Below are positions 1 through 64,000 of a stretch of 64,000 nt of DNA, one piece after another (the stretch's first letter is position 1; each line of letters starts with the position of its first letter). The notes beneath the pieces are model-generated. The model made no database searches, was not told the origin of the DNA, and saw nothing but the letters and a program-made list of their open reading frames with translations. Position numbers and translations under genes: made by a program. Origin of the DNA: Phlegmacium glaucopus (taxonomy: Eukaryota > Basidiomycota > Agaricomycetes > Agaricales > Cortinariaceae); assembly GCA_015039465.1 (NCBI GenBank), contig MU130033.1, positions 68,872 through 132,871 of the forward strand. Reading direction: 5' to 3'.

Positions 1-290
1 TCGTACTCTTTTGTATAGTACTCGAAGTATACGTCGCGGTTAGATGTTTTTCTTGCCTTCCAAAGAGCAGAACTATCCTTGTGCTTTTGGAGGTTCTCAT
101 TGGACTTCTCAAGCTCAGACTGCAGTCTACCACATTCTATCTCTTTCTGAGAAAGCAGCTGCTCCAGCACTTCAATGTGTGAGTTTGCAGCCTGTAACCT
201 ACTCAAGAGATCATTTGTTGCAGTCTCTGAAGCCAAGATAGCCTGCTTTTCAGTCAGAGCTTCTTGTCCTTTTGCATGGGCAGCAGCTAT
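1..290 (-). CDS. Partial coiled-coil protein exon (runs off the left edge)
   Basis: The minus strand is open from about 290 to the window edge and encodes a Glu/Lys/Gln/Leu-rich peptide with heptad character, for example SRLQAANSHIEVLEQLLSQK and CGRLQSELEKSNENLQKHKD. It ends near the edge with an aromatic DVYFEYYTKEY stretch. A 3' splice site (AAAGCAG) is possible near 290. The composition resembles the N-terminal half of the interrupted gene at 29698-33170, which belongs to a coiled-coil multi-copy family that I know from Agaricomycete genomes and for which I know no function. It may be another copy of that gene or an unrelated coiled coil. No start codon is visible; the rest lies outside the window. 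Confidence 0.5.
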   Translation of the reverse strand, partial: MAAAHAKGQEALTEKQAILASETATNDLLSRLQAANSHIEVLEQLLSQKEIECGRLQSELEKSNENLQKHKDSSALWKARKTSNRDVYFEYYTKEY

Positions 291-299
291 CTGCTGCTT

Positions 300-1188
300 T
301 CATGATGTTGTAGGCATGAAAGAATAATGGGTGAATCCCTGCCAGGATATATGAAAACACAGGTTAGTTGATTTGCCTAGGGTTCATACCTAAAGAAGTT
401 CACTTTGTATCTCCACTTTGGTCCTAAATGCAAGGCCTATATATTATATTGAGTTCAAGTACAATTCAGAGGCAGTTCCTCACTTACAGTATAGATTTGG
501 ATGCAATTTGGATGCTTTTTGAGCAAAAAAGAGAGAAAAGGGAGTAAAATAGGGGTAATTATAGGTAATGGTGATGGTAAAGAGAAGAAAGGCTCTCTAC
601 AAGCGAGCCAGCAATGTTTCTGCATGCATGAGGCTGCCATGTGCACCTCACAAGGCATGCACAGCCCGTTTTGGAATGCAATCAGTGGCTGTGCAGCTCC
701 TGTGGGCCCACTCAGCACTGCTAAGGCTCTAACTTCACAATGGATGGGATTTGAGACAAGGTTTGCAGAGACGAAATAATCTATTTTTATGTGGCTTTAC
801 TTCTACAAGTTTAAAATCTTAATTCCTGTCCTCTAACCATGTTAAAGTGCCTATTTTAGGGCATTATCTTTACACTGGGGCCGCTAATTAAAAATATGGA
901 CTCGTAGATCGATTGGAATTAAAATTCTAATTAAAATACATCTGCTAATCATGTTCATAGCTGTTGTAGTTGAAGAGCTGCAGTCCAATCTCTCTGGAGG
1001 CTCACATTTGGCAGGCAATTGAGACTCATTTTGTATTTTTGGGTTAAATAACACATTTATCCAGTAATTAATATCCAAGGGATATCCAACCACTTCTTAT
1101 TCTTAAATACAACATGATATTTTATACATATTGGAGGTGTGGAGAGTACAAATGCGATGTCTCAAGAAATCAGTGATGTCACACTGTG
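300..1188. other. No gene recognised
   Basis: AT-rich sequence with only short chance reading frames on both strands and no recognisable protein, repeat or RNA. It separates the coiled-coil exon from the repeat cluster at 1189. Confidence 0.5.
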
Positions 1189-1513
1189 ACGCTTGGTGTG
1201 ACTGGTTGTCACATGTACCGGAGATTGTGCACCACCACAATAACAGGTGCCTTCGGCACCAATTCGGCGCTCGTACCTATGCAGATTCGAGCTTGTGATC
1301 GATTCCCTGTTCCACGATGCATACCTGGGTCTGACATTAGATGTACAGCCATATGCAAAACAGCCCTAAAAAGCTACCAGTAGACCATAATCGATTAATG
1401 TTCAACCTTTGCGACTGCATACTTACAGCTAAAAGGTGAGATATTCAAAACCTTTTCAAAATTACGCTTGGTGTGACTGGTTGTCACATGTACCGGAGAT
1501 TGTGCACCACCAC
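1189..1513. repeat. 50-bp direct repeat flanking a 225-bp inserted segment
   Basis: The 50 bases at 1189-1238 recur identically at 1464-1513 (both start ACGCTTGGTGTGACTGG and end CACCACCAC). The 225 bases between them resemble, in inverse orientation, sequence near 15870-16030 and 19396-19510. The best match is 1398-1465 to 19396-19465, just upstream of the F-box gene. The segment therefore looks like a dispersed gene-flank fragment inserted here. The mechanism is unclear, because 50 bp is too long for a normal transposon target duplication. Confidence 0.6.
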
Positions 1514-2019
1514 TCTTAGTGAACCTATTCTTGAATATTGTCCTCTCAGTGTTTGTAAATGCACTCTTGCTGCCACCCTTGCATCCACAGATAATGTTGA
1601 TTCTGGTGCCATTAAACAGTGAAAGCTGCTTGAGGAAGCTGCTGCACAATGCCAACAGCAACAACCTTTGGTGGGGGATGTAGTTGATGACAATGATCTT
1701 CCTTCAAGCTCACATCTTGGACCGCAGAATGTGTCTCAAATCCTCAAGGCTGCCAATGGAAGTGATGATGATGATGATGACATTGAGGTCTTCAGTAACA
1801 TGCCTGGCTTGGAACCTGAACCTTTCGACTCGAGTGAGTGTGGGGATGAAGACAATGGAAAGGAGGCAGAGGACCAGACCCCACCAATCTTTGCTTTCTT
1901 TGACCCCATCCCAGACATCACCTACAATGCCCAGGGCCATCATGCTCATGAGTTTGGCTGCTCTGCAGTTGTCTGTAAGGGCAGAGGCATTAACAAGCGA
2001 AAAGTTCAACATCATGGAC

Positions 2020-3089
2020 AAGGTCTTTACACTAAGCCACTAATTCTGATTGGATTCTGATTGGAGTCCAAGCCCAGTCTGAGTTCAGTTTGACTAAATT
2101 GCTTGGACTACTTGGAATCTGATGACACACAGTCCGATCAGATTCTGATCAGATTCTGATCAGACTTACTCAGACCTTAGTCCAAGTAAATTGCTTAGAC
2201 TACTTGTTTGTACCCATGTTTGTACCCATGTTTGTCCTCTTCCCACACAGACCATTGGTCACATGATCACGGATAAGCATGATTTCAAGCATATGGGTCA
2301 GAGTAGATTACATAAGATTCCAAAAAAGGAATTTTTTTAAAGATGGTAGAGAATTGTTTTAGGACCCTGAATATGTTTAAATTCTATTAATTGCAGCTCT
2401 CCTTATTGAGAAAATTGCAAAATACTTTCCTGGACACGGTGGTTAAACATTCTATATGAAAATTCATAAATTCTAAATAAATTCTAAGGGACTCCCAGGG
2501 CCTCCTGATGTGATTTAATCCAGATGGTCAATGTGTTGGAATAAATTGCAGCTAGAACAAAAGAAGAGTTGTCTCAACTTTAGGATAAAGTTTGTGTTTA
2601 AGATTAATAGTAAGTTACCTAGAACAAAAGAAGAGTTCTAGGTAATTGTTAGCTAACGAGTCATGTAAATAAAACGAGTGTGCTCACATCTCAACTTTAG
2701 GATAAAGTTGAGACTTGTAGAAAAGAAAATCCGTGACTCAAACGAACATGATTATGTAATGTATTCTAATACCCAAAATGATAGATAATGAGAAAACGAT
2801 AAGATAAAATACCTGGACAACAATAAACGGGTTATACTCGTATATTTCAACACAATGCACCAGGATGCACTAAAGGTGTCAAAATCATTTTTCCTGATGC
2901 AGTCTGAGTTCAATCCGAGCTGAGTCCAAGCTGAGTCCAAGTCCAAGTAAAAAAATTACTTGGACTCGGACTCAGCTTGGACTCAGCTTGGACTGAACTC
3001 AGACTGACTTGGACTGAACTTGGACTTTTGATGTTTTTACTCTGATTACTTGGATTCTGATTGGACTGGTGGGTGAGTGTAAAGTCTTG
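2020..3089 (+). mobile_element. Non-autonomous hAT-like element (MITE family 1, copy 1)
   Basis: The ends are inverted: the left begins AAGGTCTTTACACTAAGCC and the right end reversed reads CAAGACTTTACACTCACCC. The flanks TCATGGAC and CCATAGAC look like an 8-bp target duplication with two changes. Subterminal TCTGATTGG/CCAATCAGA-type repeats are present. The interior near 2338-2465 matches copy 2 at 28676-28810 in inverse orientation. It carries no transposase ORF. It splits the zinc-finger region of the hAT pseudogene and itself contains a solo LTR (2534-2852). An 8-bp duplication suggests hAT machinery; this is inference. Confidence 0.7.
2534..2852 (+). mobile_element. Solo LTR inside the MITE (TSD CAATG)
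   Basis: A 319-bp block starting TGTTGGAATA and ending TATATTTCAACA (TG..CA with short inverted ends) is flanked by perfect 5-bp repeats CAATG at 2529-2533 and 2853-2857. The related MITE at 28.4 kb lacks this block at the matching place, which gives the empty site. It contains no coding sequence. The start resembles Copia-type LTRs, but the superfamily is not proven. Confidence 0.8.
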
Positions 3090-3305
3090 CCATAGACCAG
3101 AGGTCAAGTAGTAACCTCAAATGCCACGCTAACATTTGCTGGGGAACAGAAACTGTCAGTAAAGCCTTGGATGCAAAGGTTGACATTGACTCAGCTTGTA
3201 AAACTCTTGGCAACCTGAAAGATGGTTCAATCATGGCAGCATTTGAATGGAAGGGGAAAGGAAAGATATCATACTCACATCAGCAGCACACCAAAGCAGA
3301 GACCC

Positions 3306-4040
3306 AGTGAGAAAGACATTATTATGAAGGTTCTTCATGCTCACAATATCCTAATAGATCCAAGTAGTGATCATCACGGGTTTTTGAGTTCCTGCGGGTA
3401 AGCAGGCTGGGTACAGATGGGGAAGGGTACGGGTACAGATTTATGTACCCGCCACCTACAAAATGAGCCCTAGAACATCCAAAACGGATGAGAATTGGTG
3501 GAGATATAGCCAAAATGATATAACATACCATTTAACACATATCTTGCTCATTTCTGGGTTGTTTTGGGTGTTAGGGGACACCCGATTTCAATCCAAACCT
3601 CAACCTCAGAACCATACATCCCACCTTTCCAATGACCTCGGACCTTCCATCCAACTCCGCTTCCGTCACCAGTTTACTCCAGAACTCCGTAACTCCGTTC
3701 TGACTCCGATCCTCTGGTTCACTCTGTCTTTTATTTTTATTTTTCACTCTCTGTTATGTCCATATTAGTACTTAAATACCCCCAGCCTAGCAGGGATCCC
3801 CATCCTTTCCTCTTTGGATCCCCTGCTAGTGAGTCACTTGTAGATATTGTTTCTGAAATATTATTAACTTTGGATCCCCTGCTAGCTTGACTAAGTCAGC
3901 GTTGCAGTTGCCCTAACATTGGGTGTTTTTGGGCTCGTTTTGACAGGTAAACCCACAGGTTTAACAGGTAGGGGTCTCAGGAGTATGGGTACAGGTCAGC
4001 ATCGAGATACCCGAGGGTTACCCCTGCCATTCACTGGAGC
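3306..4040. mobile_element. Unclassified insertion in the hAT pseudogene
   Basis: This stretch separates hAT coding blocks 2 and 3. Its ends CAGTGAGAAAG and ATTCACTG form a short inverted pair (CAGTGA), and it contains inverted GGGTACAGG/GGTACGGGT-like motifs near both ends. No coding sequence and no convincing target duplication were found. It carries a nested solo LTR at 3569-3918. It could be a further hAT MITE family or a composite of two insertions. Confidence 0.45.
3569..3918 (+). mobile_element. Solo LTR of Ty3 family B (TSD TTGGG)
   Basis: Starts TGTTAGGGGACACCC and ends GTTGCCCTAACA; flanked by TTGGG on both sides (3564-3568 and 3919-3923). It contains the family hallmark GGATCCCCTGCTAG in direct copies. 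It is the same LTR as 26454-26945 and as the 3' LTR of element B at 49685-50097, in the opposite orientation to those. Length differences among copies come from internal indels. Confidence 0.85.
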
Positions 4041-4093
4041 CAAGATTGTTTGTTGGGTATCTGAAAGTATGCACCCATTTAGCATTGTTGAGA

Positions 4094-5413
4094 GGACTGT
4101 ACACTCCCCCACATACTCCACCAGAATCCAGTGGACTTCACTGGACTCCACTGGACTCCAGTCCAGGATTTTTCAGTGTGACATGGGCCAAATTTGTGAG
4201 TCCAGTCCGCTGAAGTCCAGTGGAGTCCAGTAAAATCCACCGGAGTCCACAGATTCCGGTGGAGTCTTACCAGACTTATTCCGCCAGACTCCACCAGACT
4301 TGTCTGGTGGACTCTGGCAGACTCCACCACCATTATGGCCTGGGATGCAAACAAATATAAAAATATAGTCTTGGCAGGCACACAGTATTTATATTTAGCT
4401 ATCATCCAAGAAATGCAACTCTAAGTGTTAAGTTCGAGAACTCTGTTCCGGAGTTTCGGACGGAGTCACGGAACGGAGTCATGGAAAGGATAGGACTTAG
4501 CCTCAGCTTATGTGCTGTGCTACCCAGAACCTTCGTGTCCTAGATTTCGGAGTAAGACGGAGCGGAGCGGAACCGGAAGTTGCAAAGAACTTAGAGGAAG
4601 ACCAAGAGTGGGAAACTAAGTCGATATTCGAACTAAGGAAAACATACAAGTTTCGAGTACTTAAATATAAAAGGAATAGCATCCGAAATATAAAATATAA
4701 ATATAAATGCTGCGTTCTGCTCCCGGAAGGTCCTGCATTCTTGGGGTGAATAATCCATAGCTGGTGTGCTGACTGATGGTGGGAAAGTGATGACAAAGAA
4801 ATAGTGGTTGTGACGAAGATGTGGAAATGAGTTTGGAGTAACGTCGGAAGAGTCGGAATGATACGGAGAAGTCTCGGAGTTGGACATAGAAGGAGTAAAT
4901 CCGGAGGCAAGGGAAAGTACTGGAACGGAGTACGGACTACCGGAGACAACTCCGACGGAGTCGGACCGGAGTAACATATGACGGAATGTAACACTAAGTC
5001 TCTAAATGATACAACTCAAATTTGGACTTAAGTTTGTTTAATATAGCCCTTTCTCAATAAGGAAAGAAGCTATTAATAGATTTTAAATAGATTGAGGGTC
5101 CTAAGAAGATCCTCTATCATTCCATTCAATATTTCCTTTTTGGGAATTTTTTCCCATAGGCTAAATCCCATGTTTAAAAATGTATTTTGCATTTTTCTCA
5201 ATAAGAAAAGAAGCTATTAATAGAATTTCAACAGATTCAGGGTCCTAAAAGGATGATCTATCATTGAGTCTGGTGGAGTCCAGTGGATTCCAGTGGAGTC
5301 TGGTGGAGTCTGGTGGATTCCAGTGGAGTCCAGGATGTGACATGATGTGACATATCAGAGTCCAAGTGAAGTCTGGTGGAGTCTGGTGGAGTATGTGGGG
5401 GACTGTAAAGTAC
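4094..5413. mobile_element. hAT-like MITE family 1, copy 4 (diverged)
   Basis: Left end GGACTGTACACTCCCCCACA and inverted right end GTACTTTACAGTCCCCCACA share the CCCCCACATACTCCACCAGA core. The interior at 5040-5250 (TTCTCAATAAGGAAAGAAGC, GGGTCCTAA) matches the interior of copies 1 and 2. Dense repeats of the type TCCAGTGGAGTC fill both subterminal regions, replacing the TCTGATTGG-type repeats of the other copies. No clear target duplication is seen. It contains the solo LTR 4426-4993. Confidence 0.6.
4426..4993 (-). mobile_element. Solo LTR, family C (TSD CTAAG)
   Basis: 568 bp from TGTTAAGTTCGAG to GACGGAATGTAACA, flanked by CTAAG on both sides (4421-4425, 4994-4998). On the minus strand it reads TGTTACATTCCG..., matching the solo LTR at 45352-45910. 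A TCCG/CGGA-rich region and an AATATAAA-type AT stretch mid-LTR are shared by the copies. No internal retroelement coding is left. Confidence 0.85.
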
Positions 5414-5529
5414 AGAATGGAGCTCTAAATCAAATAACATATTCACAAAATATTTCTTAACTCTTAACTTTATTGTGAAAAAAAAAACACCCAATTACTC
5501 AGCAAGGTATTTTGTTGACGAAGTCGACC

Positions 5530-6190
5530 ATTAGTACATAAGCTGATTCTATACAAGACGAGCGACAATCACTAACAACGATTAGGTTACGCCCGTGTTG
5601 ACTAAGCGAAATCCCCTTGTGGCTTCACTTTACCTAATCTCCTCTGCCCATTCAAGCCCGCTAGCCCGCTTGGAATCGGACTGGGGGGAGGTAGATGTTA
5701 TCAGGAACACGGGAGCTTCCGCGTATGACTGCTACCCTTTACCAGTTGGCGCTCATCTTCACCTTTGTACCCTTTCCGTTCCAGTGCAGGATGCTTCAAG
5801 TTTACCATTGATCAACATATCGTAGCGATTCCTGGCCACGCGATAAATAGCTATCCTTGACCACACAGAGTGGAGTGCTTATCTTCGAGTTTGAACACCT
5901 GCGCAAAATGCAACTCCATCACCTCAGCAAACTAACAGACCTGTTTTCAACACGGTAACGAAGTATATTGCGACAGGCCCTGAACATGAACTGCTATGAA
6001 CTGGATATGGTCAACGTCGCTCAATGATAGTGTCGAAAATCAGATCGTATTGGCGGAACAACCAAAAGACCCAGCAATTAGCGTGTCCACGAGTGCTGCG
6101 GCTGCTACTGTCAATACTAGAGCTCAAACGACAGGTCATATATGTGTTCTGCGCATCGAGACTCGATAATCAAAGATCTCTATTATTGTA
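5530..6190 (+). pseudogene. Decayed gene of unknown family, copy F1 (paired with 15210-15780)
   Basis: This segment is an inverted paralogue of 15210-15780. Shared features are an intron-like GTATGACTGC...TTCCAG block near 5725-5790, a THxPTHRVECL/DQHIVA exon in broken frames, and a C-terminal exon readable as NQIVLAEQPKDPAISVSTSA near 6040-6110. Compared with the other copy it has a 120-base extra piece near 5578-5700 and frameshifts near 5850 and 6025. I do not recognise the protein. The two copies bracket the small secreted-protein cluster. Confidence 0.45.
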
Positions 6191-6199
6191 GTTGCATCA

Positions 6200-6486
6200 G
6201 TAAAATGACAGGCTGCTAGAATGACTGGAGCCAGTAAGTCCAGTCGTTCCAGCTTGCCAGCAGATCAACTGGACCTATGTTGACATGCCCGAATCCAGCG
6301 CATCTGCTGGCAGACAAATTTGCTGGCAACAGTCCTCGGAACTAGAGCCAGTACACAGCCCTGGTACAAGTATGTCAAAATCCCATCTTTTCTGTTCATT
6401 TTCACAGATACTGCACGTAAATTATTATATTATTCAGCTGTACACTATTAGCGTTAGGTGTTCTGGTATAATTAGATTAAATACAT
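6200..6486. other. Short spacer, no gene recognised
   Basis: Unique-looking sequence with a CTGGAGCCAGTAAGTCCAGT imperfect inverted motif near 6220. The chance reading frames are shadows of the trinucleotide tract that follows. Confidence 0.4.
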
Positions 6487-6835
6487 CGTCGTCGTCATCG
6501 CCGTATGTTGTCCTCACCATACATTGTCATTATCGTATGTCGTTGTCATCATACATCATACATCATCATCGCCGTATGTTGTTGTCGCCATACGTTGTCA
6601 CTGTCGTATGTCGTCGTCGTCATACGTCATGATTGCTGTATGTTGTCGTCGTCGTATGTCATCTTCGTATGTTGTATGTCATCGTTGTTGTTGTTATACA
6701 TCGTATGTTGTCGTCGCTGTATATCGTCGTCACCATACAGCCTATTAAGATAAAAAATAACCCCTCATTCAGAGGGGTTGCCGTCAGTGCCATGGCTTTA
6801 TAAAGAAAGAAAGAAATACCCCCTAGGGGGACAAG
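6487..6835. repeat. TCG/TTG trinucleotide tract with C/G hairpins
   Basis: 6487-6735 is a degenerate array of units like CATACGTTGTCACTGTCGTA and TCGTCGTCGTATG. It is followed by an AT-rich AAGATAAAAAATAAC spacer and a hairpin AACCCCTC-ATTCA-GAGGGGTT at about 6757-6780, then a second palindrome CCCCCTAGGGGG near 6820. The same layout (trinucleotide tract, A-rich spacer, C-run/G-run hairpin) recurs four times at 30370-31200. The long reading frames here are low-complexity artefacts. Confidence 0.65.
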
Positions 6836-7989
6836 ATTTATCATGATGGTCCCCCAAGCCCAGACGAAGTAGGGCGGTGAAGGGGGCATGAGGGATGTAT
6901 ACAGACTGGGAATGTCGTAGTGGTCATGATGGGACCCCCTTCGTCTCAAAGCTCAGAGCGGTGTGGGGAAGGTACCTTGGGTTTTCGCTTCGATGGAGTA
7001 GAAGGGTTGTCGACGAGATGGTTCGATTGTGATGGTGCGATTGTTCACGTTCACGTTCGCTTCAATGGTGATGTTCGCCATGTTGAGAAGAAGAAGGTCC
7101 TGCCATCCTGGCTACTATAAATGAGTAAAAATATTAGTTGAAAAATAAAGACAAATTGCTCACTACTAATTGATTGACAAGGACGATGCTGGTTTTGTAT
7201 GAAGGAAGGACGTCGTGAAAAAGTAAAGAAGAGCGATGTGTGTTGATAGGTAATGCAAATGAAAATTCGGGGGGAAGTTGATAGTTAAGAGGAAAGAAAA
7301 GGGCCGCATCCTTTTTCCCATTTTCATTACCGTTGTCGGGCCATTGTGGCAGGTGGCGGTGGTGGGAAGAGTAGTGATGTGGGAAATGTCGAACATGCAC
7401 ATATGGTAATTTGATGGAGCGCACAGACCAAGTTTAGGGCTGGTCTGTTGAACTTAGGAAAAAAATTAAAAAAATAAGGATTATCAGGATCACACTAAAA
7501 AAATAACTTACACTGGATATATAGTATTATGGAGTCCAATTTTATAGTAACATCAGTTGTCTGATTCAAATAACTACAAGATCAGTAAATTTGGCCTTTG
7601 GGATGGAAGTGTTAGACCTAGCAAAATGGTCTGGAGTGCTGGAGAAATTTTTACAAAACTTGAGAACTAGCTCTAGCACTTCTAGCAACTCTACCGCTTT
7701 CCAGCATTTACAGCCAGCCTAGCAATGTGTTATTTTCCTGATGTGAAGTTCAAAGAAGGTGAATGTTTTCTGATATAACTGGATCCTTCTTAAACAGTTG
7801 TTTGATTGGGCATCTGAGGGTTAGCATTTATTTTACAAGGAAAAGGGGATTTTTTTTTTTCATTCCTGTACCAGAACATTAAGTACATAGTACGAATGCT
7901 CTACCAAGACTTTTCTTCTTCTGCATATGTTCTGTCCCATTAAGACGGTTACTTTCGAGCAGTTCCCTGAGACGGGTGTCAATAATCTG
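6836..7989. other. Intergenic; 3' flank of small secreted-protein unit 1
   Basis: No recognisable gene. From about 7740 the sequence matches the 3' flanks of the other three secreted-protein units (shared GATATAACTGGATCCTTC, AGCATTTATTTTACAAGGAA, CATTCCTGTACCAGAACA and a TAAGTACATAGTACGAAT block), so the end of the duplicated unit is near 7740. Confidence 0.5.
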
Positions 7990-8455
7990 TCACAAAAGTT
8001 CGGTGGGTGGAGATCATACTGGTGTGCGTCTGGAGATTCGCCAACTGATCAATCTCCAGTCAGCTCACTCAAAGGGTGAGTCGCCGAGACGTGAGACAGG
8101 GGGTCATAGTGAACCGTCTTCGTTTTAAGAGAAAACCTGATGTTACTTGCCATCTTCTCATGCGAAGGAACTCCATATTGTAGCGGGCTTCATGTTGGAT
8201 CCAGCAGGACGATTGTGGCTGATATCCGTAAGAACGACTACGGGGTGTTTTCCTGCGTCCTGTGGGCCGAGATTTAGTGAGTCACCCGGATCCTGAACGA
8301 GAAGATATCATACACTGCTTCCTGGGGGGGTCAAAGTGCCTTGGGCTCCCAGTAAGGACCTGGCCGGGTGGACGCCGGCTGCCCGAGAGGCATAGGCACA
8401 GCTATCACCATCGAGCCGCAGAGGAGAGGGCAAAGACGAAGCGTTTGAAGGACAT
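7990..8455 (-). pseudogene. Small secreted protein gene, unit 1 (decayed)
   Basis: Minus-strand paralogue of the intact copy at 12247-12775. The start region (ATG at 8455, MSFKRFVFAL) is kept, but about ten bases of the signal-peptide region are missing, so the frame breaks within 20 codons. Exon 2 (SHNRPAGSNMKPA region near 8170-8230) also has indels. The intron position and 3' flank are conserved. Function unknown in all copies; this one is not expected to make the protein. Confidence 0.65.
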
Positions 8456-8479
8456 TGTCGACAAAGAAGTCATAACGGT

Positions 8480-10127
8480 GCTAAAATAATTAAGAACATG
8501 ATAGATTACAATAAGAATTGATAAGATATCACTTACTTGAGCAAGGAGTTGGCCTAGACTGATTGGAAAATCATTTCACCTTCAAGCTTCAAGTGTAATA
8601 CCAGGATGAAGATAAATGTACGTTTGCCGATATCGAAGTGCAACCCCATGATTTGATGTCAAAGGGTGTTTTCAAGTTTTGATTGGCGCCACTGGACCAC
8701 AGGGTCATACGCAAGCTCAAACCCTTCTGCTCTGCCGAAAATATCACGTAGACGGGACTGTCGTACACGACCAGAGTACTTCCCCATCCCAATGCCTAAC
8801 CCATAATTTCCCACTGGTTTGTTGCTGTATTTACAGGGACTTTTGATGACAGCAAATAATCTCCGAGGTCATGATCCTCCTTGAACGCTGGCAACTTGAA
8901 CGTTGCTTCAATGTCGCATCCTTGCTTCAAGGAAATGTACATGATTGACCGTTCTTAGCTTGAAAACATCATCCGGGGAAGCCTGAAATGCTCACCGTCA
9001 CGTAAAACAGTCCTTTTACGAGCCATGGACTCGTTCTTTGAATCTTTTATGGAGCGGCCTCCACCAGAATTTTTTTTGGCGCATCAAGCGCCGGCAAACG
9101 CCGTGTTCTCTTTTTAGTAATGCCACATTCCTTCCTCTCTTTCGGAACTTCAAGCTTCAACGTCAACAACCATTGGCCACGCAAAAGTTATAATTTGTCA
9201 AGAATCAATCTGGAACCGTTAGTTCCACCTCATCTTCTTCTGGATGAGGTTGAAAGTTGGGGTGGCCTTCATCGCTTGGTGAAGTTGGTTGGCTGTCTTC
9301 GGTCCAGCGTTCGTCGTCGCTACACGATGCAAAGTCCAGATTTGCAACAGACACAATCCTCAAGTCCTTCGTGGAGACAAAGATGCTCCAGCTCCTCGAT
9401 TCGCCGAAATACCCATATTTGATGAGAGACCCCTACCAACTCCCATCTGGTTTGTCTTAGTGCTCTTTCAATTTGTGTCCAACATCTTCCACGGTTCTTC
9501 CCCTCTCCCCCAATTGCAAAACGCTGGTCTCTTAAAGGCACTCTTGCTGGTGACCCCCCTTATTCTCAACCCGCTCACAGATGTAAGCGAGTTCTATCAT
9601 ACAATACGAGGTCGGGACACAATTAAAATGTTCAATGCCCTGGAAGGTGAGTCGTCGTTGTTTGTTCACATTTATAACTGAATTCACATTTCTTTCTGTC
9701 TGTAGACCGACTATACGCTTCCAACGGGCACTGACAAGACTCCACTCTACTTGAAAACTTGTCTCATCGGATGCCTGTGATGCAATCACTTTCAGATGGT
9801 AACGCCTTCACTGTTATCCGTCCACCCCACTATTGATCAATAATCCGTAACGGCCCTCAGGCTATGTACGCACTCAACTCCCAACCGATTCCGCAAAACA
9901 TTCCGCCATACACGATGTACGAGAAACAATGGAGTTCTGTCGCGTCGGCATGCCCGAGTAGACAAAAGATATAAATGCTCACTGGACTTGACGGAGCCGG
10001 TCTCCCAAACACATTCCTCTAAACCAACTACTACACTCCTCACAGATTACCAGTGCGTATCCATTCCGACATCCCTCCCTGCTCATGTTCGCAATTATTT
10101 TAGCATCAATATGACTTTTCCTCGACA
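8480..10127. other. Duplicated upstream region of unit 2
   Basis: No intact gene. Much of 8500-10127 is paralogous to 13440-14770. Shared tracts include ACTTACTTGAGC/TTGGCCTAGACTGATTGG, TTCATCGCTTGGTGA.GTTGGTTGGCTGTCTTCG and CCCATATTTGATGAGAGACCCC. The copies carry different indels and neither keeps a long conserved frame. A degraded gene may lie at about 9230-9780 (recurring ATTTGATGAGAGACC and GGCACTCTTGCTGGTGACC blocks with intron-like GTGAGTCGTCG...TTTCTGTCTGTAG), but I cannot name it. Confidence 0.45.
9966..9976 (+). promoter_or_regulatory. TATA box of secreted-protein unit 2
   Basis: AGATATAAATG about 155 bases upstream of the ATG at 10128. The same motif stands at the matching place in unit 3 (minus, 12943-12953) and unit 4 (14624-14633), inside a conserved leader containing CCAACTACACTCCTCA and CCATTCCGACATCC. 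Conservation in three units supports a real core promoter. Confidence 0.6.
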
Positions 10128-10547
10128 ATGTCCATCAAACGCTTCATCTTTGTCCTCCTCCTTTCTCTCCTCTACGGCTCGATAGTACTAGCTGCGCCTA
10201 TGCCTCTTGGGGCAGCCGATGTCCGAGTCCCAGGCCAGGTCCTTGCTGGGAGGCCAAAGAACTTCGACCCAAAGGAAGCAGCGCATGTTGTCTTCTCTCG
10301 TTCAGGATCCGGGTGACACTCACCAAACCTTGGTTCACAGAGCATGGGGAAACACCCTGTAGTCGTTCTTACTCACCCGGACGCTAATGGTCATGTGAAG
10401 GTTTCAGATATCAGCCACAATCCTCCTGCTGGATCCAACACGAAGCTCGCTACAGAATATGGACTTCCTTCGCACCAGAAGAATGGACCAGAACATCAAA
10501 CTTCTCTTAACGCGAAGACAATTAACTATAACAACCCGTCTCAGTGA
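10128..10547 (+). pseudogene. Small secreted protein gene, unit 2 (probably broken)
   Basis: Exon 1 (10128-10282) encodes a signal peptide (residues 1-22, hydrophobic core FVLLLSLLYG, AxA-like site before APMPLG) and a short mature N-terminus. Exon 2 (10341-10547) reads GKHPVVVLTHPDANGHVKVS and further to PAGSNTKLATEYGLPSHQ. The intron donor is GCATGT where the intact paralogue has GTATGT, and joining at these sites is out of frame by two bases. The C-terminus stops early compared with unit 3. Either an alternative splice keeps it alive or it is a recent pseudogene. Protein family not identified. Confidence 0.55.
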
Positions 10548-10549
10548 CA

Positions 10550-11488
10550 GCGACCCACCCTCTGAGTGGACATCAGGTCACTGGAAATCACTTGACAAAT
10601 CTCCAGGCAGACACCGTGGCCCAATGACACGTCCATCAGGAACTGCTTCAAAAAAAGAAGCCTTGATAGAGTAGTATTCGTACTGCTTATTTAGTCTTCT
10701 AGTACAGGAATGAAACAAATCCCACATCGTTTTTGAACCCTTCCTGTCGTCCCCTTTCTATTTTCCTTGCAAAATAAATGCTAACCCTTATACGCCCCAT
10801 CGAGAACTGTTTGAGACGGATCCAGTTATATCAAAAGACGTTCACCTTCTTTGAACTCCAACTACAATGAATTATAGAGTTTCGACATCATACTAGTGCG
10901 TAGAATACAGGTCCGCGTATATCCATAAGAGTCAGACAATGCATCCCAGCAAGTGTGTTTAACATTCATCACGCGACCGGCGCGACTTTATTATGTCCAA
11001 AGCGCCCTTATCGAAGATCTCGACATAGGACTTGTTGTCTGTGATGAATTCCTTGTGAGCAGACATAATGGACGTGCAGGATAAGGTCTGTGGTGTCCAT
11101 GCCTTGGGGCTAAAGCAAGTGGTCCGGGGATTATAAAAACGTCACGGGGTCGGTAAAAATGTTTAAGGCATTTTGATCCCCCCCTTCCTTCCAAAAAGGG
11201 TATGTTTTCATCCAAATTAGGTATGTTTTGATGGGAACTGGATGCTGGATATTGCAATGCGAACACATGCGAACAGTCATGATGGATGCCACAGAACTCA
11301 GAAAGAAAAAGATGAGATGCAAATATGCATATGATAATGTAAGGTACGTCTCTGGTCCTTGTCTAGTATCTCATGCCAGTGACGCTTGACATGAGAGAAA
11401 TTGGAAATGGCGAGGGATCAGAGCTCAAACTTCCGTTTTTTGTTCTTCCTTTCGTAATTACAATATCTCGTCAACAAGGTGACTTGAG
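10550..11488. other. 3' flank of unit 2 and a small ENP2-flank-like fragment
   Basis: 10670-10880 repeats (inverted) the conserved 3' flank seen at 7740-7960, 12010-12240 and 15000-15230. At 10995-11060 a block (GTCCAAAGCGCCCTTATCGAAGATCTCG..GATGAATTCCTTGTGAGCAGACA) is paralogous to 17540-17600 and partly to 15765-15800. No gene otherwise. Confidence 0.45.
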
Positions 11489-11960
11489 TTGAAAGCTCGA
11501 AGTACGTCATCGGAATCCGTTCATTGGGTTTGTTGGCCTTACTATATTCTGAGATTTGGTTTTAACGTTCCAGGTCCTTGTACAGTGTATGGCTCTCGGA
11601 AGCCTTTGGAACAAATCTATTGGTTTCGAACCATGGCGAACAGAGACTCGAACTTGGAAGCTGTATCTGAGCAAGTCCGGCTCGCCGTTTGCTTTACTGA
11701 AAGCTATTGACGGACGGCACCATAAAAGCTTTCATCGAGAAGCTATCGTCAACTGACTGGCTTTGGTTGCAACAAAATCACTTGCTAGAAAACCATCGGC
11801 AGCAGCTTCTAGATTATTGCTTCAAAATCTCCTTGGCCTTCGTGCCGCAATCACAGCGAAAAGGACAAAGAAAAAAGTTTGGGCCCTCACAAATGATGTT
11901 GAAGTACCTCACGTTTGAGACCGCACTACTACGATGTTGAAGCTCGATAATAAAGGATCT
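11489..11960 (+). pseudogene. Decayed gene fragment, unknown family
   Basis: Two plus-strand segments read like real protein in different frames: EQIYWFRTMANRDSNLEAVS (near 11600) and KSLARKPSAAASRLLLQNLL followed by GLRAAITAKRTKKKVWALTN (about 11775-11900). A stop and a frame change separate them. The tail (GCTCGATAATAAAGGATCTCG) resembles the end of the F1/F2 pair, so it may be a further member of that unnamed family. No domain recognised. Confidence 0.4.
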
Positions 11961-12246
11961 CGCATATGAAGTTCTAACTTGAATCAAAGGTGAACGTTCT
12001 GTGATATAACTGGATCCTTCCCAAACAGTTCTCGTTCGGGCATATGAGGCTTATCATTTATTTCGCAAGGAATCGAAGAAGGGAGACGACGGCGGGAAAT
12101 GTTCAATAACGATATAGAATTTTTTTTCATTCCTGTACCAGAACACGAACGCTATTAAGTACTAAGTACGCAGTACGAATATATTACTCTACTAAGACTT
12201 TTCTTCTGCACATAAGATCACTTTCAAGCAGTTCCTGAGACGCGCG

Positions 12247-12775
12247 TCAATAATCTGTCACAGAAATTTGGCGGGAGGAAAGCATACCGGTGTGCGACTG
12301 GAGATTCGTCAGGTTATCTCCAGTGACCGCGTGTCCATGTAAAGAGTGATTCTCGGAGAGTTGAGAGAGGTGGGAATGATGAATCGTCTTCGTGTTAAGA
12401 GAAATGTGAGATTCCTTTCCATCCTTCTCATGCGCGGGAAGTCCATAGTCAGTAGCGGGCCTCGTGTTGGATCCAGCAGGATGATCGTGGCTGAGATCCG
12501 CAACTTTCACATGACCATTAGCGTCTGGGTGGCTAAGAACGACTAAGGGGTGTTTCCCTGCGTTCTGTGGGCCAAAGTCTGGTGAGTGTCACGCGTATCC
12601 TGAACAAGAGAAGACAACATACCTTGCTGCCTGGGGGGTCGAGGTGCTTTGGCCTCCCAGCAAGGACGTGGCCAGGGTGGACTTCGTCTGCGCCGAGAGG
12701 TAGAGGGGCAGCTATCACCATCGAGCCGTAGAGGAGAGAAAGTAGGAGGACAAAGATGAAGCGTTTGATGGACAT
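12247..12775 (-). CDS. Small secreted protein, unit 3 (two exons, looks intact)
   Basis: Exon 1 12775-12623 (51 codons) and exon 2 12564-12247 (105 codons plus stop) join in frame across a 58-base intron with GTATGT donor and CACAG acceptor, giving 156 residues. Residues 1-22 are a clear signal peptide ending near IAAPLPLG. The mature part is small, His/Asn/Ser-rich and has no cysteine pairs I can count as conserved; the recognisable core is GKHPLVVLSHPDANGHVKVA and PAGSNTRPATDYGLPAHEKD. It is the only one of four copies with an unbroken frame. An upstream in-frame ATG at 12793 would add six residues; the internal ATG is preferred because it is shared with unit 2. Secreted, function unknown. 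Confidence 0.75.
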
Positions 12776-12942
12776 TGTTGAGAAAGAAGTCATATTGGTG
12801 CTAAAATAATTAGGAACATGTTAGATGATGAGCAGGGGGAATGTCTGAGTGGATACGCACTAGTAATTTATGAGGAGTGTAGTTGGTATTGAGGAATGTT
12901 TTTTGGGAGACCTGCTCTGAGGAAATCATGGTCAAGTCCAGT

Positions 12943-12953
12943 GAGTATTTATA
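12943..12953 (-). promoter_or_regulatory. TATA box of secreted-protein unit 3
   Basis: Minus strand GGTATAAATAC about 170 bases upstream of the start at 12775, in the leader block shared with units 2 and 4. Confidence 0.6.
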
Positions 12954-12979
12954 CCTTCTGCCTACCGACTCTACTCGCA

Positions 12980-14600
12980 TTTAGAGTTTCATCTTGCAGT
13001 ACAATCTTGAGGTGGCGTTCAAAGTTTACCCCGTGTTGACACACCCTATACCTAGAGTACGAGAAGATGGGGTTTACGAATAATTCATAACAGACAGGAA
13101 TATAAATGATGAAACAGAAGGGACGGTAGACGATGGCTCAAGAATGCTGCAATTGGACATTTCGTTCCATAGAAACTTCATAAATGGGTTAGTCTTCGAT
13201 ATGCCATGACAAACGAATGCCTAGAGTCAACGAGAGCGTCGCCTTTCACCTTTGGCCTTGAAACCTATCGGAGACAGCGTGGAAGCTAAATTTCCAGATA
13301 TGATTAGTTCTGGGCTTAATCATTGGCTCTGGACGCTACAGTCATCTGGTCAGAATGACGAAATTTAGGCCGAAGAGTCCCCAGAAGGAGCAGTGATCGA
13401 CGGATCATGCAGCCTAATCAAAGATTGGCATTAAGGAGGCAATAAGAGCTGATAAGATATCACTTACCCGATAGGCAGTTGACCTAGACCGATTGGACAA
13501 TAGTTTCGCCTTCACAGCTTCAATTGAGAGATCAGGATGGATATAACTTGAACCTTGCCTTTGTTAACAACGAACTTGCGTACCAGACGGAACTGTCGTA
13601 CACATGTCAACTTGAATCTCGGATCCTTCATTCAAGGAAATTCACAAAATCGACCGTTCTTAGATTGAAAACATGTATTACATATTCACCGTCACCCTTT
13701 TACGAGTCCTGCACTCGTTGTTCTATGCGGTCTCCGCGGGTTCAAGATGTTCTTGGCGCTTAAGTCGCCGCCAAACGCCGGGTTCCATTGTTACATTCCT
13801 TCCCCTTTCGGAACTTCAACAACCGTTGACTACCCAAAACGTACCCTTAGTCCCATGTGACTGTCCTCATTTTCAAGATGAGCTAAGTAGGGGTCGCCTT
13901 CATCGCTTGGTGAGATTGGTTGGCTGTCTTCGACCTCACCAAAGACCACAATGCGATCCATCTTTCGTCGTCGCTACACGATCAAATTTGCAAGAGACAG
14001 AATCCTCGAGTCCTTCGTGGAGATGAGGATGCTCAAGCTCTTCGATTCGCCCAAATACCCATATTTGATGAGAGACCCCAACTCCCATCCGGTTTGGTCT
14101 TAGTGCTCTTTCTATTTGTGTCGAACATCTTCCATGGTTCTTCCCCTCTACCCCCATCGCAAAACACTCTGGTCTCTTAAAGGCACTCTTGCTGGTGACC
14201 TCCATTATCCTCAACCCGCTCACAGATGCAAGCAAGTTCTATCATACGATACGAGGGACACCTGTTGGACCTTCAGTCGTCTACATCGGGATTCATTCCC
14301 ACGGCACTATTTGTAAGTTGTCGTCGTTGTTTGGTCATATTTGTATTTGAAACTGACATTTCTTTATACGCTTCCAACGGGCACTGCCAAGACATTAATG
14401 CATTATTGTTTGAGACCCTGTACTACGAACCTGTCTCATCGGATGCGTGATGCAATCCCTTTCAGATGGTAACATCTATGTAACACTTCACTGTTATCCG
14501 TCTACCAGTATTGATCCGCAACGACGCACCCAATTCCCCACCGATTCCACAAAACCTTCCACTACATACGGTGTACGAGAAGCAATGGAGTTCTGTCGCG
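12980..14600. other. Intergenic, second copy of the duplicated upstream region
   Basis: 13440-14600 is paralogous to 8500-9950 in the same orientation, with many small indels; no long frame is shared by both copies. 12980-13430 shows no recognisable feature. Confidence 0.45.
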
Positions 14601-14623
14601 TTGGCATGCCCGAGTAGACAAAG

Positions 14624-14633
14624 GGTATAAATG
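14624..14633 (+). promoter_or_regulatory. TATA box of secreted-protein unit 4
   Basis: GGTATAAATG followed by the conserved leader (CTCACTCGGCTTGACC, CCAACTACACTCCTCACAT). It now drives only a deleted unit. Confidence 0.5.
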
Positions 14634-14739
14634 CTCACTCGGCTTGACCATGATTTCCTCAGAGCCGGTCTTCCAAACACATTCGTCCAAACCAACTACA
14701 CTCCTCACATATTACCAGTGCATATCCATTCCGACATCC

Positions 14740-14960
14740 TCCCCCCCTTATCATCATCTAACATGTTCCCAATTATTTTAACACCATTGTTCTTCCTCGC
14801 AAGTTTCTCTTCACACGAAGACGGTTCACCATGACCGGCTGTCTCACGTCTCGGCGACTCACCCTTTGAGTAGACGTTCAGTGACTGGAGATCACAGGGT
14901 GAATCTCCAGACGCACACCGGAATGCTCTCCACCCGCCGAACCTTTGCGACAGATTATTA
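14740..14960 (+). pseudogene. Small secreted protein gene, unit 4 (deleted)
   Basis: The leader runs to about 14790 (TTCCCAATTATTTTAACACC), then the sequence jumps directly into the middle of exon 2 (TTCTCTTCACACGAAGACGG), so the signal peptide, the intron and half the mature protein are missing. The 3' part (GTGACTGGAGATCACAGGGT...GCGACAGATTATTAACGCGCG) matches the other units. Confidence 0.6.
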
Positions 14961-15209
14961 ACGCGCGTCTCGGGAACTGTTTGAAAGTGACCGCCTTAAT
15001 GGGACGGATCATATGCGGAAGAAAAGTCTTGGTAGAATAGTATTCGTACTGTGAACTTAATGTTCTGGTACAGGAATGAAAATAATTCCAAATATCGTTC
15101 CCGTCGTCCCCTTTCTCTTCTCCTTGCAAAATAAATGCTAACTCTTGTATGCCCAATAAAGAACTGTTTGGGATCCAGGTATATCGAAAACGTTCACCTT
15201 CTTCAAGTT

Positions 15210-15780
15210 TGAACTTGAACTACAATGATAGACATCTTTGTTTATTGAGTCTCTACGCGTATAATGCATATATGACCTGTCAAGATCGTCGTTCGAGCTC
15301 TGGTATTGACAGTAGCAGCCGCAGAACTCGTGGATACGCTAAGGGCTGGGTCTTTCGGTCGTTCCGCCACTACGATCTGGTTTTGCACGCTATCGTTGAC
15401 CATATTCAGTTCATAGCAGTCAGGCTCGGGGCCCGTCGTTGCCATGTCGAAAACAGGTGGTCTGTTAATTTTCTGAGGTGATGGAGTTGCAGTTTGCGCA
15501 AGTATTCAGACTCGAAGGTGAGTATCCCACTCTGTGTGGCGAAGGATAGGCTATTTATCGTGTGCCTAGGATTCGCTACGATATGCTGATCGACCGTAAA
15601 CCATCTATGCTGGAATGGAAAAAAAGTACGAAGGTGAAGATGAACGCCAACTGGTAAAGGGTAGCAGACATACGCGGAAGCTCTGCGTTCCTGATAACAG
15701 TGATCGTAGCCCGTCTAGTATAGAATCAGCGTGAAAGAGCGTGAAAGTCGTACCGACAATGTATGTGTCCAAAGCACCCT
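15210..15780 (-). pseudogene. Decayed gene of unknown family, copy F2 (inverted paralogue of 5530-6190)
   Basis: On the minus strand an exon reads RWFTVDQHIVANPRHTINSL and FESEYLRKLQLHHLRKLTD after an intron-like GTATGTCTGC...TTCCAG of about 61 bases. A second segment (15445-15242) reads DSVQNQIVVAERPKDPALSV and STSSAAATVNTRARTTILTG, which is in a different frame, so a further intron or a frameshift lies between them. It is better preserved than F1. Family unknown; a Ser/Ala/Thr-rich tail is the only composition feature. Confidence 0.45.
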
Positions 15781-15859
15781 TATCGAAGCTCTCTTGTTGT
15801 TACGTGCAGTGTGGTGCGACGCGTGATGAAATATACTATGACGTCAGGCACATTTACGA

Positions 15860-16040
15860 TGCAGTAGGTCTATTGAGTAGTTTTTTATGGCTGTTTTTCA
15901 TATGATTGTACATACATCCAATGCCAGACCCAGGTAGACCCAGGTATGCATCGTGGAACAGGGATTCGATCACAAGCCTCGAATCTGTGGCATAGGTACG
16001 ACGGGGCGGAGCGGAGCGCCGAATTGGTGCCTTCGTTTAC
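15860..16040. repeat. Dispersed repeat related to 1250-1390 and 19480-19510
   Basis: CCAGGTATGCATCGTGGAAC and the neighbouring GGTACGACGGGG..GCCGAATTGGTGCCTTCG recur inverted at about 1250-1345. TAGACCCAGGTAGACCCAGG is a small local duplication. Confidence 0.45.
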
Positions 16041-16107
16041 AATCTGTTATTGTGTGACCTTGTATGTAATCATATCATTCTCCTGTTGACATAAGTCGTC
16101 GGGTTTA

Positions 16108-16326
16108 ATGAAACATCATGCATCATGGCTCGTATTCTTCGGGGTTGTGGAATCCGCTATAAAGCTGCACCCTGATAGTATCTACAAGACGATTATGAAT
16201 GACGAACTCGATACTCTTCTGTCATACGAATTAATCCAGAATATCGTCGATGAGGACACGAAAAAGCAGCAATTCATAATGGAAGATCACATGGCTCATC
16301 GAAAATTTCCGTTAGCGAAAACCTAA
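16108..16326 (+). CDS. Short ORF of 72 codons, doubtful
   Basis: Open frame with DSIYKTIMNDELDTLLSYEL and IVDEDTKKQQFIMEDHMAHR, moderately protein-like. It lies just upstream of the ENP2 pseudogene and could be part of another degraded gene. No family recognised. Confidence 0.2.
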   Translation: MKHHASWLVFFGVVESAIKLHPDSIYKTIMNDELDTLLSYELIQNIVDEDTKKQQFIMEDHMAHRKFPLAKT

Positions 16327-16349
16327 CGAATCTTTACAACATGGTTGCA

Positions 16350-17540
16350 GATCCAAGTACTTTACACTGTCAACGGAGCGATCGCAGGCTCACTGGCTTC
16401 CACGAAAGAGGGCGGCAAAAGCAAAAGGCAAAAAGAGCGGTCAGAGAACATGTCGAAGGGACAGTGGAGCTCATTTAAGGGTTTGAATTCCCTGAAGCTA
16501 GCAATCGTGTAAAAACTATTCGGGATGGGCATCATGTCATCGACACTGGAATGTATAAACCGCAGATGCGAGTTTGGGATCTGGACCGACTCTCATTAAA
16601 GTTTGAACGACATTCAGATGCCGAAAATGTTGATTTTGTTGTACGTGAGTTTGTATCCCCTGTAGCAAGAGGCTCATGCAGATATTGACGAAAGATCATT
16701 AGCTCTTGTCTGATGATTGGACGAAATCCATCTACTTACAAAATGACCGCACAATTGAACTGCATACCCAGGTTACCGTACTAGGATACCACGCTTCGGT
16801 CGCTCTATCGTATACCATTTTCCATCATGCGACGCCTACATTTCTGCTTCTGGCAACGAAATATATCGTCTCAATCTAGATCAAGGACGGTTTATGATTC
16901 CCTTTGTCCTCCAGGAGACCAACAGTGAAATTCTAGGTGTCAATACCATAGACATCAATCCGGCTCACCAGCTGCTTGCCTTCGGGATTGAAGGAAATGG
17001 AACAGCACAATTCTGGGATCCAGGATCTCGTTCATGTGTAGGAACCCTTACGACTTCCAAGACATCGATTGATGCCTGTCAATATCGTTGATCAAGGAAG
17101 CCTCAGTATTACAGCTATATCATCTCGAGCGGACGGTTTGTCTTATGCCGTAGGGACGTGGTCACACCCTGTTATATGATATTCGAGCGGCAAAACCTTT
17201 TGCGTTGAAGGACCAGGTATAACGGACTACCAGTTAAGAACGTGACATGGATCGAAGGTGGCAGTCGGATGCCTGGCGATGGCATGGTTCTTAGCGCTGA
17301 TAAAAAGGTCATCAAAATATGGGACCATCATTCAGTAAGTTTATTTTACTTGTGGGGATAAGGCCCTTGCTACGGTTTATATTCATTCATGAATTTCTTC
17401 AGCCCACTGTGAACTTCGCTTCGATCACACCTGCAAGCGACTCGAACGATGTTCACCACATTCCCGGTAGCAGATCGATCATGACTGCTAACGAAAGGAT
17501 ACAAGTGGCCACAATGTATCCTTTTGATGGTGGGATTTCC
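16350..17540 (+). pseudogene. ENP2: ENP2/NOL10-like ribosome-biogenesis WD40 gene, decayed
   Basis: Several plus-strand segments follow the order of ENP2/NOL10, a nucleolar WD40 protein of the small-subunit processome. They are YTVNGA; REHVEGTVELI, a stop, then GFEFPEASNR; YKPQMRVWDLDRLSLKFERH; LSDDWTKSIYLQNDRTIELH; RLNLDQGRFM; NTIDINPAHQLLAFGIEGNG; SSRADGLSYAVGT; VKNVTWIEGGSRMPGDGMVL; DHHS, an intron, then PTVNFASITPASDSNDVHHI. Intron boundaries are still visible (for example 17335-17401). An in-frame TAA before GFEFPEA and at least three frame changes (near 16430, 17085 and 17160) rule out a full product. The C-terminal third is absent. A working ENP2 copy should exist elsewhere, because the gene is essential in yeast. 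Confidence 0.8.
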
Positions 17541-17775
17541 AAAGTATCGTTATCGAAAGACGTAGGACTTATTGTTGGTGACGAATTCCTTGTGAGTAGA
17601 CAGTGTGTGGTTTGCAATTATACAGTCTAAGTCGAGGTCCCGTGATGAAATGTATGACGTGGGGGCTATAGCACCGAATCTGTCCGAAGTTTCCAATATC
17701 TCGTTCCTACCTGTCGTGAAGGGGGAGGGGGCAGTATGATTCCCTGAAAGATGCTGTACATGTTCTGCTCCGAGG
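17541..17775. other. Intergenic between ENP2 relic and F-box gene
   Basis: Holds the block shared with 10995-11060 (TAGGACTTATTGTTGGTGACGAATTCCTTGTGAG). It is convergent with the 3' end of the F-box gene; a terminator is not recognisable. Confidence 0.4.
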
Positions 17776-19350
17776 CTATTCGCCATCAGTGTCAGTGTCT
17801 GAGTCATTATCATCCATCTTGACCTCTACTTCTCCAAGCTGCGATAGCACCAAATTCCTGTCTACCCGACTCTCGTAGATGTCGACTTTCTGGATCGGAA
17901 AGCCTTGTTCTCTCCGCGACTGCAGGAACGCTGCGACCTGAGTCAAATTCTCCCTGCGTCGAAAAAAGGCAGTGACAAAGTACACTGTGTGCAGAACGGG
18001 CAGCAACACTGAACCAGGTGAGGAAATGTCCTGTAGGAGTGGGAATAGATATGAGTGAGAATCATTTGCTAGACCCAGCGTCTTCAAATTCACGAAGGAG
18101 CGAAAACGCTCGACCAGTGGACGGAAGACTTCTAAGCCATTTACCCCGCTATAGTCCATCCATAATGTGAGATAGATCGTGGCCGAGAAGGTGCGTTCAA
18201 AAAGACCAAACAGCGAGAGAAATAGTGAAATGGCATCGTCGGAGTTGTCCGAACGCAACGAAACCGCCAGTAGGGGATCCAGTGGCAGAATCCGCTTGTA
18301 TTCCAATTCTTCTGCTTTGCTAACTTCCCATAATGAGTCGATGTCTACCAGGTTTCCGATAGCGAATGATTTTTCATTAAGTTTTGCTATGAAACGGCGA
18401 TGAGGGGCATCCTTCTCCCAGAAATCGAGCTTTTTGTCGATCATGGCCCAAAGCATCTTTTGCTCAGGTCCGAAATGAGCGTGATTACACCTCAATCTCA
18501 GGCCGCAGCTAGGGGGTGTGATCACCTGGTTGATTAGTGTGACACTCTCGTGAAACCCTCCTTCTACAGACAGCTTTTCTAAATGGACGAGGTGGATGAT
18601 GGGGAGTTCAGTTTGGGCGACGGCATGCGAGATGGCGTCAATGATGGTGATACGTCGAAGGAAAGCCATTTCTCCAAGAAGATCTAACCAAGCGGTGACG
18701 GTCGGCGCAGCATCCAATAAAGTTATTTGATGCACATATAGTTCTGTTAGAAGCGTCAAGACGGGAGAGGTGAAGTCAACAGCGCATCGACGCAGATGAA
18801 AGTGCCGCAGACTGGGAGCATGGTTGTCAAACAAAGGATCTCTGAACACACGTCCATTGTCGAAAAGAACACAAAAGTTGAAGAACTCGAGATTTGGCGC
18901 TGGTTTCTGGAGGAAACGTGAACGCACGAGTTCCCAGTTGGCAGTCGGTGTTTGTAGACTGAAGGTCCTTAGTCTCGACGAGTGGTTGAAGACCAGCTCC
19001 AACACCCCGAGTCTGTCTTCGGACAACGCAACGCTCCTAACACGGCTCCCAAAATCGAACAATGAAGGGTCTGAGCGACGAAGCAATTCGTCAATCCAAT
19101 CGAGCGAATCGCCGTGGTAATCGATGATACAATTCCATAATGTTGGGTACCCCAGCGCAACTGATCTCCATATCGTGCAGACTTGGGAAGATGCCAGCGT
19201 CGTCGCTGCACGCTCGATAGATTGACGATCAGAACGGGTGGCGTTCATTAAAAATATATATGCGAGAAGATCGTTCGTCAGTTTGAATACGGGTGGTGGG
19301 CCTTCGGTCTCGGACGGGTCGTTTCCAGACTTGTCCTTGGAGTCACTCAT
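17776..19350 (-). CDS. F-box protein (524 aa, single exon)
   Basis: Uninterrupted frame of 524 residues. After a polar N-terminus (SDSKDKSGNDPSETEGPPP), residues 22-75 form an F-box-like module (LTNDLLAYIFLM, SQVCTIWRSVALGYPTLWNC) typical of Agaricomycete F-box/LRR-like proteins, which recruit substrates to SCF ubiquitin ligases. Residues 80-500 are Leu-rich with repeated LRxF, HLEKLSVEG and LPVLHTVYF motifs, consistent with degenerate leucine-rich repeats. The C-terminus is acidic (DDNDSDTDTDGE). The ATG at 19350 is the first in frame and directly precedes the conserved module. These proteins are numerous and fast-evolving in mushrooms, so substrate and role cannot be inferred. Confidence 0.85.
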   Translation of the reverse strand: MSDSKDKSGNDPSETEGPPPVFKLTNDLLAYIFLMNATRSDRQSIERAATTLASSQVCTIWRSVALGYPTLWNCIIDYHGDSLDWIDELLRRSDPSLFDFGSRVRSVALSEDRLGVLELVFNHSSRLRTFSLQTPTANWELVRSRFLQKPAPNLEFFNFCVLFDNGRVFRDPLFDNHAPSLRHFHLRRCAVDFTSPVLTLLTELYVHQITLLDAAPTVTAWLDLLGEMAFLRRITIIDAISHAVAQTELPIIHLVHLEKLSVEGGFHESVTLINQVITPPSCGLRLRCNHAHFGPEQKMLWAMIDKKLDFWEKDAPHRRFIAKLNEKSFAIGNLVDIDSLWEVSKAEELEYKRILPLDPLLAVSLRSDNSDDAISLFLSLFGLFERTFSATIYLTLWMDYSGVNGLEVFRPLVERFRSFVNLKTLGLANDSHSYLFPLLQDISSPGSVLLPVLHTVYFVTAFFRRRENLTQVAAFLQSRREQGFPIQKVDIYESRVDRNLVLSQLGEVEVKMDDNDSDTDTDGE

Positions 19351-19395
19351 CAGTGCCGTTTATTTGTCGAGGTTTCTGGAGGTTCCTGTCAGAGT

Positions 19396-19510
19396 AATTT
19401 TGAAAAGGTTTTGAATATCTCACCTTTTAGCTGTGAGTATGATGCAGTCGCAAAGGTTGAACGTCGAATGTTGAGATGATGGTCTATTGGTAGCTGTTGT
19501 ACCTGTTTTG
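19396..19510. repeat. F-box upstream segment with a copy at 1345-1465
   Basis: TTTTGAAAAGGTTTTGAATATCTCACCTTTTAGCTGT and the following GCAGTCGCAAAGGTTGAAC recur inverted at 1398-1465. It lies 45 bases upstream of the F-box start, so it may be part of that promoter. Confidence 0.6.
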
Positions 19511-20588
19511 CATATGTGTGGCTGTAACCCTCGTGAAACAGGGACTGAGTGGGGAGCTCACGATTGGGCCTAAGCGACGCTGATCCGCATATCCGGGTAA
19601 GCTGCTTGTAACATCGTAACTTTCCATTCTGTTGTGGGAAAAATCCTTTTTGCATGGTGTTACGATGTGTTCGGTGTCGATGCTCGTATGCACTGGGTTA
19701 TTAGGAGTCCCATTTATGGGAATTGTTCTTATAACCTGTTGGAAATGCGGGGTCTCGTGATGGTGCCATATTCCTTCGGAATCGTGCAAACCACAACCTT
19801 GGGGCGACAGGCGGACAGGTTCACTCATGAATAAGGCTCACTCAAATGGACGACATGCAACGTTACTCTCAAAGGAATCAAATAGTTCTAGCCTCCGTTA
19901 CATCTAACATGGAACTACTCGTCCGCGAAATCGTATTGAGCCATTGTGCGGATATCCACTCTCTTTCTCTTGTCCAGCTTGGCCCGGAGGATGCCGCCGG
20001 CGTATCGTACTATAGGCGGAACACCTTTGAACACAGAAAAGACAACAGAAATGGAAATTGTGTTGGCGAAATCGGATAAAATTCGCATGTTGTGTCCTAT
20101 TCAAATTCAAGCTGATGGCCCAGAATCTACTCGAGAAGGAGATGGTACGAAAGAAGTTGATTTCTCGATTTTTTATTCACGTAAACGGATTTTGTGATTT
20201 TTGGACGAGCAGTATATTGATATGATCCTCACTTTCGTTGATGACGAAAGCCAGAAGAGGAGTGTTTTGATGCAACAGAAAGCTGATACAGTGCATACGA
20301 GCATCGACACCGAACACACCGTCCTAATAACCTGCATATCCATATCATCGACATGAGGCTCAAAGTCGAAGGAATGTGGCTTCTGACCTCCAGCGCAGAT
20401 CGGCGAATTATATACCCTTCACCGCTTGCTTCTATCTGTGTCAGTATAGTTTCATGGGAGTGTAATAAGTCATCTGACATCAGATAACATGTTCTTCTCT
20501 GTCAAGTACCAATCACCCCCGTGATCACCTTCTGCAGATGCTCGTTATAAACGTAGTATAAACCCGAGCTTTCATCTAATCGTCTTCA
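19511..20588. other. Divergent intergenic region between F-box and WD40-kinase genes
   Basis: No gene I can support. 20390-20515 (AAGTCATCTGACATCAGATAAC..AAGTACCAATCACCCCCGTG) has a diverged copy at 25680-25815. The two genes are divergently transcribed, so this region should hold both promoters; AACGTAGTATAAACCCGAGC at about 20550 (TATAAA) is a candidate TATA element for the plus-strand gene. Confidence 0.45.
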
Positions 20589-22764
20589 TTGGATCGCAGC
20601 AACTCCCGGGTTCTCTCTTGTATCATGGCAAATTCTTCCAGATACGTTTTCGTCGAGACAAATCCCAAGAGCTGGTTCATTGGGTCATGCCACGCCTCTC
20701 TTCCCTTCTCATCAGACGGAACGGCTATAGCTGGGACAACGGGCTGCAGTAGTGGCAAATTCGATTTCTGGGAGACAGCCACTGGCGCCGTTACCTCGTC
20801 ATTTAACGCCTGGTCATCTGTGGTCTTTTCACCAACTGACCCAAACATGGTCATCGTTGTTGGATTGAAGGGCATCCGAGCGATCAAGCGGGTTTCACCT
20901 GGAGCAGAGGTGTGGAACATATGGGGAGATGGTGTTTTCTATTTGACTCCACCTACGATCGCTGTCTTCGGATCTGACGGCAAGACCATTACCGTGCAAG
21001 GCGGTAATAGACGTCTTTATGAATTAGACCCAACTAACATTCCGTCTGTTCTCACGTATACTGAGATTTACGCTGTCCAGGCATCGAGTGTCGTCTACTG
21101 TCCACTTGTACCCAACTTGTTCATTGTTGGTCGCAACAATGGACAGCTGGACATCGTATCACACAGAGCCAAGGACAGGTCTAAGTTGCATTGCCGACTG
21201 ACCCCAGTCGGTTCTGTCAGGGTCTCTGCTTGCGCGTGGTCGCAGAACAGCAAATGGATTGCAACGGGCGACGATGTTGGTGACATCCGTCTTTGGAATA
21301 CAAGTGTTACGACTAGCGTCTCACTCGCGAGGATACTACCTCGGGATCGATCCAGCCCCATTACCTCCCTTATCTTTGTGCCGGACAGCACCGGACTCGT
21401 AATTCTTTGTGGTGGCCATCTTACTGTGTGGGATATTGCGAAAGGCGTATATGTTGCCAATTCTGGGTTGCCGGCTACGGCGATGAACATAGCGTTGGAC
21501 GGTCCTCGGAATCGCGTTGCCGTGGCCGTTAACGACAGGATCTCTCTATATGAGCTTAAGGTACCCCAGCAGACGCTACCACTCCAGCAGAAACTACCAC
21601 AGCAAATGTTACCGGGCTGTCAGAAGCCACTCCACAACAATCGCCAGACGGAAGTAAAACCTTCCATCCCATCCGAACTTGCAGAATTTGACATCACCAA
21701 CACGGTCATGAGATCGAAACCAGGCCCTTTTGTTAGCCTCTACTTCGATATTTACCGTGGTGTATGGAATTTCGACACACCCCGCCTTTTCCAGCATGTC
21801 GTCGCGATCAAGGCAGTACGTCCTGGCTTTAATCCACGCAGCAAGAGACAAGAAAGGCAGAAATTTGAAGATGTATGTAAATTTTAACTCTTATGCCATA
21901 TATCCATTCACATACTTAATTTTTACCTAGCGGCTCACCAAGTGTCTGACTACATGGACGAAATTGACACACGATAACCTCCTTCCGTTATCGGGTGTCA
22001 GTATGGACTTTGGTAGATTTCTCGCAATTGTTACATCGTGGATGATAAATGGTACGCATACAGTTGCAGTCTATTTGACTTTATGAAACATGACCCTTCT
22101 AATAGGTCTTTTAAGTGAATATATCAAATCGGAAGAGGAGTATGACAAAATGGAACTGGTCGTTGGCGTTGCCAGAGGCGTTGAGTACCTTCACTGTGAG
22201 TTATGTCCTGTTCTTTATATCCTCAGCAATTATATTCTCTTCCTCAGCGGAAGGCATTGTTCATTCGGATATACGAGGGGTATGTTCAATCAAGAATTAT
22301 AATGTTTGCAACGAAAACTGAAATTCATACTAGTCAAGTTTTTTGGTCGACGAGCTCGGAAAGTCTGGCTGACCCTGGCCTCCATTCTGTTCTCGCCGAC
22401 AGTCCTTTGATAGTTAGTGGGACAATGAATGTCCCATATCGCTGGATGGCACCGGAGTTATTGAAGAACTCATCAGCAAAAGCTACTTTCGTGACAGATG
22501 ACTTCCTTGGTATTTGTTTTCATATTCAAGTTGTTAGCATTATCATTGATGGGTTTCCTATAGGAAATCTTCACGGCGAGTGATCCGTTCGAAGGTGATA
22601 GCGACGCTCTGGTTCCAAGCCGGGTTCTTCAGAACCAACATCCCGACAGGCCCGTGGATGTTGGCGATGCGCTCTGGTCTCTGTGGGGTGAAGGATGGAA
22701 CAAGGACGCCGCGAAACGCCCAGACATGGAAAGCTATGTGAAGCGCTTGAATAAGTTGGTGTGA
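20589..22764 (+). CDS. WD40-repeat / protein-kinase fusion gene (possibly frame-broken in the kinase lobe)
   Basis: Exon 1 (20589-21872) encodes about 320 residues of WD40-like repeats (SGKFDFWETATGAV, GDDVGDIRLWNTS, GGHLTVWDIAKGVY), a Gln/Pro linker (QQTLPLQQKLPQQ), then DITNTVMRSKPGPF and a kinase N-lobe with VVAIKAVRPGF (VAIK lysine). Exons 21931-22051, 22106-22195 and 22248-22279 splice in frame with 50-60 base introns and give KLTHDNLLPLSGV, GVARGVEYLHSEGIVHSDIR. Exon 5 (from 22334) starts SFLVDELGK, but about 30 bases on the frame must change to reach LADPGL (in place of DFG) and RWMAPELL. The last exon (22564-22764) reads EIFTASDPFEG to MESYVKRL; its junction is also out of phase with my splice choice. 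Resembles TKL-type kinases expanded in mushrooms. Active or decayed is undecided. Confidence 0.65.
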
Positions 22765-22779
22765 ATGGAGTTTCATTTT

Positions 22780-23315
22780 GTTCCCAAATGTCCTAGTCTT
22801 TTGAAATTGGTGTGTTCCAAAGCATATCTTTCATCTTATCATAGCTAATTACTCACATGGGCTGGTTTATTTTCCACTGTGCTTCAGTATCATCATCATC
22901 TACAGGAAAATAGTGCTGTATTGCTGTTCACTTTCATAATGGATTCTCTTAAGTTAAAGGAATGTAATGAATGCAAGATTTGTGTGTTCTGAAATAATGA
23001 TTATTTTTTTTGTTTTCTTACTTTGTTATGCATATAGTGTTAACAAGCATAGCATGGAGATGAGACAATGAGTAGTAGTGCCTGAGCACTGAGCTTTAAG
23101 TGTCATTTTCAGTGAAAACCACATGAGCTAAGTATGATTATCAGAAATGGTAGTTTGGACTGTGTGGTTGAGACAAACATTGAACAATGGGGAGGTGGCC
23201 ATTGATGCATGGAGAAGAGAGGTAAAAAATACTCAATTTAATGTAAGGAACAGAGTTCATTCACACAAGCAAGCACATTGAGCATATGCTCGAAAGACCA
23301 CCTTGGAGATTGTCA
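22780..23315. other. AT-rich intergenic, no gene
   Basis: Only chance frames; nothing recognisable on either strand. Confidence 0.5.
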
Positions 23316-23323
23316 TGCGTGAC

Positions 23324-23874
23324 TAGTGTTTGGAAGTCCAGTTGCAGGACTGGAAAAAGACTGCAAAAAGACTGGACCAGACTGCAAAAGACCGGACCAG
23401 CAGTCCGGTTTTTTGGTTTTTGAGAAGCAAAGACTGGAAAAAGACCGGTCTTCGGTCCTAGGACCGGTCTGAACCGGTAGTTTTGTAGCCCCTATTTTTC
23501 CCTTTAAAACAAGATAAAGACCGTATTTATTGGTCAAATATTCACTGAGAAAAAAATAAAACAGTAAAAATGTACACAAAATAGTAGGAAACCAATAATA
23601 TCACCATAAAATTGTCAATTCCCAACGGAATTTAACGTTCTTGAGCTTATTCTAAAGGTATAGATCACATCTACATATTTGTCTGATGTTATATATGAAA
23701 ATATGACCGGTATTTGTCAAAAGTCCGGTCCAGGACTGCAAAAAACCGATGTGGACCAGTCCTAATCGGTCCAGTCCGGTCTTTTGACCTTCTAGAAGCT
23801 TAGTGGACTGGTTGCGGTCCCGGTCCTGTCCAAAAATACCAAAAAACCGGACTGGACCGGACTTCCAAACACTA
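23324..23874. mobile_element. Non-autonomous hAT MITE, family 2 (TSD TGCGTGAC)
   Basis: 551 bp with perfect 16-bp terminal inverted repeats TAGTGTTTGGAAGTCC / GGACTTCCAAACACTA and a perfect 8-bp target duplication TGCGTGAC (23316-23323 and 23875-23882). Subterminal regions are packed with GGACTGGACCGG / CCGGTCC-type motifs in both orientations, as expected for transposase binding sites. No ORF. The 8-bp duplication and TAG start fit hAT. Confidence 0.9.
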
Positions 23875-24197
23875 TGCGTGACTTGCCTGTTCTGGAAAAG
23901 TAACGCACAGGAAAAAGGAGTATGGGCAGGACTGGGCTTGTGTAAGAGAAAATGAAAATGAAGACATCCAAAAAGGAGCTAGCATGCTCTCAAAATTAAT
24001 TAAAGCAGAACAATTTTCTTAAAGATCAATAGCCAAGGGGGTTTCAGGATTATAATTAATCATATAGGGTTGAATTTTTTTTAAGGTAGCATAGGCTGGA
24101 CTAACTAACTATGTGTGGGAATAACATACTGAAAAAGGAAATTTATATGTTCAAATCATTGCACATCAACAAGCCAGCCATGTCAAGCTTCTCGCCT

Positions 24198-24520
24198 TCA
24201 TTTTCCCCCTTGCCCCTTGCCCCCGCTACTCTTGCAAGACTCGCAAACCCATCCAGGGATCCTGTGCTCAAGACCAACACACTCTAAATGATACTAGAGT
24301 AGATGAATTGTAAGTGAAACCATGCTGGCTTTGAGATTACTTGACTTACCCAAATTGTTTCACACCCTGCTTGTTTGCAGTTAATTGCGCACCCTTTTTT
24401 CTCCATCTCCTCAGCAGGTACTGGGTTTCCACAAATGCATTCGCTGATAAACTTCTGCTTTGGCACTCGATGGCACCCATCAGCAAACTTCAATTTTTGC
24501 CATAGTGAGTTATAGCAAAA
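24198..24520 (-). pseudogene. PHD-finger-like domain fragment (two exons)
   Basis: Exon 24520-24350 reads KLKFADGCHRVPKQKFISEC and CICGNPVPAEEM..GCAINCKQAGCETIW. A 56-base intron (GTAAGT..CTCTAG) leads to exon 24293-24198, YHLECVGLEHRIPGWVCESC followed by a Gly/Lys tail and TGA. The combined Cys/His spacing (C-x-C, C-x4-C, H-x2-C, C-x2-C) is PHD-like. The same architecture occurs in an Agaricomycete multi-copy family whose function I do not know. The upstream end is lost in the palindrome at 24501, so this is a fragment. Confidence 0.6.
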
Positions 24521-24614
24521 TATAGTAAAGTATAGCATGGGTCCCTATCTCTGTAGCACTACAGAGATAGGGACCCATGCTATACTTTACTATATTTTGC
24601 TATAACTCACTATG
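24501..24614. repeat. Perfect 56-bp-arm palindrome (hairpin MITE or inverted duplication)
   Basis: Arms 24501-24556 and 24559-24614 are exact reverse complements around the dinucleotide CA. The similarity continues outward with mismatches for about 35 more bases into coding-like sequence on both sides (minus LWQKLKFADG, plus YDKKSEFADA), so the inverted duplication is larger than the hairpin and includes gene sequence. Confidence 0.9.
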
Positions 24615-24722
24615 ACAAAAAATCAGAGTTTGCTGATGCCATCCTCGACCGCTGACTTCAACAAGTCCAGCTTCATCTTTGCCGTGATTGAGATTATTTC
24701 TTTGTCATTTCTTTGCATTTTC

Positions 24723-24989
24723 TCATGTCTTTTCATCACAAGCCTCTTCTGTTTTCTTCAGTTTGTTCTCATTGCAGGCCTTGCTGCCCTTGTGTTGCTT
24801 AAAATTTGGTATTCTGACTTTTCCTAATTGAACGGCTGTTTTGCAGTAGGGACAGATAACCGTCCCATCTTCTCTGATATCTGCTTCAGTCTGCCTTCCA
24901 GTTAGCTTCACATAATTGAAGTGGACCCTGAGACAGCTTACTGGGTCCTTCACATTGGTCATCAGGGGTCTGAAGGTTGGTGTTAACAT
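24723..24989 (-). pseudogene. Zinc-finger-like N-terminal fragment upstream of the PHD piece
   Basis: 88 codons reading VSCLRVHFNYVKLTGRQTEA and GTVICPYCKTAVQLGKVRIP, then NFKQHKGSKACNENKL: a C-x2-C ... H-x6-C arrangement like a single degenerate zinc finger. It continues in another frame toward KLDLLKSAVEDGISKL and a stop near 24615. Probably the N-terminal part of the same gene as the PHD fragment, with the palindrome sitting between the two. Confidence 0.45.
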
Positions 24990-26453
24990 TAATCGCTGAT
25001 TGGAAGCGTTTTGGACCGAAAAAGTAGGTAGGTTGAAAAAAAAATTAGCGGCCGGACAGCTAGACTAACTAACCAGCCCCATATGGCATTTCCAAATCTG
25101 GAAACTCCCTTGTCAATAGCACTAGAAAATTTCATTTTAAAATTTCCTTCACCCTACATATAAAAGTAGCATAAATTTACTGTAGAAAGAAAGTGGAAGA
25201 TCCCCACCCATTAGCTAGCCTCAGATTCATATTCATTCTCAAAAAGAGCCCTCAAAAATCTCTTTACTGCATTTTTCTTCAAAATAATGAACACATACAA
25301 TTTTGCAACTGCCTAAATTGTTAGTGTAATTGAACATCACGTGACTTAGATGCTTGTACCATCGGAAATTGACTTTCCGACTTACCCTCAAATCACACTT
25401 GCATTAACTAGGAGGACACAAAAAAAGGAGGGATTGGGAATAGGTGCTTATTGTTTATACATAACTGCAGACCATAGCCACTGGCCCACTGATACTATGG
25501 TTTTTTTTCCAGATCAAAGAGGCCCTTTATATTCTCAAGTGGCTGATGGCAACAGCACACAAATTGACCACAATGCAGAAGTTTTGGAACTCAGTTGAGA
25601 ACAGAGTTTCAACACACCTTTAGAAAATAATACATCCACATTATTGCCTTAGCATATATATACCATCAACTTTTTTTAGGTGATGTGAGATAGGAATGTG
25701 ACTTTTGATCTCCAGAAAATCATATACCCTCCAGTGCTTCCAGCAATTCGTGGGAATTGAGGACATTCAGTAAGTCATCTGGCATCAGATAATGTCTCTG
25801 TCATGAAGTACCAATCACCCCATAAATAAACACAGTATAATCCCTTTGGTGTAACTTTAGGAAAAATGTAATCAGAAATGACAAAACATTTCTAAAAATA
25901 AATTTTTCCATCAGAAACACCACCTGCTGCCAGCAGTGATAAGCAGGTACAGGTCAAGTCACCAAGTTTTATCATAATTTGACCATATAGCTTTATATGC
26001 CATTTTATGACTCCAGAGTGGATATCTTATTCCATAGCAGCTCAATTGTTCTAGTTATTTTTGAATTCTACTGTCTACCTACTCCAATGTGTATTTAAAT
26101 AATTTTAGCTAGAAAATCTTAACACAAGGATTGTAAGTTGTGCTTTTGAACACACATATCCAATTTCTCATTGTCATTTCACTAAGGCATGTGTGTACTG
26201 CTTGCTACATATGAGACAAGTGCATGAAATGATCTAGTCCACAGAAATACTGTCTCTGGTATTTGAAAAAATATGTATTCCCAGTGCTGGGTATTCAAGT
26301 GTCAGATTTCCCTATGCCAGGCAATTTTCTGCTCAAAAATGAATACAAATCTGTTTAATATCTTTAATATACTCTTTCTCCCATTTTTAAAAATATCTAC
26401 TGCCAGTGCCAGGTATTAAGGCTGATGCCAGAACCAGCCAGACCACTGGAACC
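24990..26453. other. AT-rich intergenic with gene-flank fragment
   Basis: No gene. 25680-25815 is a diverged copy of 20390-20515. 26290-26450 contains CCAGTGCC..GGTATT motifs resumed after the solo LTR at 26946 (CCAGTGTCAGCTTTC), so an older repeat was split by that insertion. Confidence 0.4.
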
Positions 26454-26945
26454 TGTTAGGGAAACTGCGGTACTGACTTAGTCAGACTAGCAGGGGATCC
26501 AAAGTTAATAATATTATAAGTAATATGTTACATCAACTCACCTAGCAGGGGATCCAAAGAGGAAAGGATAAGGATCCCTGCTAGGATGGTGGGGTATTTA
26601 AGTACTAATATGGACATAACAGAGATATGTAAATAAATAAAGAAATGATATGATAATAAAATAAATGAAAATGGTGTCATGTCAAAGATAAAATAAAATA
26701 ATAAAATAAGTTGAATTGGGATTGGGAGTTGGGCCAATTGAGAATCAGAAGTTGGGCTGGGGCCAATTGAGATTCAGGAGTTGAATTGGTCCAGTCAGGT
26801 TCATTGGTGAGGTGGAATGTACTGAGCTGTAGTTGGGTGTAGATTCAGGGATTGAATTGGGAGTTGGTTTGGGATTGGGACTAAGGTAGGGTTCGGGCCC
26901 GATCAGGAGTTGGTAGTTCGGTCGAAAGTCGGGTGTCCCCTAACA
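26454..26945 (-). mobile_element. Solo LTR of Ty3 family B (TSD GAACC)
   Basis: 492 bp from TGTTAGGGAAACTGCGG to GTGTCCCCTAACA with perfect GAACC on both sides (26449-26453, 26946-26950). Two CTAGCAGGGGATCC motifs as in the other family B LTRs. Confidence 0.9.
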
Positions 26946-27242
26946 GAACCCTCTCCAGTGTCAGCTTTCTCTATGCTATTGCAATTTTCCTGCTCAAAAA
27001 TGAATACAAAATGCATTTAATATCTTTAATTGGTGGTGGGCAACACCTGTCACCTGTGACATCTGGCTTGGCATGTGTCACACATGTGTCACACTTCAGA
27101 AAGTGAGACACTGACTTCCTCCTCTGTACAACACTCCCAGAGGGGAGTTTGAGTGATCTATATCCATATAAATAGGATGTGAATCAGATATAATAAATAA
27201 AATTTTATGAATGTATTGTTCCTGGATGTATGTTTCCCCAGC
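26946..27242. other. Possible LTR-like remnant, no gene
   Basis: Contains GTCACACATGTGTCACAC inverted motifs, a TATA-like CATATAAATAGG near 27165 and A-rich AATAAATAAAATTTT just after. This suggests an LTR promoter and polyA region, but no ends or target duplication could be fixed. Confidence 0.25.
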
Positions 27243-27405
27243 CAAATTGATGGCTGAAGCTTCTAAGGAATAGAACTCTTCAACAACTTGTTTATGAGAT
27301 TTGTTTTGGTGAGAAAATAAGCTATATTTATTTTCTCACCAAAACAAATCTCATAAACAAGTTGTTGAAGAGTTCTATTCCTTAGAAGCTTCAGCCATCA
27401 ATTTG
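27243..27405. repeat. Perfect 78-bp-arm hairpin
   Basis: Arms 27243-27320 and 27328-27405 are exact reverse complements around a 7-base loop GCTATAT. Outside the arms the flanks differ. No coding sequence. It directly precedes the 175-bp satellite. Confidence 0.9.
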
Positions 27406-28151
27406 ACTGGCATTGACTTGTTATCACTCATTTTATTAGGCTCAACATGTAAAATCAGAAGATTTAATTCCTGAGAAATGTTTAGGGTATATTTTAGAGC
27501 ATTTATTATCACCAAGATGAGTTACGGAAACTAGTTTATGAAGTGTTCTATAGGTTGGAAGTCTTAAACTTCATACTTTGTGTGAGAATTAACTGAAGAT
27601 CACTCATTTGTGAAGGGTTGAAGGCAGAATAACAAAATGTAACTCCTGAGAAATAATATGATACATAGTAGAGTAATCCTTGTTACCAGGATAGGTTGCA
27701 GAACCCAGTTTCTGAGGGGTTCTATAGGCTGGAAGTCTCAAAAATTGCAATTTAGCAGGGATTTGGGTGGAGTTTGCTCAATTGTAGGATTTAAAGTGTG
27801 AAATAAAATAATAAAACTCCTGAGAAATGTTTTTAATACACTATAGAGGTTTTTTGGTCACATAAATAGCTGCAGAGACTATTTTCTGAAGAGTTCTATA
27901 GGTTTGAAGTCACACAATTCACATTTTTAGGTGGGAATTGGCAGTAGCTCACTCATTTATAAGGGTCTGAACATGAAATAAAAACATTTAACTCCTGAGA
28001 AATGTTTATAATACATGGTAGAGCATTTTGTGTCAATAGGATGAGTTACAGAAACAAGTTTTAGAAGTGTTCTATAGGCTAGAAGTTGCCAAAACCACAT
28101 TTTTGCAAGGATTTAGCTGGAAACAGTTCATTTATAAGGATCTGGGAGCAA

Positions 28152-29167
28152 CAAGACTTTACACTCACCCACCAGTCCGATCGGAATCCGATCGGACTCT
28201 GAGTAATCCGATCGGAATCCGAGTAGTCCGAGTAAAAACATCAAAAGTCCGAGTTCAGTCCGAGTCAGTCCGAGTTCAGTCCGAGTTCAGTCCGAGTTCA
28301 GTCCGAGTTCAGTCCGAGCTGAGTCCGAGCTGAGTCCGAGTCCAAGTAATTTTTTACTTGGACTCGGACTCAGCTCGGACTCAGCTCGGACTGAACTCGG
28401 ACTGCATCAGGAAAAATGATTTTGACACCTTTAGTGCATCCTGGTGCATTGACCATCTGGATTAAATCACATCAGATCTGAGAAAATAGAGACCTACTAG
28501 CTACTTCTGTTAAGGTTTGGTTAAGGTTTGGTTAAGGTTTGGGTTAAGGTTTGGTTAGGGTTTTATTAAGGTTAGGGAGGTATATAGTTTCCATTCTGCT
28601 CAGATCTGCTCAGAATGCCTGCCAATCTGCTCAGATCTGATCAGATCTGGTGGATCACAGCAAAGACCTCAAATTTTCATATAGAATGTTTAACCGCTGC
28701 GTCCAGGAAAGTATTTTGCAATTTTCTCAATAAGGAGAGCTGCTATTAATATAATTTAAACATATTCAGGGTCCTAAAACAATTCTCTACCATCTTTAAA
28801 AAATTTCCTTTTTTGGAATCTTATGTAATCTACTCTGACCCACCATATGCTTGAAATCATGCTTATCTGTGATCATGTGACCAATGGTCTGTGTGGGAAG
28901 AGGACAAACATGGGTACAAACATGGGTACAAACAAGTAGTCTAAGCAATTTACTTGGACTAAGTCTGAGTAAGTCCGATCAGAATCCGATCAGAATCCGA
29001 TGACACACAGTCCGATCAGATTCCAAGTAGTCCGAGCAATTTACTCGGACTGAACTCGGACTGGGCTCGGACTCAAAACTTGAAAATGGCTGGTGCTCCA
29101 GCCAAATTTGAGTCCAATCGGACTGCTCGGAATCCGATCGGAATTAGTGGCTTAGTGTAAAGACCTC
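28152..29167 (-). mobile_element. hAT-like MITE family 1, copy 2 (TSD GGGAGCAA)
   Basis: 1016 bp with ends CAAGACTTTACACTCACCC and GGCTTAGTGTAAAGACCTC, flanked by perfect 8-bp GGGAGCAA (28144-28151, 29168-29175). Subterminal repeats of GTCCGAGTTCA and GATCAGAATCC. Opposite orientation to copy 1. It sits in the satellite and contains an extra 200-bp piece (about 28475-28672) ending GGTGGATCACAGCAAAGACCTC, the same terminus as copy 3, so a truncated copy is nested in it. Confidence 0.85.
28519..28585 (+). repeat. Degenerate TTAAGGTTTGG/TTAGGG-like run
   Basis: Five or so units of GGTTAAGGTTT with one TTAGGG and a terminal GTTAGGG. It superficially resembles a degenerate telomeric repeat but lies inside a MITE. 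Confidence 0.5.
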
Positions 29168-29827
29168 GGGAGCAAAATAAGATAAAATAACTACTGATAA
29201 ATGTACATATTAAAGCATTTTGAAACACCAAAACTAGTTATGGAAACCAGTTTCTGAAGTGTTCTAGTGGCTGGAAGTTGAAAAAATCACATTTTGGTAG
29301 GGATGTGGGTAGAAATTGCCCATTTATAAGGTCCTGAGTTTGCAATAAAATAAAATAACTGCTGAGAAATGTTTGTAATACATTGTAGAGAAATTTTAAT
29401 CATCAAAATATGTTGCAGAAATGAATAATTGAAGTGTTATATTGCTCAGAAGTTTCAGTGCACCAGATAGAGAGCACAGCCACCCCCAAAACAGTTGAAC
29501 CTGAACTCAACCTGAACTCATCCATGCATGCACCTCATGGCTTAGTATCTCTCTCCTCTTAACCACCACCTCCCTCTGAGCTGAACAAGCTTGAAGTTAT
29601 ATTCTGATTAACCCAACAGTAGCTTACCTCCAAAGCAAGTATTTAAGAGTTTAAAGATGTTCTATTTATAACTTATGAGATTCTGACAGGTGACATCATG
29701 CCTCCTAAGAAGACTACTGTCTCCAGGAAAGCTAATGCTCAGAAGGGTGCAAAAGTCTCAGAGGTTACCCCTCAGTTGGAAACAGATGTCTCTGATCTGC
29801 ATTCTGAGCTTGAGTCTGCCAACATAG

Positions 29828-31793
29828 CAGTACTCTTCAGTCCCCCACCAGAGCTGATCAGATCTGATCAGAACCCACCAGAACTAATCAGATCTGATCA
29901 GAACTGATCAGAATTGGTCAGAACTACTCAGATCTGATCAGATCTGATCAGAATCTGACCAGAACCGCTCAGAATCTGAGCAGTTCTGAGCAGTTCTGAC
30001 CAATTCTGGTCAGATTCTGAGCAGATCTGACCAAATCTGAGCAGATCTGACCAGAATCTGCAACACATATAAGTCAATTCCTACTAACTCATATTTTTTC
30101 TAAAATTTCTAACATATTAATTTAAATTTAAATTTAAATGGATTAATTATACATTTTGAGGGGGGATTAGTTACTAGTACATTAGAATAACAAAATACAT
30201 TAGTTGATATCAGAGAAATGAAATCAAAATACTAAGTGGTCAAAATGAGTGGGTAGAGTGGGTGTGAAATGAATGGGCAGGTGGTAGAAAGGGGGGGTGA
30301 TGGGTGCAAAACGGGGGTGATGGGTGTAAAAAAGGGGGGATGGGTGCAAAACGGGGGTGATGGGCGTAAAACGGGTGTATGTGGGTGGTCGAAACGGACG
30401 ACGACGAGGAGGCATCGCCGTCGTCGTTCGTTGTCCGTCATCATCGTCGTTGTCCGTCATCGTTGTCGTTGTCCGTTGTCGTTGTCCGTTGTCGTTGTCC
30501 GTTGTTGTCATCGTTGTCCGTTGTCGTCATCGTTGTCCGTCATCGTTGTCCGTTGTCGTCATCGTTGTTTGTCGTCATCGTTGTCGTTTGTCGTTGTTGT
30601 CGTGGCTTGTGGTTTGTCATCGTTCGAAAACTAATTAAAAAAACCCCCCTGGTGAAAGGGGGGGTGGTGATGGTGTGTCGAGGTTGAGGCATGGTAGTAG
30701 TGGGGATCTGGTGGTAATTAGTAAGGTAGAATTAAAAATAAAATAAAAACAAACAAAAACCCCCTCGAGAGGGGGGGGGTAGCCGTCACCGCCGTCGTCC
30801 ATCGTGTTGTACGTCGTTGTAAGCCGGTGGGTGTCGTTTGTCGTCGTCACATTGGTCGTTCGTCGTGATACAGGTCGTGTGTTGTTGTTGTACGTGTGTA
30901 CGTGTCGTGTGTCGTCGTCGTGCGTGTCGTACGTCGTACATGGCCTAATACAACATGTTAGTAGTCAATTAAAATAAAATGATGTAAAAAAATACCCCCT
31001 GGTGAAGGGGGTTACTGTTGCACGTCGTCATCGTCGTAGTGTCGTACATTGTTGTGGTGGTGTCGTACGTTGTTGTTGTTGCTCGCTATCGTTGTCGTAT
31101 GTCGTACATGACTATTGTAAGTCGTTAGTAATGAATTAAGATAGAATAAAATAAAAAATACCCCCCCTCACCAGGGGGGGTTACCGTTGTTACATGGCTG
31201 TTGTCGTTGTGCTGCCACTGTCGTTCGTTGCCGTTATTCGTTGCCGTTATTCGTTGCTGTTGTTGTGTAGTGGGTATTAGCATATAATGGGGGTCAATAA
31301 AACAATCGACTTACCTTTTTATGACCACAGACGATGCTGAGCATCGTCTGTGGTCGTCGTTACTGGCCGTGTGACGGTGTGAGAGACAGAGAACGAAATC
31401 AACATTACTTGTGCAAGTCACATGTGATCACGTGATCACACCCCTCGCACTGAACAAAATACACGATTTTGATGGCAACAAGGTCATTGCCATCTAATCT
31501 CAATATAGTGCTACTTGACATATTACCATAATTATATTATTTTTCTAGTAAACTCAAGTGGTTCATTTGCTGATCTCACTTAATCTGAATTCTGCTCGGA
31601 AATGGTCAGATTCTGCTCGGAAATTGGTCAGAATTAAATCTGATTAGATCTGATCAGATCTGGTATTTCTGATCAGATCTGATCAGAATCTGGTCAGAAA
31701 AATTGGCTCTATTACTGCCATTTGGGCTTGTAAAAATTCTGACCGGAATCTGATCAGATCTGATCAGATCTGGTGGATCACAGCAAAGACCTC
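29828..31793. mobile_element. hAT-like MITE family 1, copy 3, 1.97 kb (TSD CAACATAG)
   Basis: Left end CAGTACTCTTCAGTCCCCCACCAGAG and inverted right end GAGGTCTTTGCTGTGATCCACCAG share the terminus; a perfect 8-bp CAACATAG flanks it (29820-29827, 31794-31801). Subterminal regions are dense in the palindromic TGATCAGATCTGATCAGA motif. The interior carries the trinucleotide/hairpin module array (30370-31270) instead of a transposase. Removing it restores the frame of the host gene. Confidence 0.85.
30370..31270. repeat. Modular array: TCG/TTG tracts alternating with C-run/G-run hairpins
   Basis: Four modules. Each is a CGTCGTTGTCC-type tract of 100-250 bases followed by an A/T spacer and a hairpin: ACCCCCCTGGTGAAAGGGGG near 30642; AACCCCCTCGAGAGGGGGGG near 30756; TACCCCCTGGTGAAGGGGGT near 30990; TACCCCCCCTCACCAGGGGG near 31158. 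Reading frames here are low-complexity shadows. It matches the layout at 6487-6835. Confidence 0.8.
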
Positions 31794-32152
31794 CAACATA
31801 GTTATCTTGAGTTTGAGGGCTTCTCTTGCAGAAAATACTTCTCTATGTGAATCACTCTCAACTCAGCTTGAGGCTTGTCAAAATAATTCTGTTTGGCTCT
31901 CTGATGATCTGGATAGACTCAGAGAGAAATACCAAAAGTTATACTGTGAAGTGCAAACAGAGCAGCAGGGTCGAGCACGAGGCTTGATGCAAAACTCTGT
32001 CTTGTAAGAAAAAATTACTGGGCTGAAAGCCATTAATATGGATATATCTCTTGAAGTTAAAGAGCATTCTCACATTTCTGCAGAGGCTACCAAGGCTCTT
32101 GCAAAATTGCAAGATCGACATGCTTTTATAACAGAGAAAATCATGGGGTCTA

Positions 32153-32523
32153 TGTAAGAGGACACTACATAGGTACTCACATACACTTACATACTCCGTC
32201 CCTCCCTACCTATAGTATTGTACACGAACCGTTATTGTGCAAGGACTCACAAGATTACCACTTGCCTTCCAGTAGCTTAGTAACCATACACATGTGCGTC
32301 TCTGGGTAGATACTTATCACACATGTTCTTACAAACATGTGTGTTCTATTTCTATATTGTACCGTACAATTGTTATCAGAGCTGAGGATAGTTACCTCAG
32401 TCCTCATGTATATTAGGTAGCAGGTGTCGTCTGTTGACGACACCTTCGTATACAATTTGGTTACTGGCAATAACTTCTCCCTAAGTCTACAGATTGTTTG
32501 TGATTAGTTGATGTCCCCTTACA
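32153..32523 (+). mobile_element. Solo-LTR-like or TRIM-like element (TSD GTCTA)
   Basis: 371 bp, starts TGTAAGAGGACACTAC and ends GATGTCCCCTTACA, with 5-bp GTCTA on both sides (32148-32152, 32524-32528). Contains TTGTTATCAGAGC near 32370, similar to the initiator-tRNA primer site of Copia elements, directly after ACCGTACAA. It may therefore be a very short element with both LTR and PBS, and not a plain solo LTR. Several hairpins, notably GGTGTCGTC-TGTT-GACGACACC. Confidence 0.65.
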
Positions 32524-33176
32524 GTCTATGAGAAACCTTGAGGAGCATATGCAAGAAAAGGTTGGGGTTGTGAAGCAAAAATTGAAGGAGTCATCTAAGG
32601 TCATTGCAACTCTTAGAAAAGCTCAAAAGCCATCCTCATCTAGACAGGAACAGGCAGTACGTGTTGCACTGAACAAGGTTATCAAGGAGAAAAGTGTTCA
32701 GAAACTGCTTCACAAAGGTGTCTATACAGATGAAACTTGTAGCCTAGTACGACAGCTCACACATGCTAGGTGCTCACAGTCCAAAGTAGGTTACATAATC
32801 ACTGCTGTTTTCCAATCAGCAGGGGTTGAAACTGTGGGAAAAGTCAGTTGCAGGTCTGTTAATTGCATGATCAAAGCAGGCTATCTTGCTGCACAGCTGC
32901 AACTTAGTCATGAAATGGCAAATGCAGAAAGCATGACCTTTAGTGCTGATGGAACTAGTCACCATGGCATAAACTATAACTCTTGCCATGTCAATCTCAA
33001 AGCTGAGGACTATGGGTCTGAGAGTGGAGAAGCATGCAGAACAACTTGTTTCTTGGGAGTACAATCTTCAGCAGATGGAACTAGTGAAGAGAGCATCAAG
33101 GATGTGAAAAAGATTCTAGGGAATATTGTTGATCTGTACAATTGGAGTCCCCTTGGAAAACGAGCTGGAAACTGAT

Positions 33177-34617
33177 CCCAGTAAGTTCATCTGTTTCCCC
33201 TTCTTTTCTGATCCAATTACTAACTTCTTTTTATTTTTAGATATTCGCACCAGATTCCTAACTGCTTCTGATCTTGATATTATCAAGCGTGCTAGGCACA
33301 TCATCACCAATTCAATCATGGCCAAAATAGGCCGTGAGGACCCTCAAGGTCACATTGAGTTTGAACATGCCGTCCATCATCAAATTGTTTCTTTTTGTCA
33401 GCGTATCCGTGCCTCCCTACTTTTAGTTGACCACTTAATGGTCATTTATAATACCTCTGTAGCTAAACATCCACAGAATTAGCTAGAGCTCTGGTATTAT
33501 AAATCTTATCATCCTATCTTGTACTTCTTTCATTCAAAATAAATAAAGTTCTTTTCTATTTTTATATATTTCAGAACATCTCTTTTTCTGAAATATAAGA
33601 CAACTGTAACTGTCTTTCTTATTTGGATAATCCCATGTTACAAATTATCACAAATCTTCTTTTCTAGAAGTCAAATGATTTTTTATTTTTAACTGCATCA
33701 ATTGCTTATGTCAGCAGTTTTTCCATGGTTGAAGATCTCCCATTTCAAAGCTCTTGCCTCTGCAATTCTGAGCTACTCTTCTATATTTCTGTGTTGGGTT
33801 TTTAAAAAATTAATTTTGTGATTTTGTAATAAGTTTCACTAGTCTCTCCCCCAAACTGAAATTAAAAACTCCAGTTTTTGTAACAGAGATTCATGAAGTC
33901 TAGTTACGTCACCCCAACTGTCTATCATTTTTTGTGGGAAGTTGCCACCTGCTTTTTAAGGTTTCAACATTGACATGTTATGACTTCCTCCACACTCTGA
34001 CAGTCTAACATCTCTCAACCCGCCAAACTTTATTCTAATCATCAACATGTCTTCTTCTTCATCCTTAGTCTTTATAAATAACTACTGTTTCCAACCATCT
34101 CTTAAAAGCCAACAACGTGAAATCAGCTTCCTTATTGGTTCTATTCTTAATGGGTACCATGAGATCCTCGACGACCTGGCCAAAATTCAGCTCTATTTTC
34201 TTTTTGACTTGGACCCCTCTGAGCCCCTCCCTCCTCCATTTGATCCCATGCGCACAATCGGCAAATACTAGTGCTTTCCTTCTCTTCTTTTTCACCAACT
34301 CTTTTTTCTGTGAATACTTCAATCGTGTCTTTATCACCACCAATGTCGCCTGTCAACTGGGAGTCTTAGTAGGATGATGAGGAATACTAGGTATTCTTCT
34401 TTCTTTATTAATCATCCTTTTTCTGACTTTTCTCCTCAGATCTTTTCAGCTTCCGCCCTCTTTTCTTTTATTTCTACTAGATTACCACCGTTTGTAACAT
34501 GCCACGTCACTCTTTTATTATACTACCACACTCTCTTTTATTTTACTTGTTTGTCTCTCCTCTCTGTATAAACAAAACAAAATAAATTTTCAATATCTCC
34601 TCATAATTGAATTAAGT
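33177..34617. other. AT-rich, decayed retroelement-like sequence
   Basis: Frames at 33242-33480 (TRFLTASDLDIIKRARHIIT, HAVHHQIVSFCQRIRASLLL) and 34047-34271 (SSSSSLVFINNY..REISFLIGSILNGYHEI) look protein-like but match nothing I can name. Because a retroelement integrase tail lies just downstream on the other strand, they could be gag-like relics. Confidence 0.3.
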
Positions 34618-34947
34618 TCATTCTAAGTGACTAGACTCCTCATCATCTGAGTCTACCTTGTTTGTCCTTAGTCTGACGTCTTCAAAATTAAAGTCCCTAT
34701 TAGGTGCTTCACTTTCTTCTTCAGATGACAATAATTTGTCCAACCCTCTTTTTGACACATCTAAAACATCTAAAATATTCTTTGGAAGATTTATTTTAGA
34801 TCTTGCAAAGTAAGGTATTACTCTGAAGGCTCCCACTTTCTGCTGGAAGACTGATCTGTTCATTTCTGCAAGTATATATGAACCTCTTCTTGATCTGGAA
34901 ACCACAATTATAGGTCCATTATATCTCACCTTCATCTTTTTGTCCAA
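34618..34947 (-). pseudogene. Ty3-type pol C-terminal tail fragment
   Basis: 109 codons: [40 protein letters not shown] and YFARS, then an acidic tail. The pattern K.RY.GP..VV.R..GGSYI.AE.DGS....AAFR.IPY is the integrase C-terminal tail of fungal Ty3 elements. Upstream sequence on the minus strand is AT-rich junk, so only the tail survives. Confidence 0.6.
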
Positions 34948-35933
34948 AGAGGATTTTTAACTTTTGGTATTATTTAGAAACAACATTTATAATTTTACAA
35001 AAGGGTTAACTTATTATATTTAACATAGAGCTAATAAGACTCAATATCAATTTAAGACAAAGCTTACAACACATATATCTATGTTAAAAATAAATTATCA
35101 ATAGTGAAAAAAATTTTAAAAAAAGTGCAAACTACTTATATAATCATTATATTTGACTTTAGACTCAGATGAAGTTTAATAAAGTCATTGACAAGCTATT
35201 CAATAATAAATTATAAAATAAAGATTAATTTTAAAAGTATTATACAACAGCATTGTATAATTTAATAGGATTTAGAGTCTTACTTAAACTTTAAATTAAA
35301 TTATATTATTAACTTTTTTTTTATTGTTTGTAGAGTTAGTGTGTATAAATTGAAATGAATATCTGAGACTTATTGAAGTAATATAAGTATCTCATATTTA
35401 TAAAAATAATTTAATAATATTCAAAGTTTTAAATCAACTTATATTTGTATTAATAAAAATTTCCTTTTTTGGAACATTTTCTCATTTTATAAATAATTCT
35501 ATAAAAATTCAGATTAATTAAAAAATTATTATAGTTGCAATTGTTACAATTTTTTTTATCTAATAAACACTCTCTTCATAGTCCAACATGCCCAATATGG
35601 CAGGTGATTTTAAGTATATACCTTTACTATTTAAATTTTTTAAATGGGTGAGGTTGAAGGTTTTTAAAAGAAATGTATTTAATTAAGGAATACAGCAACT
35701 TTAGTGATGTTGTAAAGCTTTTAAAAGTCATATCATCTATTACAACAAGCCTAAGTAGACTACAATATAGGCCAGAAACTATTACCCTGTCTTATATACC
35801 CTGTTTTATATTACAGTTGACAGCTTCCAGATATCAACAAAAATAGAATTTTAAGAGACTACAATTGATTTCATTCATGTTTGGGTGATTAAAACAAGTT
35901 GTATTGGCATATCACATTGCATATGTTGGAACT
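34948..35933. other. Very AT-rich spacer
   Basis: No gene and no clear repeat; long A/T stretches, strongly unlike the gene-bearing 16-22 kb region. Confidence 0.5.
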
Positions 35934-36204
35934 CTGATTGTAAACAGTCATAAAGAAGAGTTCGTTCATTCACAGTGAGCTCAAAGAATACCAAGAGGAT
36001 TGTCTCGAGGAATTATCTTTAGAGTTTGAGAAAGATTCAAGAAGAAGAGTAGATACAATTCTCAAGAATTAGCTAAAGAATATATGTGGTGTAAATACAG
36101 TATTTATAGTAAATAAGAGAGTTGTGCATAAGGTAAGTTGTCTGCATGTAAGACGGTATGCTTAGGTAAAAATAGATGAAACAATGAAAGGAATGAGGTG
36201 AGTA
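35934..36204 (-). repeat. Diverged family A LTR, truncated (oldest layer of the nest)
   Basis: TGTTGGAACTCTGATTGTAAAC through CTCAAGAATTAGCTAAAG to GTAAGACGGTATGC follows the family A LTR, with many differences. It is cut at 36205 by a second family A LTR. Confidence 0.65.
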
Positions 36205-36384
36205 TGTTACAACTTTGAATGGTTCAGATGGTTCTGACTGTAAACAGTTGTATAAGAAAGATTCGTTGGTTTGATGAGCTTTAAAGAATACCAAGAGATC
36301 GTCTCGAGGGATTGTCTTTGAGAGTTTGAGGAAGTTTAAGAAGTAAAGTACCGAGTACAATTCTCAAGAATTAGCTAAGGGTTA
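36205..36384 (-). repeat. Diverged family A LTR, first half; resumes at 44316
   Basis: TGTTACAACTTTGAATGG to GAATTAGCTAAGGGTTA. Element A1 inserted in it with duplication GGTTA; the second half continues at 44316-44480 and again at 45329-45346 after two further insertions. Confidence 0.7.
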
Positions 36385-36782
36385 TGTTACAACTTCGAAC
36401 GGCTCAGAAGCTTCTGGCCGTAAACAGTCGTATGAGAGATCGTTCGTTCGTTCAATAAGCTCAAAAGAATACCAAGAGATGAGTCTCGAGGCAGCGTCTT
36501 AAGAGTTTGAGAATGTCAAGAGCAAAGTAACCAAGGTTAGAGTCTCAAGAATTAGCTAAAGAGATACAGTAGTGTAAATACGGTATTTATAGTAAATAGG
36601 AGAGAGTTGTGCATAAGTGAAATATCCGCATGTAAAAGGTGTGCATATGTAAAGATAGGTGAAACATATGAAAAGGGAAAGGAAAGCATGTGGGACAGAG
36701 ATGAAGAGAGAGCATAGGGCATGCGTAAGTGAAATGGGCATGTGTTCGGTGGAGATAAGAAAAGAAAAAGAAGTTCGTAACA
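36385..36782 (-). repeat. 3' LTR of element A1
   Basis: 398 bp. Differs from the 5' LTR at five sites, all transitions, with A/T here and G/C in the other copy. Preceded on the sense strand by the purine-rich tract at 36783-36795. Confidence 0.9.
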
Positions 36783-36793
36783 TTACCCCCATC

Positions 36794-37564
36794 TTACGTC
36801 GAAGACTCCGAATTCGACTCTGAATCTAGGAATGCTGGTCTCTCCGGTATGTAGTCGGGGCAGTGTCGCCATCTGTGTCCTTCTTCGTGACAGTTGTTGC
36901 ATCGGTTGTATCCAGTGAGTGGTTGTTCATTGCCAAGAATGACCTGTTCGCCGCCAAAAGCAAAGTAATATAATCGAGTGGGATGATCGTCAGTATTGCA
37001 GATAGAACAGTGATGTTGAACAAGAATTTCATCGTCGTCGTCGTTGATGATAATGGGATTTGAACGTGAACCAGGGTCTGTCGAGTTGGGAAGAGGAAGG
37101 GGAGAAAAAGATTGTCGTCCGGGGTAAAGGGAATGTCGTCGTGTGCCAATGGGGTCGTTTCTCTTGAGTCTGATAAATGGTTTGATGTGGCAGACCAGTC
37201 CGCAACCAGCCATGTTGTCGTATAAAGTATCAGCTATTGTCTCTAGATGTTCAAGTTCTCGTTTCGCCCGTATGATAGATTGGTCGACGTGGTGGAAGTA
37301 AAGGAATTTAGTATATAGGACAGCGTTCGGTCGAAGGAAGGGCACGAGGTTGTTAATATCGTGTCTGGTTTGTACATAGGAAGAGAATTCTTTGTGGGTG
37401 AAGTCATAGATCGGGGGTCGAACGCGAGCAGAGCGAGACGAAGAGGATGAGGATGGGGTTCGAGGCATGGTGTCAGAAAGAGGGGCAGTAAATTCGAGAG
37501 TAATTGATTTCGAAGTCAAATTTGGGGAGGGTAAAGTTTTCGTCTTTTTGTTTTTCGAGAGCAA
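36794..37564 (-). CDS. Extra ORF of element A1 with CCHC zinc knuckle (256 aa)
   Basis: Located between integrase and the 3' LTR, where some retroelements carry env-like genes, but it has no signal peptide or membrane segment. Residues 34-50 are a Ser-rich stretch (MPRTPSSSSSSRSARV), then a helical central part (LRPNAVLYTKFLYFHHVDQS, AKRELEHLETIADTLY). Near residue 185 lies HHCSICNTDDHPTRLYY, and at 224-237 CNNCHEEGHRWRHC, an exact C-x2-C-x4-H-x4-C knuckle, followed by an acidic end. A degraded copy sits at the same place in element A2, so it is a normal part of the family. The second ATG (before PRTPSSS) is an equally plausible start. A nucleic-acid-binding role is inference from the knuckle. 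Confidence 0.7.
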   Translation of the reverse strand: MLSKNKKTKTLPSPNLTSKSITLEFTAPLSDTMPRTPSSSSSSRSARVRPPIYDFTHKEFSSYVQTRHDINNLVPFLRPNAVLYTKFLYFHHVDQSIIRAKRELEHLETIADTLYDNMAGCGLVCHIKPFIRLKRNDPIGTRRHSLYPGRQSFSPLPLPNSTDPGSRSNPIIINDDDDEILVQHHCSICNTDDHPTRLYYFAFGGEQVILGNEQPLTGYNRCNNCHEEGHRWRHCPDYIPERPAFLDSESNSESST

Positions 37565-37679
37565 GTCTTATATCTTCGAAGTCGTCAGCGATTTTGGCGA
37601 TGACGTTGATGAACTTTAAAAAGTCCTCATCGACGCATTCATGTTGATAAGAAGTGTAGCATATGTTTTCGAAGTTGTT

Positions 37680-39094
37680 CTAATTGAGGTGATGGGTTTG
37701 TTTATAAAGCGACAGCGTGTCATCTGCATTTTTGATGTGTGACTCGGGTTCCCACGTTGCTTCGGAGATTGGGTAATCTTTCCATCGTATTTTGAATTGG
37801 TGTCCGTGTCCTCGTTTTCTGTGTCCAATGATCGATTCGACTTCATATTCTTCATTTCCGTCGATGATTTCTGCAGGTGGTTTTAGGAAATTCGGTCCGT
37901 GTACTTCATTTTCGACGTATGGCATGAGGAGGTATGCATGGAAAACATTGTGAATCTTCCATGTTTCAGGGAGCTTCAATCGGTAGGTGAGGGGTCCAAG
38001 GACTTTTTCGATGGGAAATGGTCCTTCTCGTCTTGGTGCAATTTTCTTGTTGTAGTTTGTTTTTAGATTTCTGGAGTCTAACCAGACTAGCTGTCCTTCT
38101 TTGAACGGTTGAAAGTTCAATTTGATCCGGTTTTCCATTTGGTGTCGTGCCAGTTCGTGTGCAGCGAGTGCTTCTTCTCGGTCTTTGATTAATTTCCATG
38201 TTCGTTCTTCAACGGCAGGGAATTGTGTGTTTTCAAATGAAAGAGGGATGGAGATTGGGGATGATCCCATGATCAATTCAAAAGGGGTTCGTGTTCTTCC
38301 AGAGTGTCTTTGGTTGTTATGAGTGAATTCGAGGGTAGGTAAGGCAGATAACCAGTTTGTCGGGTTGTCAAAGCAATAAATGGAGAGGTATGCTTTGATC
38401 TCTTGGTTGAAACGTTCAGTTGTTCCGTCAGACTGTGGGTGAAAGGCCGTTGTTTTCGCATGTTCAATTCTGAGTAATTTGAAAAGATTTTTGAAAGCTT
38501 TGGCGGTAAATCGAGGGTCTCTGTCAGAGATCATTTTGTCAGGGAGTCCGAACCGTTTGTAAAGGTTGTCGAGCAAAAATTGAGTGATGTCTTTGGAGGT
38601 ACAAGTTTTTGCACAAGGGATAAGAATCACCCCCTTTGTAAGCCCGTGGTCGACCACGACCAGTACAGCGTCTTTGCTGTCAATAGGTGGCAGATCCGTG
38701 ATCAGGTCCATTGAGCAGTTCGCAAAAGGCCTAGAGTCCTTCGGTCCTTCGATCGGTAAGAAAGATGGCTTCGATGGGTTCCTGTTTATCTTAAACTGTT
38801 GACATTTGGAACATCCCTTCACGTAGTTCTTCACAAAAGTACGCAGTCCAGGCCACCAGTAATGTTGAGAAATTGAGTTATAAGTCTCCAATTCCCCTGG
38901 ATGTCCTGCGGTTGGCGCATTGTGGAATTGTTTAACTAGTTTCTGGCAAAGTTCTCGGTTTTGTGGAATGTAGTTCTTTCCTTTGTAGAATAAGATCGGT
39001 TTTCCCATGAATTCTTCAGTCGACCAGTCTTCGAGATTGCTTCTCAAATTAGAAGGGGCTTTTTTGAGCAAAGAGCATAATGTGTCGGCGGCGT
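37680..39094 (-). CDS. pol: Integrase and chromodomain part of A1 pol
   Basis: Minus frame of about 470 codons. Zinc-binding region with FHNAPTAGHPGE..CSKCQQFK; integrase core with DLITDLPP, VISDRDPRFTAKAF and HPQSDGTTERFNQEI containing the expected acidic catalytic positions (D, D, E); C-terminal [20 protein letters not shown]; and a chromodomain at the end (YEVESIIGHRKRGHGHQFKI, RWKDYPISEATWEPESHI). It ends PISEATWEPESHIKNADDTL and a Tyr/His-rich tail. The apparent start just inside element D is an artefact: the coding sequence originally ran on from the RNase H part and was cut by D. Confidence 0.9.
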
Positions 39095-40507
39095 TGTCGC
39101 GCACCAATACTGGTTGGTAGTGTGAGAAGAAAGCTTAAAAGTTGCCATCATGAAAATAAGCGGACTTTGAATTTGCTTACCTATTTTGGAAGTGGCCCTG
39201 AATCGCGTTCCTGGTCAACAAAACCATTCGTTCAACGATAACATCCTCATCGCTCATCATATCCTCAATGTCTTCCACTATGTTGTCTATCATTTACACT
39301 ATTGACATGCTCCTTAACATCTACCATCCGTTTGTCCCTTGGCTAGTGATACAACAAAGCGATCAATCTACTATTCGCATCGGTCATCGGCTCGCGTTTG
39401 ATCGTATCTTTGGCCCATCATTTCAAGAACGGCCCGTTTATGGACGCATCAGCCACATCTCCCATTATGTCAAAGGCTTTGTCATTGTTGTTGTGGCTAT
39501 GGACCCACAAGTCTTCGCTTCAGCTATCTATCTTGCCATACCTCGCTCCTGGATCTCACTCAGTCCCCTATCCTCACTCATCTACCTCTTATCTTATCAT
39601 TCACTGCCAAAACCATCATTCACGCGGTACCTGAAGCCTTCCCACCCTCTTTATGACAATTTAGGAAGTCCAGGAGGATCACGACTAAGCAGGAATTGCA
39701 GATGAATCAGCAGCAGAGGATTATTCTCGCAGTGTGTCAAGTGTTATCAAGGCTGCGCGACATGGGATCATGGGCAAGTAGTGTTTTCTCGGGAACAAGG
39801 CTGCGCCTTTCAAGTGTTGACTCAGGACCTTTCATATTTTTGACATGACCACACGCCTATGGAGTTGATATATTTTTGCTATTGGACTATGTACACTGCC
39901 TTCTTTTCTTTTCTCTCGCACTTTGACACTTTACAGATTTTTTTATTGTTCCTTCTTCTTTTCCATTGTTCTTTTCTTCTCGCAGCTGTCCTCTCTTTAT
40001 CTTTCTTCCTTTGACAGCGCGTACTTTGTTTCTTTTTATTGTTTTACATAGCCTCATCCTTAGGGTATAAATACTGCTCTTTTGTACCAGGATAGGTAGT
40101 TCAGTTCAATTCATTCTTACCCCCCACTTTCATCATCTCAGTGGAATTCCAGTGAATTCCTCCCTCAAGTTCGCTTTTTCAGCCTTTAACTGTCAATCTA
40201 TCCCCACTGTCAATTACTATAGTCTTGCTGAAGACTCCCTCTTATTCTTCCTCATCCTCTTCCTTAACCCCTCTGAGTTCGCTTTTTCAGTCCTTTACTG
40301 TCAATCCACTGTCAACTGCTATAGTCTTACTGAAGACTCTTTCTCATTCATCCTCATCCTTCTCATCTCTATTCCCACCCCCTACCTCTGTGTGATACAA
40401 GTCAAGGTTACACCTTCCCTAAACAAACAACAGGGAGGCTTTTGACTTAAAGACTAGTCCATTGCTCTCTGGTTGGTGTTTTATAACAACACAAACAACG
40501 ATTTATA
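39095..40507. mobile_element. Element D, copy 1 (1413 bp, TSD GCGT)
   Basis: Starts TGTCGCGCACCAATACTGG and ends AACAACGATTTATA, with GCGT at 39091-39094 and 40508-40511. Removing it with one GCGT rejoins RNase H and integrase in frame (..STDIDTDA + ADTLCSLL..), which fixes both ends. Features: a 145-codon frame at 39268-39705 kept in all copies, a CT-rich half, a strong TATA element GGGTATAAATACTGC at 40063-40077 and a downstream CAGTTCAATTCATTC start-like region. No transposase, no polyA tail, no long inverted repeat. Could be the solo LTR of an unseen retroelement or a new non-autonomous class. Confidence 0.85.
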
Positions 40508-41916
40508 GCGTCGGTGTCTATGTCGGTGGAGTTGGCAATCTGTTCCTGTAAATCCAGGTCGACCAGATTAACAAATAAGGAATCAGGGAGCATCGTGATG
40601 TCTTCATTGTCGTTATCGTCTTTAGGACAGAGATCGGCCCATCGAGATAAAGCGTCAGATTGGATCATCTTGTTCCTGGGTAAATGAATGAGATTGACAT
40701 TGAATTCTGAAAGGAATAGTGACCATCGAGCTTGTCGTCTGTTCAGTTTCTGTGCGGTTCGGTAATAGGTCAGATTTTTGTGGTCAGAGTAAACTGTCGT
40801 CATGTGTTCGGATCCAAGGATATAATGTCTCCAGTCGGTTAGGGCTCGTATGATTGCTAGGAGTTCGCGATCATAGATTTTGTAGTTTCGTTTGGTAGGG
40901 GAAAAGCTTTTTGATAGGAAAGCTACGGGGTGTCGGTCTCCGTTCATGTCTGTCTGTGTAAGGACTGCGCCTGATGCGTATTTCGAAGCATCGGATTCGA
41001 TTTGGAAAGGTCGGGTTGGGTCGGGCATTCGTAAAACCGGTTCTTCAGTAAAGCGTTGTTTCAACATTTTGAAGGTTTCTTGACATTTATCGGTCCATTC
41101 GAAGGGTGTGTCTTTCTTTAAAAGATTGTTGAATGGTTGACATAGGTCAGAGAAGTGTCGGATGAAACGTCGGTAAAAGTTTCCGAATCCTAAAAAGGAT
41201 CGTACTTCTTTAACAGAGGTAGGAGTCGGCCAGTCTCGGATACCCTTGAGTTTGGTTGGGTCCATAGAGATCTTGCCTTCTTCAATGATCATTCCAAGAT
41301 ATTCGACTTTCTTCTTATTGAATTCGCATTTCTTTGGTTTCAAATAGAGATCGTTTTCCCGTAGACGTTGTAAGACCTTTTTTGTAATTTCTCCGAGATC
41401 CTTTTCGTTCTTTGCAAAGATTAGGATATCGTCCATGTAGACAATGATATAGTCGCCTTCGATGAGATCTTCAAAGATAGAGTCCATCATTGCTTGGAAC
41501 GTTGCTGGTGAATTGCACATTCCAAAGAACATTACTGTTGGTTCAAATAATCCTCGATTTGTTTTGAACACAGCTTTCCATTCATCTCCTTTAGCAATCC
41601 AAACATTGTTGTAACCTCTTAGGACATCAAACTTTGTGAAGCAAGTTGCGCCTTTGAGTTTGTCCATGATCTTGGTGATAAGCGGGAGTGGATAAGTGTT
41701 TTTGATTGTGTGATTGTTCAAATATCGATAATCTTGACAGGGTCGAAGTTTTCCGTCTTTCTTGGATACAAAGAAAAAGGGTGAAGCCATCGGGGATTGT
41801 GATTTCCAAATATAGCCGCGGTCGAGGTTTTCTTTAAGGAATTTGTCCAGTTTGATTTGTTCTGCCGGTGTAAGGTTGTACATTTTGAAGGATTTCGGTT
41901 CGAAATCAGGTTTCAT
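40508..41916 (-). CDS. pol: Reverse transcriptase and RNase H part of A1 pol
   Basis: Residues 1-230 are Ty3-type [46 protein letters not shown] and the catalytic [10 protein letters not shown]. Residues 240-420 are the connection and RNase H domain: [56 protein letters not shown] and [12 protein letters not shown]. The last codons before 40508 run into element D. The ATG at 41916 is internal to the family's normal pol; the frame to the protease differs by one base at about 41950. Confidence 0.9.
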
Positions 41917-42692
41917 TTCGATCTTATGATCCCAGGTTCGTGGTTCGGGGAATCTGTCTGCTTTTTCTCATCAAATACATCTAAGTACTCATGATACTCG
42001 GGTGGTACAATTTCTTCGACGGGGATGTCAGGCTTGATGTCATATTTCATAGCCAGATCTTGTGAAGCAGAGGTTTTTGCATTGATCCAATATTTGTTGT
42101 CCATTTTGCCATTGATAAAAGCGACAAGTACTGATATTTCATCATTGTCGGTGGGGTTCTGTGTTCGATTGAGATATTCTTCGATATCATCTTCATCTTC
42201 AACAGTAGTAGGTTTAGAGGGTGTCCTAAAAATCGGTTTCCGTGGTTGTTCTTCTTTCGTTTGTTCGGGTTCGCGCCATGTGAGGATTTCTTTCTTCCAG
42301 TTTATTTCGGGATTGTTTTCTTTGAGCCAGGTTGCTCCAAGAATAATCTTGTGTTTCCCTAATCCAGTGACTAAAAGTTGGTTCATCTTCTTTCGTCCAA
42401 GAACATTGATCTCGAGGTTTATGTAATATTTGATCGTGCCTCGTTTGTTCAGGGTACCGTCGACGTTAAAAACTTTGATGGGAACTTTTAAGGTTTTGAT
42501 CGTAAATTTTTGTGTTCTCACAAAGTTTTGGTCAATGAATTTTCCGTCTGTGCCAGAGTCGATAAAGGCTTGTTCGATGATTTCTGGATCTTCTTGCGTT
42601 TCGCTCGTTATAGAAATAGGTATTTTCATTCGGTGGATATTTAAACGAGGTACTAAGCAATTAGATATGGATAGCGTGGGAGAAACTGACAT
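41913..42692 (-). CDS. pol: Protease part of A1 pol
   Basis: 259 codons containing the aspartic protease active site [12 protein letters not shown] (D-S-G) near residue 43 and the flap/second motif region [20 protein letters not shown]. Ends at YLDVFDEKK, where the reading frame should move by -1 to continue into [10 protein letters not shown] of RT; without a shift it runs to a stop at 41913. On the 5' side the frame continues upstream into the gag stop region (see the finding on the T-run at 42705-42715). Confidence 0.85.
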
Positions 42693-42709
42693 CGATTCAG
42701 TTCTCCGCT

Positions 42710-43717
42710 TTAAAAATCCTCATCTCCTTCTTCGACAATCTCTTCATCATCTTTGATTCCAAGCTGGAGGTTGGCGAGTTTTTCGTGTTTGTCTTTGCTC
42801 AATCCTTTGATTAAGGTGTGGATGTCTTTGACCGTTGGTTTCTTCTGGTTGTTTCTGTTGTTGTTGTTCGAGGATCCTTGATTTTTATTTCCTTGATATC
42901 CTCCTCGTTTCTCTTTGCAGTCTCTAGAGATATGGCCGGGCTTGTCGCACTTGAAACAAAGGCCTTTGCGCATATACTCTCCTCGCTTCTCATAGCTCAT
43001 TGCGTCGACGTCCATAGTGTCAGGGTTGTTTCGTCGGTTTGAGAACCAGTTTCGTCCTTCGTACTTTGGTTTCTCTTCTTTGTAGGTTGGGTCATACGAT
43101 TTCTTATTCGGTTGTTCAGATTGTAGGAGCGCCATTGCGAATCGGTATTGTGAGTCATATTGGATCGCTCTGTTCTTCCAGCCTTTGATGGTCATAGGGA
43201 CGTCAAGGGATAGTAAGATCTTTCGTGTCAGGGATGGGTTTAGGATTTTTTGGAACATCGAGACTAGATGAATGTTGTCTGATGCGGTTGTTTCTTCTAA
43301 TCCGGCCTGTCTCGTTAGAAGGGTGAATTCAGTAATGACTTGTTCTGCCGATTTCTTTCCTTGTCGGAGTAAGGTTAATTGATGGATGGCGTCTTGGGTT
43401 CTGTTTACTTCTTTGAACTGTTCTTCAATTGTTTCATAGAAAGCGGCGAGGGTCGGGAGGACAATGTCTCCTGATGGATTGGTGATACTGTCGATCCAGC
43501 TTTCTTTCCATTGTGCCGCTTCTCCTCCATTCATGAAAGAGAGAATGAATGCTATTTTTGGTCCATCTTCGAAATAGATTTTGTCGTTGACTGTTAAGTA
43601 AATTTTGCATTCTTGTAAGAACGTCTTCACTTTTCGTCGGTCGCCGGTGAAAGGCGTCGGTTTGTTGATGTTCATTTCTCTCGGGCCTTGTTGAGGGGTA
43701 GAGGCTTCTCCGGCCAT
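42710..43717 (-). CDS. gag: Gag of element A1 (335 aa)
   Basis: Residues 20-200 have the retrotransposon gag capsid-like fold signature (KTFLQECKIYLTVND, AAQWKESWID, FKEVNRTQDAIHQLTLLRQG, TEFTLLTRQAGL). At about 252-265 is one CCHC zinc knuckle CFKCDKPGHISRDC. The tail is Gly/Asn-rich, then Lys- and Glu-rich, ending EEGDEDF. ATG at 43717 lies about 370 bases downstream of the predicted transcription start in the 5' LTR. Confidence 0.92.
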   Translation of the reverse strand: MAGEASTPQQGPREMNINKPTPFTGDRRKVKTFLQECKIYLTVNDKIYFEDGPKIAFILSFMNGGEAAQWKESWIDSITNPSGDIVLPTLAAFYETIEEQFKEVNRTQDAIHQLTLLRQGKKSAEQVITEFTLLTRQAGLEETTASDNIHLVSMFQKILNPSLTRKILLSLDVPMTIKGWKNRAIQYDSQYRFAMALLQSEQPNKKSYDPTYKEEKPKYEGRNWFSNRRNNPDTMDVDAMSYEKRGEYMRKGLCFKCDKPGHISRDCKEKRGGYQGNKNQGSSNNNNRNNQKKPTVKDIHTLIKGLSKDKHEKLANLQLGIKDDEEIVEEGDEDF

Positions 43718-43899
43718 TGATAGTTTGTTCGGTTTTGGTTTGTTGTTGTGGAAGTAAGAAGTCTTTGCTCTATCTTCTTATACTGGATCAAGTATTTAAC
43801 TTTTCACAGTATTCGTTCGGTTCGGTTTGTCGGTGTTTCGGTTTCGGTTTCGGCTAGATATAACCAACGCTTCTAAGAAGAAAGCGTGTAGGAATACAA

Positions 43900-43912
43900 T
43901 AGCTAATTCTTT
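43900..43912 (-). other. Primer-binding site of A1, complementary to its own LTR
   Basis: Directly after the 5' LTR the sense strand reads AAAGAATTAGCTATTG. Twelve bases of it are complementary to TAGCTAATTCTT inside the LTR (44075-44086), about 33 bases downstream of a TATA box (44112-44119), where the transcript should start. This is the arrangement of the self-priming Tf1-type Ty3 elements. No tRNA match was needed. Confidence 0.65.
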
Positions 43913-44310
43913 TGTTACAACTTCGAACGGCTCAGAAGCTTCTGGCCGTAAACAGTCGTATGAGAGATCGTTCGTTCGTTCAATGAGCTCAAAAGAATAC
44001 CAAGAGATGAGTCTCGAGGCAGCGTCTTAAGAGTTTGAGAATGTCAAGAGCAAGGTAACCAAGGTTAGAGTCTCAAGAATTAGCTAAAGAGATACAGTAG
44101 TGTAAATACGGTATTTATAGTAAATAGGAGAGAGTCGTGCATAAGTGAAATGTCCGCATGTAAAAGGTGTGCATATGTAAAGATAGGTGAAACATATGAA
44201 AAGGGAAAGGAAAGCATGTGGGACGGAGATGAAGAGAGAGCATAGGGCATGCGTAAGTGAAATGGGCATGTGTTCGGTGGAGATAAGAAAAGAAAAAGAA
44301 GTTCGTAACA
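43913..44310 (-). repeat. 5' LTR of element A1
   Basis: 398 bp with promoter: sense-strand ACTATAAATACCG at 44110-44122 and predicted start near 44086. TGTTAC/GTAACA terminal inversions. Confidence 0.92.
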
Positions 44311-44315
44311 GGTTA

Positions 44316-44480
44316 CATGAGTTGTAAATATGGTATTTATAATAAAATAGGGAGGTTATGCATAAGGTGAGGTGTCCACATGTAAGAAGGTATGCATAGG
44401 TAAAAATAGGTGAAATGATGAAAGAGAAGTGGTAAACATGTGTGTGAATGGAAATAAAAGAAGGAGTGTAGTGCATGTGT
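44316..44480 (-). repeat. Second half of the diverged family A LTR split by A1
   Basis: CATGAGTTGTAAATATGG through GGTGAAATGATGAAAGAG follows the family A LTR from the insertion point on. Interrupted again at 44481 by element E; a last piece, GAAACAGACATGCGTTC, is at 45331-45347. Confidence 0.7.
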
Positions 44481-45316
44481 AGTCTGCGCTTAGTCGCGCC
44501 CCTCAAACCGTAGTAAAAAATTGATGCCCTTTATTCCCACGTTTAAGTCATGTGAGAGTGAGAAACACATTAATCAACGAGACGCGACGCGTCGGTTTTG
44601 AATATTAAAAGGGCATCCCCAGCGATGTCCCATGATGAACACCCTCAGTATACACTCAACATAGCTCTAATGTCATTTTGGACACCCTCTTGCTCTTTTC
44701 AGCCTCTGTGGACTCTGAATGCAAATCCTACTAGTAGCCTACCCAGTCTATCTTGTTACCCCCAGTCCACAGAACCTCTAAATAGTAAACACCAACTAAG
44801 CACAGTCATACTGTCATAAACGAAAAAGTGGTGCAAACTTGGGCCAGAGTGTACCAAAGAACTTAATAAAAACAAGCCCAGTGTCCCTTGAAAACATTCT
44901 CTTTGATGGAACCAAGGAGGGATATTCTCCCAGAGCAACCAGAACCATTGCGAGCATATAAATATATAGGCTACTTTCTCATTGACATCACAATTACGTC
45001 TTGCGTTTGTGATTCCATCGAGTTGATAGTCATGAGGTCTGAAAGGGTGTCTTTCTGATAATTTTTCGGCATATCCTCCATCCTGAGGGACTTCTGTACT
45101 TGAAGGGCTCCTCTTGGGAGTTTTGAGACATCCAATGTGTCTGATCTTCCCGATAACGCGTTAGCGGCAACACTAATTAGTGAAAATGACGCGACCGTGG
45201 GAACAACACGTGATCGTTTTTTTTTACTACGGTTTGGGGTGCGCGACTAAAAGCAGACTCCATATGATGGAGATCGACTGTCATCACCATCATCATCGGA
45301 GTTGCCTACGGGAGAC
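44481..45316. mobile_element. Element E, DNA-transposon-like, 836 bp (12-bp flanking repeat)
   Basis: Flanked by TAGTGCATGTGT on both sides (44469-44480, 45317-45328). About 45-bp inverted repeats: left AGTCTGCGCTTAGTCGCGCC..AACCGTAGTAAAAA, right (inverted) AGTCTGCTTTTAGTCGCGCA..AACCGTAGTAAAAA. The right repeat is followed by 60 extra bases before the flank. No transposase frame. The long duplication hints at Mutator-like transposition (9-11 bp typical), not proven. Confidence 0.65.
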
Positions 45317-45351
45317 TAGTGCATGTGTGTGAAACAGACATGCGTTCAGAG

Positions 45352-45910
45352 TGTTACATTCCGTTATACGTTACTCCGTTCCGGCTCTGTCGGAGCTGTT
45401 TCTGGTAGTCCGTACTCCGTACAGTGCCTTCCCTTATATCCCGAACTACTCTTCTTATGTTCAACTCCGAGACTTCTCCGTGTCATTCCGGTTCCTCCGT
45501 CTATACTCCAAACCCGTTATCACTTCTTCGCCACTACCACTATTCTTTGTCATCATCTTTCCCATCATCAGTCAGCATACCCGCCATGGATTATTCACCC
45601 AAGAATGCAGAACCTATCCGGGAGCAGAACGCAGCACTTATATTTATCTCTTATATTTCGGTTGCTGTTCCTTTATTTATTTAAGTACTCGAAACTTGTA
45701 TGTTTTCCCTCAGTTCAAATATCAACTTTGTTTCCTCCTCTTGTTCGTCCTCTAAGTCACTGAGGTCTTCCGTCTTATTACTTCTTCTTCCATTCCAAAA
45801 TCAGGACACCTTAGGAGCTGGGCGGCACAGCACACACGCTGAGGCCAACGTCCTTTCCGCTTACTGTTCCGGAGTAACTCTGACGTGACTTCCTTGTTTT
45901 AAACTTAACA
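45352..45910 (+). mobile_element. Solo LTR, family C (TSD CAGAG)
   Basis: 559 bp, TGTTACATTCCGTTATACG to TTTTAAACTTAACA, perfect CAGAG on both sides (45347-45351, 45911-45915). Same family as 4426-4993 in inverse orientation. The apparent ORFs are LTR shadows. Confidence 0.9.
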
Positions 45911-46339
45911 CAGAGGAGTTAATATGTTACAACTTCAAACGGTTCAGAGAGTTCTGACTGTAGACAGTCGTATAAAGATCGTTCGTTCGTTCAGTGAGCT
46001 CAAAAAAATGCTAAGAGAATAGTCTTGAAGCAGAGTCTTAGGAGTTTGAGAGAGTTTGAGAGTTTAAGCAACCAGAGGTAGATTCTCAAGAATTAGCTAA
46101 GGTTACATTGAGTAGTAAATACTGTATTTATAGTAAATAGAGAGAGTCGTGCAAAAGGTGAAACAAGTGCATGTAAGTGAGTATGCATATGTATAAATAG
46201 ATGAAATGATGAAAAGAGGAAGGTAAGCATGTGGGAGTGGAGATGAAAGGAAGACATAGAATGCATGTAAGTGAAACGGGCATGTGTTCGGTGGAGATAA
46301 AGAAAAAGAAAAGAAAGTTCGTAACATTACCCCCATTTT

Positions 46340-46970
46340 ACATCAAAGACTCCGAATTCAACTCTGATTCTAAGAATAACCCTTCTCGCTGTTCGAGTGT
46401 GCATTGTTGCCAGCCATGACCTTCTTCGTGGCAGTTGTTGCATTGTTGATATCCATCGGGTGGTGATAAGTCGCGCGATAAAATGATTTGTGTTCCATCA
46501 CCCAAAGTATAACATCGTCGAGATGTATGACCGTCAGTGTCGCAGAGAGAACAGTGGCATTGTACAAGAACTTCATCGTTGTTGTCGATGACAATGGGGT
46601 TGAGTCGAGTTCCAGAAATGGTTGAGTCGGGAAGAGGGAGGGGGGAAAATGTTTGTCATAGAGGATAAGGAGAGTGTCGGCGAGAGCCAATAGGGTTGCG
46701 TCGTTTGAGTCTGATGAACGGTTCAATTTGTTGAACTAAGCTGCAACCGGCCATGTTGTTGTAAAGTGTGTCTGCTTGTGTTTGTAAATATTCGAGTTCT
46801 CGTCTGCCTCGTATGAGGGCTTGGTCGACGTGGTGGAAATAAAGAAACTTGGTGTAAAGGACAGTGTTCGGTTGAAGGAAAGGCACAAGATTGTTGATGT
46901 TGTGTCGGGTTTGTACATAAGAGGAAAATTCCTCATGGTTGAAGTCAAAAATTGGGGATCAGGGATGAGT
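46340..46970 (-). pseudogene. Extra zinc-knuckle ORF of A2, frameshifted
   Basis: Matches the A1 ORF at 36794-37564: MPFLQPNTVLYTKFLYFHHV..RELEYLQTQADTLYNNMAGC in one frame and LYNATVLSATLTVIHLDDVI-type antisense-looking segments in another. Frame changes and a stop break it. The CCHC region (GGCAGTTGTTGCATTGTTG) is still visible. Confidence 0.65.
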
Positions 46971-47219
46971 GGAACAAGATGAAGAGGATGAGGATGGGGT
47001 TCGAGGCATAGTTTCAGAGGGAAAAGTTATAGTTGATTCGAGAATATGCGATTTCGAAGTCAAACTCAGGGAGTGTGAAGTTGTTGTCCCTTTGTTTCTC
47101 GAGGGCTAGTTTTATATCTTCGAACTCGTCAGCGATTTTGGCGATGACGTCAATGAGCTTTAAGAAGTCTTCATTGACACACTCGTGTCAGTAAGAAGTA
47201 TAGCGCATGTTTTTCGAAG

Positions 47220-47355
47220 CTGTCTTAGTTGAGGTGATGGGCTTGTTTATAAAGCATCAATGTGTCGTCAGCATTTTTGATGTGTGTTTTGGGTTCCCAC
47301 ATTGTTTTGGAGATTGGATAATCTTTCCATCGGATCTTGAATTGATATCCGTGTT
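47220..47355 (-). pseudogene. A2 chromodomain fragment left of element D copy 2
   Basis: The last codons of the A2 chromodomain (sequence parallel to 37680-37790 of A1), with several substitutions and a stop; cut at 47355 by element D. Confidence 0.6.
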
Positions 47356-48766
47356 ATCGCGCACCAATACTGATTTGTAGCATGAGAACAAAGCTTAAAA
47401 GTTGCCATCATGAAAATAAGTGGACTTTGAATTCACTTACCTATTTTGGAAGCAGCCCTGAATCGCGTTCCTGGTCAACAAAATCATTCGTTCAACGATA
47501 ACATCCTCATCGCTCATCATATCCTCAATGTCTTCCACTATGTTGTCTATCATTTACACTATCGACATGCTCCTTAACATCTACCATCTGTTTGTCCCTT
47601 GGCTAGTGATACAACAAAGCAATCAATCTACTATTCACATCGGTCATCGGCTTGCGTTTGATTGTATCTTTGGTCCATCATTTCAAGAACGGCCCCTTTA
47701 TGGACGCATCAACTACATCTCCCATTATGTACAAGGCTTTGTCATCGTTGTTGTGGCTATGGACCCACAAGTCTTCCCCTCAGTCATCTATCTTGCCATC
47801 CCTCGCTCTTGGATCTCACTCAGTCCCCTATCCTCACTCATCTACCTCTTATCTTATCATTCACTGCCAAAACCATCATTCACGCGGTACCTGAAGCCTT
47901 CCCACCCTCTTTATGACAATTTAGGAAGTCCAGGAGGATCACGACTAAGCAGGAATTGCAGATGAATCAGCAGCAGAGGATTATTCTCGCAGAGTGTCAA
48001 GTGTTATCAAGGCTGCGCGACATGGGACCATGGGCAAGTAGTGTTTTTCTCGGGAACAAGGCTGCGCCTTTCAAGTGTTGACTCAGGACCTTTCATATTT
48101 TGACATGACCACACACCTATGGAGTCAATATATTTTTGCTATTGGACTATGTACACTGCCTTCCCTTCTTTTCTCTCGCACTTTGACACTTTACAGATTA
48201 TTTTACTGTTCCCTTTCTTTTCCATTGTTCTTTTCTTCTCGCAGCTGTCCTCTCTTTATCTTTCTTCCTTTGACAGCGCGTACTTTGTTTCTTTTTATTG
48301 TTTTACATAGCCTCATCCTTAGGGTATAAATACTGCTCTTTTGTACCAGGATAGGTAGTTCAGTTCAATTCATTCTTACCCCCCAACAATCATCCTCTCA
48401 GTGGAATTCCAGTGAATTCCTCCCTCAAGTTCGCTTTTTCAGTCCTTTAACTGTCAATCTATCCCCACTGTCAATTACTATAGTCTTGCTGAAGACTCCC
48501 TCTTATTCTTCCTCATCCTCTTCCTTAACCCCTCTAAGTTCGCTTTTTCAGTCCCTTACTGTCAATCCACTGTCAACTGCTATAGTCTTACTGAAGACTC
48601 TTTCTCATTCATCCTCATCCTCCTCACCTCTACTCTTGCTCCCTACCTCTGTGATACAAGTCAAGGTTACACCTTCCCTAAACGAACAACAGGGAAGCTT
48701 TTGACTTAAAGACTAGTCCATTGCTTTCTGGTTGGTGTTTTATAACAACACAAACAACAATTTATA
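47356..48766. mobile_element. Element D, copy 2 (1411 bp)
   Basis: Starts TATCGCGCACCAATACTG and ends AACAACAATTTATA. Flanks GTGT (47352-47355) and GCAT (48767-48770) differ by two transitions, consistent with a decayed 4-bp duplication; the host reads CCGTG/TCCTCG without it. Same orientation as copy 1 and highly similar through its length, including the 145-codon frame (47528-47965) and the TATA region near 48324-48334. Confidence 0.8.
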
Positions 48767-49684
48767 GCATCCTCATTTTCTATGTCCAATGATGGCTTCA
48801 ACTTTGTATTCTTCTTCTCTGTCGATGATTTCGGCAGGTGGTTTCAAAAAGTTTGGTCCGTGTACTTCGTTTTTGATGTATGGCATGAGGAGGTATGCGT
48901 GAAAGACGTTATGAATCTTCCATGTTTCAGGGAGTTTCAGTTGGTATGTGAGGGGTCCAAGGACTTTTTCGATAGGAAATGGTCCTTCTCGTCTCGGTGC
49001 GATCTTTTTGTTGTAGTTTGTCTTTAAGTTTCTGGAGTCTAACCAGACTAGTTGTCCTTCTCAAAATGGTTTGAAGTTTGATTTGATCCTGTTTTCCATT
49101 CGGTGTCTTGCTAGTTTGTGTGCTGCCAGGGCTTCTTCTCAGTCTTTGAGTAATTTCCGTGTTTGTTCTTCTACGGCAGGAAATTGCGTGTTTTCAAATG
49201 AGAGGGGAATGGAGATAAGAGATGATCCCATGATCAACTCGAAAGGAGTTCGTGTTCTTCCAGAGTGTCTTCAATTATTATGGGTAAATTTGAGTGTAGG
49301 CAAGGCGGATAACCAGTTCGTTGGGTTGTCAAAGCAGTAAATGGAGAGGTATGCTTCAATTTCTTGATTGAAATGTTCAGTTGTTCCATCAGATTGAGGG
49401 TGAAAGGCTGTTGTTTTTGCATGTTCGATTCCAAGTAGTTTGAAAAGACTTTTGAAAGCTTGGCGGTGAATTGAGGGTCTCTGTCGGAGATCACCTTGTC
49501 AGGGAGTCCAAATCTTTTGTAGAGGTTATTGAGCAAAAATTGAGCGATGTCTTCTTCGGAGGTGCAAGTTTTTGCACAAGGGATAAGAATCACCCCCTTT
49601 GTAAGTCTGTGGTCGACCACGACCAGTACAGCGTCTTTGCCGTCGATGGGTGGTAAATCAGTGATCAGGTCCATTGAGCAGTTC
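48767..49684 (-). pseudogene. A2 integrase fragment, broken
   Basis: Parallel to 37800-38720 of A1. DLITDLPPIDGKDAVLVVVD, KRFGLPDKVISDRDPQFTAK are readable at 49674-49440, then the frame shifts (one base missing near 49460) and further stops follow toward the chromodomain. Truncated by element B at 49684. Confidence 0.8.
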
Positions 49685-50097
49685 TGTTAGGGCAACTGCG
49701 ACGCTGACTTAGTCAAGCTAGCAGGGGATCCAAAGTTAATAATATTTCAGAAAAGATATCTACAAGTGACTTACCTAGCAGGGGATCCAAAGAGGAAAGG
49801 ATGGGGATCCCTGCTAGGCTGGGGGTGTTTAAGTACTAATATGGACATAACGGAGATATAAAATAAATAAAGGAATGATACAATAATAATTAATTAATTA
49901 AATAAGAAGTGGTGCGATATGAAAAATAGAAATAAAAGACAGGGTGAATCGGAGGATCGGAGTCGGAGCGGAACTACGGGGTTCCGGAGTCAACCAGTGA
50001 CGGAAGCGGAGTTGGACGGAAGGTCGGAGGTCGTTGGAAAGGCGGGGTGTATGATTCTAAAGTTGAGGTTTGGGTTCAAGTCGGGTGTCCCCTAACA
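49685..50097 (-). repeat. 3' LTR of element B
   Basis: 413 bp between TGTTAGGGCAACTGCGACGC and GTGTCCCCTAACA with two CTAGCAGGGGATCC motifs. Left neighbour is A2 integrase, right neighbour the B purine tract. Confidence 0.85.
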
Positions 50098-50959
50098 TCC
50101 ATCCCACCCTTCGGTAGGTGATGTCCCGGCATGAAAGGAAACTGTTCGAATTTGGCCATCCTGATGTGCTTAGGAGCTCCGGGGTACTTCTTGTGGAACT
50201 CCACGACTAATTTGGGGGCATGTATGTTTTCCCGAGGCTCCCAGGTGTTATGTTCAATTCCAAAGTCTTGCCACTTCACGAGGTATTGGAATCTCCTGTT
50301 TATAACTCTGCTGTCAAGGATTTCCTCGACGACCCATTCCTCTTCTCCATCAATGATTTCCGGAAGTGGGGGAGTCGGAATGCGTCTTCCAGGGATTGGG
50401 TCTATCAGGGCTGGAGTTAGTTTGACTATGTTGAAGACCGGATGGAGTCATTTCATGGACAAGGGAAGTTGGAGTTGGTAAGCGTTGTTGCCAACTCGTT
50501 CTTCGATCGGAAAGGGGCCTAGGTGCCGATGGGACAATTTCCTGGATGGTCTTGTTGTTTGTATGTCGCTGGCATCCAGGTATACTTTGTCTCCCAGTTT
50601 GTATTCCGGTGCTGAAGTTCTTTTCTGATTATAATACCTTGCCATGTCGTCTTTAGACTTGACCAGTGCTGCTTTTGCTTCATCTAGGGTGTTCCGCATC
50701 TGTTCCGTGAATTCATTAACGGACTCCATTCGGGATTCCGGTTGGTTTGGTTCAAAACCCATTTGGGGGATTTGTCCGGAGTCTAGGAGGAAAGGTGGGT
50801 GCTGTGTGGCAGAGTGGACATGATTATTGTACTGGAATTCTGCAAGGGGAAGGAGTTCGGCCCAATTGGTTTGTCGCTGGTTTGTAAAGAGTCAGAGATA
50901 CTGTTCCAGTTCCTGATTTACTCGTTCTGTCTGGCCGTCTCCTTGCGGATGATAGGCGG
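50098..50959 (-). pseudogene. Element B integrase C-terminus and chromodomain, frameshifted
   Basis: 50762-50448 reads MRNTLDEAKAALVKSKDDMA, KRTSAPEYKLGDKVYLDASD and HRHLGPFPIEERVGNNAYQL; a frame change near 50450 leads into HPVFNIVKL-type sequence, then the chromodomain with VKWQDFGIEHNTWEPRENIH and EFHKKYPGAPKHIRM. GC content and motif order are typical of chromovirus pol tails. At least two frame changes make it non-functional. Confidence 0.8.
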
Positions 50960-52368
50960 TATAAATCATTGTTTGTGTTGTTATAAAACACCAACCAGAG
51001 AGCAATGGACTAGTCTTTAAGTCAAAAGCCTCCCTGTTGTTCGTTTAGGGAAGGTGTAACCTTGACTTGTATCACACAGAGGTAGGGAGCAAGAGTAGAG
51101 GTGAGGAGGATGAGGATGAATGTGAATGAGTCTTTAGAAAGACTGTAGCAGTAGACAATAGGTTGACAGTAAGTGACTGAAAAAGCGAACTCAGAGGGGT
51201 TAAGGAAGAGGATGAGGAGGAATAAGAGTCTTCAGTAAGACTATAGTAATTGACAGTGGGGATAGATTGACAGTTAAGGGCAGAAAAAGCGAACTTGAGG
51301 AAGGAATTCACTGGAACTCCACTGAGATGATGATTGTTGGGGGGTAAGAATGAATTGAACTGAACTACCTATCCTGGTACAAAAGAGCAGTATTTATACC
51401 CTAAGGATGAGGCTATGTAAAACAATAAAAGAAACAAAGTACGCGCTGTCAAAGGAAGAAAGATAAAGAGAGGACAGCTGCGAGAAGAAAAGAACAATGG
51501 AAAAGAAAGGGAACAGTAAAATAATCTGTAAAGTGTCAAAGTGCGAGAGAAAAGAAGAGAAGGCAGTGTACATAGTCCAATAGCAAAAATATATCGACTC
51601 CATAGGCGTGTGGTCATGTCAAAAATGTGAAAGGTCCTGAGTCAACACTTGAAAGGCGCAGCCTTGTTCCCGAGAAAAACACTACTTGCCCATGATCCCA
51701 TGTCGCGCAGCCTTGATAACACTTGACACACTGCGAGAATAATCCTCTGCTGCTGATTCATCTGCAATTCCTGCTTAGTCGTGATCCTCCTGGACTTCCT
51801 AAATTGTCATAAAGAGGGTGGGAAGGCTTCAGGTACCGCGTGAATGATGGTTTTGGCAGTGAATGATAAGATAAGAGGTAGATGAGTGAGGATAGGGGAC
51901 TGAGTGAGATCCAGGAGCGAGGGATGGCAAGATAGATGGCTGAGGGGAAGACTTGTGGGTCCATAGCCACAACAACAATGACAAAGCCTTGTACATAATG
52001 GGAGATGTAGTTGATGCGTCCATAAAGGGGCCGTTCTTGAAATGATGGACCAAGGATACGATCAAACGCGAGCCGATGACCAACGCGAATAGTAGATTGA
52101 TCGCTTTGCTGGATCACTAGCCAAGGAACGAACGGATGGTATATGCTTAGGAGCATGTCGATAGTGAAAACAATGGAGAGCATAGTGTGAGACATTGAGA
52201 GTATGATGAGCAATGGGGATGTTATCGTTGAACGAATGATTTTGTTGACCAGGAACACGATTCAGGGCTGCTTCCAAAATAGGTAAGTGAATTTGAAGTC
52301 CGCTTATTTTCATGATGGCGACTTTTAAGCTTTCTTCTCACGCTACCAATCAGTATTGGTGCGCGATA
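50960..52368. mobile_element. Element D, copy 3, inverse orientation (1409 bp, TSD GCGG)
   Basis: Starts TATAAATCATTGTTTGTG and ends TACCAATCAGTATTGGTGCGCGATA; GCGG flanks both sides (50956-50959, 52369-52372). Removal rejoins the integrase motif around ATTA + YHPQGDGQTERVN in element B. Carries the conserved frame (51758-52258 minus) and the TATA block near 51396-51406 (minus strand). Confidence 0.88.
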
Positions 52369-53920
52369 GCGGTAGTGGCTGCTAACTTAATTCCAAGGAT
52401 CCGGTAGAGCTCACGCATGAATTCCGCTACAAACTGTGGTCCTCTGTCTGATACCACTCTCTGGGGTAGTCCGTGATGTTTCCAGACATGTTGGATATAA
52501 AGGTGGGTGGTTCCGGACGTGGAGGTGGTAGTAAGGGTTGGTGCAAAATGAGCTCGTTTGGTGACCAAATCAACTACTACCATTACCGAGTCGTATCCTG
52601 AAGACTCCGGAAGTTCCACTATGAAGTCCACACTGATTGTGTCCCATGGAGCATTCGGAATCAGGAGGGGATGGAGTTCACCGACTGGGTGGCATCTTTG
52701 AGCCTGAGTCCAAAGACACAGGTCACAGGTTGAGGCATATTTTCCAATATATCTGGACATCTGTGGCCACCAATAGTTTCGGGATACAAGTTTGAGGGTC
52801 TTCCATCTTCCCGGATGCCCAGCAATTAGGGTGTCATGGCAGAGGGATACAATCCGTCTTTGCAAGTCAAACATGTCCAGAACGTAGATTTTTCCTCAGA
52901 AGGAGAGGATGTCGTTGTCATGAGACCATTCTGCCGATCGGACGGATCGTGTGTGAGTGGTTTTCAACTCCTTTACCACTTTAGCTATGGCCTCTTCTTT
53001 TACACCTTCTCGGGTGCCCTTCTGGATGTCTTTCAAGACGTCTTGTTCTTCTCCTATGACTTCCAGTCCTTCTAAGGCCCGAATCGTGAAAAAGCCTGGG
53101 GTTAGGAGTGTGATGTTGTCATTGTCACCAGTTCCGGTTCCGTGATCCGCTCGTCTGGACAAGGCGTCCGGTTTTCCCATGCTTTTGCCTGGTCTGTGGT
53201 GCATGAGGAAATCAAACTGGGCTAGGAACAATGACCAACGGACTTGTCTCCGATTGAGCTTTTGGCTGTCATGAAGTATTCCAAGTTCTTGTGATCAGTC
53301 CAGATCTCACACTTGTGTTCCGCTCCTTCGAAGAAGTGCCTCCACTCTTCTAGGGCTCGGATGATCGCTAGCATCTCTTTGTCGTGGATCTCATAGTTCC
53401 GTTTGACCGGAGACAAGGATTTAGACAGGAACGCGACTGGGTGCCATTTCTCATCATCAAGGGATTGTTGGGAGAGTACAGCTCCAGTTGCAAAGTCAGA
53501 ACTGTCTGCTTCAATGCGGAACGGTCTGGAGTTGTCCGGAGAGGCTAGAATCGGGGTTGAAGTGATCAGGTTCTTGAGAGAATTGAACGCCAACTGTTCT
53601 TCCATATTCCATTTCCATTTAATGTCACTTTTAGTGAGATCAAACAAGGGACGGGCGTGATGAGAAAAGTCTTGGATGAACCTTCGGTAAAAGTTGGTGA
53701 AGCCTAGAAATGACTGGACTTCCTTTTTGTTTGTTGGAATTGGCCATTCCGCTACTCCAGCAACTTTTATGGGGTCCATCTCGACGGAGTTATGGGATAT
53801 TATGACTCCGAGGTATTCCACCTTGGTTTGTTCGAATTCACACTTGTCCGGTTTTAGGAAGAGTTTATGCTTTCGTAAAAGTTCCAGTACTCTCCGAGTT
53901 ACAGACCGGTGATATGATTG
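52369..53920 (-). pseudogene. Element B RT (C-terminal), RNase H and integrase N-terminal part
   Basis: Three overlapping minus frames: 53910-53222 with LLRKHKLFLKPDKCEFEQTK, FLGFTNFYRRFIQDFSHHAR, EADSSDFATGAVLSQ and IHDKEMLAIIRALEEWRHFF; 53231-52896 with [20 protein letters not shown]; 52874-52369 with the integrase zinc region and RVVSDRGPQFVAEFMRELYR. The frame changes at about 53230 and 52885 mean the polyprotein is broken. The RT palm with YVDD is missing because of truncation near 53920. Confidence 0.85.
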
Positions 53921-53924
53921 GGTT

Positions 53925-55399
53925 TGTTTTTGCAAGGTAATCAAAGGATTACCGTTTTTAGGAATTTGTCTACAACAAATCCAGAAACCAATAACTTTAA
54001 TGACCAACAAACTCTGTTTTTGTGCAAGTTGGGGTTTCCTTGAAAGTATAACCAGTATACTCTTGAATAAAACAACAATACACTTTTAAAGTCCAAACGT
54101 TCTAGACTATGATTCAAGTTTAAAGTCCAAATTTCTCTAGACTATGATTCTGATAACAAGTTTATAGTCCAATTTCTTAGACTATTATATAGTGCTTTTT
54201 GATAGAACAAAGGCAAGTCCCTATAGGATTTAATATCCTTTGTCTATATGATAACCAATTTTGGTAGTAAAAAGACAAGCCCCTTTAGGGTTTAATATTC
54301 TTTGACTATCCACAACAAATGATTTAAAGTCCCTGAGGCAGACTGTGAGACAGCTTTATAGTACAAGGATTTCTCCTCAGACTCTGACAAAGGATTTAAT
54401 ATCCTTGCTTCCAAGACAAGTCCCTAAAGGATTTAATATTCTTGGTTTACACAGAACAAAGGTAAGCCCCTTTAGGATTTAATACCCTTTGAACTGAGTG
54501 AAGCAAAGCAAGTCCACTTGTAATTCCAATTCTAACTTGTGCCAATTCAGAGCGCTGAAACTTGGGAAAGAAAGGAAGAGTGCAAATTCACTAATTTTAC
54601 CGGTGCTTTCTAGCTACTTTTATACATAAATGAGAAACAAAATTAGGTAAGAGTCTGTGATGTCATGTCTATGTTTTATGATTACTGATGCTATTTTATG
54701 ATGTCATGTTTTGTTTTATGATGTCATGTCTTGTTTTTGGATGATAAATCTGGTCTTGTTTTATGATGTCATGTCTTGTTTCTAGATGACTGATCATTGT
54801 TTTATGATGTCATGTCTTGTTTCTAGATGACTGATCATTGTTTTATGATGTCATATGTTTCATAATGTGACAAAATGTGACAAAATGTTACAAAAATGTT
54901 ACAAATGTCACGAAATGTCACATGATGTCACATGGTATCACATGATGTCACATGTATCACATGATGTCACATGATGTCACATGATATCACATGCTTCATT
55001 ATTAGGACCTTTTATTGATATTTGACTTACTGATGTTATCCTTAGGACTTGTATAACAATCCTTCATAGTTGTAGACTTTGATAGTTACTTTAGATTGCA
55101 AGTAGTTCATTTGACCATTATGGATTTTGTATGGTTAGAGTCTGAACATTTTGTAGTGTTGTTTTAACAGTATGATAAATAGATCAATTCAGATCATAGT
55201 TATCTGCTGCTTTAACATTTATTACTATGCAATTTCCAGTTTAATCAACAAGTGTAGTCAACACTTTTGACCCTTACAATATCAATTTGTAGATTAATTC
55301 ATGGTTGGGTTATTGATCTTGTTGATTCAATTGAAGAATAATATTATGAAAAATTGAATAATCCATAGGTATTCAACTTTCAGTCCTATCACCGAATTG
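53925..55399. repeat. Repeat-rich AT sequence with TGATGTCA tandem arrays
   Basis: 54060-54540 holds short diverged repeats (AAAGTCCAAA..CTAGACTATGATT; AAGTCCCTAAAGGATTTAATAT). 54650-54860 is a tandem array of TTTTATGATGTCATGTCTTG with GATGACTGATCATTG spacers; 54870-54990 is dense in CACATGATGTCACATG. No gene. It borders the truncated RT of element B and the mirrored block, so it may itself be the remains of an insertion. Confidence 0.6.
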
Positions 55400-56753
55400 C
55401 AAGAGGTTCAAGATACATGATTTCGCCCATCCCTCTATCCACACCACGCCTGTCTCCCGTCCTGGAATTATCCTTTTGGCCTCCCTATCACCTCAACCCC
55501 GTCTTTAAACTCTTGTTGTCATACCGCCATCCTTTTGGTCGCCCTATCACCTCAATCCTGAGTCATTCCCCGGTCTGGCCTCCGATGCTAAATTGCAATC
55601 TCTGGTGTTATATACCCAGATTGCGAGTTAGTTTTCTCAATGGCCAAATCATTGACTCTCCAGTTATCTTGGTTGATTCTGGGGTTGGAGTACTGGGTAA
55701 ATATCGTCGGTACGAATCCGCTCTTACTTCATCTTTACTCCGATCGAGGGTAAGTAGAGAGCTACACTTTCCTATCATATCCACGGGAAAGGAGTAAAAC
55801 CATATAGACAGGAACAGTGTAACTAGGTATTTACAGAGAGGTGCAGGCTTCTGAACCGGTCTACATCCTACTAAGAACTATAATTTACCTAAAGCGGACA
55901 GAAGTCCCAAACCCCTACATCTGCGACCTTCCCTTCTTACTCTACTCCGACCGTCTATTAGAAGACGACATAGGTATTTTGGTCCGCCAAGTTTTGAAAC
56001 AACTGGGTACAGTAGTGAAAGTCTATAACGACCTGGGCTAACTTCTCACCACCACTATAGCTATGTGAGAAACTTCACGCAGTTCGTCCTCCTTTTGCCG
56101 ACCAAGTATACAACGTCTTCTGACCAGACCAGGAACTTGAAGAAAGGTGTAGCCCCTGTCACCCGCCTTCCGTATCTACGTTCCAAACCAATCCGTCATA
56201 TTCAACACTTTCTACATCTATTTCTAGTCACTCTAGTTTACAACCATACTAAGAGTGCAAACAGTAGTCAACTCTGAAGAGACCCGCTAAGTATCTCCAA
56301 ATATCACCAAGAGGACCGGACTCAAGTGAGCTATTCTTCCGTCCTCCATGTTTTCGACACCAATATCTACGAACATCCTACTGTTATTCTGACTATACAA
56401 CCCGCGATTTAGGCTAATCTTCCTGTCTTGACCGGTACCGCCGGGTTGTAACAGGGTTGTCATACCATCGGGACTTGTAGATAGGTTCTTGTTTGATTCA
56501 CTGCTCAAATTACCGAATCCTCGACCTCTAACTCCCCATCATAATTTCTGCAACCTTCCTTACCCTTCCAACCACTACTTGCTCCGAGACAACTTCAGTA
56601 GGAACAAAATCTACTTCCTGTTGAATAGCTCCCACATTTTCGCCGTCTCTTCCAACCAAATCCCAAATGCGAACCTGCCACATAGTCGGCTCTGTCCCAA
56701 CCTAAATCCGCCACTACCATAAAACCCTCATTTACTTTTACCCTACCTCTAGC
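55400..56753. other. Mirror-written block (reversed, not complemented)
   Basis: Between the AT-rich repeats and the N-run the sequence makes biological sense only when read right to left without complementing. In that reading it contains a C-rich leader and a 161-codon Plavaka N-terminus (56174 down to 55689). Neither normal strand has a recognisable product here. The right edge is the N-run at 56754; the left edge is placed at about 55400 from the composition change and is uncertain. The direct C-rich repeats near 55450 and 55530 (CCTTTTGG.C.CCCTATCACCTCAA) read the same in either view. Confidence 0.85.
55689..56174. CDS. Plavaka transposase N-terminus, readable only in mirror orientation
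   Basis: Reading the plain string from 56174 backwards gives ATGCCTTCCGCC... and 161 codons before a stop. Residues 1-32 are a C2H2-like finger (PRCGKKFKDQTSLLQHM), as at the start of Plavaka proteins. Residues 60-95 are a Ser/Pro/Asp-rich linker, then HPTSGQVFGRGETFMDQCDK and YYPFTSRDEWELASFLLHSR, LSMAAIN, the conserved N-terminal block of the family. The expected next region would run into the gap. The strand is given as '.' because the gene is on neither strand of the sequence as supplied. Confidence 0.85.
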
Positions 56754-57744
56754 NNNNNNNNNNNNNNNNNNNNNNNNNNNNNNNNNNNNNNNNNNNNNNN
56801 NNNNNNNNNNNNNNNNNNNNNNNNNNNNNNNNNNNNNNNNNNNNNNNNNNNNNNNNNNNNNNNNNNNNNNNNNNNNNNNNNNNNNNNNNNNNNNNNNNNN
56901 NNNNNNNNNNNNNNNNNNNNNNNNNNNNNNNNNNNNNNNNNNNNNNNNNNNNNNNNNNNNNNNNNNNNNNNNNNNNNNNNNNNNNNNNNNNNNNNNNNNN
57001 NNNNNNNNNNNNNNNNNNNNNNNNNNNNNNNNNNNNNNNNNNNNNNNNNNNNNNNNNNNNNNNNNNNNNNNNNNNNNNNNNNNNNNNNNNNNNNNNNNNN
57101 NNNNNNNNNNNNNNNNNNNNNNNNNNNNNNNNNNNNNNNNNNNNNNNNNNNNNNNNNNNNNNNNNNNNNNNNNNNNNNNNNNNNNNNNNNNNNNNNNNNN
57201 NNNNNNNNNNNNNNNNNNNNNNNNNNNNNNNNNNNNNNNNNNNNNNNNNNNNNNNNNNNNNNNNNNNNNNNNNNNNNNNNNNNNNNNNNNNNNNNNNNNN
57301 NNNNNNNNNNNNNNNNNNNNNNNNNNNNNNNNNNNNNNNNNNNNNNNNNNNNNNNNNNNNNNNNNNNNNNNNNNNNNNNNNNNNNNNNNNNNNNNNNNNN
57401 NNNNNNNNNNNNNNNNNNNNNNNNNNNNNNNNNNNNNNNNNNNNNNNNNNNNNNNNNNNNNNNNNNNNNNNNNNNNNNNNNNNNNNNNNNNNNNNNNNNN
57501 NNNNNNNNNNNNNNNNNNNNNNNNNNNNNNNNNNNNNNNNNNNNNNNNNNNNNNNNNNNNNNNNNNNNNNNNNNNNNNNNNNNNNNNNNNNNNNNNNNNN
57601 NNNNNNNNNNNNNNNNNNNNNNNNNNNNNNNNNNNNNNNNNNNNNNNNNNNNNNNNNNNNNNNNNNNNNNNNNNNNNNNNNNNNNNNNNNNNNNNNNNNN
57701 NNNNNNNNNNNNNNNNNNNNNNNNNNNNNNNNNNNNNNNNNNNN
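56754..57744. other. Assembly gap (991 N)
   Basis: Run of N. In the restored order the Plavaka gene is missing roughly 450 residues here, about what 290 unread bases plus this gap would supply, so the gap estimate is plausible. Translations across it are meaningless. Confidence 0.98.
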
Positions 57745-59602
57745 ACGCTCGCACAACTCCATGTGGTGGAGGAAAAAGCTGATCCATGGGATCTGGAAGC
57801 TTATTTTAAGGCAGCTTCACAGTTCCATTTGAATGGCATTCATCGACCATTTTGGGTGAATTGGCCTATGTCCGATCCATCCGTATTCCTAACACCAGAA
57901 CCGCTGCATCACTGGCATAAAGCATTTTGGGACCATGATGCCAAATGGTGCATAAACACTGTTGGTGCCGCTGAGCTTGACTTTCGTTTCTCCGTCCTTC
58001 ATCAGCATGTGGGATTCCGACAGTTCAAAGAAGGCATATCGTCTCTCAAACAGGTTACTGGTCGTGAACACCGAGAGATCCAGCGCTACATTGTTGCTGT
58101 GATTGCAGATGCTGTTCACCAGACTTCCTTGTTGCCATCCGATCTCTGATGGACTTCCGTTACTTGGCTCAATCTATGCAGATTGATGAACCAATGTGCG
58201 CAAAGATCGATGCAGCACTAAAGGAATTTCATACTCACAAGGATTCGATCATTGCTGCGGGGGCTCGACGGGGGAAAAACCATGTTATTGATAACTGGTA
58301 TATTCCAAAACTGGAATTTCTACAGAGTGTCGTTCCAAGTATTCGCGCAAACGGTATTGCACTCCAATGGTCAGCAGATGGAACGGAACGTGCTCACATT
58401 GAAGTGATAAAAGATCCTTCAGATTTCTCCAATAACCAAAAATTCGAGTCTCAAATTTGTCAACATCTTGATCGCATAGAGAAATGTCAGCGATTCGACC
58501 TTTTTACAGCAGTTCGTGATGCCAAAGTAGACTTTTGCGCAAGGTTTTCTACAAATGGCTCTTCAGAAGAAGACAATAGCGACTGTGCAAGTGTTGCCAG
58601 CGATGACTCAACTATTGAGACAACGGCTAACCTTGTCAATCAAATAAATCCTGTATCAGCTCTCTCAGGCAAGTCCTCGCCCTCTCACATTGACTATTTC
58701 GCCAAAGCTGCTGACCTCAAGAAAAATCCTCCATCTGGCCGAGTACCACAAGCGCAACCACATACATTTTCCTCACCTCAAGCAGCCTTCCATCTCAACC
58801 GCGATCCATCATTTAATAAGCCTATCAATGACATAGCTACTTTGTTCAACATTCCAGATTTACATGAAGCACTCTCCGACTACATACAATGTATCGCTAA
58901 TGCTAACGATGGATATATCAGAGTCCTTGGTGGCCGCCGCTCTGCATCTCAAGGATCTCAATTACCATTTACTCACTTACAGGTGTGGACAAAACTTTGT
59001 TTGTAAAATAAAGCATATCATTATCCACATGAAACTCTCCCATCCAAGACTGTAAATGCATGTCCTCCATCTGGTGAATGGGAGTTGGGGCGCTACAATC
59101 CAGTCATCGTCAATCTGGATCCAGATTTTGAATGGCCACATAGCCGCCTTGAAGGTATGGATATCATAGATTTCAGTTCATTGGTTGAATATCCTGCTAA
59201 CCTCCAATCTTTCAAGGTCATCAAGTCGCGGAATTATGTCTCATCTTCCGTATTATTCAACGCACAAGATCCCTCTTTCATGGAGATTGTTTCCTTACAT
59301 ATGCACGTTGTTTTGATATTGTACCCCAGATCAACAAAAACATTTCAGGTTCATCCACAGCTCGAGGACCTTACCCTGAGGCAAAATCATCATTATATAT
59401 TCTCAAACGGGCAAGGCGAGCCAATGGCGAACTCATTGGCGACATACTTCCTTTGCAGCAAGTAAGAGCGCCTGTTGACCTGACTCCTTGTTTTGGAAAT
59501 GTAGCCGATCGCCGCCTCACCAAGTATAATTCCTCTACCTACTGTTCAGAATTCCGGTTGAATAAGTACTTTGACAAGGAACTTTATCTATCTCTTTCTT
59601 AG
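57745..59602 (+). pseudogene. Plavaka transposase C-terminal half
   Basis: Open from the gap edge: KADPWDLEAYFKAASQFHLN, HRPFWVNWPMSDPSVFLTPE, PLHHWHKAFWDHDAKWCINT, VGAAELDFRFSVLHQHVGFR, SLKQVTGREHREIQRYIVAV. A one-base frame change near 58122 leads to LMDFRYLAQSMQIDEPMCAK, PKLEFLQSVVPSIRANGIAL, QWSADGTERAHIEVIKDPSD, ICQHLDRIEKCQRFDLFTAV. Further frame changes or an intron after 58990 lead to GRYNPVIVNLDPDFEWPHSR, ILKRARRANGELIGDILPLQ and NKYFDKELYLSLS before a TAG at 59602. The order and motifs are those of Plavaka (CACTA-related) transposases of mushrooms. The catalytic core would lie mostly in the gap and cannot be judged. Confidence 0.85.
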
Positions 59603-60339
59603 CTTTACTTCTAGCTTTCCTTATTAAAATTCATTTCATTAGATACATGTATCTGGCTGTTTGTTCGCTCTCATATTACAATGTAGTTTGAATGAAATAT
59701 ATTTGAAAATAATGACTATTAGAATTCATATTAAGGATATCTACCGGATAGCCTGGGATTCATAATGCATGATAGTAGTAATGGATCCCTTGCAGTGCTC
59801 TACAATGTGATATAGTGAACTCTACAATGTGATATAGTGAACTCTGCATTTGGGACAGTGCTGGACAGTGCTAGCAAGCGCGACATGGATACTATGGGCA
59901 CTATAAGGCACTATAACAAACTATAATTTTGGCGATGTGACTGTGACAAGCTATGGGAATTTCCTGATTTTGCTGATGCTAGTGCCAACAGGCAGTGATT
60001 AGTGCCCTATATCCAAGGCACTCCAGTCATGGATGCCTTCACATGCTACACTATGCCTCCAGTCACACCTCCTTAAAAGTTTGCACACAGTGAGTATCTC
60101 TTTCTGCCCAGTGCCCATTTCCTAAATTGGGCATGTCTAGTCAGCTCCCCACACTCAGGAATCACACATCAGTAAAATAGCATTTCAGATTCCGTGTTTC
60201 CAAGAGTTTTCATTTGTTTCTACATGATTCTGGGTTTTCAGAAGCCTGGAAACACAGAAACACAGAAACTCTGCAGTTCTTACATTGTATGACAACAAAA
60301 ATGCTAAGTATTCAGTCACTACAAAATTTAATCTACCGA
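59603..60339. other. AT-rich, small tandem repeats, no gene
   Basis: Contains a 25-bp direct repeat GCTCTACAATGTGATATAGTGAACTC at about 59796-59845 and CTATAACAAACTATAA-type inverted motifs. The 3' end of the Plavaka element should lie here, but no terminus could be fixed. Confidence 0.4.
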
Positions 60340-60622
60340 AATAATACTACTAGTTACTAGTAACTAGTAAGACTACGACTAGCTGATGCTAGTGGGGAAT
60401 TAACTGTGCAGTGGTGGCTTTATATAAGTAACTGGCCTCAGGGTTAGCTCGCTAGAAATCACCAGAATATTCCATCAATTCCAGTTGTCAGTGTCAAGCA
60501 ATTGATGGAATATTCTAGCGAACTAACCCTGAGCCCATTTACTTATATAAAGGCCACCACTTTTCACCCAATTCCCATGAGCATCTGCTCATCATATGTA
60601 GTCTTACTAGAGTAGTTATGTA
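60340..60622. mobile_element. MITE-like imperfect hairpin
   Basis: Inner arms GTGGTGGC.TTTATATAAGTAA..CTCAGGGTTAG..CTAGAA..AATATTCCATCAATT (60411-60480) and their inverse (60499-60560) pair around an 18-base loop; pairing continues outward to CTAGTAAGACTAC (60365-60377) and GTAGTCTTACTAG (60599-60611). At the left edge is the perfect palindrome ACTAGTTACTAGTAACTAGT. No ORF; target duplication not fixed. Confidence 0.7.
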
Positions 60623-61234
60623 TGTAAATTGTTAAATTCGAAGTTTCCTAGGTTCCCACACCCCACCCAACAGGCATGTTTCCTGGAAAAGGGACATAAG
60701 TTTCCTGATGTCTGAGTTTCCATAGTTTCTGTGTGTTTTCTCATGTTTTCTATGTTGTGCAACCTCTGGAAACTCAGATGCAAAGTTACTGATGCAGCCC
60801 ATCTTAGATTGTTTTTCTCAATGACACTCATAGATCAAGGCCCTTTTTTCAGTCAAAAAATCCTTCCAAGCTTTTGCCCCAAACCCTAATACTACCTTTA
60901 ATATACATCTTTGATTAGCTAAACTATCTCTGATCTCTCAGATCAGCTTTCTCCCCAATAACATAACCTTCAACTGCATAGACCCGGGTTTCCTCTCTTT
61001 TATAGGAAATTTCCGGGTTGCCCAGGTGGAGAAACTACAATGCTAAAGTACTGATGTACTGATTGCACAGCTAAGATTACTATTGCTCAAAGCAATGATG
61101 GTAATACTTGGCATGGAAATAGTTGATTCGCAAATATATTTCTACATATCTCGATTCTCTTAATTCGAAGTATGTCACTGGCCCCAATGTAAAAGGGCAG
61201 ATTAATCAGGACAGTGAGCATCATCTAACATGTA
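60623..61234. other. Intergenic, no gene
   Basis: Short chance frames only. Convergent end of the glutamine-synthetase-like gene; no terminator recognised. Confidence 0.45.
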
Positions 61235-62892
61235 CTAGTAAAATTGAATCAGGCGCTCCAATTTCTCCGTCTCATCTTCATCCTGGTCAAGAGCCTCCGC
61301 CAGAGTCTAAAACAATCAGTAAGTAATGAATTATAACTTTATTAGAAAGAAAAAAATATAGAAACTTACCTTGTTTACCGATAAATATTTATCGCAGAAC
61401 TCTGCCCCGAGGACTTTTGAAAGTTTTGCATCAGAAGCGAAGTTTTCCCTCGCTTCGTCCCAACTGAGGGGCATTCTTTTAGAGATTCCGAGAGCGCGAC
61501 GTTCGTCCTCAGACATTTGAGCAGCAGCTTTAGGTCCTGGGCAGTCAGAAATCGTGAGTTCGAGGTTTGACTGTATGCCCCGATACCCTGCGCCTAGGAT
61601 GCCCGCAAGGACGAGATAAGGACTCGCGGTACCGTCGATATAACGCATCTCAAATCGGCGGCTGGATGGAGAAGCTGAATTCGTGAGCCGTACGGGAGCT
61701 TCACGGTTCTCCGTTCCCCAACACACGTATGTTCCCCCTGACCAGACACCGTCGCCGACACGTTTGTATGAAGCAGGAATAGGAAGTGTAAGCGCAGGAA
61801 GTGAAGGGAGATGAGCCATAACTCCGGCTAAGAATGACTCTTCAACACTTGATAATTGGAGACCTTTCTTGATACGACCAGAATGGACGGATATATGGGC
61901 ATGTGCTGCACTTCCGGTGCTGTTCATGTATACTCGTGGTGCGAAAGTAGCACGCAGGCCATGCTTGGCTGCGATATTGTATATAAGTTCCCTTGTATGT
62001 ATCAAAGCGTCGGCGGCCTCTAAAGGAGGTAGTGGTCCAGTGACAATTTCATACTAAATCGAGGGTGTTGAATGGTCAGTGCGTTCAACTGTGAATTGTG
62101 TAAAAATAATGACAAACCTGTCCGGGCGCGGCTTCCGCATGATAAATTTGGAGTTCTATCCCAGATGATTCTATCGCATCCGCCATCTCAGCCATCACCG
62201 TTGTCGACGTTGCGCCAGATCGCAAGGCATCGGCCGAAGTCCATGCATGAATGCTTAAGGGCTCTATAGGATGGGTGGATTTGAGCAAGATGAATTCGGT
62301 CTCAAACCCTACGAGAAAATCGACATCGGAGGCGGTTTTGGCTTCCCTATCACATAAGATCAGAAAAGAAAGTTGGCACTGCTAATCGATCAGAATATAC
62401 TCGACAATACGACGGAGCATCCCCCGAGGACAAAAGTCGACTTGGACAGTTGGTTGGCCTTGAGCATCAATTACGCCAGCCTTTTCCTCGAACCATCCCA
62501 TTAAGCTTGCATGCCCAATTTCGTAGGGACAGGGCCTAATAGTTGATAGGTCTGGAGTGATCAAATATTCCCCCATCGGAACAAATCCAGGGGCGACTGA
62601 TAGGTATATAATGCCTAGGGTGACCTTTGCGACTGCAACGCCTGGTCTATTCCCTTCCAAGAGTTTCTTGAAGTAAGAGATAGGCATGATTCGGAATCGA
62701 ACGATGTTTGTGAAGTCGACCCATTGGAAACGAATGTATTCTATGTCAATCAAACCATCAAGAGATAAAATAAAAAGGTGATGAAGATGCAGACTTACTG
62801 ATGCCTGACTCTTCCAACTTGTCTACTGGGAGGGTGTTTGTCTTGATAGTTGAATGATGATATTCTACGCCGTGTTGAAATCCACTATCCAT
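61235..62892 (-). CDS. Glutamine-synthetase-like protein (GlnA/FluG type), five exons
   Basis: Exons 62892-62799, 62740-62401, 62346-62118, 62053-61370 and 61306-61235 join in frame through four 50-64 base introns with GT..AG ends, giving 472 residues. This is close to the length of class I-like glutamine synthetases and to the C-terminal GS domain of FluG. Visible motifs: IRFQWVDFTNIVRFRIMPIS in the N-terminal beta-Grasp domain; VDFLVGFETEFILLK (first metal-site region); IYHAEAAPGQYEIV; RATFAPRVYMNSTGSAAHAH (the H of the ammonia/glutamate site); GTENREAPVRLTN; RFEMRYIDGTASPYLVLAGI. Likely an ATP-dependent amide- or gamma-glutamyl-forming enzyme; the substrate of this fungal subfamily is unknown. 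The start at 62892 gives a typical polar N-terminus; an upstream exon is possible. Confidence 0.85.
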
Positions 62893-63476
62893 TGCAAGGA
62901 TGGAGAAGGGAGCGCCAGTCGTATAATCGCTATAAATCAAGAAGGAGCCTGAGAATGATAGAAAGTTGGGGCACAATCGCAAATATAACGTACAAACGGT
63001 AACCAAACGCGGCCGATGATCTGATCTTGATTCTTGAACGGTGCAGCTTCCGTCTTAATCGCTACATACTCTCCTCTTATCGGCGCCAATCATGCTTCTG
63101 GAGGTTTCGAGACCGTCGTGTTCGAGGCAGTCGTCGAATAATATTCAAGCGTAAACGTCACGTATCTTCTTAATCTGATCTTACACGATACTGTTTGACA
63201 AGTCACAAGAATAAAGGCCCGGGTAACGAAGAAGAAAGGCCCGGGTAATGGAAGTTCTGAAGGTCAACAAACAATAACTGGAGACTCAGATTCAAAACCG
63301 AATAAGGTTTCCATCTTCAGCCTGGCACTGGAAGATATACATAGTCGCCTCTGTCATGCACGGCGTCTATTGTACAACGGCGGAATCGGCGATCACAAAA
63401 AAAAATTAGCTACAGAACTCGGAACTCAAAAAATTGAGTAATACGATCACGTCAATAATGATGTCATCACGAAAAC
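62893..63476. other. Upstream region of the GS-like gene
   Basis: Contains a small direct repeat AAAGGCCCGGGTAA (63214 and 63236) and otherwise nothing recognisable. It is the likely promoter region of both neighbours. Confidence 0.4.
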
Positions 63477-63719
63477 TTGGGCGAGGTCGCGCAGAAGCAA
63501 CTGCACGAGCCCGAAGGAGCACGAGCAGGCAGATGGAAGACATTTCAAAGAAATTTGAAGATCTACTTAGAGTTTCCTGAGCCAACTGGCGAAAACCTTG
63601 AAAGAAAATATGCCGGCGAAGCCTTTGCCTCAATCCCACTTACAACCCTCCGAGAATGGGAGCATAGGATGGGGCGTCGGATGAATGCTTACAGAGACTC
63701 CATGCAGGATGCATCATGA
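63462..63719 (+). CDS. Short ORF, possibly a mobile-element-derived fragment
   Basis: Two overlapping frames. From 63477, 80 codons end LREWEHRMGRRMNAYRDSMQ, similar in feel to the I.LP.LR.WEHR..RWM.AY motif found in abundant Agaricomycete repeat proteins. From 63462, MSSRKLGRGRAEATARARRS..EDISKKFEDLL is open for about 40 codons. One base shift could join them. Weak evidence; no function assigned. Confidence 0.3.
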   Translation, partial: CHHENLGEVAQKQLHEPEGARAGRWKTFQRNLKIYLEFPEPTGENLERKYAGEAFASIPLTTLREWEHRMGRRMNAYRDSMQDAS

Positions 63720-64000
63720 TCGCAGCTCAATTTGATGCAAGCCAGCTATTAGGGCAGGGCGGCGGAATTCGAGTTGAATGTTTTACTTACTAGCGACTCC
63801 GAGTCGGAGTATGAGTGACACAAATATAATCGAATCGTTTGTCACCATCTTTCACATTTCTCAACACCTTCTACTGTATGTATGGGCAAAACCCCACTTC
63901 AAGTCCTCAACGGATGTATCTAAAGATGAAATCTTCGAATCAGTTTGGAAACGCTGCCAATGGGGAGAGGAAATGATGGAAATCAAGGGGAGGGGATATG
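63720..64000. other. Right edge, no gene recognised
   Basis: No recognisable feature; a gene could start near 63880-64000 but runs off the window. Confidence 0.3.

Follow-up and report, generated by a model that had tools for sequence, protein, structure and literature searches.

The DNA from 55704 to 56753 of the window is a stretch of Plavaka transposon written in reverse without being complemented, and it ends at an N-run (Table 1). The window is the whole stretch of 64,000 nucleotides analyzed here (G000:C27:68872-132871), taken from the 60.5 Mb, 259-contig assembly of Phlegmacium glaucopus. Such mirrored DNA recurs in this genome and is a systematic assembly artefact, not biology. As to its cause, we put at roughly 92% the probability that the block, one of 80 such places, was mis-written by the gap-patching step of the assembly and not by the fungus. 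The first-pass annotation had already read the region as a data artefact, reversed without complement beside a gap and hiding half a Plavaka gene, and a match to three natural copies together with an in-place junction bears this out.

The mirrored block and its Plavaka element

Reading leftwards without complementing, we found again the ATG-started frame of 161 amino acids at 56174-55689 on which that annotation was based. The frame carries a C2H2 finger, first noted as C-x2-C, and YYPFTSRDEWEL; the zf-C2H2 profile matches it at E 9.5e-05, with a bit score slightly under Pfam's cut-off. Its last 15 bases (55703-55689) fall outside the mirrored block. In a six-frame search of the same genome, the encoded protein returned 20 rows, the best of these Plavaka copies at 92% identity across residues 1-159 (E 1.3e-99), and 65 relatives were found in a database of 5.8 billion proteins. 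One natural relative (P0037) contains the start of the PF18759 domain (1-102), and the end of that profile (274-325 of 325) lies at window 57745-58146 (E 2.1e-12) in a right flank that also encodes PF20722 (DUF6830; E 9.8e-27). PF18759 places the element among the Plavaka transposons. The block corresponds to the N-terminal part of such a transposon, of which natural copies are present in the genome; the element itself is ordinary, and solely the spelling of the block is reversed.

At the nucleotide level, the reversed string of 55399-56753 (1,355 letters) returned 16 rows from the genome. The top three, on contigs C49, C219, and C131, are 96-97% identical over 1,058-1,060 bases, and their alignments start at the gap edge (query base 3) and end near window 55704. 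In its written orientation, the block has no match in any of the natural copies fetched. The adjoining 55392-55703 aligns forward to the same three copies, and a breakpoint scan across 55690-55720 scored 55704 best against all three. When the forward left part and the in-place reversed block are aligned to these copies, they join without a lost base; in the natural copies, the 55392-55703 stretch directly abuts base 56753 of the block. The same DNA was retrieved as genome stretch L025, which is identical to window 54001-63000. The block lacks the mark of a mirror repeat or H-DNA, a single local polypurine tract with mirror symmetry: its match extends for about 1,060 bases and lies at other loci, not in a symmetric tract nearby.

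These alignments revise the extent first assigned to the block, 55400-56753: the true breakpoint lies 304 bases further right, and 55392-55703 is ordinary forward DNA. The annotation had predicted Plavaka protein matches for the reversed string and a sharp breakpoint near 55400, and the former were obtained while the latter is at 55704. The window copy begins abruptly at 55391/55392. Further to the left, at least 25 bases common to three natural copies are absent here; therefore, the left end of the window copy is not the end of the element, and this copy is truncated or misjoined at its left end.

Table 1. Features of the mirrored Plavaka copy and its surroundings (positions in the window).
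Feature	Position	Strand	Basis
Mirrored block, reversed without complement, 1,050 bases	55704..56753	.	Three-copy identity and breakpoint scan
Mirrored 157-codon N-terminal Plavaka-family piece (C2H2 finger, YYPFTSRDEWEL)	55704..56174, read 56174 down to 55704	.	Frame and homology
Natural Plavaka DNA left of block	55392..55703	+	96.5% to L005/L027, 95.2% to L001/L028, 89.2% to L004/L026; junction alignment
N-run, 991	56754..57744	.	Sequence; three natural copies have 920, 1,293, and 1,944 bases between the flanks
Natural C-terminal portion of this transposon copy (PF18759 end, DUF6830)	57745..59979	+	L028, 95.1% throughout; L027, 97.1% as far as 59801

Recurrence and anatomy of mirrored blocks

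Reversed-string queries with several repeats, together with the window block, identified 95 mirrored rows. Counting rows more than 10 kb apart separately, these represent 80 places on 57 of the 259 contigs; 12 places were viewed closely, and the remaining ones are identified by the reversed match alone. The first-pass annotation had implied a single contig-end event, and the window block is indeed real, but it is one of these 80. Candidate numbers given below are first-look counts, of which only part was scored. The C-terminal part of Plavaka returned 5 rows when reversed vs 26 in natural orientation (the window's own included). For the Gypsy elements, the reversed reverse transcriptase (863 nt) returned three rows, of which two are weak and short (57 and 112 bases), vs 42 rows (149 candidates) when an overlapping piece of 1,201 bases was used in natural orientation as the control, and the integrase returned two reversed rows vs 42 natural rows (101 candidates). 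A 428-nt fragment of a 1.4-kb repeat yielded 50 reversed candidates (40 scored, 40 rows) and 745 natural ones (40 scored), and a 559-nt repeat yielded 61 reversed (40 scored, 44 rows) and 1,144 natural ones (40 scored). The mirrored share is thereby about 5-6% of first-look candidates in these two abundant repeats.

The longer of these repeats measures 1.41 kb and is present in three window copies (39095-40507, 47355-48766, and 50957-52366), the second matching the first at 95.5% and the third at 93.9%. Gypsy retroelements are interrupted at differing sites by the first and second copies, and one end of the repeat accounts for the 745 first-look candidates genome-wide.

Among the twelve closely viewed blocks, seven reach an N-run: the window block and those on C219 (L027), C200 (L038), C226 (L040), C73 (L041), C87 (L042), and C237 (L043). 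Contact is exact to the base in five of them, within 2 bases in L040, and within 10 in L041, and blocks lie on either edge of the N-run, some on the left and others on the right. The other five, on C51 (L039), C132 (L044), C203 (L046), C145 (L047), and C23 (L048), have no N within the 3.3-10 kb fetched.

Four of the twelve blocks are reversed in place and join natural sequence with a junction step of 0-2 bases: the window block, L039 on its right side (step 1 vs three references), L042 on its left, and L041 on its right, the L042 and L041 steps including the 1-10 bases before the block edge that did not align. The left side of L039 makes no clean join. The L027 junction is ambiguous, with a step of 0 or -105 depending on how the repeat is aligned, those of L038 and L046 are approximate only, and the other five blocks are without a usable junction reference. 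Two further observations concern individual loci. Positions 1-1660 of L039 (G000:C51:85001-95000) combine negative handedness with reversed matches to L026 and may be a second mirrored block on C51. In L043 (G000:C237:636001-645000), the gap-side end of the block repeats the 162 bases that precede it at 92.6% identity (2399-2560 and 4336-4497), which could reflect a tandem repeat or, alternatively, a patch overlap that was left untrimmed.

A homology-free measure of handedness, in which an order-4 strand-symmetric Markov model scores each stretch against its own reversal, also singles out the block. Across 245 bins of 1 kb, the window has a mean of +35.7 (sd 15.6), and the minimum, -34.5, falls inside the block; in the other loci with mirrored blocks, the score likewise goes negative across those blocks. 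Random natural windows of 1,050 bases, which were themselves part of the training set, scored positive in 187 of 188 cases. With local sequence excluded from training, the lowest of 250 bins falls in the block for model orders 1 through 4 but elsewhere for order 5; at orders 1 and 2, window 30751 is nearly as low. A two-state segmentation of the window additionally flags 28484-28587, 30710-31376, and 45348-46146; in other loci it flags some short stretches, and one repeat in L047 is misjudged. The region at 30251-31500 is low-complexity GTC repeat with weakly negative handedness, and within it 30401-31500 is GTC/GTT-rich with C/G-run hairpins. The k-mer suggestion of a second mirrored block at 45348-46146 was rejected, as 1,144 genome candidates share its handedness vs 61 reversed, and the stretch is natural.

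Finally, we searched for mirrored 16S in other public genomes, using one 22-letter pattern, without a forward control, on a collection covering 84,980 prokaryote species. The two pattern matches both lack the other expected 16S signatures and are attributed to chance. With a single pattern and no forward control, all that this result shows is that prokaryote assemblies do not commonly contain mirrored 16S cores.

An apparently split TPR-repeat gene and a database protein

The block on C226 (L040:3548-5810) encodes, once reversed, TPR repeats (TPR_10, E 8.1e-102, seven stretches). Its natural neighbor contains further TPR repeats and, on the minus strand, a frame lying upstream, and judged from these sequences a TPR-repeat gene appears to be split by the block. 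The gene (L040, G000:C226:56001-66000, positions 3548-8000) contains highly similar repeats of about 126 bp and has its 3' part mirrored, and presumably resembles fungal NLR-type proteins.

When the as-written frame of this block was compared with the protein database, one protein was found among 7,994 scored candidates: BYT27DRAFT_7265694 (P0066), an NCBI entry from P. glaucopus. Its residues 1-200 are 80% identical to the mirrored array as written and match nothing in the natural stretch L040:5811-10000, and its residues 202-254 are 96% identical to the reversed, natural-form block. On the simplest reading of these matches, BYT27DRAFT_7265694 would be a gene model that spans a junction of mirrored and natural DNA on another contig (24,366 bases). 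It is likely, then, that at least one false NCBI protein has been produced by a mirrored stretch. A second search of this kind, with one as-written frame from the C132 block, gave no match in the protein database.

Origin and meaning of the reversal

We propose that the blocks are long-read patches that would have been added onto short-read contigs, some of them mis-oriented by the patcher. A patch taken from the opposite strand would be the reverse complement of the true sequence, and complementing it without reversing it would leave the true sequence reversed; if the program omitted this one reversal for minus-strand patches, the blocks would be accounted for, and plus-strand patches would stay correct. 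Blocks at gap edges would represent extensions, and blocks without N, including the five with none visible, are probably closed gaps. A location at a gap edge (7/12 blocks at an N-run) and a flush, in-place reversal (4/12), as patched gaps should present, were both found; the side of the N-run on which a block lies follows no evident rule, which counts against this account.

PBJelly is the program that we suspect. We take Cortinarius glaucopus to be the older name of Phlegmacium glaucopus, and AT 2004 276, a strain under P. glaucopus, to be the sequenced strain. A study naming C. glaucopus (PMC7550596) describes hybrid assemblies made with ALLPATHS-LG and patched with PBJelly in a passage that does not specify the strains concerned, and a passage of PMC8480192 lists other tools for the genomes that were sequenced in that study. 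Reports of reversed, uncomplemented assembly errors or of an orientation fault in PBJelly were absent among the matches listed for the open-licence literature, and an excerpted account of PBJelly (PMC8081667) mentions no such fault. The phrase "reversed but not complemented" occurs, among the matches listed, only in PMC8920891, a paper on reporter assays. Known misassemblies from long-read gap filling (PBJelly, LR_Gapcloser, and similar tools) resemble the blocks in placing wrong sequence in or beside what we infer to be former gaps. Excerpts of three gap-filler papers (PMC6324547, PMC8848313, PMC6733440) name relocation, inversion, translocation, lower identity, and overfilling as error classes and likewise mention no such fault; unlike these classes, the mirrored blocks are reversals without complement, invisible to searches of the two real strands.

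Other sources of the reversal can be weighed against the same blocks. A scaffolding or export stage, unrelated to patching, might have flipped short contigs without complementing them, and it is consistent with blocks that are reversed in place and in several cases end at N-runs. However, 5 of the 12 blocks join other DNA without N in the fetched stretch, and the left junction in the window continues inside one transposon copy without N, which is unexpected of a flipped separate contig. The first-pass annotation was right that data handling reversed a string and had placed the error in scaffolding; since the fault recurs across the assembly, also without visible N, a gap-fill step fits better, and we regard a scaffolding or export flip as unlikely. 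It is more improbable still that only the analyzed copy of the genome was damaged and the deposited record is sound: an NCBI/nr protein of the species is itself part mirrored and part natural TPR, and the sizes of C219 and C244 equal those in the NCBI listing for two P. glaucopus proteins (431,567 and 302,236).

The block might also be ordinary unique DNA with a mirror frame that arose by chance. The annotation had held that so long a frame cannot do so, yet another ATG-started frame of 160 amino acids arises by chance in the complement string at about 44093; frame length alone is therefore insufficient, and homology decides. The 92% protein identity over 159 residues and the 96-97% DNA identity over about 1,060 bases refute chance, whose probability we consider effectively nil. 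That mirrored DNA is truly present in the cell, through some unknown biological process, has recurrence and nothing more in its favor and is scarcely credible. Template copying is antiparallel, and 7 of the 12 block edges reach N-runs. No process is known to us by which a copy could be made reversed and uncomplemented; to our knowledge, the only reversed DNA known in cells comes from deliberate synthesis, and the synthetic DNA of one such study is reportedly uncomplemented. Synthetic reversed sequences (PMC11006607) are reversed DNA as well but, according to the excerpted text, were put into cells deliberately, whereas the reversal here is a text error in an assembly.

A fault in the gap-patching step, as we prefer to read these blocks, matters beyond the window because reversed, uncomplemented DNA evades the tools that consider two strands, namely similarity searches, repeat maskers, gene finders, and inversion callers. 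In the P. glaucopus reference, a transposon gene is split, a TPR-repeat gene appears to be, and about 5-6% of two abundant repeats are hidden by first-look counts. We tentatively suggest, at slightly under even odds, that a patching fault in a much-used hybrid assembly recipe wrote reversed, uncomplemented patches into many public genomes. If so, the affected genomes would hold hidden half-genes and false orphan proteins that strand-aware searches cannot detect, and a simple scan of reversed strings or of k-mer handedness would reveal both. If patching is the cause, other genomes patched in the same way can be checked directly by a reversed-string search of each assembly against itself.
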